From NCBI RefSeq assembly GCF_015350805.1, contig NZ_JADKSG010000001.1:372001-436000 (forward strand): a DNA stretch of 64,000 nt, given 5' to 3'. The notes below the pieces were generated by a model that was not told where the DNA came from, ran no database searches, and saw nothing but the letters and a program-made list of their open reading frames with translations. The DNA is from Herbiconiux sp. VKM Ac-1786. Its GTDB lineage: Bacteria; Actinomycetota; Actinomycetes; Actinomycetales; Microbacteriaceae. A program made the translations under genes and the position numbers. Shown piece after piece: positions 1 to 64,000 of this stretch (position 1 is its first letter; each line of letters begins with the position of its first letter).

Positions 1-188
1 GGCGTCTGCGCGGCCCAGGCCGGGGCCGCGGCGCGTGCGGCGGCGACGGCCTCGTCGACGTCGGCCGCGCCGGACAGGGCGATCTCGCTCGCCTGCTCGC
101 CCGTCGCCGGGTCGATCAGGGGGGCGGTGCCGCCCGTGCCCGGCCGGTACTCGTTGCCGATGAAGGTGCCCGTGGTGCCCGTGGTCAT
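1..188 (-). CDS. Aldehyde dehydrogenase, N-terminal part only (runs off the window)
   Basis: The minus strand opens with an ATG at 188 and stays open to the window edge, giving about 62 residues. They match the N-terminus of NAD(P)-dependent aldehyde dehydrogenases: a FIGNEYRPG start, then an L-I-D-P-A-T-G-E segment, then a D-V-D-E-A-V-A-A-A-R-A-A-A-P-A-W helix. The catalytic Cys and Glu lie outside the window. It follows the FAD oxidase by 52 bases on the same strand, so co-transcription is likely. With that oxidase and the PotABCD-like genes, an aminoaldehyde dehydrogenase of the PuuC/PatD type is the most natural reading. The exact substrate is inference. Confidence 0.8.
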   Translation of the reverse strand, partial: MTTGTTGTFIGNEYRPGTGGTAPLIDPATGEQASEIALSGAADVDEAVAAARAAAPAWAAQT

Positions 189-240
189 GTCTGTCGTCCG
201 TTCGTGAGGTGCGGGAAGGAGAAGCGGGTGGTGCGCCCGG

Positions 241-1659
241 TCAGGAGTTGAAGCCGAGGCCCGCGGCGTCGAGCGCCCGGAGCCACAGGCCCCGGCGCCC
301 GCCGTTGTCGTCGGCGGCGATCATCCGGGACCGGGTGAACTGCACGATCGGGTTGCGGAACGGCTCGGGCGGGATGGGGAAAGGCCGCTTGCGCACGATC
401 TCGAAACGGGTGCGCGAGGTCGGCGCGCCGCCGAGGAGGTCGAGGGCGACATCGGCCGAGAAGCGCGCGGCCCCGACGCCGAGACCGGTGTGCCCGGCCG
501 CGTACGCGACCCGCCCGCCGAAGGCCGTGCCGTAGGCGGCCGTGAAGCGGGTCGTGGAGTCGATCGGCCCGGCCCAGCGGTGACTGAACGAGATGTCGGC
601 GAGCTGCGGGAAGGTCTCGAAGAACTGGCGGGCGAGCAGCTCGTGCGAGCCGCCCTCCTGCTCCAGCGCGGGGTCGACGCGGCCTCCGCGGTAGTAGAGC
701 GCGTCCCAGCCGCCCCAGAGGATGCGGTCGTCGGCGCTCAGCCGGTAGTAGTGGAACTGGTTGCCGGAGTCGGTCAGCCCCTGCCGCTCGCCCCAGCCGA
801 TCGACTGCAGCTGCGAGGCGGTCAGCGGCTCGGTCATCAGGGCGTGGTCGTACAGCGGCATGATCCAGGTGCGCAGCCGCTTCAGCGGCGAGGGGTACGC
901 GGCTGTGGCGATCACGGCCTGGCGCGCGGTCACCGAGCCGGACGGGGTGGTGAGGCGGAGCCCCGCCCCGCTGCGCTCGATCGACCGCACCGGGCTGCCC
1001 TCGGCGATGCGCACCCCGCGCGAGCGCAGCACCGCGGCCATGCCCCAGGCGAGACGGGCGGGGTCGACCATGACGTTGCCGGCGCGCGAGCGAAGGCCGG
1101 CGAGGTACGTCGGCGAGTGCACGTCGGCCTGCACCTCCTCGCGACTCTGCAGCTCGACCGTCTCCCCGAACTCACGCGCGAGCTCGGCCGACTCGGCGAG
1201 GGCGTCGACCTGCCACGGCTCGACCGCCAGGGCCGTCTTGCCGGCGAGCCGGAGGTCGCAGTCGATGCCGGCCTCGGTGACCTGGCGCACGAGCTCGGCG
1301 AGGTTGTGCTCCCCCTCCTCGTGCAGGGCGGTCAGCTCATCGGGCCAGAGGTGCCGGCCGTGCGCGAGCCCGTGGGTGAGCGAGGCCGAGACGAAGCCGC
1401 CGTTGCGGCCGCTGGCGCCGAAGCCGATGCTCTCGCCCTCCAGCACCAGGATGCCGAGGCCGGGGTCGCGGTCCAGCGCCCGCCAGGCCGACCAGAGTCC
1501 GGTGAAGCCGCCGCCGACGACGACGAGGTCGGCGTCGGTCGCGCCCGAGAGCGGTTCGCCGGGTTCCGGGGCGCCGGGCTGGTCGGTCCAGAAGGCGGTG
1601 GGACGGGCATCCGCCAGTGATCGGGCGATCTGCGCCCCGTCGGCGAGCGGCAGCGTCAT
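241..1659 (-). CDS. FAD-dependent amine oxidoreductase of the DAO family (gamma-glutamylputrescine oxidase-like)
   Basis: The 472-residue protein has an N-terminal Rossmann dinucleotide site (DLVVVGGGFTGLWSAW, about residues 44-59) followed by the DAO-fold core and a C-terminal G-H-T-G-L-G-V-G segment that closes over FAD. Length and layout match PuuB/OrdL-type oxidases, which deaminate gamma-glutamylputrescine or related amines to the aldehyde with H2O2 release. The start ATG overlaps the stop of the upstream glycosyltransferase by four bases (ATGA, 1656-1659), and an aldehyde dehydrogenase follows, giving an oxidase-dehydrogenase relay. No PuuA or PuuD is visible here. The substrate could be another amine or N-methylated amino acid. 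Confidence 0.85.
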   Translation of the reverse strand: MTLPLADGAQIARSLADARPTAFWTDQPGAPEPGEPLSGATDADLVVVGGGFTGLWSAWRALDRDPGLGILVLEGESIGFGASGRNGGFVSASLTHGLAHGRHLWPDELTALHEEGEHNLAELVRQVTEAGIDCDLRLAGKTALAVEPWQVDALAESAELAREFGETVELQSREEVQADVHSPTYLAGLRSRAGNVMVDPARLAWGMAAVLRSRGVRIAEGSPVRSIERSGAGLRLTTPSGSVTARQAVIATAAYPSPLKRLRTWIMPLYDHALMTEPLTASQLQSIGWGERQGLTDSGNQFHYYRLSADDRILWGGWDALYYRGGRVDPALEQEGGSHELLARQFFETFPQLADISFSHRWAGPIDSTTRFTAAYGTAFGGRVAYAAGHTGLGVGAARFSADVALDLLGGAPTSRTRFEIVRKRPFPIPPEPFRNPIVQFTRSRMIAADDNGGRRGLWLRALDAAGLGFNS

Positions 1660-2975
1660 GACAGCACCGCCGTCGGGACACCGCGGCGCTCGAGGGCGGC
1701 GGCCTCGATCAGGCCGGCCGCGCGGCGCACGCCTTCACCCGCGCGGATGCGCCGGCCGATCGCCTCGATCCGCTCGCGCAGGGCGGTGTCGGCGAGCAGG
1801 TCGGCGAGCGCCGAGGTGAGCTCCCCGGCTGTGAAGTCGTAGCTCGCCAGGCGGCGCCCGAGTCCTCTCTCGTGCACGCGCTGGGCGTTGTCGTACTGGT
1901 CCCAGAACAGCGGCAGCAGGATCATCGGCTTGCCGAAGTGCAGTGCCTCGGTGACCGTGTTGTTGCCGCCGTGGGTGATGACCAGGTCGACGAGCGGGAT
2001 GATCGAGGTCTGCGGCAGGAACTCGGCGCCCCACATGTTCGGCGCCAGTTCGAGCTCGTCGTGCAGCGGCCCCATCGAGACGATGACGTCGTAGGGCAGC
2101 TCGGCCAGCACGGCGATGACCCGCCGCATCAGCGAGACGTCGGCACTGCCGAGCGAACCGAGGCTGAAGTAGACGAGCGGGCGGCCGCCGAAGCCCTCGG
2201 GCAGCTCGAACGGCTCGTCCGTCGCGCGCACCGACGACTCCAGCCGGTGCCAGCTCGCGTCGAGGGGGCGGGCGTCGGCGTAGTCGAGCTCCTCGGGGTA
2301 GACGTAGAGGTTGAGGTCGCCGGCGGGCAGGAACTCGAGCTCGGGCAGCGGGGCGGCTCCCTGCTCCTGCACCCACGCGTCGAACGCCTGCCACAGGGCG
2401 CGGTGGGTGCGGTCGTACTCGGCGCGGAAGCGCGCGTGCCCCTCGGCGTCGTCGTCGGCGAGGCCCGAGAACGCCGGGGCGATTCCGTCGCCCGGCACCT
2501 CGAGCGGGTTGCACGAGACGATCCGCACGAACGGCACGCCGGCGGTGACGAGCGCGGGGAAGAGCACGACATTGTCCTCGACGATGACGTCGGGCCGGGT
2601 GCGCTCGATGATCGCCTTCAGCGCGGGCTCGCTGTACTTCGCCCCCTCGATCAGCTCCTCCCAGATGGGCCGGATCACGGTCTCGAGCTGCGCCTCGGTG
2701 GGCTTGGCGAACTCGGGCGCGATGCTCCGGATGTAGTCCTTCCAGAACGCTCCGGCGTCCGCCTCCTCGCCGTCGGTCTCCTCCGCCGGCGGGGCCAGCT
2801 CGACGAGGTCCTCCTCGAAGCCCAGGCGCTCGAGCTTCCCGGCCCAGCTCGCCTCGGCGGCGAACACGACCCGGTGCCCGCGCGCGAGCAGCTCGGTGCC
2901 GATGCCGATGCAGTTGTTCGTCGGTCCGTATGCGCTCTCGGGCATGAAGAGGACGGTGAGTCGCTCGTCGGTCAT
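1656..2975 (-). CDS. MGT-type GT-B glycosyltransferase (UDP-glycosyltransferase family)
   Basis: This is a 439-residue GT-B protein. The N-terminal half starts with the acceptor-side Rossmann pattern (LTVLFMPESAYGPTNNC, then GTELLARGHRVVF). The C-terminal half carries the donor-binding signature of the macrolide/flavonoid UGT group: ITHGGNNTVTEALHFGKP then LLPLFWDQYDNA (about residues 333-365). Such enzymes move a sugar from a nucleotide donor to a small hydrophobic acceptor and often detoxify antibiotics or xenobiotics. It is the first gene of a run with the FAD oxidase and aldehyde dehydrogenase and is divergent from a TetR gene 146 bases away, so that regulator may control it. Its place in an amine-catabolic run is unusual. 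Confidence 0.85.
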   Translation of the reverse strand: MTDERLTVLFMPESAYGPTNNCIGIGTELLARGHRVVFAAEASWAGKLERLGFEEDLVELAPPAEETDGEEADAGAFWKDYIRSIAPEFAKPTEAQLETVIRPIWEELIEGAKYSEPALKAIIERTRPDVIVEDNVVLFPALVTAGVPFVRIVSCNPLEVPGDGIAPAFSGLADDDAEGHARFRAEYDRTHRALWQAFDAWVQEQGAAPLPELEFLPAGDLNLYVYPEELDYADARPLDASWHRLESSVRATDEPFELPEGFGGRPLVYFSLGSLGSADVSLMRRVIAVLAELPYDVIVSMGPLHDELELAPNMWGAEFLPQTSIIPLVDLVITHGGNNTVTEALHFGKPMILLPLFWDQYDNAQRVHERGLGRRLASYDFTAGELTSALADLLADTALRERIEAIGRRIRAGEGVRRAAGLIEAAALERRGVPTAVLS

Positions 2976-3121
2976 GAATCAGCTCCTGACTCGTTGTTTG
3001 AATTGCTCTGAAAAGAATGGATGCGCGTGGGTCGTCGATATGACGGGCGAGCGCGGCCTAACATTGAACCGCGCCCGAAACAGCGGATGCGCACCGAACC
3101 ACCACCGCACCGAGGAGCCCC

Positions 3122-3727
3122 ATGGCCCGTCCCAAGCGTCAGGAGCAGCGGCGCAGCGAGATCGTCGCGGCCGCGCAGCGCACCATCGCCCAGCACGGTC
3201 CCGACGGGGCCCGGCTGAACCGGGTGGCCGAGGAGGCCGGCCTGACGAGCGGCGCGGTGCTGTACTACTACCCCGACATCGACGAGCTCGTGATGGAGGC
3301 GAACCGGGCCGGCATGGAGCGCTTCTACGAGGAGCGGGTGCGCATGCTCGAGAGCCTCGACGACGACCCGGTGCTGCGACTGCTGGCTCTGATCGACTCG
3401 GGCCTGCCGAGCGACTCCACCGATCCCGAGGTGCGGCTGCTCTGCGAGCTCGGTGGCTCGGCGGGCCGCAACCCCGTGATGGCCACCCTGCTGACGGCTC
3501 TGTACGACCGCCAGGTCGGCATGTACCAGATCGTGCTGGAGCAGGGCGCCGCGCGCGGCATCTTCGCGCTCACCGCCCCGTCGCTCGCCATCGCGCGCAA
3601 CCTGGTGGCGCTCGAGGACGCGTACGGCTACCGCATGGTCGCCCGTCACCCCACGATCGACCACGTCGGCGCCCGTGCGCTGATCGTCGAGTACGCCCGG
3701 CAGTCCACCGGTCATCCCCTGAGCTGA
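3122..3727 (+). CDS. TetR/AcrR-family transcriptional regulator
   Basis: The 201-residue protein has a typical TetR N-terminus: helix 1 (RRSEIVAAAQRTIAQHG), then the helix-turn-helix NRVAEEAGLTSGAVLYYYPD at about residues 34-53. The C-terminal ligand domain resembles the BetI-like group. It is divergent from the glycosyltransferase-oxidase-dehydrogenase run and convergent with the PotABCD-like operon, whose last gene ends 9 bases after this one. That position suggests it represses the catabolic run in response to an amine or aldehyde ligand. I see no perfect palindrome in the 146-base divergent spacer, so the operator is not assigned. Confidence 0.88.
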   Translation: MARPKRQEQRRSEIVAAAQRTIAQHGPDGARLNRVAEEAGLTSGAVLYYYPDIDELVMEANRAGMERFYEERVRMLESLDDDPVLRLLALIDSGLPSDSTDPEVRLLCELGGSAGRNPVMATLLTALYDRQVGMYQIVLEQGAARGIFALTAPSLAIARNLVALEDAYGYRMVARHPTIDHVGARALIVEYARQSTGHPLS

Positions 3728-3735
3728 CCGGCCCA

Positions 3736-4856
<1,121 letters not shown>

Positions 4857-4860
<4 letters not shown>

Positions 4861-5627
4861 AGGGCTTCCGTGACGCGGGTGAGGCGCTGAGCGCCGAGGA
4901 CGGCGACGACGCTGACGAACAGGAGGACGGTGGCGAGCGCGTTGATCTCGGGTGTGACCCCGAAGCGCACCATGGAGTAGATGACGATCGGCAGGGTCGG
5001 CGTGGTGGGCGCCGAGGTGAAGAACGCGATCACGAACTCGTCGATCGACAGGGTGAAGCTGAGCAGCGCACCGGCCACGATGCCCGGGGCCAGCTGGGGC
5101 AGCGTCACCCGGGTGAAGGTGCGCACCGGCCCCGCGCCGAGGTCGCGGGAGGCCTCCTCGAGACTCGGGTCGAGCTGACTCAGCCGCGCGAGCACGATCG
5201 CGGTGACGAACGCGATCGAGAAGGCCGCGTGCGAGAGCAGCACCGAGTAGAGCCCGAGGGTGAAGCCGAGCAGCGAGAACACGCTCAGGATGCCGATACC
5301 GAGCAGCAGGTCGGGCAGCAGCGCGGGCGCCAGGGCGAAAGCCCGGATGAGGCCGCCGCGGGTGTGCCGCTGGATGCCGACGGCGAGCAGCGTGCCGAGC
5401 ACGCAGGCGATGGCGGTCGAGCCGGTGGCCACGATCAGCGTGTTGACGAGCCCCTGCAGGATCGCCTGGTCGCTGAACAGCACCCCGTACCAGTCGAGCG
5501 TGAAGCCCTTCCAGACGAAGAGGTTGGACGAGTCGTTGAAGGAGATCACGACGACGACCACGATCGGCAGGTAGAGGAACGCGAACGTCAGCCAGAACGG
5601 GATGCGGATGAAACGGGACTCACGCAT
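4857..5627 (-). CDS. potC: ABC transporter permease, PotC-like
   Basis: This 256-residue inner-membrane permease opens with a transmembrane segment (IPFWLTFAFLYLPIVVVVVISF) and has about six membrane spans. The coupling-helix EAA motif reads EEASRDLGAGPVRTFTRVTLP (about residues 158-178), as in binding-protein-dependent permeases. It follows the PotB-like permease with an 8-base overlap and overlaps potA by four bases, so translation of the three is coupled. It forms the channel together with PotB. Small size and a short cytoplasmic start favour PotC/PotI rather than PotB. Confidence 0.9.
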
Positions 5628-6588
5628 CGCGGCGCACCTTCTTCCCCTCGGCCTGGGTCTTGCCCTCGGTGAGGCGCTTGGACAGCCGGCTCTGCAGCAC
5701 GAGCAGGAGGAGCAACGAGACGGTCAGCACGAGCGCGAGCGCGGCGCCGAACGGCCAGTCGCGGGCCTTCAGGAACTGGTCGCGGATGAGATTGCCGACG
5801 AGCACCGTCTTGCCGCCGCCGATCAGCTCGGGGATGACGAAGTTGCTCATCGCCGGCACGAAGACGAAGACGCAGCCGGTGAGGATGCCCGGGATCGACA
5901 GCGGCACGGTGACCGTGCGGAACACCCGGAACGGACTCGCCCCCAGGTCGGTGGCGGCCTCGCCGAGCTGACGGTCCTGGTGGGCGAGCGCCGAGTAGAG
6001 CGGCAGGATCATCAGCGGCAGGTACATGTAGAGCAGTCCGACCACCACCGCCTGCGGCGTGTAGAGCATCGAGATCGGCTCGTCGGTGATGCCGAGGGCC
6101 TGCAGCGCCTGGTTGATCCAGCCTGCGTTGTTCAGCAGCAGGATCCAGGCGTAGGTGCGGATCAGGAAGTTCGTCCAGAACGGCAGCAGCACCGCGATCA
6201 GCGCGACGGTGCGCCATTTCGGCGACAGCCGGGTGATCATCAGCGCGGTCGGGTAGCCGATCAGCAGGGCGAGCAGGGTGACGACCGCGGCGATGACGAG
6301 GGAGTTGCCCACCACGGAGAGGTAGAGCGGGTCGAACAGCCGGGCGAAGTTCTCGAGCGTGAAGGTCCAGACGACGCCGCCGAAACGGCCGCGCTCGAAG
6401 AAGGAGTAGACGGTGATCAGGGCGACCGGCACCAGCACGAGCAGCGTGATGTAGAGCGCACCCGGGCCGACGAGCGGCACGGCGGCGAAACGGGCCCGGG
6501 CCCCCGGCCTGCGCGCGGGGGCGGCAGGCCGGGTGGCGGGGGGCGGGGGTGCCGGGCGGTTCCGCACGGCACCGGCAGGAGCGGTCAT
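5620..6588 (-). CDS. potB: ABC transporter permease, PotB-like
   Basis: The 322-residue permease begins with a Pro/Ala/Arg-rich cytoplasmic tail of about 40 residues, longer than in enterobacterial PotB, then six predicted membrane spans starting at GPGALYITLLVLVPVALITVY. The EAA loop reads GEAATDLGASPFRVFRTVTVP (about residues 209-229), which docks onto the ATPase. The gene starts 14 bases after the PotD-like lipoprotein ends and overlaps potC by 8 bases. Together these encode the heterodimeric transmembrane channel of a polyamine-type importer. Confidence 0.9.
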   Translation of the reverse strand: MTAPAGAVRNRPAPPPPATRPAAPARRPGARARFAAVPLVGPGALYITLLVLVPVALITVYSFFERGRFGGVVWTFTLENFARLFDPLYLSVVGNSLVIAAVVTLLALLIGYPTALMITRLSPKWRTVALIAVLLPFWTNFLIRTYAWILLLNNAGWINQALQALGITDEPISMLYTPQAVVVGLLYMYLPLMILPLYSALAHQDRQLGEAATDLGASPFRVFRTVTVPLSIPGILTGCVFVFVPAMSNFVIPELIGGGKTVLVGNLIRDQFLKARDWPFGAALALVLTVSLLLLLVLQSRLSKRLTEGKTQAEGKKVRRDA

Positions 6589-6602
6589 GGGGCGGGGCTC
6601 GG

Positions 6603-7694
6603 TCAGCCGGCGGCCATGATCTCGGTGGCGAGGCGGGTGTACTCGGTGCCGAACTCGCCCACGTCGACCACCGTCTCACCCTTCAGCAGCTCCGACGGCG
6701 GCAGGGCGAGGTTCGGGAACTGCTCGACCAGCGCGGGGTCGAGGGAGTCGATCGCCGCCTTGTTCGGCACGGAGTACAGGATCGACTCGGCGACGTACTT
6801 CTGCACGTCGGCCTCGAGGATGTAGTTCACGAAGGCCATCGCGGCCTCCTTGTTCTTTGAGCTCTTCAGCACCGTCATGGTGTCGACCCAGAGGTCGCTG
6901 CCCTCCTCGGGCACCACGAACTCGACCGTCGGGTCCTCGGCGATGGCGTAGTTGCACCAGCCGTCCCAGGCCTCGACCATGGCCGCCTCGCCCGAGACGA
7001 GCTTGCTGTAGAAGGTGGTGTCGTCGAAGGCGAGCAGGGTGTCCTTCGTCGACTCCATCTGCTCCTTGACCTTCTCGAGCACGGCCGGGTCGGTGGAGTT
7101 GACGGACTCGCCGAGCACCTTGAGCGCGGGCAGCGCCATCCAGCGCTCGGTCGAGAGCATCGTCGTCTTGCCCTCGAGCTCTGGCACCGGGTTCAGCAGG
7201 TCGTTCCACGAGGTGGGCGCGAAGCCGGTGAGGTCGGGCCGGTAGCAGAGGCCGGTGGTGCCCCAGGCGTAGGGCTCGGAGTAGACGTTGCCCTCGTCGT
7301 AGGCGAGCTCGAGGGCCTCGGGGTAGAGGTTCTCCTCGTTCGGGATGAGCGACTTCTCGAGCTCCTGCAGCAGCCCCGCCTCGTTCAGCGCCTGGGCGTA
7401 CTGCCCCGACACGAAGGCGACGTCGATGCCGGGGTCGCCGCTGGCGGTGAGCTTCGCGACGATCTCCTCGTTGGTGGCGTGGTTCACGATCGTGACCGGG
7501 ATGCCGGTCTCGGCCTCGAAGTCCTCCGCGAGGGTCTCGGGGTAGTAGTCGGCCCAGATGCTGACGACGAGACTCTGCTCGCTGAGGTCGGCCTCGGGGT
7601 CGATGGCCTCGGAGGAACTGCTCGCGCACGAGGACAGCGAGAGCGCGGTCACCGCCGCTCCGGCGAGCACTGCTGCGGACTTTCGGAAACGCAC
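6603..7694 (-). CDS. potD: Extracellular solute-binding lipoprotein, PotD-like
   Basis: The 363-residue protein carries a lipoprotein signal peptide: basic MRFRKS, hydrophobic core, then lipobox L-S-S-C with the lipidated Cys near residue 23, and a Ser-rich spacer. The body is a periplasmic-binding-protein fold of the PotD/PotF class, with the conserved Y-A-W-G-T-T-G-L-C-Y segment and a late EAAMAFVNYILEADVQ-type helix. In a Gram-positive it is tethered outside the membrane and delivers substrate to PotBC. It is promoter-proximal in the pot operon, with 145 bases to the divergent kinase gene. Polyamine is the likely ligand, but related proteins bind other amines. Confidence 0.9.
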   Translation of the reverse strand: MRFRKSAAVLAGAAVTALSLSSCASSSSEAIDPEADLSEQSLVVSIWADYYPETLAEDFEAETGIPVTIVNHATNEEIVAKLTASGDPGIDVAFVSGQYAQALNEAGLLQELEKSLIPNEENLYPEALELAYDEGNVYSEPYAWGTTGLCYRPDLTGFAPTSWNDLLNPVPELEGKTTMLSTERWMALPALKVLGESVNSTDPAVLEKVKEQMESTKDTLLAFDDTTFYSKLVSGEAAMVEAWDGWCNYAIAEDPTVEFVVPEEGSDLWVDTMTVLKSSKNKEAAMAFVNYILEADVQKYVAESILYSVPNKAAIDSLDPALVEQFPNLALPPSELLKGETVVDVGEFGTEYTRLATEIMAAG

Positions 7695-7839
7695 GGTTGC
7701 CTCCTGGTCGGGTCGCGAGAACTGAGTTGGCCGATTGTTGCACCGTCGAGCAAGGAATCACAATGCCCACGAGACGCCTGATCGGCGGAATTTACATGAT
7801 TGTTCGAATTGGGGTTCAAGGAATGGATAGCCTGGGCGG

Positions 7840-9072
7840 GTGGACATCCGCCTTCCCACCGCCTCGGGCGCGGTGACGCTGACCGGGGCAGAGCTGCGCG
7901 TCGTCGACGGCTCGGGAGCCGCAGCCCGGGCGGGCTCGGGCGTGGGAGCGGAGCTCGTCACGATGGCGCTGGGCGGGCATCCGCCGCTCGTCGACGCCGG
8001 CACGGCACGGGTCGTCGCCGCCGGCCCGCCGCGACCACCGGGGGCGGGTGTCGAGCGCGACCTCGGCGTCGACATGACGAACTGGGCCGTGGTCGTCGAC
8101 GAGGCGTTCCTCGTGAAGGTCGTGCGCGACTGGGGCGGGGCCGAGCGCTCGGTGCGCCAGCTCGACCGGCTCGCCGCCGCCGGCGCCGATTTCGTGCCGC
8201 GAACCGCGGGGCGCATCGAGTGGACGGTGCCCGGCCTCGGCACCACCACCGTCGCCGTCGTGAGCGAGTACGTGGCGGGCGCGAGCGACGGCTGGACCTG
8301 GGCGGTCGACGACCTGCTCGAGCACCTAGGCGGCGGGCCGGCGCCGTCGTGGCCCGCGGAGCTCGGCGCGCTGACGGCCCGGCTGCACCTGGCTCTGTCG
8401 GCAGGTCACGTCGCGCCGTCCGCGGCCACGAGTCCCGGAGGACCGATCCGGCACCGCGTGCACGCCGCCCTCGACCGGGCCGCCGAGGTGGCGACAGGCG
8501 ACACGTCGGTGCGCCTGGCGAACCGGATGCCCGCCCTGCGCTCGCTCGCCGACACACTGCCCGACACGGTGGCCGGGCGCCTCATCCCCGTGCACGGCGA
8601 CCTGCACGTGGGGCAGTTCCTGCGCCGGCCCGATCCCGCCTCGCCCCGCTACCTCGTGGTCGACCTGGACGGCGATCCGCAGACCGTGCCCGCCTCCCTG
8701 CTCGTCGACGAGCTCGAACCCGCCGCGGTCGACGTCGCCCACCTGCTGGTGTCGGTCGACCTGGTCGGCTCCATCGCCCAGCGCCGCCTCGGCCGAGCGG
8801 ATGCCCGGGCCACCGCCTGGGCCTTTGACGCGCGGGCGCAGCTGCTCGCCGCGTACCGCACCGGACTGCACGACGCCGGCGCCGATGACCTGCTCGACGA
8901 CCGGCTCCTGCCCGCGCTCGAGGTGGAGCAGTTCGCTCGCGAGCTCAGCTACGCGGCGCGCTTCCTGCCGCGCTGGAACTACGCCCCCGACGCGGGGATC
9001 ACCGCGCGCTGGGCCCCGACCGCCGACCGAGAGGACCCGCCGTGGACCCCGCCCGCTTCGCCGACGACCTGA
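7840..9072 (+). CDS. APH-fold sugar kinase (maltokinase / glucosamine-kinase-like)
   Basis: The 410-residue protein starts at a GTG (7840). Its C-lobe holds the Brenner-type catalytic motif VHGDLHVGQFLRR (about residues 250-262) followed by the metal-binding segment YLVVDLDGDP. The HGDxHxGQ form, with Gln in place of the usual Asn, marks actinobacterial maltokinases and glucosamine kinases rather than aminoglycoside kinases. It overlaps by 31 bases the next gene, a SIS-domain sugar-phosphate protein, so the two are probably translated together. Phosphorylation of an amino sugar such as glucosamine, then handling of the product by the SIS partner, is the best guess. The N-lobe is diverged and Ala/Gly-rich. 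Confidence 0.7.
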   Translation: MDIRLPTASGAVTLTGAELRVVDGSGAAARAGSGVGAELVTMALGGHPPLVDAGTARVVAAGPPRPPGAGVERDLGVDMTNWAVVVDEAFLVKVVRDWGGAERSVRQLDRLAAAGADFVPRTAGRIEWTVPGLGTTTVAVVSEYVAGASDGWTWAVDDLLEHLGGGPAPSWPAELGALTARLHLALSAGHVAPSAATSPGGPIRHRVHAALDRAAEVATGDTSVRLANRMPALRSLADTLPDTVAGRLIPVHGDLHVGQFLRRPDPASPRYLVVDLDGDPQTVPASLLVDELEPAAVDVAHLLVSVDLVGSIAQRRLGRADARATAWAFDARAQLLAAYRTGLHDAGADDLLDDRLLPALEVEQFARELSYAARFLPRWNYAPDAGITARWAPTADREDPPWTPPASPTT

Positions 9073-10091
9073 CAGCCGTCCCGGGCGCCCTGCGCCGCCT
9101 CGCCGACGCGCTCACCGACGGACTCCCGGGCCTCGAGCGCGCCCGCACCCTGCTCGCGTCGCCGCGGCTGCGCGTGCTCGTCCTCGGCATGGGCTCGAGC
9201 GCCTACGCGGCGGCCGTCGTCGCCCGTGAGGCGCGGAGCCTCGGCCGCGACGTCGTGGTCGAGCTCGCCAGCACGGCGCTGCTCCCGCCGCCCGCCGACG
9301 ACCTCGTGGTCGTGGCCGTCTCGGCCACCGGGGGCAGCGCCGAGGTGCTCGAGGCCATCGAGCCGTATCGCGGAACCGGGCGACTGATTGCGGTCACGAA
9401 CGTCGACGACTCACCGCTCGCCGTCCGCGCCGACCTCGTCGTGCCGCTGGTCGCCGGGGTCGAGGCGAGCGGGGTGTCGTGCCGCACCTTCCGGCACACG
9501 CTCGTGGTGCTGGGGGCGCTGCTGAGGCCGGCCGTCCCGGCGGGGCGCGCCACGACCGCCGGGCCCGGCGTGCCGGAGCTGCTCGGGGTGCGCGACCCGG
9601 CCACCCTGGCGCGCGACGCCGCGGCGAGCGCCGACGAGCTGCTCGGCTCGGCGGCATCCTGGATCGACGACGCCGACCGCCTGCTCGGCGGCCCCGACGG
9701 CACCTTCCTGCTCGCCCCGGTCGAGCGTCTCTCGTCGGCGCAGCAGTCGGCGCTGATGCTGCGCGAGGTGCCGCGCCGGCCCGCCTGGGCGAGCGAGACC
9801 GGGGACTGGTCGCACGTCGACGTCTACCTGTCGAAGACGCTCGACTACCGGGCGCTGCTGTTCGCCGGGTCGACATGGGATGCGCCGGCGCTGGAGTGGC
9901 TCGACTCGCGCCGGGCGACGGTCGTGCTGGTGGGCTCCTCCCCCGTCACGTCTGCCGGCCTGCACGTGCGCTACCGCGGCGACGACGACCCCGCGGTCGC
10001 GCTGCTCGTCGAACCCCTGGTCGCCGAACTCCTCGCCGCCCGCTGGCACCGCGCCGACCCGGAGTTCGGCTGGAGCCGCTCACTCAGCTGA
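9042..10091 (+). CDS. SIS-domain protein (GlmS-isomerase/AgaS-like aldose-ketose isomerase or deaminase)
   Basis: This 349-residue protein begins at a GTG inside the kinase gene (31-base overlap). Two SIS lobes are readable: the first carries LVLGMGSSAYAAAVVARE (about residues 46-63) and VVAVSATGGSAEVLEAI, the phosphosugar-binding Ser/Thr loop; the second starts near LLGGPDGTFLLAPV. This matches the isomerase half of GlmS and the AgaS group, without a glutaminase domain. Together with the upstream kinase it could deaminate or isomerise a hexosamine 6-phosphate. The segment GVEASGVSCRTFRHTLVVLG resembles that of sugar-phosphate isomerases, but the key catalytic residues could not be assigned by eye. 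Confidence 0.7.
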   Translation: MDPARFADDLTAVPGALRRLADALTDGLPGLERARTLLASPRLRVLVLGMGSSAYAAAVVAREARSLGRDVVVELASTALLPPPADDLVVVAVSATGGSAEVLEAIEPYRGTGRLIAVTNVDDSPLAVRADLVVPLVAGVEASGVSCRTFRHTLVVLGALLRPAVPAGRATTAGPGVPELLGVRDPATLARDAAASADELLGSAASWIDDADRLLGGPDGTFLLAPVERLSSAQQSALMLREVPRRPAWASETGDWSHVDVYLSKTLDYRALLFAGSTWDAPALEWLDSRRATVVLVGSSPVTSAGLHVRYRGDDDPAVALLVEPLVAELLAARWHRADPEFGWSRSLS

Positions 10092-10111
10092 GCACCGAGC
10101 GGTCCTCGCGC

Positions 10112-10468
10112 CTAGAGGTCTTCGCTCCACGACCCCGCGTCGTCGTCGCTTCCACCCTCTGACGGCGACGACGACGCCCGGCCGCCCGGGGAGCCGAAGC
10201 GCAGCCGCAGCATCTCGTCGCGGAAGTGGGCGATCAGCGGCTCGTCCTCGATCTCCTCGAAGCCGCTCGGCTCGGTGTCCGACACGAGCTGGCTCGCAGG
10301 CCCCACGAGGAACGTCGAGCGGCCCACTCCCCCGTCGCCCAGCCGCGTCGGGATCTCGACCGTGGCCGAGGTGCCGGCCTTGGCCAGCGCCTCCGCGTAC
10401 TCCAGCAGCGCCTTGGCGATCGCCGTGCCCGTGAGGATCGAGTCGCCGGCGTAGAAGATCCTGTCCAT
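10112..10468 (-). CDS. Conserved hypothetical protein, 118 residues
   Basis: I do not recognise the family. The N-terminal 90 residues look folded (IFYAGDSILTGTAIAKAL, then YAEALAKAG and a strand-rich segment ending FLVGPASQLVSD). The C-terminus is a low-complexity acidic Ser/Asp tail (residues 97-118). There is no signal peptide or membrane span. It is convergent with the SIS gene, ending 20 bases from it, and shares its strand with the crcB pair 86 bases upstream. Codon use is typical of the surrounding chromosome, which supports it being real. Confidence 0.6.
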   Translation of the reverse strand: MDRIFYAGDSILTGTAIAKALLEYAEALAKAGTSATVEIPTRLGDGGVGRSTFLVGPASQLVSDTEPSGFEEIEDEPLIAHFRDEMLRLRFGSPGGRASSSPSEGGSDDDAGSWSEDL

Positions 10469-10554
10469 GCCTCCACCCCACCTGGAACGCCGTCTCGCTC
10501 CAACAGGGTTGACGCCTCCCGCCGGCAGACGCTACCGCGCCTCGTCACACAGCC

Positions 10555-10926
10555 TCAGAGCGAGAACCCGAGGGCGGCCGCCGAGACGGAGAGGAAGCCG
10601 ACGACCCCCGCGTCGATCAGAGCCGGCCCCCACCTCCGCCCGCGGATCAGGTCGGCAGCATCGACACTGGCCGTGCTGAACGTCGTGTACCCGCCGAGCA
10701 GGCCGGTACCGATGACGGCCACCCACGCCGGCGCGTAGGAGGTGGTCGCCGAGCTCATCACCAGGCCGAGGAGGAACGAGCCCGACACGTTGATCACGGC
10801 GGTGCCGATCGGGAATGCCATCCCGGAGCACTCCTGGATGTGGCCCCCGACGACCAGCCGGGCGACCGCGCCGACCCCTCCCGCCAGAGCGATGGCGAGG
10901 ACGGTCAGCAGCGTGAACGACGTCAC
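10555..10926 (-). CDS. crcB: Fluoride channel subunit CrcB/Fluc (second gene of pair)
   Basis: Starting at the GTG at 10926, the product has 123 residues and four hydrophobic segments. It shows the Fluc signatures GGVGAVARLVVGG near the N-terminus, the central G-T-A-V-I-N-V-S-G-S-F-L-L-G segment with its conserved Asn, and GLLGGYTTFSTAS, the pore Phe/Thr/Ser track. The start overlaps the stop of the upstream crcB by four bases (GTGA, 10923-10926). Paired genes of this kind make heterodimeric, dual-topology F- channels that export toxic fluoride. A longer in-frame reading to 11586 exists but runs antisense-like through the first crcB gene, so I reject it. Confidence 0.92.
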   Translation of the reverse strand: MTSFTLLTVLAIALAGGVGAVARLVVGGHIQECSGMAFPIGTAVINVSGSFLLGLVMSSATTSYAPAWVAVIGTGLLGGYTTFSTASVDAADLIRGRRWGPALIDAGVVGFLSVSAAALGFSL

Positions 10927-11435
10927 GACGACCCCGGCGTCCGCGCCCCGGCGGCGTGCGCTCGGCCGCGGGTGATCCGCTCCACCAGCGCCCGGCCGGC
11001 GAGAGCGGCTGCGACGCCGGTGACGAGGCTCCCGACGGCGTACAGCGCGGCGTCGCCCACCGACCCGCGAGACGCCGCCGCGGCGGCTCCCACAGCGAAC
11101 GACCCGTACGTCGTGAACCCGCCCATGAACCCGGTGCCGACGACGAGCCGCACCCGGCGCCGGAACATCGGTGTGCCCCGCCGCGCGACGAGCGCCGCGT
11201 AGACGACCGCGAGTGCGAACGACCCCACGACGTTGATGACGAACGTCGTGTGGAGCACGAGATCGTGCGGCGTCGCCAGGTCGAGCGACTCCCGCGCGAC
11301 GGTGCCGACCGCTCCGCCGACGAACACCATCGCGACCGCCGACCACGAGCGGTGGTCGGGCGTCATCCCGTGCGGGGTGGGGGCCATCGTGCCCGTGGGC
11401 GGTGCCGCCGTGATCGATCCCGATGCCCGCACCAT
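10923..11435 (-). CDS. crcB: Fluoride channel subunit CrcB/Fluc (first gene of pair)
   Basis: The 170-residue reading contains a full Fluc domain from about residue 30: FVGGAVGTVARESLDL, then TFVINVVGSFALAVVYAAL with the conserved Asn, then GTGFMGGFTTYGSFAVGA. The first 20-30 residues (Pro/Thr/Gly-rich, with internal ATGs at codons 17 and 24) are not part of the fold, so the true start may be downstream of 11435. It is translationally coupled to the second crcB. The island attachment repeat lies only 89 bases upstream, so integration put foreign DNA directly before this operon. Confidence 0.88.
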   Translation of the reverse strand: MVRASGSITAAPPTGTMAPTPHGMTPDHRSWSAVAMVFVGGAVGTVARESLDLATPHDLVLHTTFVINVVGSFALAVVYAALVARRGTPMFRRRVRLVVGTGFMGGFTTYGSFAVGAAAAASRGSVGDAALYAVGSLVTGVAAALAGRALVERITRGRAHAAGARTPGSS

Positions 11436-11524
11436 CAGCAGCCCCCCGTGTCGTCGTCACGACCATCATCGGAGGAGCGGCACGACGGGCCACCCGACAA
11501 ACGTCGGGACTTGGACCGCCGAGG

Positions 11525-11548
11525 CGGTGCCCCTGGAGGGACTCGAAC
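11525..11548. repeat. Left attachment-site repeat (attL-type core)
   Basis: This 24-base sequence is identical to 27922-27945. On the minus strand it reads as the T-arm and acceptor end of tRNA-Arg (GTTCGAGTCCCTCC then AGGGGC-A), but no tRNA body is attached, so it is the displaced 3' fragment left by integration. The bases just outside differ at both copies (11524 g against 27921 a; 11549 t against 27946 c), which fixes the limits of identity. Confidence 0.9.
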
Positions 11549-11653
11549 TCGTTAGGTAGGCCCGCGACACCTTGGCAAACCCGCAACTTCCGCGTATTTC
11601 CGCGGTTCTTGAATCATATCGATGCCCCTGAATCAGGCTTTCTTGAAACCAAT

Positions 11654-11672
11654 TGTGGGCAAAATGTGGGCA
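11654..11672 (+). repeat. Paired TGTGGGCA repeats, left end (candidate integrase arm sites)
   Basis: Two TGTGGGCA octamers lie at 11654-11661 and 11665-11672, starting 11 bases apart. A near-identical pair (TATGGGCA and TGTGGGCA, also 11 bases apart, same strand) lies at 27832-27850 near the other end. Short direct repeats with helical spacing beside att cores are typical of the arm-type sites bound by the N-terminal domain of lambda-type integrases. Function is inferred. Confidence 0.6.
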
Positions 11673-11868
11673 TGGAATCGAACGCTTCGTCCTGTTACCA
11701 TCGTGACGCATCAGGACATCGCTAACGTCCGTTAGCAAGTCGGGATCCGTCTGGGCCACGAGAATTCCTGAGGGCTTTGCCTCCTTAAACAGTGCGGACA
11801 ATGGAACTGATGCACGCAAAGAGGCGCAGTCGGTCGCCTTGTAGATTCCTCAGCTGGAAGACCTAGCT

Positions 11869-13263
11869 TCAGCGCAGCGCGTCTGCCGCACTGCGCGCGA
11901 CTGCAAGCGCGACCGGAGCGGGAACTCCGCGCTTCAAGTGCCGAATCGCGTGCGCGTACGAGACGGCCATGAACTGCTCGCGCCCCGCTTCCCTCACCCC
12001 CCACTCGCGACAGCGAGCACGAGTCTCACGGAGTTCACCGTTCGGCAAGTAGTCGCCGTCCGCCCAGCGCTCATAGTCGAACGAACTTCCACGTGCCACC
12101 AGAGGCGAGCCAGGATGGAACATGAGGCTCATCTCGAGGGTGATCGGATCTTCGCCTGCCGGCCCATTTCCTGTGTAAGCGAAATCGACCATCATCGGCC
12201 GACCTCCATCCACCACGAGAACGTTCTCGCCGTGAAGATCTCCGTGACAGACGCGCGATCTCATGTCAAGAGTGAGCGATTCCACATCCGAAAATTCGTC
12301 AACCGAGGCTCCCGCCGATATCAGCTCGGCATCAGACAGATGTGCACGTCTAAGGTCTGCAACGGTCACGCTCGACGTGTCGCCGACGTTCCACGGCACC
12401 AGCGTCAGTTGAAGTTTGCTAATTACGCTCGAGCCCGCACCGTCGTCGACTGCAGCCAGGTCGAAGAGAGTCGTCGGATTTGACGCCAAGCTTGAGAAAT
12501 ACGCAGCGCGGTCACGGAGTCCTGCACTGAGAGTTTCAATTGTCGGCGCCCAGTTGCTCGCATCCAGATAGCCCTCGACCCACAAACGCCGACGTTCCAA
12601 TTCGTCGAGGACCCACTCTCTCGCGTCGGCCTTCACAAAGGCACGCATTTCGGGCGCGCCGAGGCGCCGCATGGTGACAATCGCGTTTGTCGATCCGGAT
12701 AGCCCGCCCGCACGGGTGACTTCAACCTCCGTCATCCCACGATCCACCGCGAACTGTGAGATGGCTCGCCGGAGGAGCAAGTCGAGGTCGGTCGGGGCCG
12801 TGAATTCAAGCCCAACAATCTTCAACTGTCCCTCTTGAATCGGTCTTAGCCGATTGGTGAATTCGCCCTCGACGCCTTTGACGACGGCTTGGCACATGCG
12901 CAACGCTGGGACACCATGGGCTGCAGCAGGCGATGCTCCGGAGGTGTAAGGCTCAGTGTCTTCGATTGTGCCGAACGCCGACAGAATGATGACAGGCGTA
13001 CCTGGCTGAGATTCGCGCAGTTTTGCCACAACCGCGAGCCCGTTCGTCTCACTGAGTGAAAGATCGCGGGGTTTAGCCGGAATTCTCAAGTCGCACACCG
13101 CGAGGTCGTAGACATTCGCCGCCATAAGCTCCAGGGCGGACTGAGTATCGCCCGCCCAGTGCACTACCGCGTCGGGCATCATGTCGGCGATGTCCGCCTC
13201 GGCTGCCCTGCGGCTGTCCGCATTGTCTTCGACCAGCAGTACGTCGAATCGATCCGGGCTCAT
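11869..13263 (-). CDS. Receiver domain fused to an APH-like kinase domain
   Basis: Taking the ATG at 13263 (ATGA overlap with the kinase gene; a GTG at 13272 is also in frame) gives 464 residues. The N-terminal ~125 residues are a response-regulator receiver: acidic pair in VLLVEDN, phospho-acceptor Asp in LAVCDLRIP, and Ser in VIILSAFG; the usual C-terminal Lys of a K-P motif is not apparent. A linker leads to a phosphotransferase-like domain with VCHGDLHGENVLVV and a following MMVDFAYTG Asp, as in APH/choline-kinase folds. No DNA-binding domain is present. It is last in an operon with a GHKL kinase and an ATPase. A phosphorelay that switches a small-molecule or protein kinase effector is the inference. 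Confidence 0.8.
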   Translation of the reverse strand: MSPDRFDVLLVEDNADSRRAAEADIADMMPDAVVHWAGDTQSALELMAANVYDLAVCDLRIPAKPRDLSLSETNGLAVVAKLRESQPGTPVIILSAFGTIEDTEPYTSGASPAAAHGVPALRMCQAVVKGVEGEFTNRLRPIQEGQLKIVGLEFTAPTDLDLLLRRAISQFAVDRGMTEVEVTRAGGLSGSTNAIVTMRRLGAPEMRAFVKADAREWVLDELERRRLWVEGYLDASNWAPTIETLSAGLRDRAAYFSSLASNPTTLFDLAAVDDGAGSSVISKLQLTLVPWNVGDTSSVTVADLRRAHLSDAELISAGASVDEFSDVESLTLDMRSRVCHGDLHGENVLVVDGGRPMMVDFAYTGNGPAGEDPITLEMSLMFHPGSPLVARGSSFDYERWADGDYLPNGELRETRARCREWGVREAGREQFMAVSYAHAIRHLKRGVPAPVALAVARSAADALR

Positions 13264-14132
13264 TGTGGCCACCTTGCTTCTGCGGACGTCCCCGCATCCT
13301 TTCGTGGGCGCAGCATGATGGTGCCCCCCAAAGACTTCATCGCTTGCACGGCCGTCGGAAGGCCGAGGCCGAAGTGGCCAGCTTCACTGCGGGAAGTTGT
13401 CCCAATTTCTAAGGCTGCGGCCAAGCCGTCCGGGGGAAGACCCTCACCGTCATCTAGCACTGCAATCCAGGCTTCTGCATCATTCCGCCCCCAGTTGATT
13501 ACGACCAAATCCCTGACCGCGGCGCTAGCCTCGACAGCGTTCCTTATAAGGTTGGCGAAGGCAAGTGAAATCAAAGTTGGATCGCCTTCGACGAGGACGG
13601 GGTCGGACCGGCCAAGGATGACCTCTTTCGCCAGCCCCTCGCTACTGACCTGGGACGCGACCACTTCACTCAGATCAAACTGCGTGACCCGCGGCGATTG
13701 TGCCGCCTCTCCTAGATCTTGCAGCGCCTCAAGGAGTTCACCCATTCTGACTAATTCGACACGAATCGCGCTCGTTTCATAGCCATCGCCGACGTCACTT
13801 TTGGCGGCGCGGCCGATCGCCTGCACCACGGGGCGAACTTCGTGAAGCACCCGCTTGGTAGCGATCTGCAGCGCTTGCGCCTGCACCGCAGGCACCCCTT
13901 CCTGGGCCGTCATAGATTCAGTCGTGACATCTGGCAGCAAAGCCCCCGTGCTGAGCATCGATATCACTCGATCCAGCACTCGTTGAGTCCAGGAGTCCGT
14001 CTCGCGAGCGCGAGACGTCGCAACGAGGTCCAGATCCTCTGCTACCGCACACTCCAGTAGCGAGCGAGCGGCGCGCAGCCGAGTCGTCGCGGAGTCGTCC
14101 CTTAGTGCTTCGATGGCTTCAACGCGATTCAC
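13260..14132 (-). CDS. Soluble GHKL-type sensor histidine kinase
   Basis: The 290-residue protein has no membrane span. Residues 1-60 are helical and HEAT-like, followed by a DHp-like helix with His97 in KRVLHEVRPVVQAI. The HATPase domain shows the N box (LAFANLIRNAVEAS, Asn194/Asn198), G1 box (LDDGEGLP, Asp227/Asp228) and G2 box (GHFGLGLPT, about 252-260). The start is a GTG whose GTGA overlaps the end of the ATPase gene (14129-14132); its stop overlaps the receiver-kinase start. Cytoplasmic location and coupling to an SMC-like ATPase suggest it senses an intracellular event, possibly through that ATPase. Confidence 0.85.
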   Translation of the reverse strand: MNRVEAIEALRDDSATTRLRAARSLLECAVAEDLDLVATSRARETDSWTQRVLDRVISMLSTGALLPDVTTESMTAQEGVPAVQAQALQIATKRVLHEVRPVVQAIGRAAKSDVGDGYETSAIRVELVRMGELLEALQDLGEAAQSPRVTQFDLSEVVASQVSSEGLAKEVILGRSDPVLVEGDPTLISLAFANLIRNAVEASAAVRDLVVINWGRNDAEAWIAVLDDGEGLPPDGLAAALEIGTTSRSEAGHFGLGLPTAVQAMKSLGGTIMLRPRKDAGTSAEARWPQ

Positions 14133-15970
14133 CTCGCAGCGCCGCCGAGGCCGTAGAACTGGGCTCGCGTTTCGAAGGCCGCGCGCCCACCCTCCATCAG
14201 CTCCGAGATGGCGCTGACGATTGGTGAATCCTCCAGCGATCCCGATGCAGCCGCTCTTCCTCGTTCTCCGTCGGAATCCATAAGAATCACGCGAGCCGCG
14301 TCGCCAAGTACCGGGATGTTGGCGTTATGCGACGAAAAGATTGTCTGAGCGCTCCCGCGGCGTTCGCGTACCGCTGCTATCAGGGTCGACACGATGAACG
14401 CATTGTCTAGATGGTCTTCCGGCTGATCCACTACAAGCACGGTATTCGGCAACGCAAGAAGAATTGGTAAGACCACGGTGCATCGTTGGCCAATCGACAG
14501 ATGCTGGATTGGTTTGTACTCCGGGCCGTCAAGCAACTCGAGTGAGACGTCGTCTTCGACGTCGATCGCGACTATGGCACCGACCCCACCTTGTTTCAGG
14601 GCCGCGAGGACAGAAGAAGCGCGGTCAGCGGGAAGACCAGTCGCTCGAGCAAGATCCTCGAATGCACCAGTCTCAGTCCATTCCACCAGTTCGAATGGAG
14701 CGACAGATGTGGCAAGTGATGGGGCCAGGTTGTTGTAGTGGAGGCCACTCCCACGTAACGACGCGACGATCGCCGAAATGTAGGATTCGAGACGTTCCCC
14801 CGCGGACACTTTCACACGAATCTGTGGGCCCAGTTGAGCGTTGAGCAATTCGGCTACACCCTGTCTCGAGGTGAGCCGATCCGCCCGCTTTGCTGAAAGC
14901 GACTCGTAGGAAGCCCGGCGCCGTTGCTTCGTTAGATCGAGCCGCCTCACGAATTCGGATCGCCTTGCATGGAGCGCGTCAAGCTGTCCTTTAATCTCTT
15001 CAAGCTGTTGAACGCGCCGCGTCGCCTGGCTAAGACCGTCCTGGGCCGAGTCGAGTCGTTGTCGAAGTGCGCGTGAACTCGCGTCAAGCTCGGCGCGGTG
15101 TCCAACCACGGTTTGGGCTTCGCGAGTCAGCGCGGAGACAGCTTCCTCGAACTGGACCGCGGCTTGTTCTAGCAACAGCCGCGCGCGATTGACGCGCTCG
15201 GCGCTAGCTGTCTCTGAAACGGTATTCGCAATACTTTCAGCTACCTCTACAGCGCGATCCCGCGTCTCAGAGGCCCGAGCACTTAGCTCGACTACCGATT
15301 CCCTCGCGTAGAGAAGCGCGTTCTCGCGACGCGCGAGCTCGGCGAGGCGGGTCTGTGCGCCAGTGAGGGCTTCCTGGTCAGCAAGTGTTGCGGTTGAACT
15401 CGAAAGAAGCGCCTCCTGGGCGCCACGTGCTTCCCCCAACTGGGTGTCGACCGCAGTGGCGCCGGATAGCGACTCGTTTGCCTTGTCCAATTCCGCCAGA
15501 CCAGACGCGATCTCGTCCGTTAGCGAGGCGGCGAGGGCGCCGGCAGCGAGAATTTCGGCTGCGGTATCCCGCGCAGTGGGCAGGAACCGATCCAACAGAG
15601 CGATTCGACCGTCAGGGCTGACGCCGATTGATTCGATCTCACTCTGGGCCAGAACAGTGCAAGCAGGCGAGACGGTGCCCGAACTAGTCACGCCCTCCGC
15701 AGTCCTCGTGAGCGTCCAACGCTCGTCACCCTCCCTCAGCGTGAGCGTTACCGCGCCGCCATCAAGTGTCGCTACAGCTTGCTGCTCGCCCTTCGTGCCG
15801 GCATCAGTTGTGAACGAGCCCGCGTCCAACGCGTATCTGATCAACTCGATGACAGACGTCTTGCCAGTGCCCCGTGCGCCGATCAAGACGTTGAGAGCCG
15901 GATCCAGGGAAACATCGAAATCGGCAAGAAATCCTTCGTGCTCAACTTCGATCCGCTCGATGAATGCCAT
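14129..15970 (-). CDS. SMC/RecF-like AAA ATPase with coiled coil
   Basis: The 613-residue protein starts FIERIEVEHEGFLADFDVSL, like RecF/SMC proteins, with Walker A GARGTGKTS (residues 31-39). A long Ala/Glu/Arg-rich helical stretch (about 150-390) is predicted coiled coil. The C-terminal half has the ABC signature LSIGQR (491-496), Walker B VLVVDQPEDHLDN (511-523; Gln-Pro-Glu replaces the usual Glu-Pro) and H-loop FSSHNANIP. It is the first gene of a three-gene operon, with an SD-like GGAGGG before the ATG at 15970. Similar ATPases sense DNA ends or foreign replication intermediates in several defence systems. Which known family it belongs to, if any, cannot be settled by eye. Confidence 0.85.
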   Translation of the reverse strand: MAFIERIEVEHEGFLADFDVSLDPALNVLIGARGTGKTSVIELIRYALDAGSFTTDAGTKGEQQAVATLDGGAVTLTLREGDERWTLTRTAEGVTSSGTVSPACTVLAQSEIESIGVSPDGRIALLDRFLPTARDTAAEILAAGALAASLTDEIASGLAELDKANESLSGATAVDTQLGEARGAQEALLSSSTATLADQEALTGAQTRLAELARRENALLYARESVVELSARASETRDRAVEVAESIANTVSETASAERVNRARLLLEQAAVQFEEAVSALTREAQTVVGHRAELDASSRALRQRLDSAQDGLSQATRRVQQLEEIKGQLDALHARRSEFVRRLDLTKQRRRASYESLSAKRADRLTSRQGVAELLNAQLGPQIRVKVSAGERLESYISAIVASLRGSGLHYNNLAPSLATSVAPFELVEWTETGAFEDLARATGLPADRASSVLAALKQGGVGAIVAIDVEDDVSLELLDGPEYKPIQHLSIGQRCTVVLPILLALPNTVLVVDQPEDHLDNAFIVSTLIAAVRERRGSAQTIFSSHNANIPVLGDAARVILMDSDGERGRAAASGSLEDSPIVSAISELMEGGRAAFETRAQFYGLGGAAR

Positions 15971-16354
15971 TTTCGCCCTCCACTGGTCTAGGACAACATC
16001 CTTCCATTTAGATTCCTCAGCCGCGCGCTACGGACGATCACTATCGAAATGAGCTCCGTCGTTGCAGAACCGTCACGTCGTCCTCCAGAGGAGAAGTCGC
16101 GTTGTGGTCCGTTGGGGCCGGACCTTCGAGCAACTTCGGATCTCCTCACTCACGGAGACGCTGCCGCATTATCGCCGGTGCCGTGTCTTAACACAGCGAG
16201 TGCTTCGCGAACCCCCGACCGGGCTCCGTCGGAACCGGTATTCGCCCGACGGCCTCATCATCGAACGCTGGCGACAAATGCGCCCTATCGGTCGCGTTTC
16301 GGCGATGATCGACTTGGAGAATGCCACATTCAATCACGGAGTAGGAGTGCGTAC
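15971..16354. promoter_or_regulatory. Divergent intergenic region between the ATPase operon and the large NTPase
   Basis: The 384 bases separate two divergent units and should hold both promoters. A frame upstream of the large NTPase is open from 16049, but its residues are Pro/Arg/Ser-rich with no recognisable fold, and a good ribosome site (TAGGAG at 16342-16347) sits just before the GTG at 16355. I therefore treat this as non-coding. A perfect operator palindrome was not seen. The shared spacer raises the possibility that both units are regulated together. Confidence 0.5.
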
Positions 16355-19300
16355 GTGGTGCTTGCTGGGGGTGCAGCCGACAAAGTCGGTGGAGTAATGG
16401 AGAGCACGTGGACCGTCTTGCGTATGACCGAGATCCTCGACGGGACAGCATCTGCCATGACGGTGGAACCCGTCGCAGGCGATGGAGCAGAGCTCTGGGT
16501 AGACCACGCCGGCCAGAGGAGCTTCGATCAGGTCAAGTTCCGGTCGTCGCGTTCCTGGACGATCGGACGTTTGACTAGCGACGGAGTACTGCCGAAGGTG
16601 CTTCCCCACCTGCGTGCGGGAGCCGCGATTACTCTCGTTATCACTAGCGCGTCCGATGAACTCGATCGACTGATCGCTTACGCGAAGGCGTCCGAAAGTT
16701 CTGCAGTCTTCGAGAGTGTCGCGTCCGAGAACCGTATTCTCGTCGACCGACTTTCCTCGTCATGGCATGCAGAGATCGAGGAGACTTGGCAGTATCTCCG
16801 CTCCATCACAGTGAGACATGAGAATCTCGAACGGCTCGAGGAGCTCGTCCGGCTGAAGCTCGGAACACTGATCCGCGGCGACGGCCGAGAGGTCGCCGAC
16901 CTACTGGCTTCGTGGATACCCAAAATCTTGCATCGCGAGATCACTGCGCGGGACATACTCGACATGCTCGAGAAGCGCGGATTCCCCGCAAAACCGGCCG
17001 CTGACCACGGAAGCGCCATGCTGAAATTGCGCGAGACGGTACAGCGGCAGGTAGCGCGAGTGCACGATTCGCTTCCTCCACTCGGCGCCATCGAACGACA
17101 CGAGAAGTCGATTATCATCGATCACCTCACGCGAGAGAATGGACCGCGAATAGTCATCGTTCACGGCAAGGCCGGGTCCGGAAAGTCAGCACTCACTGCA
17201 GCAGTCGCATCAGATATCTTCGACCGCGGCCACCCAGTGGCAGCGGCGCGCATGGATCGCGTTCCCGAACACGTGTCGACCGCGCGGCAACTCGGCGGCA
17301 TCATCGACTTGGATGACTCACCCGTGATCCTTATCTATGAGGCACGCAGGGATAGCCGTCCGGGCCTTCTTCTCGTCGACCAACTCGACGCCGTTAGCAC
17401 GTATAGCGGCAGGATGCCCGACACCTTCGACGCCGTCTCAGACCTAATCCACCAGAGTCGGGCCCTTCGACACGTCAAACTCCTCCTGGCCGTTAGGACG
17501 ATCGACCTCGAACAGGACCCGCGGATGCGTCGTCTCGCGCAGGACTCGGACGTGGAAACCGTCGAGGTTGGCGACCTCGATCCCGAGGACGTTGCAACCT
17601 ACCTTCGTGACCTTGGGTACGACCCGACCACGCTAAGCCCACAGACTCTCGATCTACTCCGAGTGCCGATCCACCTGTACGTGTTCTGTCAGCTCGAGCG
17701 TGAAGACCGCACACAGGCATTTCAAGCACTGCCCGACCTATATTCGTCCTACACAACGACGTTCCGAAACCGACTGCATCACCGCGGTCTCGATGACCAC
17801 TGGGCAGCGACTTCGAAGATCCTTGTGGAGAGAATGAGTCAGGACGAAACGCTGAGCGCCCCGAAAGCGATACTCAACGCGCTCCCACCGTTGTACATTG
17901 ATGCGCTGATTTCCGAGAACGTGCTCATCGACGACAACGGACGGGTCGCATTCTTTCACGAGACATTCTTCGACTTTCTGTTCGCTCGATCTTTCAGCCA
18001 TCGTGGTGAGGATCTGGTCCAATCGTTCGTCGCGAGCGGACAGGGTCTATTCCGGCGCTCGCAGCTTCGCCAGGTTCTGGCCTATATCGCGTCGCGGGAG
18101 CCGCTGATTTTGACATCTCAGGTCCTCGCGATCGCGCGGAGCGAAATGCGTCCGCACCTCGTCGCGACGGCTCTCACCGTGCTACCTCAGAGCACTCCAC
18201 AGGACGGTGACTGGGACTTACTGGAGCCCACGCTCATGAATCCCGGGCTGCTCGGGGAAGCGGTCCAAGGCCTTCTTCGAGTGCCTGCTTGGTTCGACGA
18301 GGCCGATCGGCTAGGACGCATCGAGGCACTACTAGACCAAGAGGACTCCGCTCACAGCACGCTCGCTGCGGTAATCACGCACGTGTCGAGGGTGTCCGGT
18401 CGCGTCCGAGCATTGATCGCCCCGCTACTTGCTGAGGCCACGTCCTACACGTCGGCCCTTCGGCAGGTGTTCGACCATGCCGAGTCGTCCGCATCAGTGG
18501 ATTATGCCCTCGAGTTGCTGAGTAACGGCGCCCTCGATGGAGATGACGGGGACTTCTTCGATCCCCTGGGAGCCAGGCTCTTCTACCGCCTGAATGAGTC
18601 TTCTCCTCTGGGAGTTATCGAGCTTCTTAGGGTCGTCCTTGAGCGAGCGATCCGGATTGCAGACCAACGGGGTGAATTTGATCCGTTTGCAGCGGGGATC
18701 GTGTCAGGCAAAGTACGGATCAGAGGCCTGAAGGAAATCGCAGCGGCCCATCCCATGGAATTCGTAGGCGCAGTGGGTCCACTGGTCCTCCGCCTCGGCG
18801 ACGAGCGCCAAGACTCAATTGAGCGAGCGTCCGGGACACGATGGAGATGGGTCATCAGGTCCAACCACCATGAATTCGTCGACGAGCTGTTCTTTGCCTA
18901 CCGGGAAGCTCTCCGAGAACTCGCCCGCAGGAAGCCCGATGCGCTCTGGCCGATTCTCGATGACTTCGACCAACGGCGATCGCGCGCATTTGATTTCCTG
19001 ACCGCGTTCGCACTTCGATCCGCTCCAGCAGACAAAGCTGTGGACTGGTTGCTTGCGGATGAGTCACACCTGCAGGTCGGATGGTCGGACAGTTCACATT
19101 GGGAGTCGCGACGATTGATCGAGCGAGCAAGTAGACGCTGTTCGGAGGTGTCTTTTCGCGCACTCGAAATCGCGCTGATGAACTATGTGACGCCGAATGA
19201 GCGCCGCGCACATAACTTGCGCTGGCGAGGGATGACGGAGTTAGAGTTTCTGACCGCGCTATCCGCGGAGCGCATCCAGGACTCAACTTCGTCGCGCATT

Positions 19301-20719
19301 GCCGAGCTCCGGAGAAAGTTCCCCAACTGGACGCCCCGTGCACCACGAGGGGTAATTAGCGGCACAGTCGCTTCTCCAATCCCTCCGGGTGCTCCAGAAA
19401 AGATGACTGATACCCAATGGGTATCAGCTCTCCAGCGCTACCCCGATCAGCACGACAGTTCCCGATGGCTAGCAGGCGGCTCATGGGAACTCTCGCAGGA
19501 CCTCGCTCGTGTCGCTGGAGCCGACCCGCCGCGCTTCACAGCACTTGCCCTCACCTTCCCCCCGAGTATGGTTCCCGAATACGGCGCGAGCATTCTACGC
19601 AGTGTGGCCGATCACATCGACGAACGCTCACTGACTCAGTTGTGCTGGAAGCTCGTCGCAGACCACCCCGCGCACGCAAGCCGCCCGATCCTCGACGTCA
19701 TCGATACGCTCTCGGAACCGCTCAGTGATGACATGCTTGATCTACTCCGGCTCGCTGCGGCGGACAGCGATCCAGACGCGCCCGAATCGGGGGAGGCCGC
19801 GTCCGACGCATCGGAAAGCGATCTCACCACCATCGGCCTGAATTGCGTTCGCGGCCGGGCGGCGTGGACCATTGCGCGCCTGCTATTCAGAGACCCAAGT
19901 CAGGCCAGCCGTTTGGAGCCACTGGTCAGCGAACTCGTCGGTGACATCGTCCCCGCCGTCCGCGTCATGGCGGCAGAGGCCATACTTGCACTCTCAAACG
20001 CAGACCGCGTGCGAGCACTCGAACTCGCCCGGAGGATCCTGAACGGTGACGATGAACTCTTCGCCGCACGGCCCGTCCTTCAGCTGCTTCGTTACTGCGT
20101 CCTCTGGGAGCCGGATGAGTTCGCATCCGCGCTCGACAGAGCACTCGTGGGCCCTGACCAGGAAGCTGCAGGAGCCGTGTGGGTGAACAGTCATGTCAAC
20201 GGCGCGATCCGCTCGACCCGCTTCGGCGCATTCGCCGATTTGAGCGAGTCTGCACGCGCGGGCGCTGCGGCAGCACTCTGCAGAAATCCCGCGCTTGACC
20301 CAGACCTCGTAGTCGATATTTTCTCAGATGAGTCCTCGGTGGTGCGCGGGAAGGCGACGGCCGCGATCCAAGAACTGGACTCGATAGATGAGAAACTCGC
20401 GAGTGAATTGTTGACGCGATACATAGAAAGCGAGGCTCTTCCAAGCGCCATTGAGTTCGCGCTCGCCGCCCTTGAAAGTGCAACATTCCTCCTCCCGTCG
20501 GTCTCCCTCAATCTGTGTAGTCGTGCCCTCTCGATATTGGAAGACGCACCAAAAGAGCAGCGTCACTGGATCGACTGGTCTCACCTCGTGACTGTGCTCG
20601 TGCGGTTGTACCGGCAGAGCCCGAGCCTCCGGGAGGACTGTCTAGATCTGATCGATCGGTTGGTTCTACTTCGTGCATGGGGCATTGAACGCGAACTCGA
20701 CTCACAAAGCGACTCATGA
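16355..20719 (+). CDS. Large STAND-type NTPase with DUF4297-like N-terminal nuclease domain
   Basis: From the GTG at 16355 (SD TAGGAG, 7 bases upstream) the protein is 1454 residues. It opens VLAGGAADKVGG, a start I associate with NACHT-type proteins carrying a DUF4297-like dsDNA nuclease domain; the PD-(D/E)xK pattern is Glu46/Asp50 then Q-V-K at 59-61. Walker A is VHGKAGSGKSALT (271-278 core) and Walker B GLLLVDQLDAVS (338-345), followed by a winged-helix-like HETFFDFLFARSF segment. The remaining ~950 residues are helical, HEAT/TPR-like repeats. This sensor-NTPase-effector layout matches antiviral STAND proteins (Avs-type), where repeats bind a phage product and activate the nuclease. A second such NTPase follows after 172 bases. 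Confidence 0.8.
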   Translation: MVLAGGAADKVGGVMESTWTVLRMTEILDGTASAMTVEPVAGDGAELWVDHAGQRSFDQVKFRSSRSWTIGRLTSDGVLPKVLPHLRAGAAITLVITSASDELDRLIAYAKASESSAVFESVASENRILVDRLSSSWHAEIEETWQYLRSITVRHENLERLEELVRLKLGTLIRGDGREVADLLASWIPKILHREITARDILDMLEKRGFPAKPAADHGSAMLKLRETVQRQVARVHDSLPPLGAIERHEKSIIIDHLTRENGPRIVIVHGKAGSGKSALTAAVASDIFDRGHPVAAARMDRVPEHVSTARQLGGIIDLDDSPVILIYEARRDSRPGLLLVDQLDAVSTYSGRMPDTFDAVSDLIHQSRALRHVKLLLAVRTIDLEQDPRMRRLAQDSDVETVEVGDLDPEDVATYLRDLGYDPTTLSPQTLDLLRVPIHLYVFCQLEREDRTQAFQALPDLYSSYTTTFRNRLHHRGLDDHWAATSKILVERMSQDETLSAPKAILNALPPLYIDALISENVLIDDNGRVAFFHETFFDFLFARSFSHRGEDLVQSFVASGQGLFRRSQLRQVLAYIASREPLILTSQVLAIARSEMRPHLVATALTVLPQSTPQDGDWDLLEPTLMNPGLLGEAVQGLLRVPAWFDEADRLGRIEALLDQEDSAHSTLAAVITHVSRVSGRVRALIAPLLAEATSYTSALRQVFDHAESSASVDYALELLSNGALDGDDGDFFDPLGARLFYRLNESSPLGVIELLRVVLERAIRIADQRGEFDPFAAGIVSGKVRIRGLKEIAAAHPMEFVGAVGPLVLRLGDERQDSIERASGTRWRWVIRSNHHEFVDELFFAYREALRELARRKPDALWPILDDFDQRRSRAFDFLTAFALRSAPADKAVDWLLADESHLQVGWSDSSHWESRRLIERASRRCSEVSFRALEIALMNYVTPNERRAHNLRWRGMTELEFLTALSAERIQDSTSSRIAELRRKFPNWTPRAPRGVISGTVASPIPPGAPEKMTDTQWVSALQRYPDQHDSSRWLAGGSWELSQDLARVAGADPPRFTALALTFPPSMVPEYGASILRSVADHIDERSLTQLCWKLVADHPAHASRPILDVIDTLSEPLSDDMLDLLRLAAADSDPDAPESGEAASDASESDLTTIGLNCVRGRAAWTIARLLFRDPSQASRLEPLVSELVGDIVPAVRVMAAEAILALSNADRVRALELARRILNGDDELFAARPVLQLLRYCVLWEPDEFASALDRALVGPDQEAAGAVWVNSHVNGAIRSTRFGAFADLSESARAGAAAALCRNPALDPDLVVDIFSDESSVVRGKATAAIQELDSIDEKLASELLTRYIESEALPSAIEFALAALESATFLLPSVSLNLCSRALSILEDAPKEQRHWIDWSHLVTVLVRLYRQSPSLREDCLDLIDRLVLLRAWGIERELDSQSDS

Positions 20720-20891
20720 AAGACGCTTCCAAGTCCCGTATCTCCGCGGCTTTTTGAGTAGGGGCGGGAAACATGGACGAAGTCGGCCGCCCTGAGCAAA
20801 GTCCGTTCTGCTTGACTGGCCAAGAGCCGCGGCCTGACTGGCCAGATCGAACGCCCGATCAGTCGATCTGTGGCCTGCAGCGGAGGAGCAC

Positions 20892-23800
20892 ATGAATCTC
20901 ATCGACCGAGTGCGCACGGGACTTGCGAATCCGAGATCGACAGTGGATCCAGTCGTGTTCGAGGAATTCGCTACTACCGTTCTCGGGGAGATATACCCCA
21001 ATCTAGTTCCGGTCCGAGGTGGAACCGACTGGGGCTCAGATGCCGACCTCATTAGCGACTCAGGTGACCGAGTCTGGATGACCATCACCAGCTCTCCCTC
21101 TATCGAGGGCGCGCGCAAGAACCTGGCGAGCTCTCTCGATTCCCTGCTAGCGCACAATATGGACGGTTCGAAGGTGATAGCGGTTAGCCTCGCTTCGATT
21201 GACCGCCGAGCCCGAGATCGGCTCAAGGGCGCTGCGAGCGCCCGCGGCTTCGTCCTCGTGCAGACATACGATCGAAACTACTTTGGCGATCGCCTGCTCC
21301 GCCTCGGTGACTGGCGCGAGAAGCTCCTGGGTCTCCGTAGTGGCCCATACGCGCTGTCCTCGAAATCGCCGCGCGCCGTCTCAGTGACGCAGGACGATTT
21401 GGTTGGCCGAGAGGACCTCGTGGCGCGAATCGCCCAGGCAAATGGGGATGTGATCGTGGTCGGCCCGCCAGGGATTGGCAAGACAGCAGTCGTGGAAGCA
21501 GTCCAGGGCATCCGATTCATCGCGGACGAGGAGGCGACGACTGCGCAACTTCTAGGAGACATCATTGACGATGCGCCAACGGTGATCGCTGTCGATGATG
21601 CCGCGCGGATCACTACGATGCTTGCCCGACTCGACACGCTCCGGCGGGCTGAAAAGCTTCGATACCGTATAGTCGCCATCTGCTGGCCACAGCAGCTTGA
21701 AGAAATCGCGAATCATCTTCCCGGTGCGGAGCCAGTCGTGATCGATCCGCTCCCCCGGAGTTTCATTGGGGAGATCTGTCGCAGTCGCGGCATCCGGCGT
21801 CATGACCTCGTGGGACGCGTCGTCCTGCAAGCCCACGGTCGTCCAGGGTGGGCTGTCCGGCTGATCGAGACGTTTCTCGCCGACAAGACACGCAGCGACT
21901 TCTTCACTGGGCAAGCCGTCAACGGATGGGTCCGCGCCTACTTGCTCAGAGCTGGACTGCCCGCTGATTCGCTTTCGCTACTTTCGGTACTGAGCATGGT
22001 CGAGTACGTCGAGACAGACGATGTAGATCATCTCGCCAATCTGCTCGGCATGACCAGGCGTGAGCTCGCCGCCGCAGTCAACGCGCTCGCCGCTGGCGGT
22101 CTACTCGACGTTGAGGATGGACGCAACCAGACACTTCGCTACTCGGTCGTGCCTCCTCAAGTGCGCGCAAACCTGATCGCCGACGCCTATCTCGGCGAAT
22201 TCATCCCCATCATCAGCGCTCGGACGCTCTACGACAGCTGGCCTGACCGACGTCTCGCAATCGCAGCGGGCATGGCGCACGCAGCGCGTGTGAGTGGCAT
22301 GCACGACCATCCCCTAGTCACCGAGATCGCCCTCGCCGGACTAGTCGACGCAGCGCTTCCAGGTGATACTGGCCGCCTCATCCAGCATTGCCTGCTGCTC
22401 AACACGCCTACGGCGTCAGCCGCACTCGACGTTGTTGAGCGGGCCGTAGCCTCGATCAGCGTCGAGCACGCGACAAATCACTATGCTCTCGCCGTGATTG
22501 GCGGCCATGAACCGACGGCAACTGCACGATTCCTCGAATCTGTGCTGACTGGAGCATCGGTGACCACGAAAGTTGCCGGCTCCAGTGTCCAACGATTCGT
22601 GCAAGGTGTCCGCCAATTTGGCCCCGTCCCAGAGCCCGATATTGAAACCCTCCTGCGAACGGCAAGAGATGCGCAACGCTGGGCCTCTACTCACTCAAGC
22701 TTGCGCTCCGGGGAACTTCACGCGCAGATGGTCGCGGCTCTGCTCGCTCCTGTCTTCGACGCCACTTATCAGGCCCCCGATGCCGTCATGTCGATCAGTA
22801 TGATCAGCGGTGTCCACAGCGTAGCGGGTATGGACACACTAGTCAGCGAAATCTGGCACCCATACTGCGCGGCCATCCCCGGGCAGCTCAGCCCCGGAGC
22901 AGCCCTCTCGTTGATCGCACTCGTCGGTGCGTGGGCACGTGCGGGGCGGGGGCACGGGGTGGCCCATAACGGAAAGATTCCTCGTGCCCAGCAGACAAGA
23001 GCGCGAGTGCACGGACGCTCTATCGGCAGATGGGTTCGCGACCATCTTCCGGATAACCCGTTCATCCGAGACAAGTTTCGCCGTAACGCGCTCCTGCTCG
23101 GCCTTGATCTTGTTGAGCCCGATTCCCTTGTCGCACGACTACTGCCGCCGCGCCACAAATCAGCGGACCGGTTGTCGGCGTTCGAAGAGCAAGCCACAGC
23201 AATCCGTTCGGCCATTGCGGATATGTCGATCGCTGAGGTTATGAACGAGGTCGTGATGCTCAAGCGCTACGAAGCTGAGGCACTGGGTGCGTCCGGCAGC
23301 CTTTGGAGGGTATGGCGCGCCGTCACCGACCTCCACGAAGATCTCTTACCTTGGCTCGGCGCCATTGAGTCGGCAGACCTTCTTGACGACGCCGCAGAAC
23401 TAATCGGAGCTGCACACACACGATCCCAACTCAGCCGTGCTCGAATCAGCGAGTATATGGGGCACCCTGCCCTTCGTGGCGCTTTGGTGAGCGCAGCCCT
23501 GACAGGCGACGCCGAACATAGCGCGATCATCATGGCTGACATACTTCCGACTGACCTTCTCGGGTTCGAGTACGACATGGGTCGCATTGCGCCGACCGCG
23601 CTTCATGGTCTTCTCGGGCATGACAACGACGTGACGGCGGCGACCGCCGCTCTTCTAATGGCGGACCCTGAGCACGCAGAGCTCGTTGGGCTCAGACCCA
23701 GTACTCACGAATTATGGCGTTGCGCGGCATCCAAAATACGTCTGCCCTTTGCCGGCGCGACCACGGACACCGCTGCCCACTTACGCGGTCTCGCTTCTCT

Positions 23801-24326
23801 CGCACCCGATCTCTACGCCGAGTTGCTGCTCCGGCCCGATGCCACTGATCTAGACATCGGATATCAGATCCCGTGGAATGACGTCCAGCTGTCGGCCCCA
23901 GATCTACCAGGCAGCCTACGCAGGGCAATCTACCTTCACTGGCGAGAAAGCGTCGTATCGCACTATGCCCTTGCAGCCGTCACTGGCGCTGACATTGACT
24001 GGCTGCGAGGGTGCGTCGAGGACGGCATTGTCACGCCTAGTGCCGCGACTTGGCTGCAAGGTAGTGATGGTCCCGAGCCAACACTCGAGGAAATTGCTGC
24101 GCTCCTCATCCCGCACGGAGTCGCACCGCTCGCCATTGCGACGTCGATCGAACTGGGCACGCAGTGGGGAGAGGACTATGAACGAATCGAGACATACCTT
24201 GACCGATTCAACGGGATGTCCGACCATCAGGATGAAGGTGTCCGGGCAATGAGCGTGGCGGCCGTCGCTCACTACACTCCTAAGCTCGAGAAGGCACGCG
24301 CAGATGCTCGCCGACGTGCAATCTGA
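20892..24326 (+). CDS. STAND-type NTPase with Mrr-like N-terminal domain
   Basis: The 1144-residue protein has a clear SD (GGAGGAG) five bases before the ATG. Residues 18-90 look like a restriction-endonuclease fold: FEEFATTVL (Glu24), GGTDWGSDADL (Asp50/Asp52); but the expected Q-x-K strand reads VWMTITSS, so catalysis may be lost or rewired. Walker A is VVGPPGIGKTAVV (191-198 core) and Walker B PTVIAVDDAARI (about 229-240). A winged-helix-like segment follows (LLSVLSMVEYVETDDV, about 363-378), then ~700 residues of helical repeats. It lies in the same orientation just after the first STAND protein, so the two probably form one operon and may work as a sensor pair. Confidence 0.78.
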   Translation: MNLIDRVRTGLANPRSTVDPVVFEEFATTVLGEIYPNLVPVRGGTDWGSDADLISDSGDRVWMTITSSPSIEGARKNLASSLDSLLAHNMDGSKVIAVSLASIDRRARDRLKGAASARGFVLVQTYDRNYFGDRLLRLGDWREKLLGLRSGPYALSSKSPRAVSVTQDDLVGREDLVARIAQANGDVIVVGPPGIGKTAVVEAVQGIRFIADEEATTAQLLGDIIDDAPTVIAVDDAARITTMLARLDTLRRAEKLRYRIVAICWPQQLEEIANHLPGAEPVVIDPLPRSFIGEICRSRGIRRHDLVGRVVLQAHGRPGWAVRLIETFLADKTRSDFFTGQAVNGWVRAYLLRAGLPADSLSLLSVLSMVEYVETDDVDHLANLLGMTRRELAAAVNALAAGGLLDVEDGRNQTLRYSVVPPQVRANLIADAYLGEFIPIISARTLYDSWPDRRLAIAAGMAHAARVSGMHDHPLVTEIALAGLVDAALPGDTGRLIQHCLLLNTPTASAALDVVERAVASISVEHATNHYALAVIGGHEPTATARFLESVLTGASVTTKVAGSSVQRFVQGVRQFGPVPEPDIETLLRTARDAQRWASTHSSLRSGELHAQMVAALLAPVFDATYQAPDAVMSISMISGVHSVAGMDTLVSEIWHPYCAAIPGQLSPGAALSLIALVGAWARAGRGHGVAHNGKIPRAQQTRARVHGRSIGRWVRDHLPDNPFIRDKFRRNALLLGLDLVEPDSLVARLLPPRHKSADRLSAFEEQATAIRSAIADMSIAEVMNEVVMLKRYEAEALGASGSLWRVWRAVTDLHEDLLPWLGAIESADLLDDAAELIGAAHTRSQLSRARISEYMGHPALRGALVSAALTGDAEHSAIIMADILPTDLLGFEYDMGRIAPTALHGLLGHDNDVTAATAALLMADPEHAELVGLRPSTHELWRCAASKIRLPFAGATTDTAAHLRGLASLAPDLYAELLLRPDATDLDIGYQIPWNDVQLSAPDLPGSLRRAIYLHWRESVVSHYALAAVTGADIDWLRGCVEDGIVTPSAATWLQGSDGPEPTLEEIAALLIPHGVAPLAIATSIELGTQWGEDYERIETYLDRFNGMSDHQDEGVRAMSVAAVAHYTPKLEKARADARRRAI

Positions 24327-24485
24327 CACAGCCTACGTAAGTGAAATCAAGCAGATCGCTACCTTCGCTCAACCGCATCCACACCGGCAACCGAGACCAT
24401 TCCCCACGAGCCCCACCGGGCCACCGCGCTTATCACCGCTTCCTGCCGTTCTACTTCTCCATCATCTATCCCTTCTCATTTCAGC

Positions 24486-24611
24486 CCCTCTTCTCGCCTG
24501 TGCCACTGCCACCCCTTTACTTCCCAACCTCCGTCAGACAGCAACGATGTTTGGGGGAGGTTGGGAAGCGCGCTCTGCGCGGGGGTGGCGGTGGCACAGG
24601 CGAGAAGAGGG
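24486..24611. repeat. Long composite inverted repeat (30-bp and 13-bp arms)
   Basis: Bases 24486-24515 are complementary to 24582-24611 over 30 positions with one mismatch, which becomes a G-U pair in a plus-strand RNA. Inside, 24520-24532 pairs perfectly with 24556-24568 (13 bp), leaving a 23-base apical loop. The 3' side between the arms (24569-24581) is GC-rich and can fold on itself. The arm sequence begins CCCTCTTCTCGCC. It is too long and complex for a normal intrinsic terminator and has no T-run after it. Confidence 0.85.
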
Positions 24612-24619
24612 ACAAACCG

Positions 24620-24658
24620 TTCCATTACCTATTCCCGCCCGAGGAATAGGTAATGGAA
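24620..24658. repeat. Perfect 16-bp inverted repeat with 7-base loop
   Basis: TTCCATTACCTATTCC (24620-24635) is exactly complementary to 24643-24658, around the loop CGCCCGA. The stem is AT-rich in an otherwise GC-rich area. It lies 213 bases upstream of the integrase start. Protein-binding operator, origin element and RNA hairpin are all possible. Confidence 0.85.
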
Positions 24659-24870
24659 TATCCACAAGCATTGAACCGAATGCGGAAATTCGATCCAGAG
24701 TCGAGCACACAACCTGCTTCCGTGCACTGCAGGGGGCCAAATACATGCCCCCTACGGGCGCCGCTCAGATGTCTCCCGTCCGTTACAGAATTGACCAGAG
24801 GGATCAGAGTCGAACCGCGGCGACGATAGCGTTTGGCGACAGGTAGCGGAGAAGGCAGAGGTGGCTAGAG

Positions 24871-25991
24871 ATGGCAGGCAGCGTGACCCCGTACAGCACC
24901 TCGCAAGGCAAGCGATACCGCGTGCGGTACCGGAAGCCGGATCGCGCCCAGACGGACAAGCGGGGGTTCAAGACCAAGCGCGAGGCCGAGCTGTTCCTCG
25001 CCTCAGTGACGGTGTCAAAGGCGGCCGGTGACTACATTGATCCAGCTCTGGCTCGCGTCTAGGTCGGCGATCTCGCTCCTCTGTGGCTGCGCTCGAAGTT
25101 TTGGTGCTCAAGCCGTCGTCGTCAAAGCCGCTTGAGGTCGCATGGGGCGTTCATGTGTCAGAGCGATGGGGGCACCGCGAAATCTCCACCATCGTTCCCT
25201 CCGAGGTGCAGGTCTGGGTGAGCGAGCTGGCGGGTCGCCGGTCGCCTTCCGTGGTGATCCGAGCGCACGGAGTGCTCGCGGGCATCCTCGACATGGCCGT
25301 CATTGACCGTCGCCTTCCCCGGAACCCGGCGCGCGGAGTGAAGCTGCCCCGCAAGACCGGGAAGCTGAATCGCGTCTACCTCAGCCACGACCAAGTTCAT
25401 ACGCTCGCCGGCCTGTCTGCGCATCCGACGCTCGTGCTTTGCCTCGCCTACACCGGCATCCGTTGGGGAGAGGTGACCGCGCTGCGCGTTCGGCACATCA
25501 ACTTCCTTCGGCGCCGGCTGAACGTCGAGGAGAACGCTGTGAAGGTTGGCGCCATCATCCACCTCGGCACGACCAAGGGGCATGAGCGTCGATCCGTGCC
25601 CTACCCGGAGCTGCTCAGCGCGGGCCTAGCCGAACAGTGCGCCGACAAGGGGCCCACGCAGCTCGTGTTCGGTGGCGGCACCTTCCACATGAAGTCGCCG
25701 GACTCCGTCGACGGATGGTTCGTGAACGCCGTCCGCCGCGCGCAACAGGCCAACCCCGACTTCCCCTTCCTCACCCCGCACGACCTTCGGCACACGGCCG
25801 CGTCGCTCGCGATCAGCAGCGGTGCGAACGTGAAAGCGGTGCAGCGGATGCTCGGCCACGCCTCGGCCGCTATGACCCTCGACACCTACGGGGATCTGTT
25901 CGACGACGACCTCGAGCTGGTGGCCGCAAAGATGCAGGACGCAGCACGCGAGGCGAGTGTCGGCAAGAGCTGGGCGATCAACCTGGCGTAA
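24871..25991 (+). pseudogene. Tyrosine recombinase (phage-type integrase), disrupted
   Basis: Reading from the ATG at 24871, an AP2-like N-terminus (YRVRYRKPDRAQTDKRGFKT) runs 63 residues into an in-frame TAG at 25060-25062. The same frame continues with expected sequence (VGDLAPLWLRSK), then the homologous reading moves to another frame near 25095-25115, where KPLEVAWGVHVSERWGH begins the core-binding domain. The catalytic domain is intact: Arg in YTGIRWGEVTALR, HDLRHTAASL with His and Arg, LGHASAAMTLDTYG with His and Tyr. So there are two lesions, a stop and a frameshift. The remaining 3' frame could still be translated from a GTG at 25083, but would lack the arm-binding domain. The element is probably fixed in place. 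Confidence 0.85.
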
Positions 25992-26056
25992 GCGAGTGCC
26001 GCGGGACTCGACATCTCTACCGCCGTGGCGAATCACTCGCCTTTCCTCCCCAGTGC

Positions 26057-26083
26057 TTACAAAATAACATTTGGGTGTAATAT
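26057..26083 (+). promoter_or_regulatory. Candidate promoter of the AbiE-type operon
   Basis: An AT-rich patch stands out upstream of the antitoxin gene: a TTACAA -35-like box (26057-26062) and a TAATAT -10-like box (26078-26083), 15 bases apart. The stretch also forms an imperfect inverted repeat, AATAACA / TGTAATA. AbiEi antitoxins repress their own promoters through inverted repeats, so this may be the operator too. A strong ribosome site, GAGGAGGT, follows before the ATG at 26111. Confidence 0.4.
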
Positions 26084-26110
26084 TAGAAGCGCGAGTGAGG
26101 AGGTAAAGCT

Positions 26111-26851
26111 ATGCGTGCTGTTGATGCTCTGGAAGTTCTCGAACTGCTCGGTTCGACGCAGCGCGGTCTCGTGACGACCGCTCAGGCTCGCGAATCGGGC
26201 CTGTCGGGCGTAGACCTGACCCGCCTTACCGACTCCGGGAAGCTTCTCCGTGTCCGCCACGGCGTTTATGCGCTGCCCTCAGCGGGCGTGGACCGGCTGC
26301 AAGACTTGCGTGGGGCATGGCTAGCGGCCACGGCGAATGGGGACGTCGTCGTTTCTGGCGCCTCTGCGGCCGTTGTGCATCGGCTTGGTGACCTTGTCCC
26401 CGCGGCCCACGAGTTCACTGCCCCGGTGCGACGCCAGAGCACGCTGCCAGATCTCCGCTTCCATCGCGCCGAGTTGACAGACAACGATGTGACCGTGGTC
26501 GACGGGCTTCCGGTGACCACGGTGGTGCGTACGGCCGCTGACCTCGCGGCGGCGTCGCTGGATTCCGATCACCTCGCCAGCGTTCTCTCTGCCGCGGTCG
26601 AGGATCAGGATGTCGACGTAGAGGAACTCGCGCGGGCGCTCTCCCCATACGCCACGCGCTACGGGTTCGATTCGGGGCGAGCGCTTCTCGCAGAGGTCGC
26701 ACCCGGATACCTGGCATCAGCACTCCGCAGCGTTGTTCGCGCGGCGGTCACTCGCTCACCCCAGTTTCGTAAGCAAGCTTTGAAGCTTCTCGAAGAATCA
26801 GATGGCGCGAAGACGCTGGTGTCACTCCTCGAGCAACGTTTTGCGTCATAG
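26111..26851 (+). CDS. AbiEi-type antitoxin / transcriptional repressor (type IV TA)
   Basis: The 246-residue protein begins with a winged helix-turn-helix typical of AbiEi antitoxins: STQRGLVTTAQARESGLS, then LTRLTDSGKLLRVRHGVYAL (about residues 16-56). The C-terminal domain contains VVSGASAAVVHRLGDLVP and VVDGLPVTTVVRTAADLA, the usual AbiEi pattern. It has a strong SD (GAGGAGGT) and sits 27 bases before the nucleotidyltransferase toxin gene. In this family the antitoxin represses the operon and counters the toxin without stable complex formation. Its place at the right end of the island fits a maintenance and anti-phage role. Confidence 0.85.
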   Translation: MRAVDALEVLELLGSTQRGLVTTAQARESGLSGVDLTRLTDSGKLLRVRHGVYALPSAGVDRLQDLRGAWLAATANGDVVVSGASAAVVHRLGDLVPAAHEFTAPVRRQSTLPDLRFHRAELTDNDVTVVDGLPVTTVVRTAADLAAASLDSDHLASVLSAAVEDQDVDVEELARALSPYATRYGFDSGRALLAEVAPGYLASALRSVVRAAVTRSPQFRKQALKLLEESDGAKTLVSLLEQRFAS

Positions 26852-26878
26852 AGCGCCCCAACATTGGAGGAGATACAA

Positions 26879-27814
26879 GTGACGCTAACAACAGTGCAGT
26901 TGGCGAACCTCGCGCGGTCGCTTCGGTCAAAGCTGAACAACGAAGCACGTCGGCGTGGTGTCACCGCGGATGTCATAAGGAAGCAATACATCTTCACGGT
27001 CTTCCTGAGCAGGTTGTTTTCTACGAAGCCGCAACCACCATGGATCCTCCTCGGCGGGAACGCGCTGCTCATTCGCACCGGCACTGGACGCTTCACACAG
27101 GACATCGACCTGGCCCGCGAAAGCGAGTGGAAAACGACCGAAGACGCACGTGCCGAACTGCAATCACTCGCTGACGCCAGCGCAGACAGGGATCCATTCA
27201 GCTTCGTGATCGTCTCAGTCGAACCGCACTCTGATCCTGACCCGGACGGATACGGTGCGAAGACGGCGAAGGCGAGGGTGCAGGCACTCCTCGGCACCCA
27301 GGCCTTCGAGACGTTCACCATCGACCTCACCGAAAGGCGTCACGTCGATGCACCCGTCGACCAGGTGCCCCTCCGCGCGATCATCGACCACGACACCCTC
27401 GCTGATCTCCCTTCTGTGCCGACTACTCCGCTCGAGAACCATCTGGCCGATAAGGTGTGCGCGATGTACGAGCGACACGGGAGCGCCGGCGACTCGCCCT
27501 CCACCCGCTACCGCGACCTCGCCGACATCGTTCGGATTCTGGACGTCGGCCCCATCGATGCCGCTCGCCTCAAGGAAGTGCTCGACCGCGAATCGGGTCG
27601 GCGGAGCACCACCCTACCGAGCCGCATGGAGGCGCCTGCCGAAGAATGGCGGACCGCGTTTCCCCGCCAGGCACGAACGTTCGCTGAATACCCGAGCAAG
27701 CTCTATGAACTTGAGGCCTCGCTCGACGAGACACGGCCGTGCCTGGATCCCATTCTTTCCGGCGAGCGGACCTCCGGCACGTGGGATCGTGAGAAGCGCA
27801 CCTGGTTCGACTGA
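26879..27814 (+). CDS. AbiEii/AbiGii-type nucleotidyltransferase toxin
   Basis: The best start is the GTG at 26879, preceded by GGAGGAGA; an in-frame TTG at 26864 lies within that SD. The product has 311 residues. The nucleotidyltransferase signature is ILLGGNALLIRTGTGRFTQD followed by IDL (about residues 57-79), with the GG, the Arg and the Asp-x-Asp of the family. A conserved late helix, ENHLADKVCAMYERHG, and YRDLADIVRIL follow, as in AbiEii proteins. Related toxins block growth by transferring nucleotides, some onto tRNA acceptor ends. It forms a two-gene operon with the AbiEi-like gene; abortive infection or island stabilisation is the expected role. Confidence 0.85.
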   Translation: MTLTTVQLANLARSLRSKLNNEARRRGVTADVIRKQYIFTVFLSRLFSTKPQPPWILLGGNALLIRTGTGRFTQDIDLARESEWKTTEDARAELQSLADASADRDPFSFVIVSVEPHSDPDPDGYGAKTAKARVQALLGTQAFETFTIDLTERRHVDAPVDQVPLRAIIDHDTLADLPSVPTTPLENHLADKVCAMYERHGSAGDSPSTRYRDLADIVRILDVGPIDAARLKEVLDRESGRRSTTLPSRMEAPAEEWRTAFPRQARTFAEYPSKLYELEASLDETRPCLDPILSGERTSGTWDREKRTWFD

Positions 27815-27831
27815 CACCGCACACGGCCGAG

Positions 27832-27850
27832 TATGGGCAAAGTGTGGGCA
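27832..27850 (+). repeat. Paired T(A/G)TGGGCA repeats, right end (candidate integrase arm sites)
   Basis: TATGGGCA (27832-27839) and TGTGGGCA (27843-27850) start 11 bases apart, the same phasing as the pair at 11654-11672 near the left end. They lie about 70 bases inside the right attachment repeat, just after the toxin gene. Confidence 0.6.
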
Positions 27851-27921
27851 AACACGATATCGGAGCGAGAGTGGAAGGCTCCAGATCCGCGGAATCACGC
27901 GGATCTGAGCACCTGGCAGAA

Positions 27922-27945
27922 CGGTGCCCCTGGAGGGACTCGAAC
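27922..27945. repeat. Right attachment-site repeat (attR-type core)
   Basis: This is the exact 24-base match to 11525-11548. It covers the 3' 21 bases of the tRNA-Arg gene (T-arm 3' half, acceptor stem and discriminator) and three further bases. The tRNA beside it is complete, so recombination restored the gene. Confidence 0.9.
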
Positions 27946-27996
27946 CCCCAACCCTTTCCTTAGGACGGAACTGCTCTTCCATTGAGCTACAGAGGC
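27925..27996 (-). tRNA. tRNA-Arg (anticodon CCT)
   Basis: The minus strand folds as a 72-base cloverleaf: acceptor GCCTCTG / CAGGGGC (one G-T pair), D arm GCTC...GAGC, anticodon loop G-T-C-C-T-A-A on a TTCC/GGAA stem, T arm GGGGG-TTCGAGT-CCCTC, discriminator A; CCA is not encoded. Anticodon CCT reads AGG, a rare codon in GC-rich actinobacteria. The gene is the integration target of the island. Confidence 0.93.
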
Positions 27997-28036
27997 TGAC
28001 GTGTCGAGTTTAGCGGCCCGGCAGGGGTAGCGGCGC

Positions 28037-28051
28037 TAGACGACTGGTCTA
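28037..28051. promoter_or_regulatory. TetR-type operator palindrome TAGAC-N5-GTCTA
   Basis: TAGAC (28037-28041) and GTCTA (28047-28051) are perfect inverted arms spaced by 5 bases, 21 bases before the ATG of the TetR gene. The form resembles operators of NemR-like TetR repressors. Autoregulation of the TetR-oxidoreductase operon is likely. Confidence 0.6.
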
Positions 28052-28072
28052 TTCGGGCGTAGGGTGGGGTGC

Positions 28073-28663
28073 ATGACCCTCACCGCCAAAGCCGAGCAGA
28101 CCCGCGGCTCGATCCTCGCCACCGGCGAGGAGCTGATGCTCGCGAAGGGCTTCACCGGCGTCGGCTTGCAGGAGATCCTCACCACCTGCGGCGTGCCGAA
28201 GGGCTCGTTCTACCACTACTTCTCCTCGAAGGAGGGCTTCGGCGTCGCCGTGCTCGAGCGCTACGTCGAGACCTACCTCACCGCGGTCGACGCCCTGCTC
28301 GCCCGGCCGGGCACGGGGCGCGAGCGCATCCGCCTGCTCGGCGACGCCTGGGCCGCGCGGGCGGGCAGCGCCTCGGCCGGGCGGTGCCTCGTGGTGCAGC
28401 TCTCCGCCGAGGTCTCGGGCTTCTCCGAGCGGATGCGCGTCGCCCTCGCCGACGGCGTCGCCGCCCTCGTGGCGCTGTTCGCCGACGTCGTCGCCGAGGG
28501 CCAGGCCGACGGCTCGATCGCCGCCGGGGCATCGGCCCGCGAGCTCGCCGAGGCGCTCTACCAGCTCTGGCTCGGAGCCGCCCTGCTCGACCGCCTCGCC
28601 CGCGACGGCTCCCCCTTCACGGCGGCCCTCGCCGCCACCGACCGCCTGCTCAACCACCCCTGA
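28073..28663 (+). CDS. TetR/AcrR-family regulator (NemR/AcuR-like)
   Basis: With the ATG at 28073 the protein has 196 residues (an upstream in-frame GTG at 28064 would add three). The helix-turn-helix is clear: ILATGEELMLAKGFTGVGLQ then EILTTCGVPKGSFYHYFSSK (about residues 14-55). The C-terminal domain resembles the TetR_C group of NemR-like regulators that sense electrophiles through cysteines; a Cys lies in GRCLVVQLS and another in TTCGVP. A palindrome sits just upstream, and the oxidoreductase gene follows 59 bases downstream. De-repression by reactive aldehydes or quinones is a reasonable inference. Confidence 0.85.
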   Translation: MTLTAKAEQTRGSILATGEELMLAKGFTGVGLQEILTTCGVPKGSFYHYFSSKEGFGVAVLERYVETYLTAVDALLARPGTGRERIRLLGDAWAARAGSASAGRCLVVQLSAEVSGFSERMRVALADGVAALVALFADVVAEGQADGSIAAGASARELAEALYQLWLGAALLDRLARDGSPFTAALAATDRLLNHP

Positions 28664-28722
28664 CCCACCCGAACCCGAACCCGAACCCGACGAGCCAAGA
28701 ACCGACCCCCAAGGAGACCCCC

Positions 28723-29700
28723 ATGCGCGCCCTCACCCACGCCACCTTCGGCGATGCCACCGACGTCCTCGACGTCACCGAGCTGCCCACCCCCGAGCCC
28801 GGGGCCGGCGAGGTGCGCGTGCGCACCGTGCTCTCCCCCATCCACAACCACGACCTCTGGACGATCCGCGGCACCTACGGCTTCAAGCCCGAGCTGCCCG
28901 CGCAGTCCGGCACCGAGGCCGTGGGTGTCGTCGACGCGCTCGGCGAAGGCGTCGACACCCTGAGCGTCGGCCAGCGCGTGGCCACCGGCGGCACCTTCGG
29001 TGTCTGGAGCGAGTACTTCGTCACCAAGGCGGCCGGCCTCATCCCCGTGCCCGACGCGATCAGCGACGAGACCGCCGCGCAGCTCGTCTCGATGCCGTTC
29101 AGCGCCCTGAGCCTGCTCGACTTCCTCGAGGTGGAGGAGGGCGACTGGATCCTGCAGAACACCGCGAACGGCGCCGTCGGCAAGCTGCTGGCCCAGTTCG
29201 CCGCCGCGCGCGGGGTGCGCGTGCTCGGGCTCGTGCGCCGTGACGCGGGTGTCGACGAGCTGGCGCGGGTGGGCATCCACGACGTCGTGTCGACCGAGCA
29301 CGACGGCTGGCGCGACCGGGTGGCCGAGCTGCTCGACGGCGCGAGCCCGCGGGCGGCCGTCGACTCGGTGGGCGGGGCCTCGGCCGGCGAGCTGCTGTCG
29401 CTCCTCGGCGAGAACGGCACGCTCGTCTCGTTCGGCGCGATGGAGTCGGGTCAGCTGCAGATCTCGTCGGGCGACCTGATCTTCAAGCAGGCCACCGTGA
29501 AGGGGTTCTGGGGCAGCACCGTCAGCCGCGAGATGGAGCCCGCCAAGCGCAACGCCCTGTTCGGCGAGCTGCTCCAGCGCGTCGGCTCGGGCGAGGTCGA
29601 GCTGCCCGTCGAGGCCGTCTACCCGATCGAGCAGGGCCGCGAGGCCGCAGGCGCGAGTGCGGTGCCCGGTCGCCGCGGCAAGATCCTGCTCAGCTTCTGA
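28723..29700 (+). CDS. Medium-chain NADPH-dependent oxidoreductase (quinone / enoyl reductase-like)
   Basis: The 325-residue MDR-superfamily protein has an N-terminal GroES-like domain (RALTHATFGD to about residue 120) and a Rossmann domain with NTANGAVGKLLAQFA (about 146-160), the NADPH-binding A-x-G-x-x-G pattern of quinone and 2-enoyl-thioester reductases. No catalytic or structural zinc cysteines are seen, so it belongs to the zinc-independent branch. It follows a TetR regulator with its own operator, the standard arrangement for electrophile detoxification. A short CGAACC tandem run lies in the intergenic spacer at about 28669-28690. Confidence 0.85.
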   Translation: MRALTHATFGDATDVLDVTELPTPEPGAGEVRVRTVLSPIHNHDLWTIRGTYGFKPELPAQSGTEAVGVVDALGEGVDTLSVGQRVATGGTFGVWSEYFVTKAAGLIPVPDAISDETAAQLVSMPFSALSLLDFLEVEEGDWILQNTANGAVGKLLAQFAAARGVRVLGLVRRDAGVDELARVGIHDVVSTEHDGWRDRVAELLDGASPRAAVDSVGGASAGELLSLLGENGTLVSFGAMESGQLQISSGDLIFKQATVKGFWGSTVSREMEPAKRNALFGELLQRVGSGEVELPVEAVYPIEQGREAAGASAVPGRRGKILLSF

Positions 29701-29733
29701 CGACGAGCGGATGCGCGGCCGCCGCCCGAGCGA

Positions 29734-29806
29734 GCACCACCGCTCAGGCGGCCACCGCCCGCGCCACCGCGACCCGAACCGGCACCACCGCTCAGGCGGC
29801 CACCGC
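29734..29806 (+). repeat. 25-base exact direct repeat, one copy inside the HNH gene end
   Basis: Bases 29734-29758 and 29782-29806 are identical over 25 positions (start GCACCACCGCTCAGG). The second copy holds the stop codon and last codons of the HNH gene; the first lies in the spacer 3' to it. This looks like a local duplication of the gene end. Each copy also contains the imperfect palindrome CGCTCAGGCGG. Confidence 0.75.
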
Positions 29807-30289
29807 GAGGAACGGATCCCACGCCGGCTCGACCCGCTCCGCGCCCTTCACGGTCCAGCCGGCCTGGTGCGGCATCCGCGGCGCGAACCGCAGCGACCAC
29901 CCCATCTCGGCCGGCGTGCGATCGCCCTTCACGTTGTTGCAGCGCAGGCAGCAGGCCACGAGGTTCTCCCAGGTGTCCTTCCCGCCCCGCGAGCGCGGCT
30001 GCACGTGGTCGATCGTGCTGGCCGACGCCCCGCAGTACCCGCAGCGCTGCGAGTCGCGCCGCAGCACGCCCCGGCGTGAGACGGGCATCATCCGATTCGT
30101 GGGCACCCGCACATAGCGGGTCAGCAGGATGACGGCCGGTCGGTCGAAGTCGGTGGCGATCCCGTGCACCGGATGCTCGGCATCCCGTGCCAGCACCCGG
30201 GCCTTGTCGTTCAGCACGAGCACCAGGGCCCGTTTGAACGACACGACGCCCAGCGGCTCATATCCTGCGTTGAGTACCAGTGTTCGCAT
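29792..30289 (-). CDS. HNH endonuclease family protein
   Basis: The 165-residue protein has an N-terminal domain common in actinobacteria (TLVLNAGYEPLGVVSFKRAL) and a C-terminal HNH module: C-G-Y-C-G, then STIDHVQPRSRGGKDTWENL with the His and Asn, then ACCLRCNNVKGDR, completing two CxxC zinc pairs. The core HNH residues are intact. Such stand-alone proteins are chromosomal, widespread and of unknown cellular role (DNA repair or nuclease defence). The upstream 362-base spacer must carry its promoter. It is convergent with the oxidoreductase gene. Confidence 0.88.
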   Translation of the reverse strand: MRTLVLNAGYEPLGVVSFKRALVLVLNDKARVLARDAEHPVHGIATDFDRPAVILLTRYVRVPTNRMMPVSRRGVLRRDSQRCGYCGASASTIDHVQPRSRGGKDTWENLVACCLRCNNVKGDRTPAEMGWSLRFAPRMPHQAGWTVKGAERVEPAWDPFLAVAA

Positions 30290-30373
30290 GCTCTCCCTTT
30301 CGAAGAGACCTGGACGGCTTCCAGGTGTTCGACGTGCATCCGCTCATCAGGCGAACGGGGAGACGGGAGGGCA

Positions 30374-30405
30374 CAAAAAAAGGCGCCGTCATGATGACAG
30401 CGCCT
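30374..30405 (-). terminator. Intrinsic terminator for the NlpC/P60 transcript
   Basis: On the minus strand the stem GGCGCTGTCA pairs with TGACGGCGCC (one G-U) and is followed directly by TTTTTTT. It lies about 250 bases beyond the NlpC/P60 stop and before the HNH gene, so it separates the two transcripts. Confidence 0.8.
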
Positions 30406-30554
30406 TACTCTCAGAACCGGGTATCTGGCTCTGACTCAGCCCACTCGTGTGCCGGCGGACGCGCAGCACGAGGCGATCCGTGGTGGGGATGCTCCTGCCC
30501 TGCGTCATCAGGCTCTCCGGGTTCTCGAGACGATCAGAGCGCCAGGATACGACA

Positions 30555-30590
30555 GAATCGGCGCGCCACCTACAGGTAGCGCGCCGATTC
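30555..30590. repeat. Perfect 12-bp hairpin downstream of the NlpC/P60 gene
   Basis: GAATCGGCGCGC (30555-30566) pairs exactly with 30579-30590; the 12-base loop contains a further ACC/GGT pair. It starts 62 bases after the NlpC/P60 stop on the minus strand. There is no T-run, so it may be a Rho-independent terminator of the GC-rich actinobacterial type or an mRNA 3' stabiliser. Confidence 0.6.
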
Positions 30591-30651
30591 AGGTGCCGGA
30601 AACGAAGTGTTCACACTCCGAGAGCGGATGCCCGCCGGTGGATCAGGCCGA

Positions 30652-31644
30652 CTAGACGATCCGCACGAAGTAGTAGCTGCCCCAGAGCGGCCGGTGCTCG
30701 ACGTAGCGACCCCAGTCGGGCGAGTCGATCGATCCGCCGGCGCCGTCGTAGATGCCGACGTGACCGATCGGCCAGATGATCAGGTCGCCGGCCTGTGCAT
30801 CGGCGGGCGAGATCGGGATGCCCAGCGCGGCCTGGTTGCTCACGAGGCGCGGCAGGTAGATGCCGAACTGACCGAAGACGTACTGGGTGAGGCCGTCGCA
30901 GCCGAAGCTGGTGTCGGGGCTCGCTCCGCTGCCGTAGGGCACCTTGCCGACGAACTGCTCGGCGTACTCCACGACGGCGGCGCCGCTGTAGGCGCCCGAC
31001 GGCGGGTTCACGGTGAAGGCGCTCGAGGCAGCTCCACCCTTTTCCGCCGCGGCGGCGGCTGCGGTGGCGGCCGAGGCTGCGGCGGCCTCGCGGGCGGCGG
31101 CGGCCTGCGTGGCGGCGACCGCGGCGGCGGCGCGCTCACGGCTGGCCTGCAGCTCCTCGGGCGTGGGAGCAGTGTAGTTGTCGCGGCTCACGGCCAGGGC
31201 GGCCGAGGCGTCGGGCACCACGAGCGTCTGGTTTCCGGCGAGCTCGCCGTCGGTGGCGACACCGGACTCGAAGTTGCCGCCGCCGCCGAAGGCGTAGGCC
31301 GGCAGGGCCATGGTGGCCACCAGAGCGGCGGCGAAGGTCATGACGACCGCGCGCCCGGCGCTCTTCTTCGACGGCTTCGCGATCCGCGGCATCCGGATGC
31401 CCGGCCGCTGCGTCGCGACGGGAGCCGGCTTCTTCACCTCGAGCGCGGTCGTGGTGGCCTTCGCTTGGGCGCCCGGCGTCGGAACGGCGAGCACCATGTC
31501 CTTCGAGGGAGCGGCGACCGCGGTGTTCGCTGCGATCGAGTTCTGAGCCTCGAGTTCCCGCAGTCGGCGCCGGGTCATCGGCTGTTCGGGTCGGTCGTTG
31601 TCGGGGTTCTGCTCGTTGTCGAGCGAATCACCAAGTGGGGCCAA
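30652..31644 (-). CDS. NlpC/P60 cell-wall hydrolase with transmembrane anchor
   Basis: I prefer the TTG at 31644, which has an SD GGAGG eight bases upstream (330 residues); an ATG at 31578 and an open frame to 31722 also exist. The chain has a basic, Pro/Ala-rich cytoplasmic N-terminus, one hydrophobic segment (AVVMTFAAALVATMALPAYA) serving as signal-anchor, an Ala-rich coiled segment, and a C-terminal NlpC/P60 domain with catalytic Cys in SFGCDGLTQYVF and His in PIGHVGIYDG. It should cut peptidoglycan stem peptides during growth or daughter-cell separation. A 224-base leader with a stable hairpin precedes it, suggesting post-transcriptional control. Confidence 0.85.
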   Translation of the reverse strand: MAPLGDSLDNEQNPDNDRPEQPMTRRRLRELEAQNSIAANTAVAAPSKDMVLAVPTPGAQAKATTTALEVKKPAPVATQRPGIRMPRIAKPSKKSAGRAVVMTFAAALVATMALPAYAFGGGGNFESGVATDGELAGNQTLVVPDASAALAVSRDNYTAPTPEELQASRERAAAAVAATQAAAAREAAAASAATAAAAAAEKGGAASSAFTVNPPSGAYSGAAVVEYAEQFVGKVPYGSGASPDTSFGCDGLTQYVFGQFGIYLPRLVSNQAALGIPISPADAQAGDLIIWPIGHVGIYDGAGGSIDSPDWGRYVEHRPLWGSYYFVRIV

Positions 31645-31716
31645 GATTGTTTCCTCCGGCACCTCTCGCAGCAAGGGCAGCTGCTCCCGTCCACACCGAG
31701 TCCGTGTGCAGTCAGC

Positions 31717-31748
31717 GGCCAAGAGACGGGAATCGAGGTGTCTTGGCC
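31717..31748 (-). promoter_or_regulatory. Hairpin in the NlpC/P60 mRNA leader
   Basis: GGCCAAGA (31717-31724) and TCTTGGCC (31741-31748) are perfectly complementary, with a 16-base loop, inside the long leader of the hydrolase gene. Other partial stems flank it. In many actinobacteria similar hydrolases are under a c-di-AMP riboswitch, but the conserved riboswitch core is not visible here. Confidence 0.4.
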
Positions 31749-31868
31749 CGTGTCCGTCGCCATTCGGGGGCCGGCGGACTCGTTAGAGAATACGGGAGGG
31801 GGGTGGCTTTGTCACCTTGAAACGGGGTGTTTTTAACATTTCGGTAACGCCCCGTGCACAGCGACCGG

Positions 31869-32561
31869 CTAGATGCCAACGAATATATGGCTTGCGACCT
31901 CATTGGGCAGTTCGATGCCCTCGTCGAAACCTTCGACCTCTACAAGAACGTAGGAGCCCACCGCGGTGAAGGCGGCCGTGTTGCCCGGCACCACACCGGC
32001 CTGCTTCAGCTGCAGCAGCAGCTCGGGGTCGACCTGCGCGGGCTCGCCGAGGCGGCGGATGATCTTGGTCTGCGGCCCGACGGCACCGTGCACGAGCGTG
32101 ACGATGTTGACGACACCGCGGGTGAAGGGGATCGACTCCTCGTCGCCGAACGCGTCGAGACCCGGGATGGGGTTGCCGTAGGGCGACTCGGTGGGGTGGT
32201 CGAGCATCTCCAGGATGCGCCGCTCCACCTGCTCGCTCATCACGTGCTCCCACCGGCACGCCTCGTCGTGCACGAGCTCCCACTCGAGGCCGATGACGTC
32301 GCTCAGGAGGCGCTCGGCGAGCCGGTGCTTGCGCATGACGGAGATGGCCTTCTTGCGGCCGACCTCGGTGAGTTCGAGGTGGCGGTCGAGCGAGACGACG
32401 ACCAGTCCGTCGCGCTCCATGCGGCCGACGGTCTGGGACACGGTGGGGCCCGAGTGCCCGAGGCGCTCCGAGATGCGGGCGCGCAGGGGGTTGATGTTCT
32501 CCTCCTCGAGTTCGAGGATGGTGCGGAGATACATCTCGGTGGTGTCGATCAGATCTGCCAA
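31869..32561 (-). CDS. DtxR/IdeR-family metal-dependent transcriptional repressor
   Basis: The start is placed at the TTG at 32561, because AAGGAG (32574-32569) lies seven bases before it; an ATG 21 bases upstream would place that SD inside the gene. The 230-residue product has the DtxR winged helix (DTTEMYLRTILELEEENI, then ISERLGHSGPTVSQTVGRME), the dimerisation/metal domain with C-R-W-E-H-V-M-S and HPTESPYGNPIPG, and a C-terminal FeoA/SH3-like domain (about 150-230). All metal ligands characteristic of IdeR-type proteins appear present. It represses iron-uptake genes with Fe2+ (IdeR) or Mn2+ transporters (MntR-like DtxR). A TTAGGT half-site lies upstream. Confidence 0.9.
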   Translation of the reverse strand: MADLIDTTEMYLRTILELEEENINPLRARISERLGHSGPTVSQTVGRMERDGLVVVSLDRHLELTEVGRKKAISVMRKHRLAERLLSDVIGLEWELVHDEACRWEHVMSEQVERRILEMLDHPTESPYGNPIPGLDAFGDEESIPFTRGVVNIVTLVHGAVGPQTKIIRRLGEPAQVDPELLLQLKQAGVVPGNTAAFTAVGSYVLVEVEGFDEGIELPNEVASHIFVGI

Positions 32562-32597
32562 GTGAATACTCCTTGCGGCCATGTGAGGCGTACCTAA

Positions 32598-33776
<1,179 letters not shown>

Positions 33777-33785
33777 CCCGCCGGT

Positions 33786-33805
33786 GGGCCGCCCTCGGGC
33801 GGCCC
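33786..33805. terminator. GC-rich hairpin after serC
   Basis: GGGCCGCCC (33786-33794) and GGGCGGCCC (33797-33805) are perfectly complementary, ten bases after the serC stop and before the convergent DUF3027 gene. It has no T-run on either side; it could serve both convergent genes. Confidence 0.5.
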
Positions 33806-33816
33806 GCCGTCAGCGG

Positions 33817-34506
33817 TCACCAGCGACCGGGGCCCTCCGCGTGGGGATCGTCGAGATCCTCGTCCGAGTCGGCGTCGTCCGAGTCGTCGTCATCGTCCGA
33901 GTCGTCGTCGTCGTCCGAGTCGTCGTCGTCCGAGGCTTCGAGCTCGGCGTCATCGGTCACGTGGTCGTCGATGTCGATGCCGTCGTCGAGGTCGAGCACG
34001 TCGTCCGCGTCGTCGAGGTCGTCCTCCGCCTCGTCGTCGTCGTCGTCCGAATCCTCGTCGGACTCGTCGTCGTCTGCGTCGTCGTCGTCATCCGCGTCGT
34101 CGCCGGCCTGGGCCGCCGCGAGCTCCTGAGCCAGCTGGTACTCGGCGAGACGCTCCGACCAGGGCAGCCAGTCGGGGGCCACGAGGGCGCCCTCGCCCGG
34201 CAGCAGCTCCACCTCGAGCACCGACGGCGCGGACTCGGCGTCGACGCGGCCGAGCGTGACCGTCCAGTGCCAGCCGGGGTAGCCCGGCAGCCGGGTGGCG
34301 AAGAAGATGCTCAGCACGTGATCCTCTTCGGCGCGATGCCCGATCACCTCGCCGACGGTCGCGCCGGGCGTGATCTCCCGCAGCGCACTGCGAGCCAGCT
34401 CAACGGCCTTCAGCAGCACCTCGTCCACGACGGGCTCGGGCGCGGGATCGACGGAGGCCGCCGACTCGTCACCGTCGCCGGGAGCGGCGGCGGGAGCATC
34501 CGTCAT
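33817..34506 (-). CDS. DUF3027-type protein with long acidic C-terminal tail
   Basis: The ATG at 34506 overlaps the stop of the cold-shock gene by one base (TGATG); a GTG at 34509 is the alternative. The product is 229 residues. The folded part (about 25-125) has the DUF3027 pattern: LKAVELARSALREITPGATV, GYPGWHWTVTLGRV and LLPGEGALVAPDWLPWSERL. The last ~95 residues are almost only Asp, Glu and Ser, built from repeats of GAC/GAT codons. This low-complexity tail is likely disordered and may be length-variable. Function is unknown; the pairing with a cold-shock protein is conserved in actinobacteria and suggests RNA or ribosome work. Confidence 0.85.
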   Translation of the reverse strand: MTDAPAAAPGDGDESAASVDPAPEPVVDEVLLKAVELARSALREITPGATVGEVIGHRAEEDHVLSIFFATRLPGYPGWHWTVTLGRVDAESAPSVLEVELLPGEGALVAPDWLPWSERLAEYQLAQELAAAQAGDDADDDDDADDDESDEDSDDDDDEAEDDLDDADDVLDLDDGIDIDDHVTDDAELEASDDDDSDDDDDSDDDDDSDDADSDEDLDDPHAEGPGRW

Positions 34507-34886
34507 CACGCGTCCAGCTCGTCGGCGACCTTGCGCAGCAGGGCCGCGATCTTGCGGCTGTGGGCGTTGTCGGGGTAGCGGCCGCGCTTGAGGTTGCCGC
34601 CGATCGAGTCGAGCACCTTCACCAGGTCTTCGATGATGACCGCCATGTCGTCGGCGGGCTTGCGCGACATCTTCACGAGGCTCGGGGGCGCCTCGAGCAC
34701 CCGCACCGAGAGCGCCTGAGCGCCGCGCTTGCCGTCGGCGATGCCGAACTCGAGCTTGGTGCCCGCCTTGACGGTCGTCCCCGCAGGCAGGGCGGACGCG
34801 TGCAGGAACACTTCTTGGCCGTCATCGCTGCTGATGAAGCCGAAGCCCTTCTCGTCGTCGTAGAACTTGACCTTGCCGGTGGGCAT
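34506..34886 (-). CDS. Cold-shock-domain protein with C-terminal extension
   Basis: The 126-residue protein starts with a cold-shock domain (GKVKFYDDEKGFGFISSDDG, with RNP1-like K-G-F-G-F-I and RNP2-like V-F-L-H) spanning residues 1-65. A helical extension of ~60 residues follows (KPADDMAVIIEDLVKVLDSI and SRKIAALLRKVADELDA), longer than classical CspA proteins. It should bind single-stranded RNA or DNA. It is upstream of, and overlapping with, the DUF3027 gene. Confidence 0.9.
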   Translation of the reverse strand: MPTGKVKFYDDEKGFGFISSDDGQEVFLHASALPAGTTVKAGTKLEFGIADGKRGAQALSVRVLEAPPSLVKMSRKPADDMAVIIEDLVKVLDSIGGNLKRGRYPDNAHSRKIAALLRKVADELDA

Positions 34887-34964
34887 CGTGCATCTCCTCG
34901 TGTAATCGGCCCGAATACCGCTCGTGGCCGACCACCAGCCTACCCGTGCCGGTATCCTCGGACT

Positions 34965-35228
34965 GTGAGCGATGCCGAGAACACCCCGCCCAGCCGAGTG
35001 CAGCGGTCGCTGACCTTCATGATCGCCGCGGTCATCGGTCTCTCGGTGCTCGCATTCGTCGCGCTGCTGATCGGCCTGGCCACGCAGACGCTGAACTACG
35101 ACCTGCAGATCTGGCAGGTCGTCTTCTTCGTGCCGTACTTCGGTCTGCCCATCGGCTTCGTGCTGATCTTCGTGCTGCTCATCATCAGCATCCGCCGTCG
35201 CCGGCAGGATGCCCGCGGGAGTAAATGA
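34965..35228 (+). CDS. Small two-span membrane protein
   Basis: From the GTG at 34965 the product has 87 residues: a short polar N-terminus, membrane span FMIAAVIGLSVLAFVALLIG, a short loop, a second span YFGLPIGFVLIFVLLIISI and a basic tail (RRRRQDARGSK). It overlaps the next gene by four bases (ATGA, 35225-35228), so translation is coupled to the helicase-associated protein. I do not recognise a named family; positive-inside charge places both ends in the cytoplasm. Confidence 0.75.
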   Translation: MSDAENTPPSRVQRSLTFMIAAVIGLSVLAFVALLIGLATQTLNYDLQIWQVVFFVPYFGLPIGFVLIFVLLIISIRRRRQDARGSK

Positions 35229-37033
35229 GCGATCCGCTCCCGCTCGCCCGCCGGCTCACCCGCCTCGACGACGACGCGCTCATCACGCTGCTGCTGACCC
35301 GGCAGCCACCCCCTCGCGAGCTCCGCGACTTCTTCGACCTCGCCGACGCGCTGCTCGACCCCGCCTCGATCCGCCCGGCCCTGCGCACCCTGCCGCGCAC
35401 CGAGCTCGAGCGCCTCGCGTCCGGTGCCGCGCCCGCCGACCTCGACACGGCGGTCGCCCTGGCCCTCGTCGTGCCGGATGCGGAGGCCGGCCCGAGCGTT
35501 CCCCCCGAGGTCGCCGAAACGGCCGGGCTGGTGCTGGCCGAGCATCCGCTGCCCGACGCGCCAGGGGCTCAGGATGCGCCGCCCGCCCCCGAGGGCGACG
35601 ACACCGCCGAGGTGCCCGAACCCGTCGCCGCGACCGCCCGCGAGCGCGCCTTCACCGCGATCACCGCCGTCGCCGAGCTCGTGCAGCAGCTGCGCGTCGC
35701 CCCGGCCCGGGTGCGCGCCCGCGGCGGCGTCTCGGTCGCCGAGGAGAAGCGCCTCGCCCCCCTGCTCTCGCTCGAGCCCGAGGCGGTCGGTCCGCTGGCC
35801 GAGGTCGCCGTCGCCGCAGGCCTCGCAGCGGTCGACGGCGAGGAGCTGCTCTCGACCGAGAGCGCCGACGCCTGGAGCACCCTCACCCCCGGTGGGCGCT
35901 GGCTCGCGCTGGCCGGCCGCTGGCTCGACGGGCTGCCCGCTCCACTGCCCGAGCACCTGCGCACCGCCCGGGTGACCGCTGCCACCGCGCTGGACGCCGC
36001 CTACCCGGCCGCCGACGAGCCGATGCACACGGCGCTGCTCGACGCCGCCGAACGCGGCGAGCTGCTCGGCGTCTGGGCCTCGGGCCGGCTCACCCTCTTC
36101 GGCCGCACCCTCTTCGAGAGCGCCACCGACACCGCCCCCGGCGCGCTCGACGCCGAGCTGCCGCCCGAGGTCGACCAGGTCTACCTCCAGCACGACCTCT
36201 CGGTGATCGCCCCCGGCCCGCTCTCCCCCGCGCTCGACGCCCGGCTCCGCCTCGCCGCCGACCTCGAGAACCGCGGCGTGGCCTCCGCGTACCGCATCTC
36301 GCAGCCGAGCATCGACCGCGCGCTGTCCTCGGGCGAGACCGAGGAGTCGCTCCGGGAGTTCCTCGGGGCGCTGTCGCTGACCGGCATCCCGCAGGCCGTC
36401 GACTACCTGCTCACCGAGGGCGCCCGCCGCCACGGCCTCGTGCGGGTCGTCTCCCGGCCCGCGAGCGAGCTGCACCGCAGCACCGCCGGCGACGAGCCGC
36501 CCCGCACCCTCGTGCAGAGCGCCGACCCGTCCCTGCTGACCGCGCTGGCCGCCGACCAGGCGCTCTCGGCGCTCGGCCTCCGCCGCGACGGCGACGGGGC
36601 GCTGGCCACCCGGGCGACCCCCGCATCCGCCTACTGGCTGCTGCTGGACGCCCGCTACCCCGTCATCGCCGAGGACGCCGACGGCCGCGTGCGCCTGATG
36701 CGCCGCGCCCGCGTGCTGCCCGCCCGCCCCGCGGCGAGCGCCGACACCGCGCCCACCGCCCCGGCCGCGGTCACCGACCTCGTGCTGCGCCTGCGCGACG
36801 CGGCCCGCCGCACCCCCGACGACGCCGACGCCTGGACGGCCCGCCTGCTCGACCGCGCAGTGCGCGCCCGCACCCCCGTCACCATCGGCGTGCGGATGCC
36901 CGACGGCAGCACCACGCGCCTCGACGTCACCCCGCTGAGCCTCGCCAACGGTCGGCTCCGGGTCTCCGACGAGCGCGCCGGCGTCGAGCGCACGGTGCCC
37001 GTGGCGAACATCGTCGAGCTCACCGCGATCTGA
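35225..37033 (+). CDS. XPB/Ssl2-type helicase-associated protein (Helicase_C_3-like)
   Basis: The 602-residue protein opens LARRLTRLDDDALITLLLTR, the usual start of a large actinobacterial family found beside XPB helicases. It contains a winged-helix-like middle and the segment VDQVYLQHDLSVIAPGPLSP (about residues 317-336), characteristic of the XPB N-terminal-domain family, with a C-terminal small domain (GVRMPDGSTTRLDV). No ATPase motifs are present. It is translationally coupled to the small membrane protein and followed after 88 bases by the XPB helicase gene. It presumably acts with that helicase in DNA repair or transcription-coupled processes, by analogy with archaeal Bax1-XPB pairs; this is inference. 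Confidence 0.85.
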   Translation: MSDPLPLARRLTRLDDDALITLLLTRQPPPRELRDFFDLADALLDPASIRPALRTLPRTELERLASGAAPADLDTAVALALVVPDAEAGPSVPPEVAETAGLVLAEHPLPDAPGAQDAPPAPEGDDTAEVPEPVAATARERAFTAITAVAELVQQLRVAPARVRARGGVSVAEEKRLAPLLSLEPEAVGPLAEVAVAAGLAAVDGEELLSTESADAWSTLTPGGRWLALAGRWLDGLPAPLPEHLRTARVTAATALDAAYPAADEPMHTALLDAAERGELLGVWASGRLTLFGRTLFESATDTAPGALDAELPPEVDQVYLQHDLSVIAPGPLSPALDARLRLAADLENRGVASAYRISQPSIDRALSSGETEESLREFLGALSLTGIPQAVDYLLTEGARRHGLVRVVSRPASELHRSTAGDEPPRTLVQSADPSLLTALAADQALSALGLRRDGDGALATRATPASAYWLLLDARYPVIAEDADGRVRLMRRARVLPARPAASADTAPTAPAAVTDLVLRLRDAARRTPDDADAWTARLLDRAVRARTPVTIGVRMPDGSTTRLDVTPLSLANGRLRVSDERAGVERTVPVANIVELTAI

Positions 37034-37121
37034 GCCATCCCGTGGGTTCCGCCCCGAGCTCACGGCGCTCTGCCAGTCCCCGGCGACCGCTCCGCCCCAC
37101 GCCGCCGTAGACTTGACGACT

Positions 37122-38762
37122 ATGCCCGACGGCCCTCTCATCGTCCAAAGCGACCGCACCGTGCTGCTCGAGGTCGCGCATCCGCAGGCCGACGCCGCCC
37201 GCCACGAGCTCGCGGTGTTCGCCGAGCTCGAGCGCGCGCCCGAGCACATCCACACCTATCGCATCACCCGCCTCGGCCTCTGGAACGCCCGGGCCGCCGG
37301 CCACCGCGCCGACGAGATCCTCGCCACGCTCGAGAGCTACTCGAAGTTCGCGGTGCCCCAGTCGGTGACCATGGAGATCGTCGAGACCATCGGCCGCTAC
37401 GGCAAGCTCGTGATCGAGCGCCGCCCCGACGGCGTCCTCACCCTGCGCTCCACCGACCCGGCCATGCTGACCGAGATCACCCGCGGCAAGAAGGTCGCGC
37501 CGCTCCTGACCGAGAAGAACGACGACGGCACCTGGAGCATCGAGGCCTGGGCCCGCGGGCAGCTCAAGCAGGAGCTGATCAAGCTCGGCTGGCCCGCCGA
37601 CGACCTGGCCGGATTCACCCCCGGCACCCCGCACGAGATCGACCTCGACGAGACCAGCTGGCACCTGCGCGGCTACCAGCAGCAGGCCGTCGACAACTTC
37701 GCGGAGCACGGCTCCGGGGTGGTCGTGCTGCCCTGCGGCGCGGGCAAGACCCTCGTGGGGGCCGCGGCGATGGCGGCGGTGAAGACGAACACGCTCATCC
37801 TGGTCACGAACACGGTGTCGGCGAGGCAGTGGCGCGCCGAGCTGCTGAAGCGCACGAGCCTGACCGAGGAGGAGATCGGCGAGTACTCGGGCCAGCTCAA
37901 GGAGATCAAGCCGGTCACCATCGCGACCTACCAGATCCTCACCGCCAAGCGCGGCGGCAAGTACGCCCACCTCGAGCTGCTCGACGCCCTCGACTGGGGC
38001 CTCGTGGTCTACGACGAGGTGCACCTGCTGCCCGCCCCGGTGTTCAAGCTCACCGCCGACCTGCAGGCCCGCCGCCGTCTCGGCCTCACCGCCACGCTCG
38101 TGCGGGAGGACGGCCGCGAGAGCGACGTCTTCAGCCTGATCGGCCCCAAGCGCTTCGACGCCCCGTGGAAGGAGATCGAGGCCCAGGGCTACATCTCCCC
38201 CGCCGAGTGCTTCGAGGTGCGGGTCGACCTGCCCTTCGACGAGCGGATGATCTACGCCGCCGCCTCGGACGACGAGCGCTACCGGCTCGCCGCCACCGCG
38301 CCCGCCAAGCTCGACGCCACGAAGCGGCTCATCGAGCAGCACCGCGGGGAACGCATCCTGGTCATCGGGCAGTACCTGGACCAGCTGGAGCAGCTCTCCA
38401 CCGCGCTCGGCGCCCCGCAGATCACGGGCGCGACGCCGGTGCCCGAGCGGGAGCGGCTGTTCCAGGCCTTCCGCGACGGGGAGGAGAAGATCCTCGTGGT
38501 GTCGAAGGTCGCGAACTTCTCGATCGACCTGCCGGAGGCGAGCGTGGCGATCCAGGTCTCGGGCTCGTTCGGCTCGCGCCAGGAGGAGGCCCAGCGCCTC
38601 GGCCGCCTGCTGCGGCCGAAGGAGTCGGGCCTGTCGGCGAGCTTCTACACGCTCGTCGCGCGGGACACCGTCGACCAGGAGTTCGCCCAGAACCGCCAGC
38701 GCTTCCTGGCCGAGCAGGGCTACGCGTACACGATCCTCGACGCGGAGGCCGCGGCCGCGTAG
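37122..38762 (+). CDS. XPB-type DNA helicase (SF2)
   Basis: Starting at the ATG at 37122 (an in-frame TTG at 37113 has no SD) the protein has 546 residues. Helicase motifs in order: Q-like WHLRGYQQQAVDNF, motif I LPCGAGKTLVGA (about residues 205-216), motif II VVYDEVHLLPAP (D-E-V-H), motif III LGLTATLVRED, and motif VI QEEAQRLGRLLRPKE. The DEVH box and R-E-D motif are hallmarks of XPB/Rad25. An N-terminal damage-recognition-like domain covers residues 1-180. It is a 3'-5' helicase expected to act in nucleotide-excision repair; many actinobacteria carry it with the preceding partner gene. Confidence 0.93.
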   Translation: MPDGPLIVQSDRTVLLEVAHPQADAARHELAVFAELERAPEHIHTYRITRLGLWNARAAGHRADEILATLESYSKFAVPQSVTMEIVETIGRYGKLVIERRPDGVLTLRSTDPAMLTEITRGKKVAPLLTEKNDDGTWSIEAWARGQLKQELIKLGWPADDLAGFTPGTPHEIDLDETSWHLRGYQQQAVDNFAEHGSGVVVLPCGAGKTLVGAAAMAAVKTNTLILVTNTVSARQWRAELLKRTSLTEEEIGEYSGQLKEIKPVTIATYQILTAKRGGKYAHLELLDALDWGLVVYDEVHLLPAPVFKLTADLQARRRLGLTATLVREDGRESDVFSLIGPKRFDAPWKEIEAQGYISPAECFEVRVDLPFDERMIYAAASDDERYRLAATAPAKLDATKRLIEQHRGERILVIGQYLDQLEQLSTALGAPQITGATPVPERERLFQAFRDGEEKILVVSKVANFSIDLPEASVAIQVSGSFGSRQEEAQRLGRLLRPKESGLSASFYTLVARDTVDQEFAQNRQRFLAEQGYAYTILDAEAAAA

Positions 38763-38845
38763 GGCGCTCGGCGGCACGGCCCCGCTCTAGCCGCCGTGCC
38801 GCCAGCTCCCAGGTTGCGCCCAGCGAACCCGCAGATACTAGGAGC

Positions 38846-39535
38846 ATGACCGGTCCTCGCATCCTGATCGTCGACGACGAACCCAACATCCGCGACCTGC
38901 TCACCACGAGCCTCCGCTTCGCCGGCTTCGCCGTGCGCGCGGTCTCCAACGGCGCGCAGACCATCTCGGCGGTGCTCGAGGAGGAGCCCGACCTGATCAT
39001 CCTCGACGTGATGCTGCCCGACATGAACGGCTTCGGCGTCACCAAGCGCCTGCGCGCGGCCGGCTACACCGCACCCATCCTCTTCCTCACGGCGAAGGAC
39101 GACACCGAAGACAAGATCACCGGCCTCACCGTCGGCGGCGACGACTACGTCACCAAGCCGTTCAGCCTCGACGAGATCGTGGCGCGCATCAAGGCCATCC
39201 TCCGCCGCACCATGCAGGCCGACGAAGACGCGATCATCCGCGCCGGCGAGCTCACCATGGATCAGGACACCCACGAGGTCTTCGTCGGCGACACCGCCAT
39301 CGAGCTCTCGCCCACCGAGTTCAAGCTGCTGCGCTACCTGATGCTGAACCCGAACCGGGTGCTGTCGAAGGCGCAGATCCTCGACCACGTCTGGGAGTAC
39401 GACTTCAACGGCGACGCCGGCATCGTCGAGAGCTACATCTCGTACCTGCGCCGCAAGCTCGACGCGCACACCGAGGAGTCCCTCATCCAGACCAAGCGCG
39501 GCTTCGGGTACATGCTGAAGGTGAGCAAGGCGTAG
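38846..39535 (+). CDS. OmpR-family response regulator
   Basis: The 229-residue regulator has a receiver domain (ILIVDDEPNIRDLL; phospho-Asp in LIILDVMLPDMNG; Thr in LFLTAKDDTEDK; Lys in DYVTKPFSLDEI) and an OmpR-type winged helix (AIELSPTEFKLLRYLMLNPN then DFNGDAGIVESYISYLRRKL). A GGAG site lies just before the ATG at 38846. It is 13 bases upstream of the sensor kinase gene. The effector-domain sequence resembles the TrcR/MprA-like group of actinobacteria. The signal and target genes cannot be read from the window. Confidence 0.92.
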   Translation: MTGPRILIVDDEPNIRDLLTTSLRFAGFAVRAVSNGAQTISAVLEEEPDLIILDVMLPDMNGFGVTKRLRAAGYTAPILFLTAKDDTEDKITGLTVGGDDYVTKPFSLDEIVARIKAILRRTMQADEDAIIRAGELTMDQDTHEVFVGDTAIELSPTEFKLLRYLMLNPNRVLSKAQILDHVWEYDFNGDAGIVESYISYLRRKLDAHTEESLIQTKRGFGYMLKVSKA

Positions 39536-39548
39536 CCTTTCCCTCAGC

Positions 39549-41723
39549 ATGCACGCCATTCTGAGGCAGTGGAACTCCATCTCCCTGCGCACCAAGATCA
39601 CGGGTGTGACGGTCCTGATGCTGACCTTCGGGCTGGTGGTCTCGGGCGTCGGCACCATGGTGGTGCTGCGCACGTACCTCCTGCAGCAGGTCGACTCGCA
39701 GCTCGACCAGGCGAGCGCCGACCCCTCCCCCTTCCTCGGGCCGAACGCGTCGAGCACGTCGTTCAACATCCAGGACATCACCTCGGCGCCTGACGACTAC
39801 TTCGTCGGGCTGCTCGACGCCTCGGGCAACCTGATCGTCAGCAACTGGGCCGACCGCGACTCGGGCACGATGCCGGCCGCGCTCGTCGACCTCGACACGG
39901 CGAACCAGCTGGGCGGAAAGGTCTTTACGGTCGACTCGGTCGACCACACGGCCGAGTGGCACGCCGTCACGACGATGGTCGAGCTGTTCGGCGGCGACGG
40001 GTTCGGCACGGTGGTGATCGCGAAGTCGCTGGTCGAGACCGAGAAGACGACGGCGACCTATCTGTCGATCTTCCTCGCCTTCGGCATCGGCGTGGTCATC
40101 CTGGGCGCCATGCTGACGCGACTGCTCGTGACCTCGACCTTCGGGCCGTTGCGGGAGGTCGAGCGCACGGCCGCGGCCATCGCCGACGGCGGAGACTTCA
40201 GCCGCCGCATGTCCGACGCCATGCCCGAGACCGAGGTCGGGCGCCTGAACCGCTCCCTCAACACCATGCTCTCGCGCATCGACAGCGCCTTCGCCGACCG
40301 TGCCCGCACGATCGACCAGATGCGGCGCTTCGTCGGCGACGCCTCGCACGAGCTGCGCACCCCGCTCGTCTCGGTGCGTGGCTATGCCGAGCTCTACCGC
40401 ATGGGTGCGCTGCAGACGCCCGACGACGTCGCCCAGGCGATGGACCGCATCGAGAAGGAGGCGATCCGCATGGGCACCCTCGTCGAGGACCTCCTCGAGC
40501 TGGCCCGCCTCGACGAGACCCGGCCCCTGCAGCTCGCCCCCGTCGACCTGCTGCCCCTCTCGATCGATGCGGCATCGGATGCGCGTGCCGCGAGCCCGGG
40601 CCGCGAGGTCACCGTGCGCACCCCCGTCGGCCCGCCTGCCGTGCCCTTCAGCCCGGTGCTCGAGGTGCCGCCCGCCGAGGAGGCCGACCTGCTCGCCGAG
40701 GAACCCGCGCCCGGCTCGCCGTACCAGCCGCTGGACGGCGAGGAACCGCCTCCCGCCGGCGCCGCCAAGCCCTCGCTGTACGTGTCGGCGGAGCCGCGGG
40801 AGCCATCGACCGGCTCGCTCTACACGACCGGACCGGTCGAGCCTGTGACGCCGACGGCGCCAGAGCCTGTCGCGGAGACGGCCACTCCGGCTTCCCTCGA
40901 GATGGCCCCCGATGAGCTGGCCCCCGAGGCGGTCGCACCTCAAGAACCTGTTGCGCCCGCTGCGGCGGCGGAGCCCACGCCACCCCCGGCCGTCGGCAAG
41001 CCCGCGCGCGCGTGGGGGCTTCAGCGCGGTGGTTCGGCCTTCGCCTCGGGTCAGTCGGCCGCCCGCTCGGCCGGGTCGTCGGCTGCCGCCCCCGACGGCG
41101 CGGCCGGCACGCCGACCGACGCCACCGGGCCGATCGGCACGCCCGCGCGCAAGGGCGCCTCGGCGTCGGTGCGGTCGTCGGCAAACGCGGCCATGGCGCG
41201 GCTGCGGCGTCGGCCGAAGACGGCGGGCGGAGCATCCGGAGACCCCGCCCTCGACGGCACCGACGAGTTCGCCGCGACCGGTGAGATCGAGCTGGCGCCC
41301 GCGGTGCGGCCGATCGTGCTGGCCGAGGAGAACAAGATCCGGCAGGTGCTGACGAACCTGATCGGCAACGCGCTGCGCTTCACCGACGCCGACAGCCCGA
41401 TCGAGCTCGTGGTGCAGGTCGACGAGGCCGCGGGGGTCGCGATGGTGGACATCGTGGACCACGGCGACGGGATCCCGCCGCAGATCCGCGAGAAGATCTT
41501 CCAGCGCTTCTGGCGCGCCGACTCCTCGCGCACCCGCGAGACGGGCGGCTCGGGCCTCGGCCTCGCGATCGTCTCGTCGATCGTGGCGGCGCACCACGGC
41601 ACCGTGCAGGCCCTCGAGACCCCGGGCGGCGGCGCCACCTTCCGCGTCACCCTCCCCCTCATGGACGCCCCCGCCACCGCCGCGCCGGCGGCAGCCCCCG
41701 CTTCGACTTCGGCCCCGCGCTAG
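39549..41723 (+). CDS. Membrane sensor histidine kinase with large insertion before the ATPase domain
   Basis: The 724-residue kinase has two membrane spans (about residues 17-40 and 172-195) around a ~130-residue extracytoplasmic sensor, a HAMP domain, and a DHp helix with His267 in GDASHELRTPLVSVRGYAEL. The HATPase boxes are intact: NLIGNALRFTD (from Asn603), VDHGDGIPP, FQRFWRADSSR and GGSGLGLAIV. The distance from His267 to the N box is about 336 residues, some 230 more than usual. The extra segment (about 345-580) is rich in Pro, Ala, Glu and Ser and looks disordered. It partners the response regulator just upstream. Confidence 0.9.
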   Translation: MHAILRQWNSISLRTKITGVTVLMLTFGLVVSGVGTMVVLRTYLLQQVDSQLDQASADPSPFLGPNASSTSFNIQDITSAPDDYFVGLLDASGNLIVSNWADRDSGTMPAALVDLDTANQLGGKVFTVDSVDHTAEWHAVTTMVELFGGDGFGTVVIAKSLVETEKTTATYLSIFLAFGIGVVILGAMLTRLLVTSTFGPLREVERTAAAIADGGDFSRRMSDAMPETEVGRLNRSLNTMLSRIDSAFADRARTIDQMRRFVGDASHELRTPLVSVRGYAELYRMGALQTPDDVAQAMDRIEKEAIRMGTLVEDLLELARLDETRPLQLAPVDLLPLSIDAASDARAASPGREVTVRTPVGPPAVPFSPVLEVPPAEEADLLAEEPAPGSPYQPLDGEEPPPAGAAKPSLYVSAEPREPSTGSLYTTGPVEPVTPTAPEPVAETATPASLEMAPDELAPEAVAPQEPVAPAAAAEPTPPPAVGKPARAWGLQRGGSAFASGQSAARSAGSSAAAPDGAAGTPTDATGPIGTPARKGASASVRSSANAAMARLRRRPKTAGGASGDPALDGTDEFAATGEIELAPAVRPIVLAEENKIRQVLTNLIGNALRFTDADSPIELVVQVDEAAGVAMVDIVDHGDGIPPQIREKIFQRFWRADSSRTRETGGSGLGLAIVSSIVAAHHGTVQALETPGGGATFRVTLPLMDAPATAAPAAAPASTSAPR

Positions 41724-41756
41724 CCGCATCCATCGCTCCGGCCAGAGTCGGTAAAC

Positions 41757-41788
41757 GAGATTTCATCAGCTGTTTCTGATAGAATCTC
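41757..41788. repeat. Imperfect inverted repeat before the DUF222-HNH start
   Basis: GAGATTTCATCAG and CTGATAGAATCTC form a hairpin (outer 6 bp perfect, inner arms with one offset) ending three bases before the ATG at 41792. The patch is markedly AT-rich. It may be an operator or a structure hiding the start codon. Confidence 0.5.
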
Positions 41789-41791
41789 AGT

Positions 41792-43153
41792 ATGAGTTCA
41801 GTCGCCCGCCTCCACGAGATCGCCGCCGAGCTGTGCGGCGATTCCGTGGCGGGCGAGGCCGGTCTCATCGATCACGAGCTGCTCGAATTGATGGCCGCGC
41901 ACGAGGTCGTGGCGCGGGCGGTAGCGGCCCGGCAGGTTCGGCTCGCCGGGGAGGTCGGGGTGCGGTCTCGGTCGGAGCTGGGCGACGAGGGCCTGAGCCG
42001 GTCGCAGAACTTCACGACGCCGGTCGCGCTGGTCGCGAAGGTCACGGGCGCGTCGGCGCGGGCGTGCAAGGCGCGGCTCGAGCTCGGGCGCACACTGCGG
42101 GGCGCGGTGCTTCTGGGTGGGGGCGAGGGGCCGGCGCCGTTCCCGGCGGTCGCCCGCGTGCTCGATCAGGGCGTGCTCGGGGTTGAGGCCGCATCGGCAA
42201 TCGTGAAGCAGTGCAGTGTGCTCGCTGACCGCGGGTGCTCAGCCGATGTGGTGTCCCTCGCTGAGGAGACTCTCGTCGATCAGACACTCTCGTGCCGGCT
42301 GACCGCGGATGAGACGTTTCGGGCTGCGATCCATCTGCGCGAGGTGCTGGACCCTGATGGGGCCGAACCCCGTGACGAGGTGCTGCAGATGCAGCGATCA
42401 CTGACCATCGCGCAGGCCCCGGATGGAATGTACCGGGGGACGTTCGCGCTCACACCCGAGCAGGGCGGGGTGTGGATGTCGAGCATCCGGGCGATGCAGA
42501 GCCCTCGCGTGGTCGGGCCACGGTTCGTCGATGGGGACGAATACGTGATCGCCGATGGCCGCACGCAGACGCAGAAGAACGCCGACACCGTCACCGAGCT
42601 GATCGCCCGCGCCGCCGGGGCGGACGACATGCCCCGCATCAACGGGGCCATCGCCACCGTCAACGTGCACATGACCCTCGACGACCTCGAAAAGGGTCGG
42701 GGAGTCGGGTGGATTGACGGTATCGACCAGCCCGTCCCCGCCTCGACCGTGGCGCAGTTGCGATGCTCGTCGCCGATCGCGGCGACGCTGTTCGGCGACA
42801 AGGGTGAGGTGCTCTTCCACGGCAAGGCGAAGCGCCTCTTCACTGCGGCGCAGAACAGGGCACTAGCCGCCCGGGACGGCGGCTGCGTGTGGCCCAGCTG
42901 CGACCGCCCGCCCTCGTTCTGCGAGACACATCATGCGAACGGGTGGGTTTCGGACGATCATCCGCCCGGAAGAACCGACATCGACAACGGCGTGCTCCTC
43001 TGCCACTTCCACCACTCGCATCTGCACAAGTCACCGTGGAAACTGACGATGCAGGAAGGCACACCTCATCTGATTCCGCCGAGGTGGGTCGACACGGAGC
43101 AGAAGCCGATTCCGACCACTCGTCGACGCACCATCCAGCGACCCGCCGCCTGA
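41792..43153 (+). CDS. DUF222 / HNH endonuclease (13E12-repeat-type family)
   Basis: The 453-residue protein has an N-terminal helical DUF222 domain (to about residue 300; VARAVAARQVRLAGEVGVRS, FPAVARVLDQGVLGVEAASA) and a C-terminal HNH nuclease: NRALAARDGGCVWPSCDRPP, FCETHHANGWVSDDH, then DNGVLLCHFHHSHLHKSPW. All zinc and catalytic residues appear present. The family is multicopy and expanded in actinobacteria; its role is unknown, with suggestions of mobility or genome defence. Codon use in parts (ggatga, tcgtgat) is somewhat less GC-biased than in the neighbours. An AT-rich inverted repeat precedes the start and a large hairpin follows the stop. Confidence 0.9.
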   Translation: MSSVARLHEIAAELCGDSVAGEAGLIDHELLELMAAHEVVARAVAARQVRLAGEVGVRSRSELGDEGLSRSQNFTTPVALVAKVTGASARACKARLELGRTLRGAVLLGGGEGPAPFPAVARVLDQGVLGVEAASAIVKQCSVLADRGCSADVVSLAEETLVDQTLSCRLTADETFRAAIHLREVLDPDGAEPRDEVLQMQRSLTIAQAPDGMYRGTFALTPEQGGVWMSSIRAMQSPRVVGPRFVDGDEYVIADGRTQTQKNADTVTELIARAAGADDMPRINGAIATVNVHMTLDDLEKGRGVGWIDGIDQPVPASTVAQLRCSSPIAATLFGDKGEVLFHGKAKRLFTAAQNRALAARDGGCVWPSCDRPPSFCETHHANGWVSDDHPPGRTDIDNGVLLCHFHHSHLHKSPWKLTMQEGTPHLIPPRWVDTEQKPIPTTRRRTIQRPAA

Positions 43154-43171
43154 CCCGGCCACGGTATCCGA

Positions 43172-43229
43172 GGGCAAGCGCGAAGCGCGCGGCAGCACAC
43201 CCGGCTGCCGCGCGCTGACGCGCTTGCCC
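43172..43229. terminator. Large hairpin after the DUF222-HNH gene
   Basis: GGGCAAGCGCG (43172-43182) pairs with 43219-43229 and GCGCGCGGCAG (43185-43195) with 43205-43215: two perfect 11-bp stems separated by a small AA/TGA bulge, with a 9-base loop. It starts 19 bases after the stop codon. No T-run is present. It could end transcription or form one arm of a mobile-type unit. Confidence 0.6.
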
Positions 43230-43305
43230 GAGATGGTCATGGCCGGGTCGACGAGGTCAGGAACGGGATGAGGGCTTTCGGCGAGCTGGGCGGGGGGACG
43301 CAGAA

Positions 43306-43329
43306 GGGCGGCTCCCGGAGGAGCCGCCC
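43306..43329 (-). terminator. Terminator hairpin of groEL
   Basis: GGGCGGCTCC (43306-43315) pairs exactly with 43320-43329 around a CGGA tetraloop. Read on the minus strand it comes about 70 bases after the groEL stop and is followed by TTCTG, a weak T-tract usual for GC-rich actinobacteria. Confidence 0.7.
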
Positions 43330-43399
43330 TGTGCGGTGGTGCGTGCGGCGCGAGCCGCGGGTGGGGTGACGCGGCGTGGACCGCGGCACCCCGTGCGGA

Positions 43400-45055
<1,656 letters not shown>

Positions 45056-45062
45056 TCAGCGG

Positions 45063-45089
45063 TTAGCACTCGAACTTCATGAGTGCTAA
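45063..45089. promoter_or_regulatory. CIRCE operator (HrcA-binding site), perfect copy
   Basis: TTAGCACTC (45063-45071), a 9-base spacer, and GAGTGCTAA (45081-45089) match the CIRCE consensus exactly. It lies 44 bases upstream of the groEL start on the minus strand. HrcA binding here represses groEL until heat or unfolding stress. Confidence 0.95.
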
Positions 45090-45096
45090 ATCAATA

Positions 45097-45123
45097 TTGG
45101 CACTCGGGGTGCGCGAGTGCAAG
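45097..45123. promoter_or_regulatory. Second, degenerate CIRCE-like element
   Basis: TTGGCACTC (45097-45105), 9 bases, then GAGTGCAAG (45115-45123) keep the 9-9-9 CIRCE geometry with three deviations from consensus. It starts 7 bases beyond the perfect copy, so the groEL promoter carries tandem HrcA sites. Confidence 0.75.
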
Positions 45124-45149
45124 TGAACCTGTGACGACGCCGGGCATGA

Positions 45150-45186
45150 CGAAACGCCCCGGCCGAACGGGCGGCGGGGCGTTTCG
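45150..45186. terminator. Terminator after the cold-shock gene
   Basis: CGAAACGCCCCG (45150-45161) is exactly complementary to CGGGGCGTTTCG (45175-45186). It lies 14 bases after the stop of the minus-strand cold-shock gene; on that strand the stem ends in GTTTCG. It insulates the groEL promoter region. Confidence 0.8.
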
Positions 45187-45200
45187 CTGAATCGAAGCGT

Positions 45201-45404
45201 TCAGGCCAGGCGGACCGATTCCGCCTGCGGGCCCTTCGAGCCCGTGCCGACCTCGAAGACGACCTGCTGGCCCTCCTCGAGGACCTTGTAGCCGCTCATG
45301 TCGATCGCCGAGTAGTGCACGAACACGTCCTGCCCGCCCCCGTCGACCGTGATGAAGCCGAAGCCCTTCTCAGCGTTGAACCACTTCACGGTTCCGTTCG
45401 CCAT
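45201..45404 (-). CDS. cspA: Cold-shock protein CspA family
   Basis: With the ATG at 45404 (SD GGGAG just upstream) the protein has 67 residues, the standard CspA size. It shows [20 protein letters not shown] (RNP1 K-G-F-G-F-I) and V-F-V-H-Y-S-A-I (RNP2), ending in [13 protein letters not shown]. It is a single-stranded nucleic-acid-binding RNA chaperone. Upstream in-frame codons to 45416 are not needed. It has its own terminator and is independent of groEL. Confidence 0.95.
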
Positions 45405-45614
45405 CGTTACTCCCAAGTGCTGTGTATCCGCAGAAGTGACACTGTTGCCACGCCCATTTCCAGATACTAATCACTGGTCCGGCGAGCACGACGGCCGATC
45501 CGGGTGAATTCGACACATCGTGACCGCAACTCAACACGGTCGAAACCTGCGCGAAACAACGGGGCCCGAGAACCGGGTCCAGGATGCCCGCCGGCACGAC
45601 GCCGGCGGCCCCCG

Positions 45615-46238
45615 CTACTCGACCGGAGCCTCCTCGGCCGGAGCCTCTTCGGGCGGCGCCTCCTCGACCGGGGCGGCGGTGTCGGTCAGCCCCGGTCCGG
45701 CGTAGTCGGTGCCCAGCACCGCCGTGAGGTCGGCGCCCGGGAACGAGGTGTTCAGCTCGATCGGCACGCCGCCGAGCAGCTGCGCGAGCCCGAGGGCCGC
45801 CCCCTCGTTGGCCGGGTCGGCGTAGTAGACGGTGGTGGTGGCGAAGTCGGTGGTGCTGGCGTTCGCGCGCGATCCGACGTTCCAGCCGCCCGCGACCGCG
45901 GCGTCACCCACGCGGGTGGCGAGGCCGACGATCTCGGTGCCGTTCAGCACGGTGACCGACTTGGTGCCGTCGGTGACGGGCGCGACGGTGGGGGTCGCGG
46001 TCGGCGCCTCGGTGGCGGCCTCCGACGAGCCGGCGCCTCCCAGCGCATCCGTGAACTGGTTGTTGTTGTCGATGATCGCGAGGTAGCCGATGCCGGCCCC
46101 CACGAGCAGCACCGTCGCGAGCGCCGCCCAGGCGAGCACGCGCCAGCCGCGACCGCGCGGCACGGGGCCGCGGTGCGCGCCGACGCGCCCGGTGGGGGCG
46201 GGAAGGCGGTCGAAGCTGTCCTCGGGGAAACGTGGCAT
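45615..46238 (-). CDS. Membrane-anchored LytR C-terminal-domain protein
   Basis: From the ATG at 46238 the product is 207 residues; an upstream extension to 46454 would overlap the DUF3263 gene. It has a basic cytoplasmic tail, one membrane span (VLAWAALATVLLVGAGIGYLA, about residues 34-54), a Thr/Pro-rich linker, and a LytR_C domain (KSVTVLNGTEIVGLATRVGD, GWNVGSRANASTTDF, TTVYYADPANEGAALGLAQL). The tail is repetitive Glu/Ala/Pro. Such proteins sit outside the membrane and are linked to cell-wall assembly. It follows the DUF3263 gene by 14 bases, a conserved actinobacterial pair. Confidence 0.85.
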   Translation of the reverse strand: MPRFPEDSFDRLPAPTGRVGAHRGPVPRGRGWRVLAWAALATVLLVGAGIGYLAIIDNNNQFTDALGGAGSSEAATEAPTATPTVAPVTDGTKSVTVLNGTEIVGLATRVGDAAVAGGWNVGSRANASTTDFATTTVYYADPANEGAALGLAQLLGGVPIELNTSFPGADLTAVLGTDYAGPGLTDTAAPVEEAPPEEAPAEEAPVE

Positions 46239-46252
46239 GGAGCGGCAGGGTC

Positions 46253-46504
46253 CTAGTCGTCGCGCGACAGCAGTCGGGCCGAGCGCGCAGCGAGACGCGC
46301 CTCCCGAACCCGCTGAAGCCTCTTGATGAGCATCGGGTCGTGTGCGAGAGCGGCCGGGGAGTCGATCAGCGCACCGAGAAGTTGATAGTAGCGGGCGGAG
46401 GAGAGGCCGAAGGTCTTGCGGATCGCCTGCTCCTTGGCACCGGCGTGGCGCCACCAGCTGCGTTCGAAGACGAGGATGCGGATGTCGCGCTCGCTGAGCT
46501 CCAT
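46253..46504 (-). CDS. DUF3263 small protein
   Basis: The 83-residue protein, LSERDIRILVFERSWWRHAG then KEQAIRKTFGLSSARYYQLL, is a textbook DUF3263 member. Helical content and the R-K-T-F-G-L-S-S-A-R-Y-Y-Q-L pattern suggest a helix-turn-helix DNA-binding fold. It lies just before the LytR_C gene on the same strand. Its function is not established. Confidence 0.88.
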   Translation of the reverse strand: MELSERDIRILVFERSWWRHAGAKEQAIRKTFGLSSARYYQLLGALIDSPAALAHDPMLIKRLQRVREARLAARSARLLSRDD

Positions 46505-46641
46505 GCCCTGCCCTCCTGTTCCGATCCGGACATCATATTGGCGGGTACCTCAACGACCGCCGATAGCCGCGCGGCACCCAGACAATCCTGCGATGATCGT
46601 TCGCGGCCCCCGATCACCCGATCCCGTTCAGCAGGAGCATC

Positions 46642-47043
46642 ATGAGCTACCAGGTTTCCAAGTCCGACGACGAGTGGCGCGAGGAGCTCTCCGCCGAGGA
46701 GTTCGCCGTGCTGCGACAGGCCGCCACCGAGCGCCCCTGGACGGGCGAGCTGCTCGACGAGCACCGCGAGGGCGTCTACCGCTGCAAGGCCTGCTCGGCC
46801 GAGCTCTTCCGCAGCGAGACCAAGTTCGACTCGCACTGCGGCTGGCCGAGCTTCTACGACCCGGCCGGCTCCGACGCCGTCGAGCTGATCGAGGACCGCT
46901 CGCTCGGCATGGTGCGCACCGAGGTGCGCTGCGCCCGCTGCGGCTCGCACCTCGGCCACCTCTTCGACGACGCGCCCCAGACGCCCACCGGCGACCGCTA
47001 CTGCATGAACTCCGTCTCGCTGACCTTCGACGGGGTGGCGTAG
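46642..47043 (+). CDS. msrB: Peptide methionine-(R)-S-oxide reductase MsrB
   Basis: The 133-residue enzyme has both zinc CxxC pairs (YRCKACSAELF and VRCARCGSHLGHLF), the S-H-C-G-W-P-S-F-Y segment and the catalytic Cys in GDRYCMNSVSL. It reduces methionine-R-sulfoxide in proteins with thioredoxin. An SD GCAGGAG precedes the ATG. The nitroreductase-like gene follows within three bases, so the two probably form a redox operon. Confidence 0.95.
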   Translation: MSYQVSKSDDEWREELSAEEFAVLRQAATERPWTGELLDEHREGVYRCKACSAELFRSETKFDSHCGWPSFYDPAGSDAVELIEDRSLGMVRTEVRCARCGSHLGHLFDDAPQTPTGDRYCMNSVSLTFDGVA

Positions 47044-47045
47044 CC

Positions 47046-47597
47046 GTGCCCGGTGTCAGAGAGGCGATGCTCGCCCGGCGCTCGTCGTCGCGGGTGACGG
47101 ATGCCGCGCCCAGCCCCGCGCAGGTGGCCGCGGCCGTCGAGGCGGCCGGCCAACTCGCCGACCACAGCGGCCTGCGCCCGTGGCGGGTCATCGAGCTGCG
47201 CGCCGACGGCATCAGCCGCCTGGGCCGTGGCCTCGCCGAGGCCGACGGCGCGAAGGACAAGGACGTCGAGAAGTTCGTGGCGAAGGCGCACCGCGCCCCG
47301 CTCGTGCTGGCGATCGTCGTGTCGTACGCCCCGAAGCACAAGGTGCCGAAGTGGGAGCAGGAGGCCGTGGCCGCCGGAGTCGCGCACAACCTCTCCCTCG
47401 TGCTCGACGACGAGGGCTGGGGCGTGTTCTGGCGCACCGGCGAGCACACCCGCGCCAAGGCCGTGAAGAAGGCCCACCGACTCGGCAAGAACGAGGAGCT
47501 GCTCGGCTGGCTGTACGTGGGAGGCGTGCCGCCCCGCGGTCGCAAACCCCGCGGGAAGGGGCGCATCCGCGTCTCGGAGCACCTCTCGACGCTCTGA
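47046..47597 (+). CDS. Nitroreductase-family protein
   Basis: From the GTG at 47046 the product has 183 residues. It shows the nitroreductase start (REAMLARRSSSRVTD) with FMN-contacting R-R-S-S-S, the helix AAAVEAAGQLADHSGLRPWR, the loop APLVLAIVVSYAPK and a C-terminal G-W-L-Y-V-G-G segment. Size and order suit the short NfsA/NfnB-like class that reduces nitro- or quinone compounds with NAD(P)H. It begins two bases after the msrB stop. The substrate is unknown. Confidence 0.8.
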   Translation: MPGVREAMLARRSSSRVTDAAPSPAQVAAAVEAAGQLADHSGLRPWRVIELRADGISRLGRGLAEADGAKDKDVEKFVAKAHRAPLVLAIVVSYAPKHKVPKWEQEAVAAGVAHNLSLVLDDEGWGVFWRTGEHTRAKAVKKAHRLGKNEELLGWLYVGGVPPRGRKPRGKGRIRVSEHLSTL

Positions 47598-47618
47598 CGG
47601 CCGTAGGCTGGTGGCACT

Positions 47619-48914
47619 GTGACCGATCTTGATCGTGCTCCGGTCGACGACGACTCCCTCCTTCCTGCGGACGGCTCCGCCGCTCAGGACCTCCCCGCCG
47701 GGCCGGCGCTCGTCGACGTGCCCGCGACCAGGCGCTGGCTCGCCATCCTCGCCCTCGCGCTCGGCGGCTTCGGCATCGGCGTCACCGAGTTCGTCACGAT
47801 GGGCCTGCTGCCGAACATCGCGGCCGACCTGCTGCCCGGCCAGTACGCCGTCGACGCGGCCGGCGCCAACGCGAACGCGGGCCTGCTCGTCTCGGCCTAC
47901 GCGCTCGGCGTCGTGGTGGGCGCCCCCACGATCGCCGCGGCGGCCGCCCGCTGGCCCCGAAAGCGCCTGCTGCTCGTGCTCGTGGCGGTGTTCGTGGTGG
48001 GCAACCTGCTCTCGGCGATCCTGCCCTCGTTCGGCCTGGTGCTCGCCGCGCGCTTCGTCAGCGCCCTGCCGCACGGCGCCTACTTCGGCATCGCCTCGCT
48101 CGTCGCCGCCTCGCTGATGGGTCCCGACAAGCGCGCCCGCGGCGTCGCCTTCGTGCTCGGCGGCCTCACCATCGCGAACGTGGTCGGCGTGCCGTTCGGC
48201 ACCTTCCTCGGCCAGAACTTCGGCTGGCGCAGCGCCTACCTGATGGTCGGCGTCATCTTCGCGGTGACGCTCGTCGCGATCGCGCTGACCGTGCCGTTCC
48301 GCCCGGGCGACCCCACGGCGACGATGCGCAACGAGCTGAAGGCGTTCACCCGGCTGCAGGTCTGGCTGACGCTCGCGGTCGGCTCGATCGGTTTCGGCGG
48401 GGTCTTCGCCGTCTACACCTACGTCGCGCCCGTGGTCACCGACGTCACCCGGCAGGGCGACGGCTTCGTGCCCTGGGTGCTCGTGGCCTTCGGCATCGGC
48501 ATGACGATCGGCAACGCCCTCGCCGGCTGGCTGACCGACCGCTCGGTGAAGCGCTCGCTCGTCATCGGCATCCTCGGCACCGGGCTCTCGGTGCTCGCCT
48601 TCGCCCTGACCGCGCACACCGTCGTCGGCCTGATCGTCTCGATCTTCTTCGTCGGCGCCTTCGCCGGCTCGTGCTCGCCCGCCATCCAGACCCGTCTGAT
48701 GGACGTCTCGCACAACGCGCAGACCATCGCCGCCGCGCTGAACCACTCGGCGCTGAACATCGGCAACACCCTGGGCGCGTTCCTCGGCGGCGTGGCCATC
48801 GCCGCGGGCTTCGGCTACCTCTCCCCGGCCTACGTGGGCGTGGGGCTGGCGGCGCTCGGGTTCGTCGCGCTGCTGGTGTCGTTCGCGGTCGACCGGGCCC
48901 GCAGCCGGGCCTGA
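47619..48914 (+). CDS. MFS efflux transporter, DHA1 / AraJ-like
   Basis: The 431-residue protein has a ~35-residue cytoplasmic start and twelve predicted membrane spans. The first span carries LALGGFGIGVTEFVTMGLLP, the DHA1 motif of sugar-efflux/arabinose-type exporters (AraJ/YdhP); the cytoplasmic loop A-R-W-P-R-K-R and the later LTDRSVKRSL match MFS motif A remnants. It likely exports drugs or sugars by proton antiport. It starts at a GTG 22 bases after the nitroreductase gene, so it may belong to the same transcript. Confidence 0.9.
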   Translation: MTDLDRAPVDDDSLLPADGSAAQDLPAGPALVDVPATRRWLAILALALGGFGIGVTEFVTMGLLPNIAADLLPGQYAVDAAGANANAGLLVSAYALGVVVGAPTIAAAAARWPRKRLLLVLVAVFVVGNLLSAILPSFGLVLAARFVSALPHGAYFGIASLVAASLMGPDKRARGVAFVLGGLTIANVVGVPFGTFLGQNFGWRSAYLMVGVIFAVTLVAIALTVPFRPGDPTATMRNELKAFTRLQVWLTLAVGSIGFGGVFAVYTYVAPVVTDVTRQGDGFVPWVLVAFGIGMTIGNALAGWLTDRSVKRSLVIGILGTGLSVLAFALTAHTVVGLIVSIFFVGAFAGSCSPAIQTRLMDVSHNAQTIAAALNHSALNIGNTLGAFLGGVAIAAGFGYLSPAYVGVGLAALGFVALLVSFAVDRARSRA

Positions 48915-48919
48915 GCCCC

Positions 48920-49114
48920 CTACTGGTCGCTGTCGGGGTCGATGAGCTCGGGGTCGCCGCCCGGCCGCACCTCGGCGTCGTCGCGCACGTCGATGCGGGT
49001 GGTGCCGTCCGACGTCGTCGAGACGTCGATGCGCGGGGCCGCGTCGGCCTCCGTCGCGTCGGGGGCACTGGTCAGCTGATCGTGGCGCTTCTCGGCGTCG
49101 GTGGGTTCGCGCAT
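48920..49114 (-). CDS. Small hypothetical acidic protein
   Basis: This 64-residue frame (EPTDAEKRHDQLTSAPDATE..., ending PELIDPDSDQ) is polar, with no signal peptide and no cysteine. Codon bias matches the chromosome, and the middle (RIDVSTTSDGTTRIDVRDDA) reads like a beta-hairpin repeat. It is convergent with the MFS gene, five bases apart. I do not recognise the family; it may be real but non-essential. Confidence 0.5.
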   Translation of the reverse strand: MREPTDAEKRHDQLTSAPDATEADAAPRIDVSTTSDGTTRIDVRDDAEVRPGGDPELIDPDSDQ

Positions 49115-49262
49115 GGGTCAAGTCAACCCCGGTGAGCGGATGCGCGCACGGACGCGGCCCCGAGCATCCGCTCTCGTACCCCCCGAACGCGCTACTCGAT
49201 CTCACAGCAACCGTTCACACGCCTGCAATGATCGTGTCGCTGAGGCGACGTAATCTGGCGTC

Positions 49263-49436
49263 ATGCCTTCGACGACGAGACGTCGCCGGAGGCGACGCGA
49301 CTCCAGCCGCTACTACGTGAACCCGCAGCGCGATCACGCCCTGCGCATCGGCAAGATCGTGCTCGTGGTGGTGATGGGCCTCGTCGCCGTCGGCCTCGTG
49401 GTCATGGCCATGTACGGCGACCGCATCCTGAGCTGA
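49263..49436 (+). CDS. Small single-span membrane protein, 57 residues
   Basis: An ATG at 49263 opens a 57-residue frame ending at TGA 49434-49436: a strongly basic start (seven Arg in TTRRRRRRRDSSRYYVNPQR), then a single membrane span (KIVLVVVMGLVAVGLVVMAM) and a short outside tail (YGDRILS). Charge pattern places the N-terminus inside. It is too short for many gene finders, but codon bias is strong throughout. It lies upstream of the tRNA-Thr gene. Its function is unknown. Confidence 0.7.
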   Translation: MPSTTRRRRRRRDSSRYYVNPQRDHALRIGKIVLVVVMGLVAVGLVVMAMYGDRILS

Positions 49437-49463
49437 CCGGGCGATCTCCCGAGCGGATGCTCG

Positions 49464-49539
49464 TGGGGCCGGCCACGGGACTCGAACCCGTAACCCCCGC
49501 TTTACAAGAGCGGTGCGCTACCAATTGCGCCAGGCCGGC
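49464..49539 (-). tRNA. tRNA-Thr (anticodon TGT)
   Basis: On the minus strand the cloverleaf reads acceptor GCCGGCC/GGCCGGC, D arm GCGC-loop-GCGC, anticodon stem CCGCT/AGCGG with loop C-T-T-G-T-A-A, and T arm ACGGG-TTCGAGT-CCCGT. Anticodon TGT decodes ACA. CCA appears encoded (49466-49464), leaving an unusual C as discriminator. Confidence 0.92.
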
Positions 49540-49613
49540 TGGGGTGGAACACCTCATTGTAGCGACGCGCGACGACGGCCGCCCGGCGCACCGGACGGCC
49601 GTGGCGCGTTCGC

Positions 49614-50519
49614 TCAGCCCGCGGTGGGGGCGGGAGTCGGCGTGGCGGTCGAGTAGGCCTCGCCCGAGACCTGCACGACGAAGGCGCTGAACGCGTCGGG
49701 GTCGGTGAGGGAGCCCGTGTACTTCTCGCCGTTCACGAGCACCGTCGGGGTGCCGGTGACCTTGGCCTCGTCGGTGTCGGGCAGCGGACCCTCGAGGGCG
49801 CGCGAAGTGGAGTCGGCGACCCAGCCCCGGAAGGAGGTGTCGTCGATGCACGACTCGATGTCGCCCTGCGCGGTGACCTTGGCCTCGCCCGCGAGGTCTT
49901 TCAGCTTCTGGTTGTCGAGACCCTCGGTGTTCTCGGCGGGCTGGTTCTGGAACAGCAGCGAGTTGTAGTCCCAGAACTGGTCGGGCGAGTAGTTCGCGAC
50001 GCAGGCGGCGGCGTTGGCCGAGCGCGTTGAGTACTTCGAGCCGAGCGAGGAGCGGTCGAGGATCGACAGCGGGTGGATCTCGACGGTGGCGGCTCCCGAC
50101 TGGATCCACTCCCCCATCTGCGTGTTGTTCGTGGCCTCGAACTGGCCGCAGTAGGGGCACATGTAGTCGAGGTAGACGCGGATGTCGACCGTGCCGGAGG
50201 CGGGGTCGTTGACCGTCGGCACCGGGTCTTCGCCCGCGGCGAGGGCGGGGGTCGTCTCGGCGACGAAGCCGGTGCCGATCTGGATGCCGTCGCTCGCCAT
50301 GTTCTGCGGGCCGGGGCCGGCCGGGCGGATGGTCGACACGATCACGAGGGCGACACCGACGATGATCGCGATGACGACGACGCTGAGGGAGGAGATCAGG
50401 ATGGCGCGGTTGCGCACCTCTTTCTTGCGCTGCTCCTCGCGGAGCTGCTTCGCCTTCTCCCGGGCGGCCTCACGTCGCTGGTTCTTGGACTGACGATCTC
50501 CGGATCCGTCGATGGTCAT
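49614..50519 (-). CDS. DsbA-like membrane-anchored thiol-disulfide oxidoreductase
   Basis: With the ATG at 50519 the protein has 301 residues. A basic, charged cytoplasmic N-terminus (QRREAAREKAKQLREEQRKK) precedes one membrane span (ILISSLSVVVIAIIVGVALV), then a DsbA-type thioredoxin fold outside the cell with catalytic C-P-Y-C in VYLDYMCPYCGQFEA and the cis-Pro loop TGTPTVLVNG. A second Cys pair (AACVANY, IESCIDD) may form a structural disulfide. The role is disulfide formation in secreted proteins. It ends near the tRNA-Thr gene. Confidence 0.9.
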   Translation of the reverse strand: MTIDGSGDRQSKNQRREAAREKAKQLREEQRKKEVRNRAILISSLSVVVIAIIVGVALVIVSTIRPAGPGPQNMASDGIQIGTGFVAETTPALAAGEDPVPTVNDPASGTVDIRVYLDYMCPYCGQFEATNNTQMGEWIQSGAATVEIHPLSILDRSSLGSKYSTRSANAAACVANYSPDQFWDYNSLLFQNQPAENTEGLDNQKLKDLAGEAKVTAQGDIESCIDDTSFRGWVADSTSRALEGPLPDTDEAKVTGTPTVLVNGEKYTGSLTDPDAFSAFVVQVSGEAYSTATPTPAPTAG

Positions 50520-50729
50520 GCGTGTTGACTCCGTGTGATGGTGTGCGAGTGCGGCCTGGCAGGACGGCCGGCGACCACTCAAGGATAGTAGGAAGCCTGT
50601 CTGGGAACTCGCCACAGGGTGGCTGTACGCCACAGCTGTGCGAGAATGTCCGATGGACCTTCATCGACGAAGGCCCGGCACCATCCATCACAACGGATCG
50701 TCCGGCACGTACCTGCCGGTGAAGGAGAA

Positions 50730-51833
<1,104 letters not shown>

Positions 51834-51850
51834 CCTGCCCGATCCTGATC

Positions 51851-51886
51851 GACTCTGCCGTGGCTCCCAGGGGCCACGGCAGAGTC
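51851..51886 (+). terminator. Hairpin terminator after the UgpC-like ATPase gene
   Basis: GACTCTGCCGTGGC (51851-51864) pairs perfectly with 51873-51886 over 14 bp. It begins 17 bases after the stop codon and sits 20 bases before the next start, separating the ATPase from the DUF4032 gene. T-tail absent. Confidence 0.7.
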
Positions 51887-51906
51887 GTCTGACCACCACG
51901 AGACGG

Positions 51907-53208
51907 ATGAGCCCCATGAGCACCTCCCTGAACATCACCTCGGCCACGGCCGACCCGGCGCTGCTCGACCTGCCCTGGGAGCTTCCGCTCGACGACTGGG
52001 CCGACGAGTACATCGCCGCCCTGCCCAAGGGCATCTCGCGCCACCTCGTGCGCTTCGCCCACCTCTCGGGCCACGTGATCGCCATCAAGGAGACCACCGA
52101 CGAGATGGCCAAGCGGGAGTACGAGATGCTGCGCACCCTGCAGCGCCTCGACGTGCCCTGCGTCGACCCGCTCGCGGTCGTCACGAACCGCCGCACCTTC
52201 GACGGCGACGTGCTCAACTCGGCGCTGGTCACCCGGCACCTGAAGTTCTCGCTCCCCTATCGCGCGCTGTTCTCGCAGCAGCTGCGCCCCGACACCGCGA
52301 CCCGGCTCGTCGACGCCCTCGCGGTGCTGCTCGTGCGCCTGCACGTGATCGGCTTCTTCTGGGGCGACGTCTCGCTCTCGAACACCCTCTTCCGGCGCGA
52401 CGCCGGCGCCTTCGCGGCCTACCTCGTCGACGCCGAGACCGGCCAGCTCTACGAGGGCGGGCTCTCCAACGGCCAGCGCGAGAACGACCTCGAGATCGCC
52501 CGCGTGAACATCGCCGGCGAGCTGATGGACCTCGAGGCCGGCGGCCGCATCGACGAGGAGCTCGACCCGATCACCGTCTCGAACGGCATCGTCGCGGCCT
52601 ACCGCTCGCTCTGGAAGGAGCTCACCGGCTCCGAGTCGTTCAGCAGCTCCGAGCGCTGGCGCATCAACGAGCGCGTCGACCGCCTGAACGACCTCGGCTT
52701 CGACATCGAGGAGCTCGCGATCAAGACCACCGAGGGTGGCACGACCGTGCGCATCCAGCCCAAGGTGGTGGATGCGGGGCACCACCAGCGCCGCCTGCTG
52801 CGCCTCACCGGGCTCGACGCCCAGGAGAACCAGGCCCGGCGCCTCCTGAACGACCTCGACTCCTACACGGCCAAGTACGGCCGCAAGGCGTACGACGAGG
52901 AGATGCTCGCGCACGAGTGGCTCGCCAAGGTGTTCGAGCCGGTCATCCGCGCCATCCCCCGCGACCTCAAGGGCAAGCTCGAACCGGCCGAGATCTTCCA
53001 CCAGCTGCTCGAGCACCGCTGGTACATGAGCCAGGAGCAGAACCGCGACGTGCCGCTGGCCGAGGCCCTCTCGTCCTACGTCGAGGACATCCTGCGCCAC
53101 CGACGCGACGAGGCCACCGTGATCGAGCCCCCGACCGGGGCGATCACGATGGCCATCGCGGTGCAGGACGCCGCCTCCGACGACGAGGACTGGCGCCTGA
53201 AGGTCTAG
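51907..53208 (+). CDS. DUF4032 / lipopolysaccharide-kinase-like protein
   Basis: The 433-residue protein has a protein-kinase-like N-lobe ([20 protein letters not shown] with Lys, then [11 protein letters not shown]) and C-lobe ([26 protein letters not shown] resembling the HxDxxxxN loop; then [10 protein letters not shown] with the D-F-G-like Asp). A DUF4032 region follows ([20 protein letters not shown]). It seems a kinase of the WaaP/Kdo group; substrate unknown. Its neighbour, the UgpC-like ATPase, is a recurrent actinobacterial partner. The stop codon overlaps that of the convergent rlmB (CTAG). Confidence 0.85.
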
Positions 53209-54242
53209 CCCTTCTTCAGGGTGCGCTGGCGCGCGATCTCGTAGAGGGTGACCGAGGCCGCGATGCCGGCGTTCAGCGACTCGGTGCCCGAGGAGATCGG
53301 GATCGAGACGATGGCGTCGCAGGTCTCGGTGACGAGGCGCGACAGGCCCTTGCCCTCGTTGCCCACGACGATCACGATCGGGCCCTGGGCGAAGTCGAGG
53401 CCCGGCAGCTCGACGTCGCCGTCGCCGTCGAGGCCCACCACGAACACGCCCGCGGCCTTGAAGGCCTTGAGGGTCTGGGTGAGGTTCGACGCCATGGCGA
53501 CGGGCGTGCGGGCGGCGGCGCCGGCCGAGGTCTTCCAGGCCGAGGCGGTGACGCCCACCGAGCGACGCTGGGGGACGATCACGCCGTGGCCGCCGAACGC
53601 GGCGGTCGAGCGGATGATCGCCCCGAGGTTGCGCGGGTCGGTGATGCCGTCCAGTGCCACGAACAGCGGCGTCTGCCCCTTGCGCGTGACCTGGTCGAGC
53701 AGGGTCTCCGGGTGGGCGTACTCGTACGGCGGCACCTTGAGGGCGAGCCCCTGGTGCACGGCGTCGTGGCCGGAGAGCCGGTCGAGCTCGGGGCGCATGA
53801 CCTCCATCACGGGGATGCCGCGCTTGTTCGCCAGCGACAGCGCCTCCTTGACGCGCTCGTCGACCTCCACGCGGAACGCCACGTACAGCGCCGTCGCGGG
53901 GATGTGCGCGCGCAGCGCCTCGACCACCGAGTTGCGCCCGGTGACCATCTCGCTGTCGTCGGCCTTCTTGACGCGGCGGGCGGGCGCGGTGCGCGGAGCA
54001 TCCTGTCCCCGCTCGGAGGACGAGCGGGCGCCGGGCCGGCCCTTGCCGCCGGCCGCGGCGAAGCGGTCGCGCGCGGCCTTGGCCTTGCCCGCGGGGTGGT
54101 ACGGCCGGTCTTCGGCCTTGGGCGTGGGCTTCTTGCCCTCGAGCGCCTGGCGCCCCTGCCCGCCCGAGCCGACGGCGCGGCCCTTGCTGCTCTTGCGTAC
54201 GGCTCCGGCCCGCGAGGGGCGTGCCGATCCTGATTTAGCCAT
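53205..54242 (-). CDS. rlmB: 23S rRNA (guanosine-2'-O-)-methyltransferase RlmB
   Basis: The 345-residue SpoU-family enzyme has a basic, disordered N-terminus of ~100 residues, a substrate-binding domain ([20 protein letters not shown]) and the knotted SPOUT domain: [20 protein letters not shown] (motif 1), [15 protein letters not shown] (motif 2) and [20 protein letters not shown] (motif 3). It methylates G2251 (E. coli numbering) in the ribosomal P loop. It overlaps the end of cysS by eight bases, so the pair is co-translated. Confidence 0.95.
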
Positions 54243-55659
54243 CGAGACTCCAGTGCGCGCCCGTGGGCGTGTCTTCTATCGAGATCCCCGCTTGTCCGAG
54301 TTCGTCCCGGATGCGGTCCGCGGTGGTGAAATCGCGGCTCTTGCGTGCCGTCTCACGGTCGGAGACGAGTCGTTCGACGAGGGCGCCGAGCGCGCGCTCG
54401 GCCCCGCTGTCGGTTCGGGAGGCCCACTCGGGGGCCAGGGGGTTGATGCCGAGCACCTCGGTCATGGCGAGCACCTGGCCGAGCAGCGTGGCCGCCTCGG
54501 CGAAGTCCTCGTCGTCGAGGGCGGCGTTGCCGCGGCGCACGGTCTCGTGGATGACCGCGATCGCCTGGGGCACGCTGAGGTCGTCGTCCATCGCCTCGCG
54601 GAACTCCTCGGGCACGACCAGCACGGCGGTGCCCTGGAAGCGGGTGCCCTCGAGCCGGCGCTCGGCGCGCTCGAGGAAGCCCTCGATGCGCGAGACCGCG
54701 GCCTCGGCCTCCTCCAGCGCCCCCTCGTGGTACTCGAGGGTGGAGCGGTAGTGGGCGGCACCGAGGTAGTAGCGCAGCACCACGGGGCGGGCCGAGTCGA
54801 TCAGCTCGGCCGCGAAGATCGAGTTGCCGAGCGACTTCGACATCTTCTGTCCGGTGACGGCCACCAGGCCGTTGTGGATCCAGAGGTTGGCGAACGGGTC
54901 GCCCGCCGCGTGCGACTGGGCCAGCTCGTTCTCGTGGTGCGGGAAGCGCAGGTCGAGGCCGCCGCCGTGGATGTCGAACTGCGGCCCGAGGTACTTCGTG
55001 GACATCGCGGAGCACTCGATGTGCCAGCCGGGGCGGCCGGCGCCCCACGGGCTCGACCAGGCGGCCGACTGCGGCTCGCCCTCCTTGTGCCCCTTCCACA
55101 GGGCGAAGTCGCGCACGTCGCGCTTGCCGCGGGAGTCGGAGTCGCCGGCCGGAGCCATGTCGTCGAGCTTCTGCCGGGTGAGCTCGCCGTAGGACGGCCA
55201 CGACGCGGTGTCGAAGTAGACGTCGCCGGTGCCGTCGTCGGTGGCGTAGGCGTGGCCGTTCTCGATCAGCCGCGCGATGATCGCCTGCATCTCGGAGATG
55301 GAGGCGGTGGCCCGCGGCTCGTAGGTGGGCGGCAGCACGCCGATGGCGCTGTAGGCGGCCGTGAACTCGAGCTCGACGCGGTAGGCCAGCGCCCACCACT
55401 CCTCGGTGGTGCCCGCGGCGTTCATCAGGATCTTGTCGTCGATGTCGGTGACGTTGCGCACGAAGGTGACCACGTAGCCGTTGTGGTCGAACCAGCGGCG
55501 CAGCTGGTCGTAGACGAGTGCCGAGCGCAGGTGACCGATGTGCGGGGACGACTGCACGGTGGGGCCGCACACGTAGATACCGACCCGGCCCGGCACGATG
55601 GGCGAGAAGTCGGTGAGCGCGTGGGCCTTCGAGTCGTAGAGTCGGATGGTCACCCCCAC
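54235..55659 (-). CDS. cysS: Cysteinyl-tRNA synthetase
   Basis: The 474-residue class I synthetase has the HIGH motif in [20 protein letters not shown] in [12 protein letters not shown], and zinc ligands in [19 protein letters not shown] and [10 protein letters not shown]. The C-terminal DALR-like anticodon helix bundle (about 370-474) is complete. A product of normal length, it charges tRNA-Cys. It overlaps rlmB (ATGGCTAA) and follows ispDF by 20 bases, giving an ispDF-cysS-rlmB operon common in actinobacteria. Confidence 0.97.
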
Positions 55660-55679
55660 AGTTTAGAGGGACGGCCCGC

Positions 55680-56837
55680 TCAGCTGCTGCGTGTGACGCA
55701 GACGACGAGCGCCGTCGCAATGGCAGTGAGCCCCTCGCCCCGCCCGACGGAGCCGAGCCCGTCGGTCGTGGTCGCCGAGACGCTCACGGGGGCTCCGAGC
55801 ACGGCCGACAGCAGCGCGTCGGCCTCGGCCTTCCGCGGCGAGAAGCGCGGACGGTTGCCGATCAGCTGCACCGAGACGTTGCCGACCGTGAAGCCCTCGT
55901 CCGCGAGGATCCGGCGCGTGCGGCGGAGGAAGACCTCGCCGTGCGCGCCCGCCAGCTCGGGGTCGGCCGTGCCGAAGCGGCTGCCGAGGTCGCCGAGGCC
56001 GCTCGCGCCGAGCAGGGCGTCGCAGATGGCGTGCGCCACGACGTCGCCGTCGCTGTGCCCCGAGAGGCCCCGCTCCCCCGGCCAGAACAGGCCGGCGAGC
56101 CAGAGCTCCTCGCCCTCGTCGGCCGAGAACGCGTGGGCGTCGACGCCGACGCCGGTGCGCACGGCCGGGAGGCTCCGCCGAAGCAGGTCCTCGGCGCGGC
56201 CGAGGTCGTCGGCCGTGGTGATCTTGAACGAGCGGCCGTCGCCGGCCACCACGGAGACGGGGTGCCCGGCCTCGCGCAGCAGGGCGGCGTCGTCGGTGAA
56301 GTCGCCCGCCGCGAGCCGATAGGCCTCGACCAGCTGATCGAGCGGGAAGCCCTGGGGCGTCTGCACGGCGGTGAGGGTGGAGCGGTCGATCGTGTCGCGC
56401 ACGGTGCCGTCGGCGGCGACGCCCTTGATGGTGTCGGTGACCGGCAGCCCCGGGATGACGCCGTGACCGGTCTGCCGCACGGCGGCGACCACCCGGTCGA
56501 AGACCTCGGGTGGGGTGAAGGCGCGGGCCGCGTCGTGCACCAGCACGATCTCGGTGCCCTCGGGCACGACCGCGAGCCCGGCGGTGACCGACTGCTGACG
56601 GGTGCCGCCGCCCGCGACGACCCGGGCGTCGAGCCCGGCGGCCGTCTCGGCGACCAGCGCTTCGGGCACGACGACCACGATCGACGCCGCCTCGGCCATG
56701 CCGCGCACCGAGTCGAGCGAGCGCGACAGGATGGTGCGGCCGCCGATCTCGACGAAGGCCTTGGGCCGGTTGAGCCCGAGTCGCGTGCCTGAGCCGGCCG
56801 CGACGACGACGACCGCGACCGAGGGGGTGCCCGGCAC
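55680..56837 (-). CDS. ispDF: Bifunctional IspD/IspF (MEP-pathway fusion)
   Basis: The 385-residue protein joins two enzymes. Residues 1-225 are IspD ([41 protein letters not shown]), 2-C-methyl-D-erythritol 4-phosphate cytidylyltransferase. Residues ~228-385 are IspF ([11 protein letters not shown] with zinc Asp/His, [27 protein letters not shown]), MEcPP synthase. The fusion skips the intermediate IspE step and is seen in several actinobacteria. Both active sites appear complete. It starts two bases after the carD stop, so it shares the CarD transcript. Confidence 0.96.
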
Positions 56838-56839
56838 TG

Positions 56840-57322
56840 CTAGGAGGCCAGGACCTCGTCGAGGACGAGCGACGCCTTCTCCTCGTCGGTCTTCTCGGCG
56901 AGCGCGAGCTCGGAGATGAGGATCTGACGGGCCTTCGCGAGCATTCGCTTCTCGCCGGCCGAGAGCCCGCGATCCTGATCGCGGCGCCAGAGGTCGCGCA
57001 CGACCTCGCTGACCTTGATGACGTCGCCGGAGGCGAGCTTCTCGAGGTTGGCCTTGTACCGGCGCGACCAGTTGGTGGGCTCCTCGGTGAAGGGAGCGCG
57101 CAGCACCTCGAACACCTTGTCGAGGCCCTCGCGGCCGATGACGTCACGCACGCCGACCAGGTCGACGTTCTCGGCGGGCACCTCGATGGTCAGATCGCCC
57201 TGCGTGACACGGAGCTTCAGGTAGATCTTCTCTTCGCCCTTGATGACCCGGGTCTTCACCTCGGAGATCGTTGCGGCTCCGTGGTGGGGGTAAACGACAG
57301 TCTCGCCGACCTCAAAAAGCAT
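56840..57322 (-). CDS. carD: CarD-family RNA-polymerase-binding transcription factor
   Basis: The 160-residue protein has the N-terminal RNAP-interaction Tudor-like domain ([40 protein letters not shown]) and the helical DNA-binding domain, with the minor-groove Trp in [18 protein letters not shown] and the R-D-L-W-R-R segment. It binds the RNAP beta subunit and stabilises open promoter complexes, especially at rRNA and core promoters. It is first in the run carD-ispDF-cysS-rlmB. Confidence 0.97.
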
Positions 57323-57448
57323 GTATGGATGTCCTTCCGTGACCTCTAGGATACCACAGCGGGCATGTACTAAGGGTGTCCTAACCAGCCCCTCCCCGCC
57401 GCCGCGTTGTAGGGTGAAGTCAAAGCGTCTACGCCTCTGGAGGGTCTT

Positions 57449-58045
57449 GTGAGAGCTCGGTTCGCGGCATCCGTTCTGACGGCCGCACTCGTCGTCACCG
57501 GTACGGCCGGGTGCGCCTTCATCACGCCCCAGGTGACCGGTGAGATCAAGCAGGTCACCGACGGCGTCAACACCACAATCGGCGACGTCGACGTGCGCAA
57601 CGCGACGCTGATCAGCGACACCGGCGAGCTCGCCAGCCTGCTGGTCTCGTTCGTCAACAACACCGACCAGCAGCAGTCGGTCACGGTGCAGTACGAGGAC
57701 GGCTCGACCGGTGAGCGCGTCTCCCAGGAGGTCGAGCTCGACGGCGACGCCGACAACGTCGGCACCATCACGAGCTTCGGCGGCAGCGACTCCGAGCAGA
57801 TCCTGCTCGAGAACGTCACGGCGCCCGGGAGCCTGTTCCCCGTCTACTTCCAGTACGGCGACACCGAGGGCGAGCAGATCATGGTGCCCGTGCTGAACAC
57901 CTCGCTGCCCGAGTACGAGGGCCTGGCGCCCACCGCGACGCCCACGCCGACCCCCACCGTCGCGCTGCCGACCCCGACCGTGGTGCCGACCCCGGCCCCG
58001 ACCGGCACCGCCGACGAGACCGAGCAGAGCCCCGAGGGCGAGTAG
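57449..58045 (+). CDS. Secreted lipoprotein of unknown function
   Basis: From the GTG at 57449 the product has 198 residues. The signal peptide ([20 protein letters not shown]) ends at a lipobox T-A-G-C with Cys near residue 22. The middle ([20 protein letters not shown]..., about 48-150) reads as a beta-sandwich similar to copper-chaperone-like or DNA-binding lipoprotein folds. A Thr/Pro-rich tail ([20 protein letters not shown]) ends the chain. It is divergent from carD and convergent with regX3. I do not assign a function. Confidence 0.75.
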
Positions 58046-58068
58046 CCCCCAGGGCCCGCCCGTGAGGC

Positions 58069-58749
58069 CTAGGCCTCGAAGCGGTAGCCGAGCCCGCGCA
58101 CGGTCACGAGCAGCGTCGGCTCCGACGGCGTCTTCTCGATCTTCGAGCGGATGCGCTTGATGTGCACGTCGAGCGTCTTGGTGTCCCCGAAGTAGTCGGA
58201 GCCCCAGACCCGGTCGATCAGCTGCCCGCGGGTGAGCACGCGCCCGGCGTTCCGCAGCAGCAGCTCGAGCAGCTCGAATTCCTTCAGCGGCATGGAGACC
58301 TCGGTGCCGTCGACCGCGACCGTGTGCCGCTCGACGTCCATCGACACCGGGCCGGCCTTGAGCATCGGCTCGGCGGCGTCGAGCACCTCCAGCTGACGCC
58401 GCATGACGGCACGGATGCGCGCCAGCAGCTCCCGCGTCGAGTACGGCTTGGTGACGTAGTCGTCGGCGCCGAGCTCCAGGCCCACGACGATGTCGATCTC
58501 CGAGTCCTTCGCCGTCAGCATGATGATCGGCACCGAGGAGCGGGTGCGGATCTCACGGCAGACCTCGGTGCCCGGGATGCCGGGGATCATCAGGTCGAGC
58601 AGGATGATGTCGACGCCGCCGCGGTCGAACTCGCTGAGCGCGCTCGGGCCGTCGGGGGCGACGGTCACGCCGTACCCCTCGCGACGCAGCAGGTAGCTGA
58701 GCGGCTCGCTCAGCGCGGCCTCGTCTTCGACCAGCAGGATGTGGGTCAT
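58069..58749 (-). CDS. regX3: Response regulator RegX3 (PhoB-like)
   Basis: The 226-residue OmpR-family regulator has a receiver domain ([20 protein letters not shown]; phospho-Asp in [13 protein letters not shown]; Thr in [12 protein letters not shown]; Lys in [13 protein letters not shown]) and a winged helix ([38 protein letters not shown]). Genes for a SenX3-like kinase and PhoU flank it, identifying the phosphate-response system. It overlaps senX3 by four bases. It should activate phosphate-scavenging genes under Pi limitation. Confidence 0.95.
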
Positions 58750-59900
58750 CGCTTCTCTCCTTGCAGGGCGGCTGCGGAGTTCGAGGCCTCCGGCAGCCGG
58801 ATGGTGAACGTCGAGCCCTGGCCGATCTGCGACCAGGCCCGGATGTCGCCGCCGTGGTTCTGCACCACGTGCTTGACGATGCTGAGGCCGAGTCCGGTGC
58901 CGCCCGTGTTGCGCGAGCGCGCCTGGTCGACCCGGAAGAAGCGCTCGAAGACACGGGGCAGGTCGTCCTCGGGGATGCCGATGCCCTGATCGGTGATTGA
59001 GAGCTCGACGACCCCCTCCTCCAGCCGCACGCCGATGCCGATGCGCGAGCCGTCGGGCGAGTACTGGATGGCGTTGGCGATGAGGTTGTTCACCGCGAGG
59101 GTGAGCAGCGTCTCGTCGCCGTCGATGACGACGTGCTTCTTGCCGCCGACCGCGAGGGTCATGCCCCGGGCGTCGGCCGCGACGTGGTTCTGGTCGACCG
59201 CGTTCGAGATGATGCCGTCGAGTTCGAGGCGCTTCGCGGTGCTCAGCACATCCGTCGCCTGCAAGCGTGACAGCTCGATGATCTCGCGGGTGATCTGGGA
59301 GAGCCGGGTGGCCTCGGTGCCCATGCGCCTGGCGAAGCGGCGCACCTGCTCCGGGTCGTCGGAGGCCGGCTCGAGCGCCTCGGCGAGCAGCGAGATCGCG
59401 CCGATCGGCGTCTTCAGCTCGTGGCTGATGTTGGCGATGAAGTCCCGCCGGGTCTCCTCGAGACGATACGAGTCGGTGCGGTCGTCGGCGAGCACCACGA
59501 CGTAGCGGCTGCCCAGCCTGGCGACGCGCACGTCGAGGTGGATCAGGGCCTCGCCGAAGGGTCCGCGGGCCAGGGTGATCTCCTGTTTGACGGGCTCGCC
59601 CGTGCGCCGCACGCGGGCGACGAGCTGGTCGATCTCCGGATGCACGAGCACCTGGTTCGACACGAGGCCGTACGTGTAGGCGGCCGACGAGGCCTTCACG
59701 ACGTTGTTCGAGGGGTCGAGCACGAGCCCCGCCGACTCGATCGCGTCGATCACCTGATCGACGCCGTCGGGGACGGCACTCGAGGTCGCCGCGACGGCAT
59801 CGCTCCCGCGCCGCTCGGCGACGTGCAGGAGGGCCATGAAACCTGCTCCGACGACCAGGCCGAGTGCCACGGACAACAGCACCAACCAGCCTGTTTCCAT
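58746..59900 (-). CDS. senX3: Phosphate-sensing histidine kinase SenX3
   Basis: The ATG at 59900 gives 384 residues; longer frames to 60695 run through the phoU gene and are rejected. One N-terminal membrane span (GWLVLLSVALGLVVGAGFMA), a PAS-like domain (about 60-150), a DHp helix with His in FIANISHELKTPIGAISLLA, and HATPase boxes (VNNLIANAIQYSPD, ITDQGIGIPEDD, NTGGTGLGLSIV) follow. Its stop overlaps the regX3 start (ATGA). It is divergent from phoU. Confidence 0.95.
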   Translation of the reverse strand: METGWLVLLSVALGLVVGAGFMALLHVAERRGSDAVAATSSAVPDGVDQVIDAIESAGLVLDPSNNVVKASSAAYTYGLVSNQVLVHPEIDQLVARVRRTGEPVKQEITLARGPFGEALIHLDVRVARLGSRYVVVLADDRTDSYRLEETRRDFIANISHELKTPIGAISLLAEALEPASDDPEQVRRFARRMGTEATRLSQITREIIELSRLQATDVLSTAKRLELDGIISNAVDQNHVAADARGMTLAVGGKKHVVIDGDETLLTLAVNNLIANAIQYSPDGSRIGIGVRLEEGVVELSITDQGIGIPEDDLPRVFERFFRVDQARSRNTGGTGLGLSIVKHVVQNHGGDIRAWSQIGQGSTFTIRLPEASNSAAALQGEKR

Positions 59901-60107
59901 GCTGACTACACTAGTGAGTCCGATCGGGGCCAGACTGAGGTCGGGGGCCGCAGCGGCTTCGCTTCGGCGACTGTTCAACTGACCGGCACCTGACGTTAAC
60001 CTCCCCCCGGGAGGATGGATCCGTCGCCTGCCGATCGCGGCGGTGCGCCGCGCGCACGCGTGGTCCATGTCCGACGTGTCCGCCGTACCCAAGAAAGGAC
60101 CACACGC

Positions 60108-60764
60108 ATGCGTGAGGTATTCCAGCAAGAGCTGCGCGAGGTTCAGGATCGTCTCGTCGAGATCTCCGAGCTCGTGACCATCGCCATCACGAACGCCACC
60201 GCGGCGTTCAACGAGTCGAACGTCACCCTGGCCGAGAAGGTCATCGCCGAGGACCCCAAGATCGACGCCCTGGCCTCGAGCCTGGACGAGCTGGCCATCA
60301 ACATCCTCGCGCTGCAGCAGCCCGTCGCCCGCGACCTGCGCATCGTCGTGACCGCCCTGCGGGTGAGCGCCTCGCTCGAGCGGATGGGCGACATCGCCGA
60401 GCACATCGCCCAGCTGGCGCGCTACCGCTACCCCGACAAGGTCGTGAAGAAGAGCCTTCGCCAGACCTTCGCCGAGATGGGCCGGCTCGACGTCGAGATC
60501 GCGAAGAAGCTCACCGTGCTGCTGAAGACCGAAGACCTGGCGCTCGCCGACGAGATGCGCAACGACGACGACGCGATCGACGAGCTGCACGTCAGCGTCT
60601 TCGACGCGGTGCTCGGCGCGCACTGGAAGGGCGAGGCGGTCGACACGGTCGACGTCACCCTCGCCAGCCGGTACCACGAGCGCTTCGCCGACCACGCGGT
60701 CTCGATCGCCAAGAAGGTGCAGTACCTCGCCACCGGCGAGTGGGTCGGCTCCTCCAACCCCTGA
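60108..60764 (+). CDS. phoU: Phosphate-signalling protein PhoU
   Basis: The 218-residue all-helical protein has two PhoU three-helix repeats, with the metal-cluster patterns ERMGDIAEHIAQLARYRY (residues ~91-108) and HERFADHAVSIAKKVQYL (~190-207). It links the Pst transporter state to SenX3 and represses the Pho response when phosphate is plentiful. It lies divergently from senX3 across a 207-base spacer that should hold both promoters. A bidirectional terminator follows. Confidence 0.96.
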   Translation: MREVFQQELREVQDRLVEISELVTIAITNATAAFNESNVTLAEKVIAEDPKIDALASSLDELAINILALQQPVARDLRIVVTALRVSASLERMGDIAEHIAQLARYRYPDKVVKKSLRQTFAEMGRLDVEIAKKLTVLLKTEDLALADEMRNDDDAIDELHVSVFDAVLGAHWKGEAVDTVDVTLASRYHERFADHAVSIAKKVQYLATGEWVGSSNP

Positions 60765-60796
60765 GTCGGACGACGCTGATTCACCGTCCGTTCACG

Positions 60797-60835
60797 GAAG
60801 AAGCCCCGGCCGCATCAGCGGGCCGGGGCTTCTTC
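60797..60835. terminator. Bidirectional terminator between phoU and gpmA
   Basis: GAAGAAGCCCCGGCC (60797-60811) and its exact complement at 60821-60835 form a 15-bp stem with a 9-base loop. The AT-containing outer pairs give TTCTTC on either strand, serving the convergent phoU and gpmA genes. Confidence 0.9.
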
Positions 60836-60857
60836 GTGTCCGAGCGGGGCTCGGGGG

Positions 60858-61610
60858 CTACTTCTTGCCCTGGGCGGCGACCGCGGCGGCGCCCGCGGCG
60901 GCGGCTTCGGGGTCGAGGTACTCGGCCGGCCCGACGGGCACGAACGACTCGTCGAGACGGTAGACGAGCGGGATGCCCGTGGGGATGTTCAGCTCGGCGA
61001 TGTCGTCGTCGCTGATGCCGTCGAGGTGCTTCACGAGGGCGCGCAGCGAGTTGCCGTGCGCGGTGACGAGCACGGTCTTGCCGAGGGCGAGGTCGCCCGT
61101 GATGTCGCTCTCCCAGTAGGGCAGCATGCGGTCGATGACGTCCTTCAGGCACTCCGTGCGGGGCACGGCGTCGCCGAGGTCGGCGTAGCGCGGGTCGCCG
61201 ACCTGCGAGTACTGGTCGTCGTCGGCGATGGGGGGCGGCGGCACGTCGAAGGAGCGGCGCCAGGTCTGGAACTGCTCGGGGCCGTACTCGGCGAGCGTCT
61301 GCGCCTTGTCCTTGCCCTGCAGGGCGCCGTAGTGACGCTCGTTCAGGCGCCAGGACCGCTTGACGTCGACCCAGAGGCGGTCGGCCACCTCGAGCGCGAG
61401 GTCGGCGGTCTGGATCGCGCGGGTCAGGCGCGAGGTGTACAGCACGTCGGGCAGCAGCCCCGACTCGGCGAGCAGCTCGCCGGCGCGCTTGGCCTCGGCG
61501 ACGCCCTGCTCGCTGAGCTTCACGTCGACCCAGCCGGTGAACAGGTTCTTCTGGTTCCAGTCGCTGTTGCCGTGGCGCAGCAGGATGAGGGTGTAGGGCT
61601 CTGTTGGCAT
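60858..61610 (-). CDS. gpmA: 2,3-bisphosphoglycerate-dependent phosphoglycerate mutase
   Basis: The 250-residue enzyme shows the catalytic R-H-G-N-S-D-W-N near the N-terminus ([20 protein letters not shown]), the Glu segment [18 protein letters not shown], and the second His in [17 protein letters not shown]. It interconverts 3- and 2-phosphoglycerate in glycolysis. The chain has a short Ala-rich tail ([15 protein letters not shown]) beyond the fold. Actinobacterial dPGMs are of this size. Confidence 0.96.
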
Positions 61611-61618
61611 GGGTCCAT

Positions 61619-61650
61619 CCTATCCAGGGGGCTCGGCCTATCCAGGGGGC
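61619..61650. repeat. Two 14-base direct repeats upstream of gpmA
   Basis: CCTATCCAGGGGGC occurs at 61619-61632 and 61637-61650, an 18-base period. It lies in the short divergent spacer between gpmA and a methyltransferase gene, so it could bind a regulator of either. Confidence 0.6.
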
Positions 61651-61684
61651 CCGGGCGGGCATCCGCTCGTGCTTGGATGGTGGC

Positions 61685-62497
61685 ATGCCGATCGGTGCCG
61701 TCACCCGGGGAACGACCGGCACCAACCGTCTGCGTCGCGTCGACCGCTTCATCGGCACCCTGCCCGTGCTCCGGCAGAGCGACGATCCGCTGGTGGTCGA
61801 CCTCGGCTACGGCGCGAGCGGGGTCACCGCGTTCGAGCTGCAGGCCCGGCTCGCGGGCATCCGGCCCGAGGTCGAGGTGATCGGCTTCGAGATCGCGCCC
61901 GAACGGGTCGCCACCGCCACCGCTCAGCTCAAGGACGTGCGCGACGGCCGTACCCCGTTCGACCGCGACGCCCGGGTGTCGTTCGCCGTCGGCGGCTTCG
62001 AGGTGCCGCTGCCGGCGGGGCGCGACGCCGCGGTCATCCGCGCGTTCAACGTGCTGCGCCAGTACGACGAGAGCGCGGTGCCCGATGCCTGGCAGCGGAT
62101 GCTCGGCCGCCTGCAGCCCGGTGGGCGCCTCGTCGAGGGCACCTGCAACGAGGTCGGCCGGGTGGCGAGCTGGGTCACGCTCGCGCCGGAGGGGCCGGAG
62201 AGCTTCACGGTGTCGTTGCGGCTGGCGGAGCTCGAGCATCCGTCGATCGTCGCGGAGCGACTGCCCAAGGCGCTGATCCACCGCAACGTGCCCGGCGAGA
62301 AGGTGCACCGCTTCCTGGCCGACCTCGACCGCTTCTGGCAGCACAACGCCGCGCTCGGCAGCTACGGGCCGGTGCAGCGCTGGGTCGCGACGGTCGGCGC
62401 GATGGCCGTCGCCGGCTGGTCGGTGCGCACGCCGAAGCGCCGGCAGCGACTGGGCGAGCTCACCGTCGACTGGGCCGACGTGGCTCCCCTGGCCTGA
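61685..62497 (+). CDS. Class I SAM-dependent methyltransferase-like protein
   Basis: From the ATG at 61685 the product is 270 residues. The SAM-binding motif I is PLVVDLGYGASGVTAFEL (about residues 38-55), followed by an acidic second strand (EVEVIGFEIAPERVATA) and a later LQPGGRLVEGTCNEVGRVAS that matches post-motif III. The C-terminal third is more diverged. It is divergent from gpmA. The substrate is not evident. Confidence 0.78.
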   Translation: MPIGAVTRGTTGTNRLRRVDRFIGTLPVLRQSDDPLVVDLGYGASGVTAFELQARLAGIRPEVEVIGFEIAPERVATATAQLKDVRDGRTPFDRDARVSFAVGGFEVPLPAGRDAAVIRAFNVLRQYDESAVPDAWQRMLGRLQPGGRLVEGTCNEVGRVASWVTLAPEGPESFTVSLRLAELEHPSIVAERLPKALIHRNVPGEKVHRFLADLDRFWQHNAALGSYGPVQRWVATVGAMAVAGWSVRTPKRRQRLGELTVDWADVAPLA

Positions 62498-62503
62498 GCC
62501 GTC

Positions 62504-62932
62504 CTACTTGATCGGGAGCTCGATCTCCTGGTCGCCGACGCGCACGGTGAGGGGCTCGGCGGTGGTGACGTCGTCAGGCGTCCAGAACACCGAGGTGTGG
62601 GGCACGAAGTCCATGGTGCAGGGGCCGCTCGAGATGGGGCGGGTGGTGATCTCGACCACGTTGCCCTCGTTCTCGGGCTCGACCACGTCGATGCGCGAGC
62701 CGACCACGGGGCAGCTCGAGCTGCCCGAGATGGCCACGGCGATCTGCGAGCCCTCCTGCAGCCAGAAGGCCTGCAGACCCTGGTCGGCGCCGCCCTCGGA
62801 CTCGGTGGCGATCTCCTCCTCGTCGGGGAGGCCGGAGAAGTTCTGGGTGGGACCGGTCTCGGTGCACCCGGTCAGCACGAACGCGAAGGCGGTGGCGACG
62901 AGAACGGCGGGAACGAGCTTTCGCATCTGCAT
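62504..62932 (-). CDS. Putative lipoprotein, 142 residues
   Basis: The signal peptide (RKLVPAVLVATAFAFVLTG) ends in lipobox L-T-G-C with the lipidated Cys near residue 23. The mature part is acidic (SGLPDEEEIATESEGGAD) then beta-rich, with a Cys pair (SSSCPVVGSR and SSGPCTMDFVPH) probably forming a disulfide. No family is recognised. It ends six bases after the convergent methyltransferase gene. It sits 27 bases beyond the FUSC-type gene on the same strand, so the two may be co-transcribed. Confidence 0.75.
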   Translation of the reverse strand: MQMRKLVPAVLVATAFAFVLTGCTETGPTQNFSGLPDEEEIATESEGGADQGLQAFWLQEGSQIAVAISGSSSCPVVGSRIDVVEPENEGNVVEITTRPISSGPCTMDFVPHTSVFWTPDDVTTAEPLTVRVGDQEIELPIK

Positions 62933-62959
62933 GGCTCTACGGTATCGAATCCGCGGGCC

Positions 62960-64000
62960 TCACGTGGTGATGTCGGGCAGGGTGCGCCGGGCCTCCTCGA
63001 GGGGCATGCCGCTGGCCGCCAGGAGATCGAGCACGAGCGGCCGGATGGACAGCACGAGCGCCGCCTCGGCGAAGGGCTGACCCGGCGTCAGCACCCGCGG
63101 GTCGAGCCGGATGGCGACGAGCACGAGGCTCTGCCGCACCACGGGCCGCAGCTCCGGCCGGTCGATGCTCTGCCCGAGCAGGGCGGTGGCGCTGAGGACC
63201 GCCGCGAGCAGCTCGGCCAGCTCGGGGCGCGGATGCCCGTCGCCCAGCACGCTCAGCCGCCGGCTGATGACGCGGAGGTTCCGCGCCGCGTGGTCGAGGT
63301 GCAGCTGCATCGTCTGCAGCTCGGCCAGCTCGGCCCGGTGCCGCCGGAGGAACGGCGAGATGCGCGCGATGGCGACGGCCGAGTCGAGCGAGCCACGCCA
63401 CTGCTCCACGAGCACCTGCGTGCCGCGGGCCCGGCTGAGCACGAGCTCCGCGGTGTGCTGGTCGCCGATCCGCAGCACGGTGACGAGCGAGGACAGGATG
63501 GCGGTGAATGCGGCGAAGAACTTCAGCCCCTCGCGGCGGGCCGCCCGGCGCGGGTCCCGCGGGATGAGCGCGGTGCAGGCCAGTGCGACGAGTCCGCCGA
63601 GCACCGCGTCGACGGTGCGGGTGAAGGGCCCGCCGGCGGGCACCGGCATCAGGGAGACGAGCGAGGCCTGCACGGCGGCGAGGATCGGCAGCCCCGGCAC
63701 CGGCGACAGGAACCGGGTGACCGTGAGCGCCACCAGCACCGTCACGGCGAACTGCCAGAGCCCCTGGCCGGCCAGGAGCAGGATGACCTCGCTGAGCGCG
63801 ATGCCGACGGTCATCGCCACGGCCGTCTCGGCGACGCGGCGCGGCCGCGCGTCGAGCACCAGCCCGAGACTCGACAGCGTCACCGTCACGGCTGCGATCG
63901 GGTACGGGTGGGCGAGCACGAAGTGGGCGAGCGCGTAGGCGATCGTGACGGCGACGGCGAGCTGCAGCAGCGCGGGTCCGCTCGCGACGGTGCGCTCGGC
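62960..64000 (-). CDS. FUSC / aromatic-acid-exporter-type membrane protein, 5' end outside the window
   Basis: The minus-strand frame is open from 62960 to the window edge, so the true start lies beyond 64000. The visible part begins ERTVASGPALLQLAVAVTIA and has about six membrane spans (VAMTVGIALSEVILLLAGQG, FAVTVLVALTVTRFL, AVLGGLVALACTALIP), with Pro/Arg turns R-P-R-R and R-D-P-R-R-A-A-R-R, then a cytoplasmic helical domain (AELAELQTMQLHLDHAARNL). This matches FUSC-family proteins, thought to export aromatic acids or toxic weak acids. A GTG at 63919 is internal and not the start. Confidence 0.8.
   Translation of the reverse strand, partial: AERTVASGPALLQLAVAVTIAYALAHFVLAHPYPIAAVTVTLSSLGLVLDARPRRVAETAVAMTVGIALSEVILLLAGQGLWQFAVTVLVALTVTRFLSPVPGLPILAAVQASLVSLMPVPAGGPFTRTVDAVLGGLVALACTALIPRDPRRAARREGLKFFAAFTAILSSLVTVLRIGDQHTAELVLSRARGTQVLVEQWRGSLDSAVAIARISPFLRRHRAELAELQTMQLHLDHAARNLRVISRRLSVLGDGHPRPELAELLAAVLSATALLGQSIDRPELRPVVRQSLVLVAIRLDPRVLTPGQPFAEAALVLSIRPLVLDLLAASGMPLEEARRTLPDITT

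Follow-up and report, generated by a model that had tools for sequence, protein, structure and literature searches.

Three adjacent genes on a mobile island of Herbiconiux sp. VKM Ac-1786 encode an SMC/Rad50-like ATPase, a soluble histidine kinase and a response regulator ending in an APH-fold kinase, and we consider it rather probable that they form a mobile signalling system of defence type. The trio may represent an undescribed bacterial immune system. This reading is based on the conserved gene order, the intact functional residues, the predicted folds, the mobility of the genes and the defence genes found next to them. In the window, i.e. the whole stretch of 64,000 nucleotides analyzed here, the operon occupies the minus strand from 15970 to 11869 and is transcribed in the order ATPase, kinase, regulator:

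14129..15970, minus strand: ATPase gene, 613 aa (open reading frame list, Pfam/NCBIfam profiles, predicted structure)
13260..14132, minus strand: soluble histidine kinase gene, 290 aa (open reading frame list, Pfam, alignment)
11869..13272, minus strand: receiver-APH regulator gene, 467 aa from a GTG, with an alternative ATG start at 13263

The four-base overlaps announced by the original prediction can be read from the bases: ATPase and kinase genes share GTGA, and kinase and regulator genes share ATGA when the regulator starts at the ATG at 13263, the GTG at 13272 being the start that gives 467 aa. The fixed stoichiometry deduced from them goes beyond what an overlap alone implies, and translational coupling is the safer wording. 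Among the 44 genome loci where the starts of all three genes could be picked, ATPase and kinase genes touch or overlap in 36 (range -29 to +11, exactly -4 in 9), and so do kinase and regulator genes in 36 (range -26 to +16, exactly -4 in 17).

The three genes also co-occur outside the window, a point on which the prediction depended. The order ATPase-kinase-regulator is found in 47 of the 54 genome loci having the regulator and in 8 of the 9 plasmid loci read, and these loci extend across five phyla; at one locus (L029) the regulator stands alone, a point against the defence reading. Since both order and close spacing recur, the three-gene arrangement exceeds chance. Pairwise distances of the three genes correlate at 0.90-0.92 over 45 loci, suggesting that they share a history, a pattern that common descent alone also yields. 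Within the phylum of the window, the ATPase of about 610 aa was encountered in 3 of 396 genomes, with kinase and regulator adjacent in all three, two of which (loci L022 and L024) are already counted among the 47. The arrangement ending in an APH kinase, hereafter type I, occurred in 398 Pseudomonadota genomes in the seed genome only, a rarity that counts against the defence reading. The alignments used below (A4-A6) leave out loci outside the length limits or lacking a pickable start and contain one near-duplicate pair (L048 and L080).

The ATPase matches the Pfam family AAA_21 with 37.6 bits (cut-off 27), SMC_N and AAA_23 scoring below their cut-offs. Its predicted model (pLDDT 89.8) resembles the heads of SMC, JetC, Rad50, RecF and RecN, and an antiparallel coiled coil spans residues ~133-380; these domain and fold matches support the SMC/RecF-like architecture first proposed. 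We take GARGTGKT to be the Walker A motif, LSIGQR the signature, DQPED the Walker B motif and HNANIPVLG the His-loop. The Walker A lysine and the Walker B glutamine are each kept in 48 of 48 rows. SMC and Rad50 proteins carry a catalytic glutamate at the position of this glutamine, and the ATPase activity may therefore be low, as judged from the alignment, another point against the defence reading. The DQPED form of Walker B is common to 10 of 12 rows of TrlF-like proteins.

The kinase carries a HATPase_c domain at residues 183-289 (45 bits, cut-off 26.4) and a histidine, His97, embedded in LHEVRP and kept in 50 of 50 rows. A Pfam search assigned no family to its N-terminal region. The window copy displays no membrane span, the highest 19-residue Kyte-Doolittle mean being 1.23; the corresponding maxima in alignment A6 have a median of 1.22 and exceed 1.6 in 1 of 50 rows, so that the description of a soluble GHKL kinase is borne out.

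The regulator matches Response_reg (45 bits, cut-off 30.2) and APH (32.5 bits, cut-off 23.2). The receiver covers residues ~8-150 (D61, K132) and the APH-fold kinase residues ~168-467 (K214, H343, D345, N350, D363); a predicted model with a pLDDT of 94.4 consists of these same two parts. Pfam and predicted fold thus agree with the claim that an APH-like kinase stands in place of a DNA-binding domain. In the receiver, Lys132 and Ser/Thr98 are each present in 50 of 50 rows and Asp61 in 49, the one regulator devoid of this aspartate counting against the defence reading. Kinase and regulator together display the residues of a two-component pair (His and HATPase_c; receiver Asp, Lys and Ser/Thr). 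The catalytic set of the APH superfamily is HxDxxxxN plus D, and H343, D345, N350 and D363 are kept in 50 of 50 rows; score, catalytic residues and predicted fold all place this domain in the superfamily (PF01636).

The closest folds to the regulator are APH(3')-Ia and maltokinase, and public annotation simply reads phosphotransferase, response regulator or ATP-binding protein. Both facts would suit a passively carried two-component system of ordinary kind, serving metabolism or the modification of drugs. The listed APH and maltokinase structures are only 11-18% identical to the regulator, however, the kinase is soluble, an SMC-like ATPase is the partner in 47 of 54 loci, and the system occurs rarely and at scattered places (3 of 396 genomes in the phylum). 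We regard this explanation as very improbable, and drug resistance was considered and rejected as a function.

The features of the island agree with its predicted mobile nature. The window copy resides in a 16.4-kb island inserted at a tRNA-Arg gene together with an integrase, AbiEi/AbiEii and a NACHT protein:

11525..11548: left attachment repeat, its 24 nt matching the tRNA-Arg 3' end exactly
16049..20719, plus strand: NACHT/STAND protein, divergent neighbour of the operon, resembling PADLOC candidate PDC-M54A
20892..24326, plus strand: large island protein, 1144 aa, with a weak AAA_16 match alone
25083..25991, plus strand: tyrosine integrase (Phage_integrase, 64.9 bits)
26111..26851, plus strand: AbiEi antitoxin (PADLOC AbiEi, E 2.1e-73)
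26864..27814, plus strand: AbiEii nucleotidyltransferase toxin (PADLOC AbiEii, E 9.4e-84)
27922..27945: right attachment repeat, located at the tRNA-Arg 3' end
27923..27996, minus strand: tRNA-Arg (CCT), insertion site

The first ~115 codons of the NACHT/STAND reading frame may be untranslated. The 2-kb bins covering 12001 to 28000 have a GC content of 59-63%, and all remaining bins have 66-77%. A genome of the same genus carries related integrase and AbiE DNA with other cargo at the same tRNA, its integrase match missing the last ~300 nt. The island was assigned because of the repeats, the integrase, the GC shift and this same-tRNA relative with different cargo. In three genomes of the genus that possess the crcB pair, a search for the empty site found no tRNA within flanks of ~1.5 kb. 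Two short repeats near the operon (D3 and D4) were set aside as possibly due to chance.

Other copies reside on conjugative plasmids and, in one case, on a viral contig described below, which adds to the evidence for mobility. AbiE also adjoins the copy on a Vibrio plasmid, and VapBC and Fic/VbhA are found near plasmid copies. Such toxin-antitoxin neighbours, along with the compactness of the operon, would be compatible with an addiction or abortive module whose APH kinase is a toxin restrained until the relay fires and which is kept mainly for the stability of the element. This is distinctly unlikely, as the operon encodes no small labile antitoxin partner, and a two-step phosphorelay fed by an ATPase greatly exceeds known addiction pairs in complexity. 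Near other copies, Hachiman helicase, Shedu, Hma and type I specificity homologues appear among the matches listed. A flank survey covered 119 of 196 nearest-neighbour reading frames (126 hand-picked for length, of which 7 long ones were dropped) and gave 141 PADLOC family matches (E 1e-15) against 13 for control reading frames, families rather than proteins being counted. The control comprised 115 of 118 reading frames from 20 stretches chosen arbitrarily in 11 genomes. The survey supports no claim of defence-gene enrichment, because these genomes are unmatched to the loci, two of them carry the system or its type II relative, and the counts refer to families.

How the trio compares with described systems was investigated at several levels. 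As anticipated, no named system fits in PADLOC or NCBIfam; no searched library names this three-gene system, and no matching system was found in print among the matches listed from the open-access PMC literature. PADLOC has no model matching the kinase, and the regulator obtains weak receiver-level matches only. The nearest system in logic is Detocs; the nearest in sequence are the TrlF/Ppl ATPases and the receiver-TCAD9 proteins.

Detocs is a two-component phage defence (DtcA-DtcB-DtcC) in which the stand-alone receiver DtcB acts as a phosphate buffer and the effector is a nucleosidase. Both systems combine intracellular sensing, a histidine kinase and a response regulator with an enzyme output, and a histidine kinase and an enzyme-bearing response regulator do occur here in one operon. 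Unlike Detocs, the input here is a separate SMC-like ATPase and the effector an APH-fold kinase. Membership was rejected, the operon containing neither a stand-alone DtcB-type receiver gene nor a nucleosidase effector.

TrlF and Ppl are PHP nuclease-ATPase proteins. The window ATPase matches the TrlF model (NF045780) from residue 4 over profile positions 290-944 with 234 bits, against a curated cut-off of 350, the N-terminal part of ~290 aa being absent; it was thus excluded from TrlF, as it was from Ppl (NF042955; 92.3 bits in two stretches versus 1000). Open frames in the long relatives span 870-1325 aa, compared with 613 aa for the window protein. PHP-type motifs were read by eye in the TrlF N-terminus, for which a PDB sequence search gave no match. 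TrlF and Ppl are single proteins, whereas here the ATPase is separate and lies beside a histidine kinase and a regulator. Type I ATPases form a clade distinct from the TrlF-like proteins with 100/100 support, in a tree that keeps 35 of the type I rows and carries a warning of long TrlF-like branches that meet and of uneven letter composition.

A legend in PMC10910872 ties TCAD9 to vWA-MoxR-VMAP ternary conflict systems. The receiver-TCAD9 protein of locus L066 aligns with the regulator over 372 columns covering receiver and kinase (profile match probability 99.6%, E 9.5e-24). The window regulator nevertheless scores 32.8 or 33.5 bits against the TCAD9 cut-off of 40 (PF19974) and was not assigned to this family, while all five TCAD9 proteins of L063, L066, L067, L069 and L070 exceed it. 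By eye, the neighbours or fused parts at L063, L067 and L070 are large NTPases and CHAT-like or TIR-like parts, with GAF-type sensor kinases also at L067 and L070; unlike the window regulator, none of these three has an SMC-like ATPase alongside.

With Lamassu, Wadjet/JetABCD and other SMC-type defence systems the trio shares an SMC-type head and coiled coil, JetC being among the top fold matches of the ATPase. Lamassu requires a full-length LmuB and its partner genes. LmuB models match the ATPase weakly and in part, best over residues 4-105 (among the best 25 of 75 families), and no partner genes of Lamassu, Wadjet/JetABCD or other SMC-type systems were recognised among the scanned island proteins; Lamassu membership was rejected on both grounds.

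Related ATPases are connected to other outputs. Type II loci combine such an ATPase with a kinase and a receiver bearing another C-terminal domain, and type III, known from one locus, pairs it with an OmpR-type DNA-binding (Trans_reg_C) protein. Pfam and PDB searches with the type II output protein matched the receiver only; an OmpR-type fold for this output domain was considered and is not established, the profile comparison aligning 23-24 columns. Types II and III look regulatory, which was counted against the defence reading. Given these other outputs, one of them a DNA-binding regulator, the module may serve intracellular sensing in general instead of being a defence-specific device, and the ATPase itself looks like a reusable intracellular sensor.

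These relatives raise an alternative in which the trio regulates mobile elements themselves, in superinfection control or in the response of a plasmid or prophage to DNA damage or replication stress: the ATPase would read the state of DNA or of the replisome and the relay would alter the behaviour of the element, invader killing being beside the point. The type II loci L143 and L145 adjoin DUF669/ssDNA-binding or Sak4-like annealing genes, L143 also a methyltransferase and an HTH gene, and the Trans_reg_C partner of type III points the same way. So do two type I copies: L080 lies, by eye, near umuC-like and SRAP-like genes, and a viral-contig copy is located between the lambda-like genes P and ninB, which belong to the flanking sets repressor-cII-O-P and ninB-rusA-Q. 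The viral-contig scan gave 4 loci, 2 with the trio; phage records searched at the protein level contained no match to the window regulator. Two enterobacterial homologues used as DNA queries gave no match in E. coli genomes either, hence the absence of an annotated E. coli context; both negative results count against the defence reading. On the other hand, type I ends in an intact APH-type kinase without DNA-binding domain, and no phage structural gene was recognised among the scanned proteins of the integrase island that houses the window copy. We consider regulation of the element unlikely.

Under the favoured defence-type reading, the ATPase, a free-standing relative of the TrlF/Ppl ATPase half, would engage an aberrant DNA or replication structure that an invader produces, and would thereby change its ATP-dependent clamp state. 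It would then switch on the soluble kinase, which would autophosphorylate on His97; since this kinase has no recognised sensor domain, it probably reads the ATPase directly. The phosphate would move to receiver Asp61, a transfer with which the kept residues are consistent, and the receiver would release the fused kinase, whose predicted fold and kept residues are those of an APH-type kinase. Phosphorylation of a small molecule or macromolecule could finally stall growth or invader replication.

In many known antiviral sensors the effector is part of the same polypeptide, or a diffusible nucleotide is used. The undescribed principle suggested by types I-III, an SMC/Rad50-type ATPase as input of a two-component phosphorelay, wired in at least three ways, by which bacteria and their mobile elements would convert abnormal DNA states into enzymatic immunity or gene control, is put forward tentatively, its chances being a shade short of evenly balanced. 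If true, a pathway in which a DNA-repair-like ATPase acts on an enzyme by His-Asp phosphotransfer would bring together three well-studied machineries, each step being open to standard assays. The APH-fold effector poses the question of its phosphorylation substrate, and the relatives with other outputs allow one sensor to be compared across readouts. The N-termini of types I, II and III gave no convincing alignment; in the kinase N-terminus, a hint of HEAT_2 repeats (24.5 and 20.4 bits, under the cut-off of 27.7) is seen in type II only.

The three genes of the system, hereafter type I, lie on the reverse strand of the window, and their Pfam matches agree with the original prediction of an SMC-like ATPase, a histidine kinase and a receiver-APH fusion:

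15970-14129, reverse strand: ATPase, 613 aa (AAA_21, plus SMC_N/AAA_23 below cut-off)
14132-13260, reverse strand: kinase, 290 aa (HATPase_c)
13272-11869, reverse strand: regulator, 467 aa (Response_reg and APH)

The ORF coordinates and a reading of the bases at the junctions bear out the overlaps ascribed to these genes, GTGA between ATPase and kinase and ATGA between kinase and regulator; the ATG at 13263 is a likelier regulator start than 13272. The kinase was predicted to be soluble, and a search for membrane spans found none in it. Close to the operon on either side (11837-11854 and 16004-16021) lies an 18-nt near-repeat (89%), which may be due to chance or mark cargo exchange or regulation.

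The three-gene order is conserved well beyond the window. When genome contigs were scanned with a profile of the regulator, 69 loci came up, 54 of which reached at least 120 bits, and profile searches placed kinase and ATPase in 47 of these 54, upstream of the regulator and in the same order in those loci where they were placed; the ATPase is split into two frames in two of the 47 (L043 and L047). Three of the seven loci without the full trio stand at or near contig ends (L035, L057, L061), three are broken or partial copies (L054, L055, L058) and one, L029, has the regulator alone in mid-contig. The L029 gene (7848-9347) is an orphan receiver-APH gene on a Dehalococcoidia contig, with no ATPase or kinase nearby. 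On plasmids, all three genes were present in eight of the nine loci read (Rhodococcus, Caballeronia, Phaeobacter, Shinella, Leclercia, Klebsiella, Vibrio and Pantoea), and the ninth, from Piscirickettsia, retains the regulator and a shortened kinase alone; the regulator occurs in 47 of 72,556 plasmid records, 36 of them from Piscirickettsia. The hosts named in the tree belong to Actinomycetota, Chloroflexota, Acidobacteriota, Campylobacterota and Pseudomonadota. Over 45 loci, the pairwise distances of ATPase, kinase and regulator are correlated (0.90-0.92), at a level reached in none of 5000 permutations; this shows joint inheritance and not contact.

PADLOC, Pfam, NCBIfam and PHROGs hold no model for the whole system and yield single-domain or sub-cut-off matches only, so that no named defence system in them fits. 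No matching system was found among the open-access papers listed by the literature searches, and an earlier description elsewhere is possible. Type I would be a two-component, enzyme-output conflict system of the same kind as Detocs, a phage defence system, but differs from it in both input and effector.

The closest named relative of the ATPase is suggested by its NCBIfam TrlF match, which scores 234 bits (cut-off 350, not reached) and runs from ATPase residue 4 at profile position 290; the protein thus corresponds to a TrlF ATPase minus the N-terminal part. In a tree of 59 rows, type I, type II and TrlF-like ATPases stand apart (support 100/100, 100/100 and 98/91), with a tool warning on the long TrlF-like branches. 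Walker A Lys37 and the DQPED motif are kept in 48/48 alignment rows. SMC and Rad50 proteins carry a catalytic Glu at the position of the Gln in DQPED; this Gln is common to ten of twelve TrlF-like rows and therefore marks the ATPase class rather than the type I system.

Related ATPases are found beside other outputs. Type II loci have ATPase and kinase, and their receiver carries another conserved C-terminal domain, which has no Pfam name and was read in 10 loci as well as in L200 and L202. Type III, a single locus from one genome of the Defluviitaleaceae phylum, outside the tree, has no histidine kinase beside the ATPase, whose gene overlaps that of a 244-aa protein with a C-terminal OmpR-type winged helix (Trans_reg_C, 47.2 bits, cut-off 26.2). 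Judged by these outputs, the ATPase seems to work as a sensor module whose outputs can be exchanged. Directly upstream of the type II locus L200, of the Bryobacterales phylum, lies a type III restriction-like helicase, with a caspase-like gene nearby. One genome, G435, holds three type II copies (L140, L141, L142); a sigma-54 activator gene lies downstream of L140, and the gene upstream of L142 resembles, by likeness, the WYL gene of L139.

The ATPase profile matched few genomes in each phylum. Among 396 Actinomycetota genomes, the phylum of the window, 10 match at E 1e-30: three are type I, each accompanied by kinase and regulator (the window genome and those of L022 and L024), and seven are open frames of at least 900 aa. 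Among 398 genomes from the phylum of the Agrobacterium locus, 13 reach 1e-60: the type I seed, one long frame and 11 that carry type II. For the Dehalococcoidia locus, 5/251 genomes of its phylum match (the seed plus four long frames); for the Defluviitaleaceae locus, 4/259 (two long frames, a broken ATPase and a type III); for the Bryobacterales locus, 3/199 (the seed, a type II and a long frame). In L199 (genome G1195) and L201 (genome G1160), an ATPase of the matched kind adjoins what by eye is a probable thioredoxin reductase gene, which suggests a stable chromosomal locus; the L201 ATPase is in two frames, with the contig end just after it.

The simplest wiring would have the soluble kinase take the ATPase as its input, since it lacks a recognisable sensor domain and the ATPase is adjacent in 47/54 loci. 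The SMC/Rad50 fold points most readily to an abnormal DNA end, junction or replication structure as the trigger; the receiver would then be phosphorylated through the relay, and the APH kinase fused to it would act. Catalytic residues needed for each proposed step are present: across alignment rows, kinase His97 is kept in 50/50, receiver Asp61 in 49/50 and Asp16 and Lys132 in 50/50, and His343, Asp345, Asn350 and Asp363 of the APH part in 50/50.

The predicted location in a mobile island is upheld by tRNA-Arg repeats, an integrase and GC content (59-63% in island bins, 66-77% in others):

11525-11548: left repeat of the island, 24 nt, identical to the right repeat
16049-20719, forward strand: NACHT/STAND protein, 1556 aa, resembling PADLOC candidate PDC-M54A (E 1.4e-15)
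20892-24326, forward strand: large protein, 1144 aa, weak AAA_16 match only
27922-27945: right repeat of the island, 3' end of tRNA-Arg

Cargo comprises the integrase, AbiEi/AbiEii and the NACHT and large proteins, the last two perhaps forming another uncharacterised defence pair. A genome of the same genus (relative G399, locus L108, 7491-13863) has integrase and AbiE DNA akin to that of the island at this tRNA-Arg (identity 89% and 83%, with the integrase end unmatched), and between this DNA and the repeat it holds other cargo, a gene with a 524-aa ORF; the island family seems to exchange cargo at one tRNA-Arg site.

Close to other copies, 7 of 119 neighbouring proteins are integrases, and the PADLOC matches listed include homologues of Hachiman, Shedu, Hma, type I specificity and SoFic. 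PADLOC families gave 141 matches near system copies against 13 in an arbitrary-stretch control, genomes being unmatched and no enrichment claimed. In viral contig L079, the trio sits on the opposite strand between a repressor-cII-O-P block and ninB-rusA-Q. The system could instead serve self-regulation of the carrying element, an alternative kept open by the relatives of types II and III; the enzyme output of type I, its scattered, mobile copies and the defence genes among its neighbours speak against this, and on these grounds we favour defence. Between the L079 trio and ninB, on the strand of the trio, a 317-aa protein (3871-4824) matches phrog_5094, of unknown function (E 1.2e-165).

The effector has a second home in L063, L066, L067, L069 and L070, whose five proteins all pass the cut-off of 40 for TCAD9 (PF19974), a domain of ternary conflict systems, not reached by the regulators of the window (33.5) and L029 (38.7). 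The window regulator is homologous to the receiver-TCAD9 protein of L066 across 372 columns. Unlike type I, these loci have other contexts, some with, by eye, GAF-type kinases, large STAND-like NTPases and CHAT- or TIR-like parts. In the portions of the eLife 2020 account of ternary conflict systems used here, the effectors include a few APH kinases that are active and, sporadically, receivers, with no mention of histidine kinases among them (PMC7159879). The Anaerolinea-type genome of L066 (G1534) has ten TCAD9 matches, several above cut-off, a possible expansion of the effector family.
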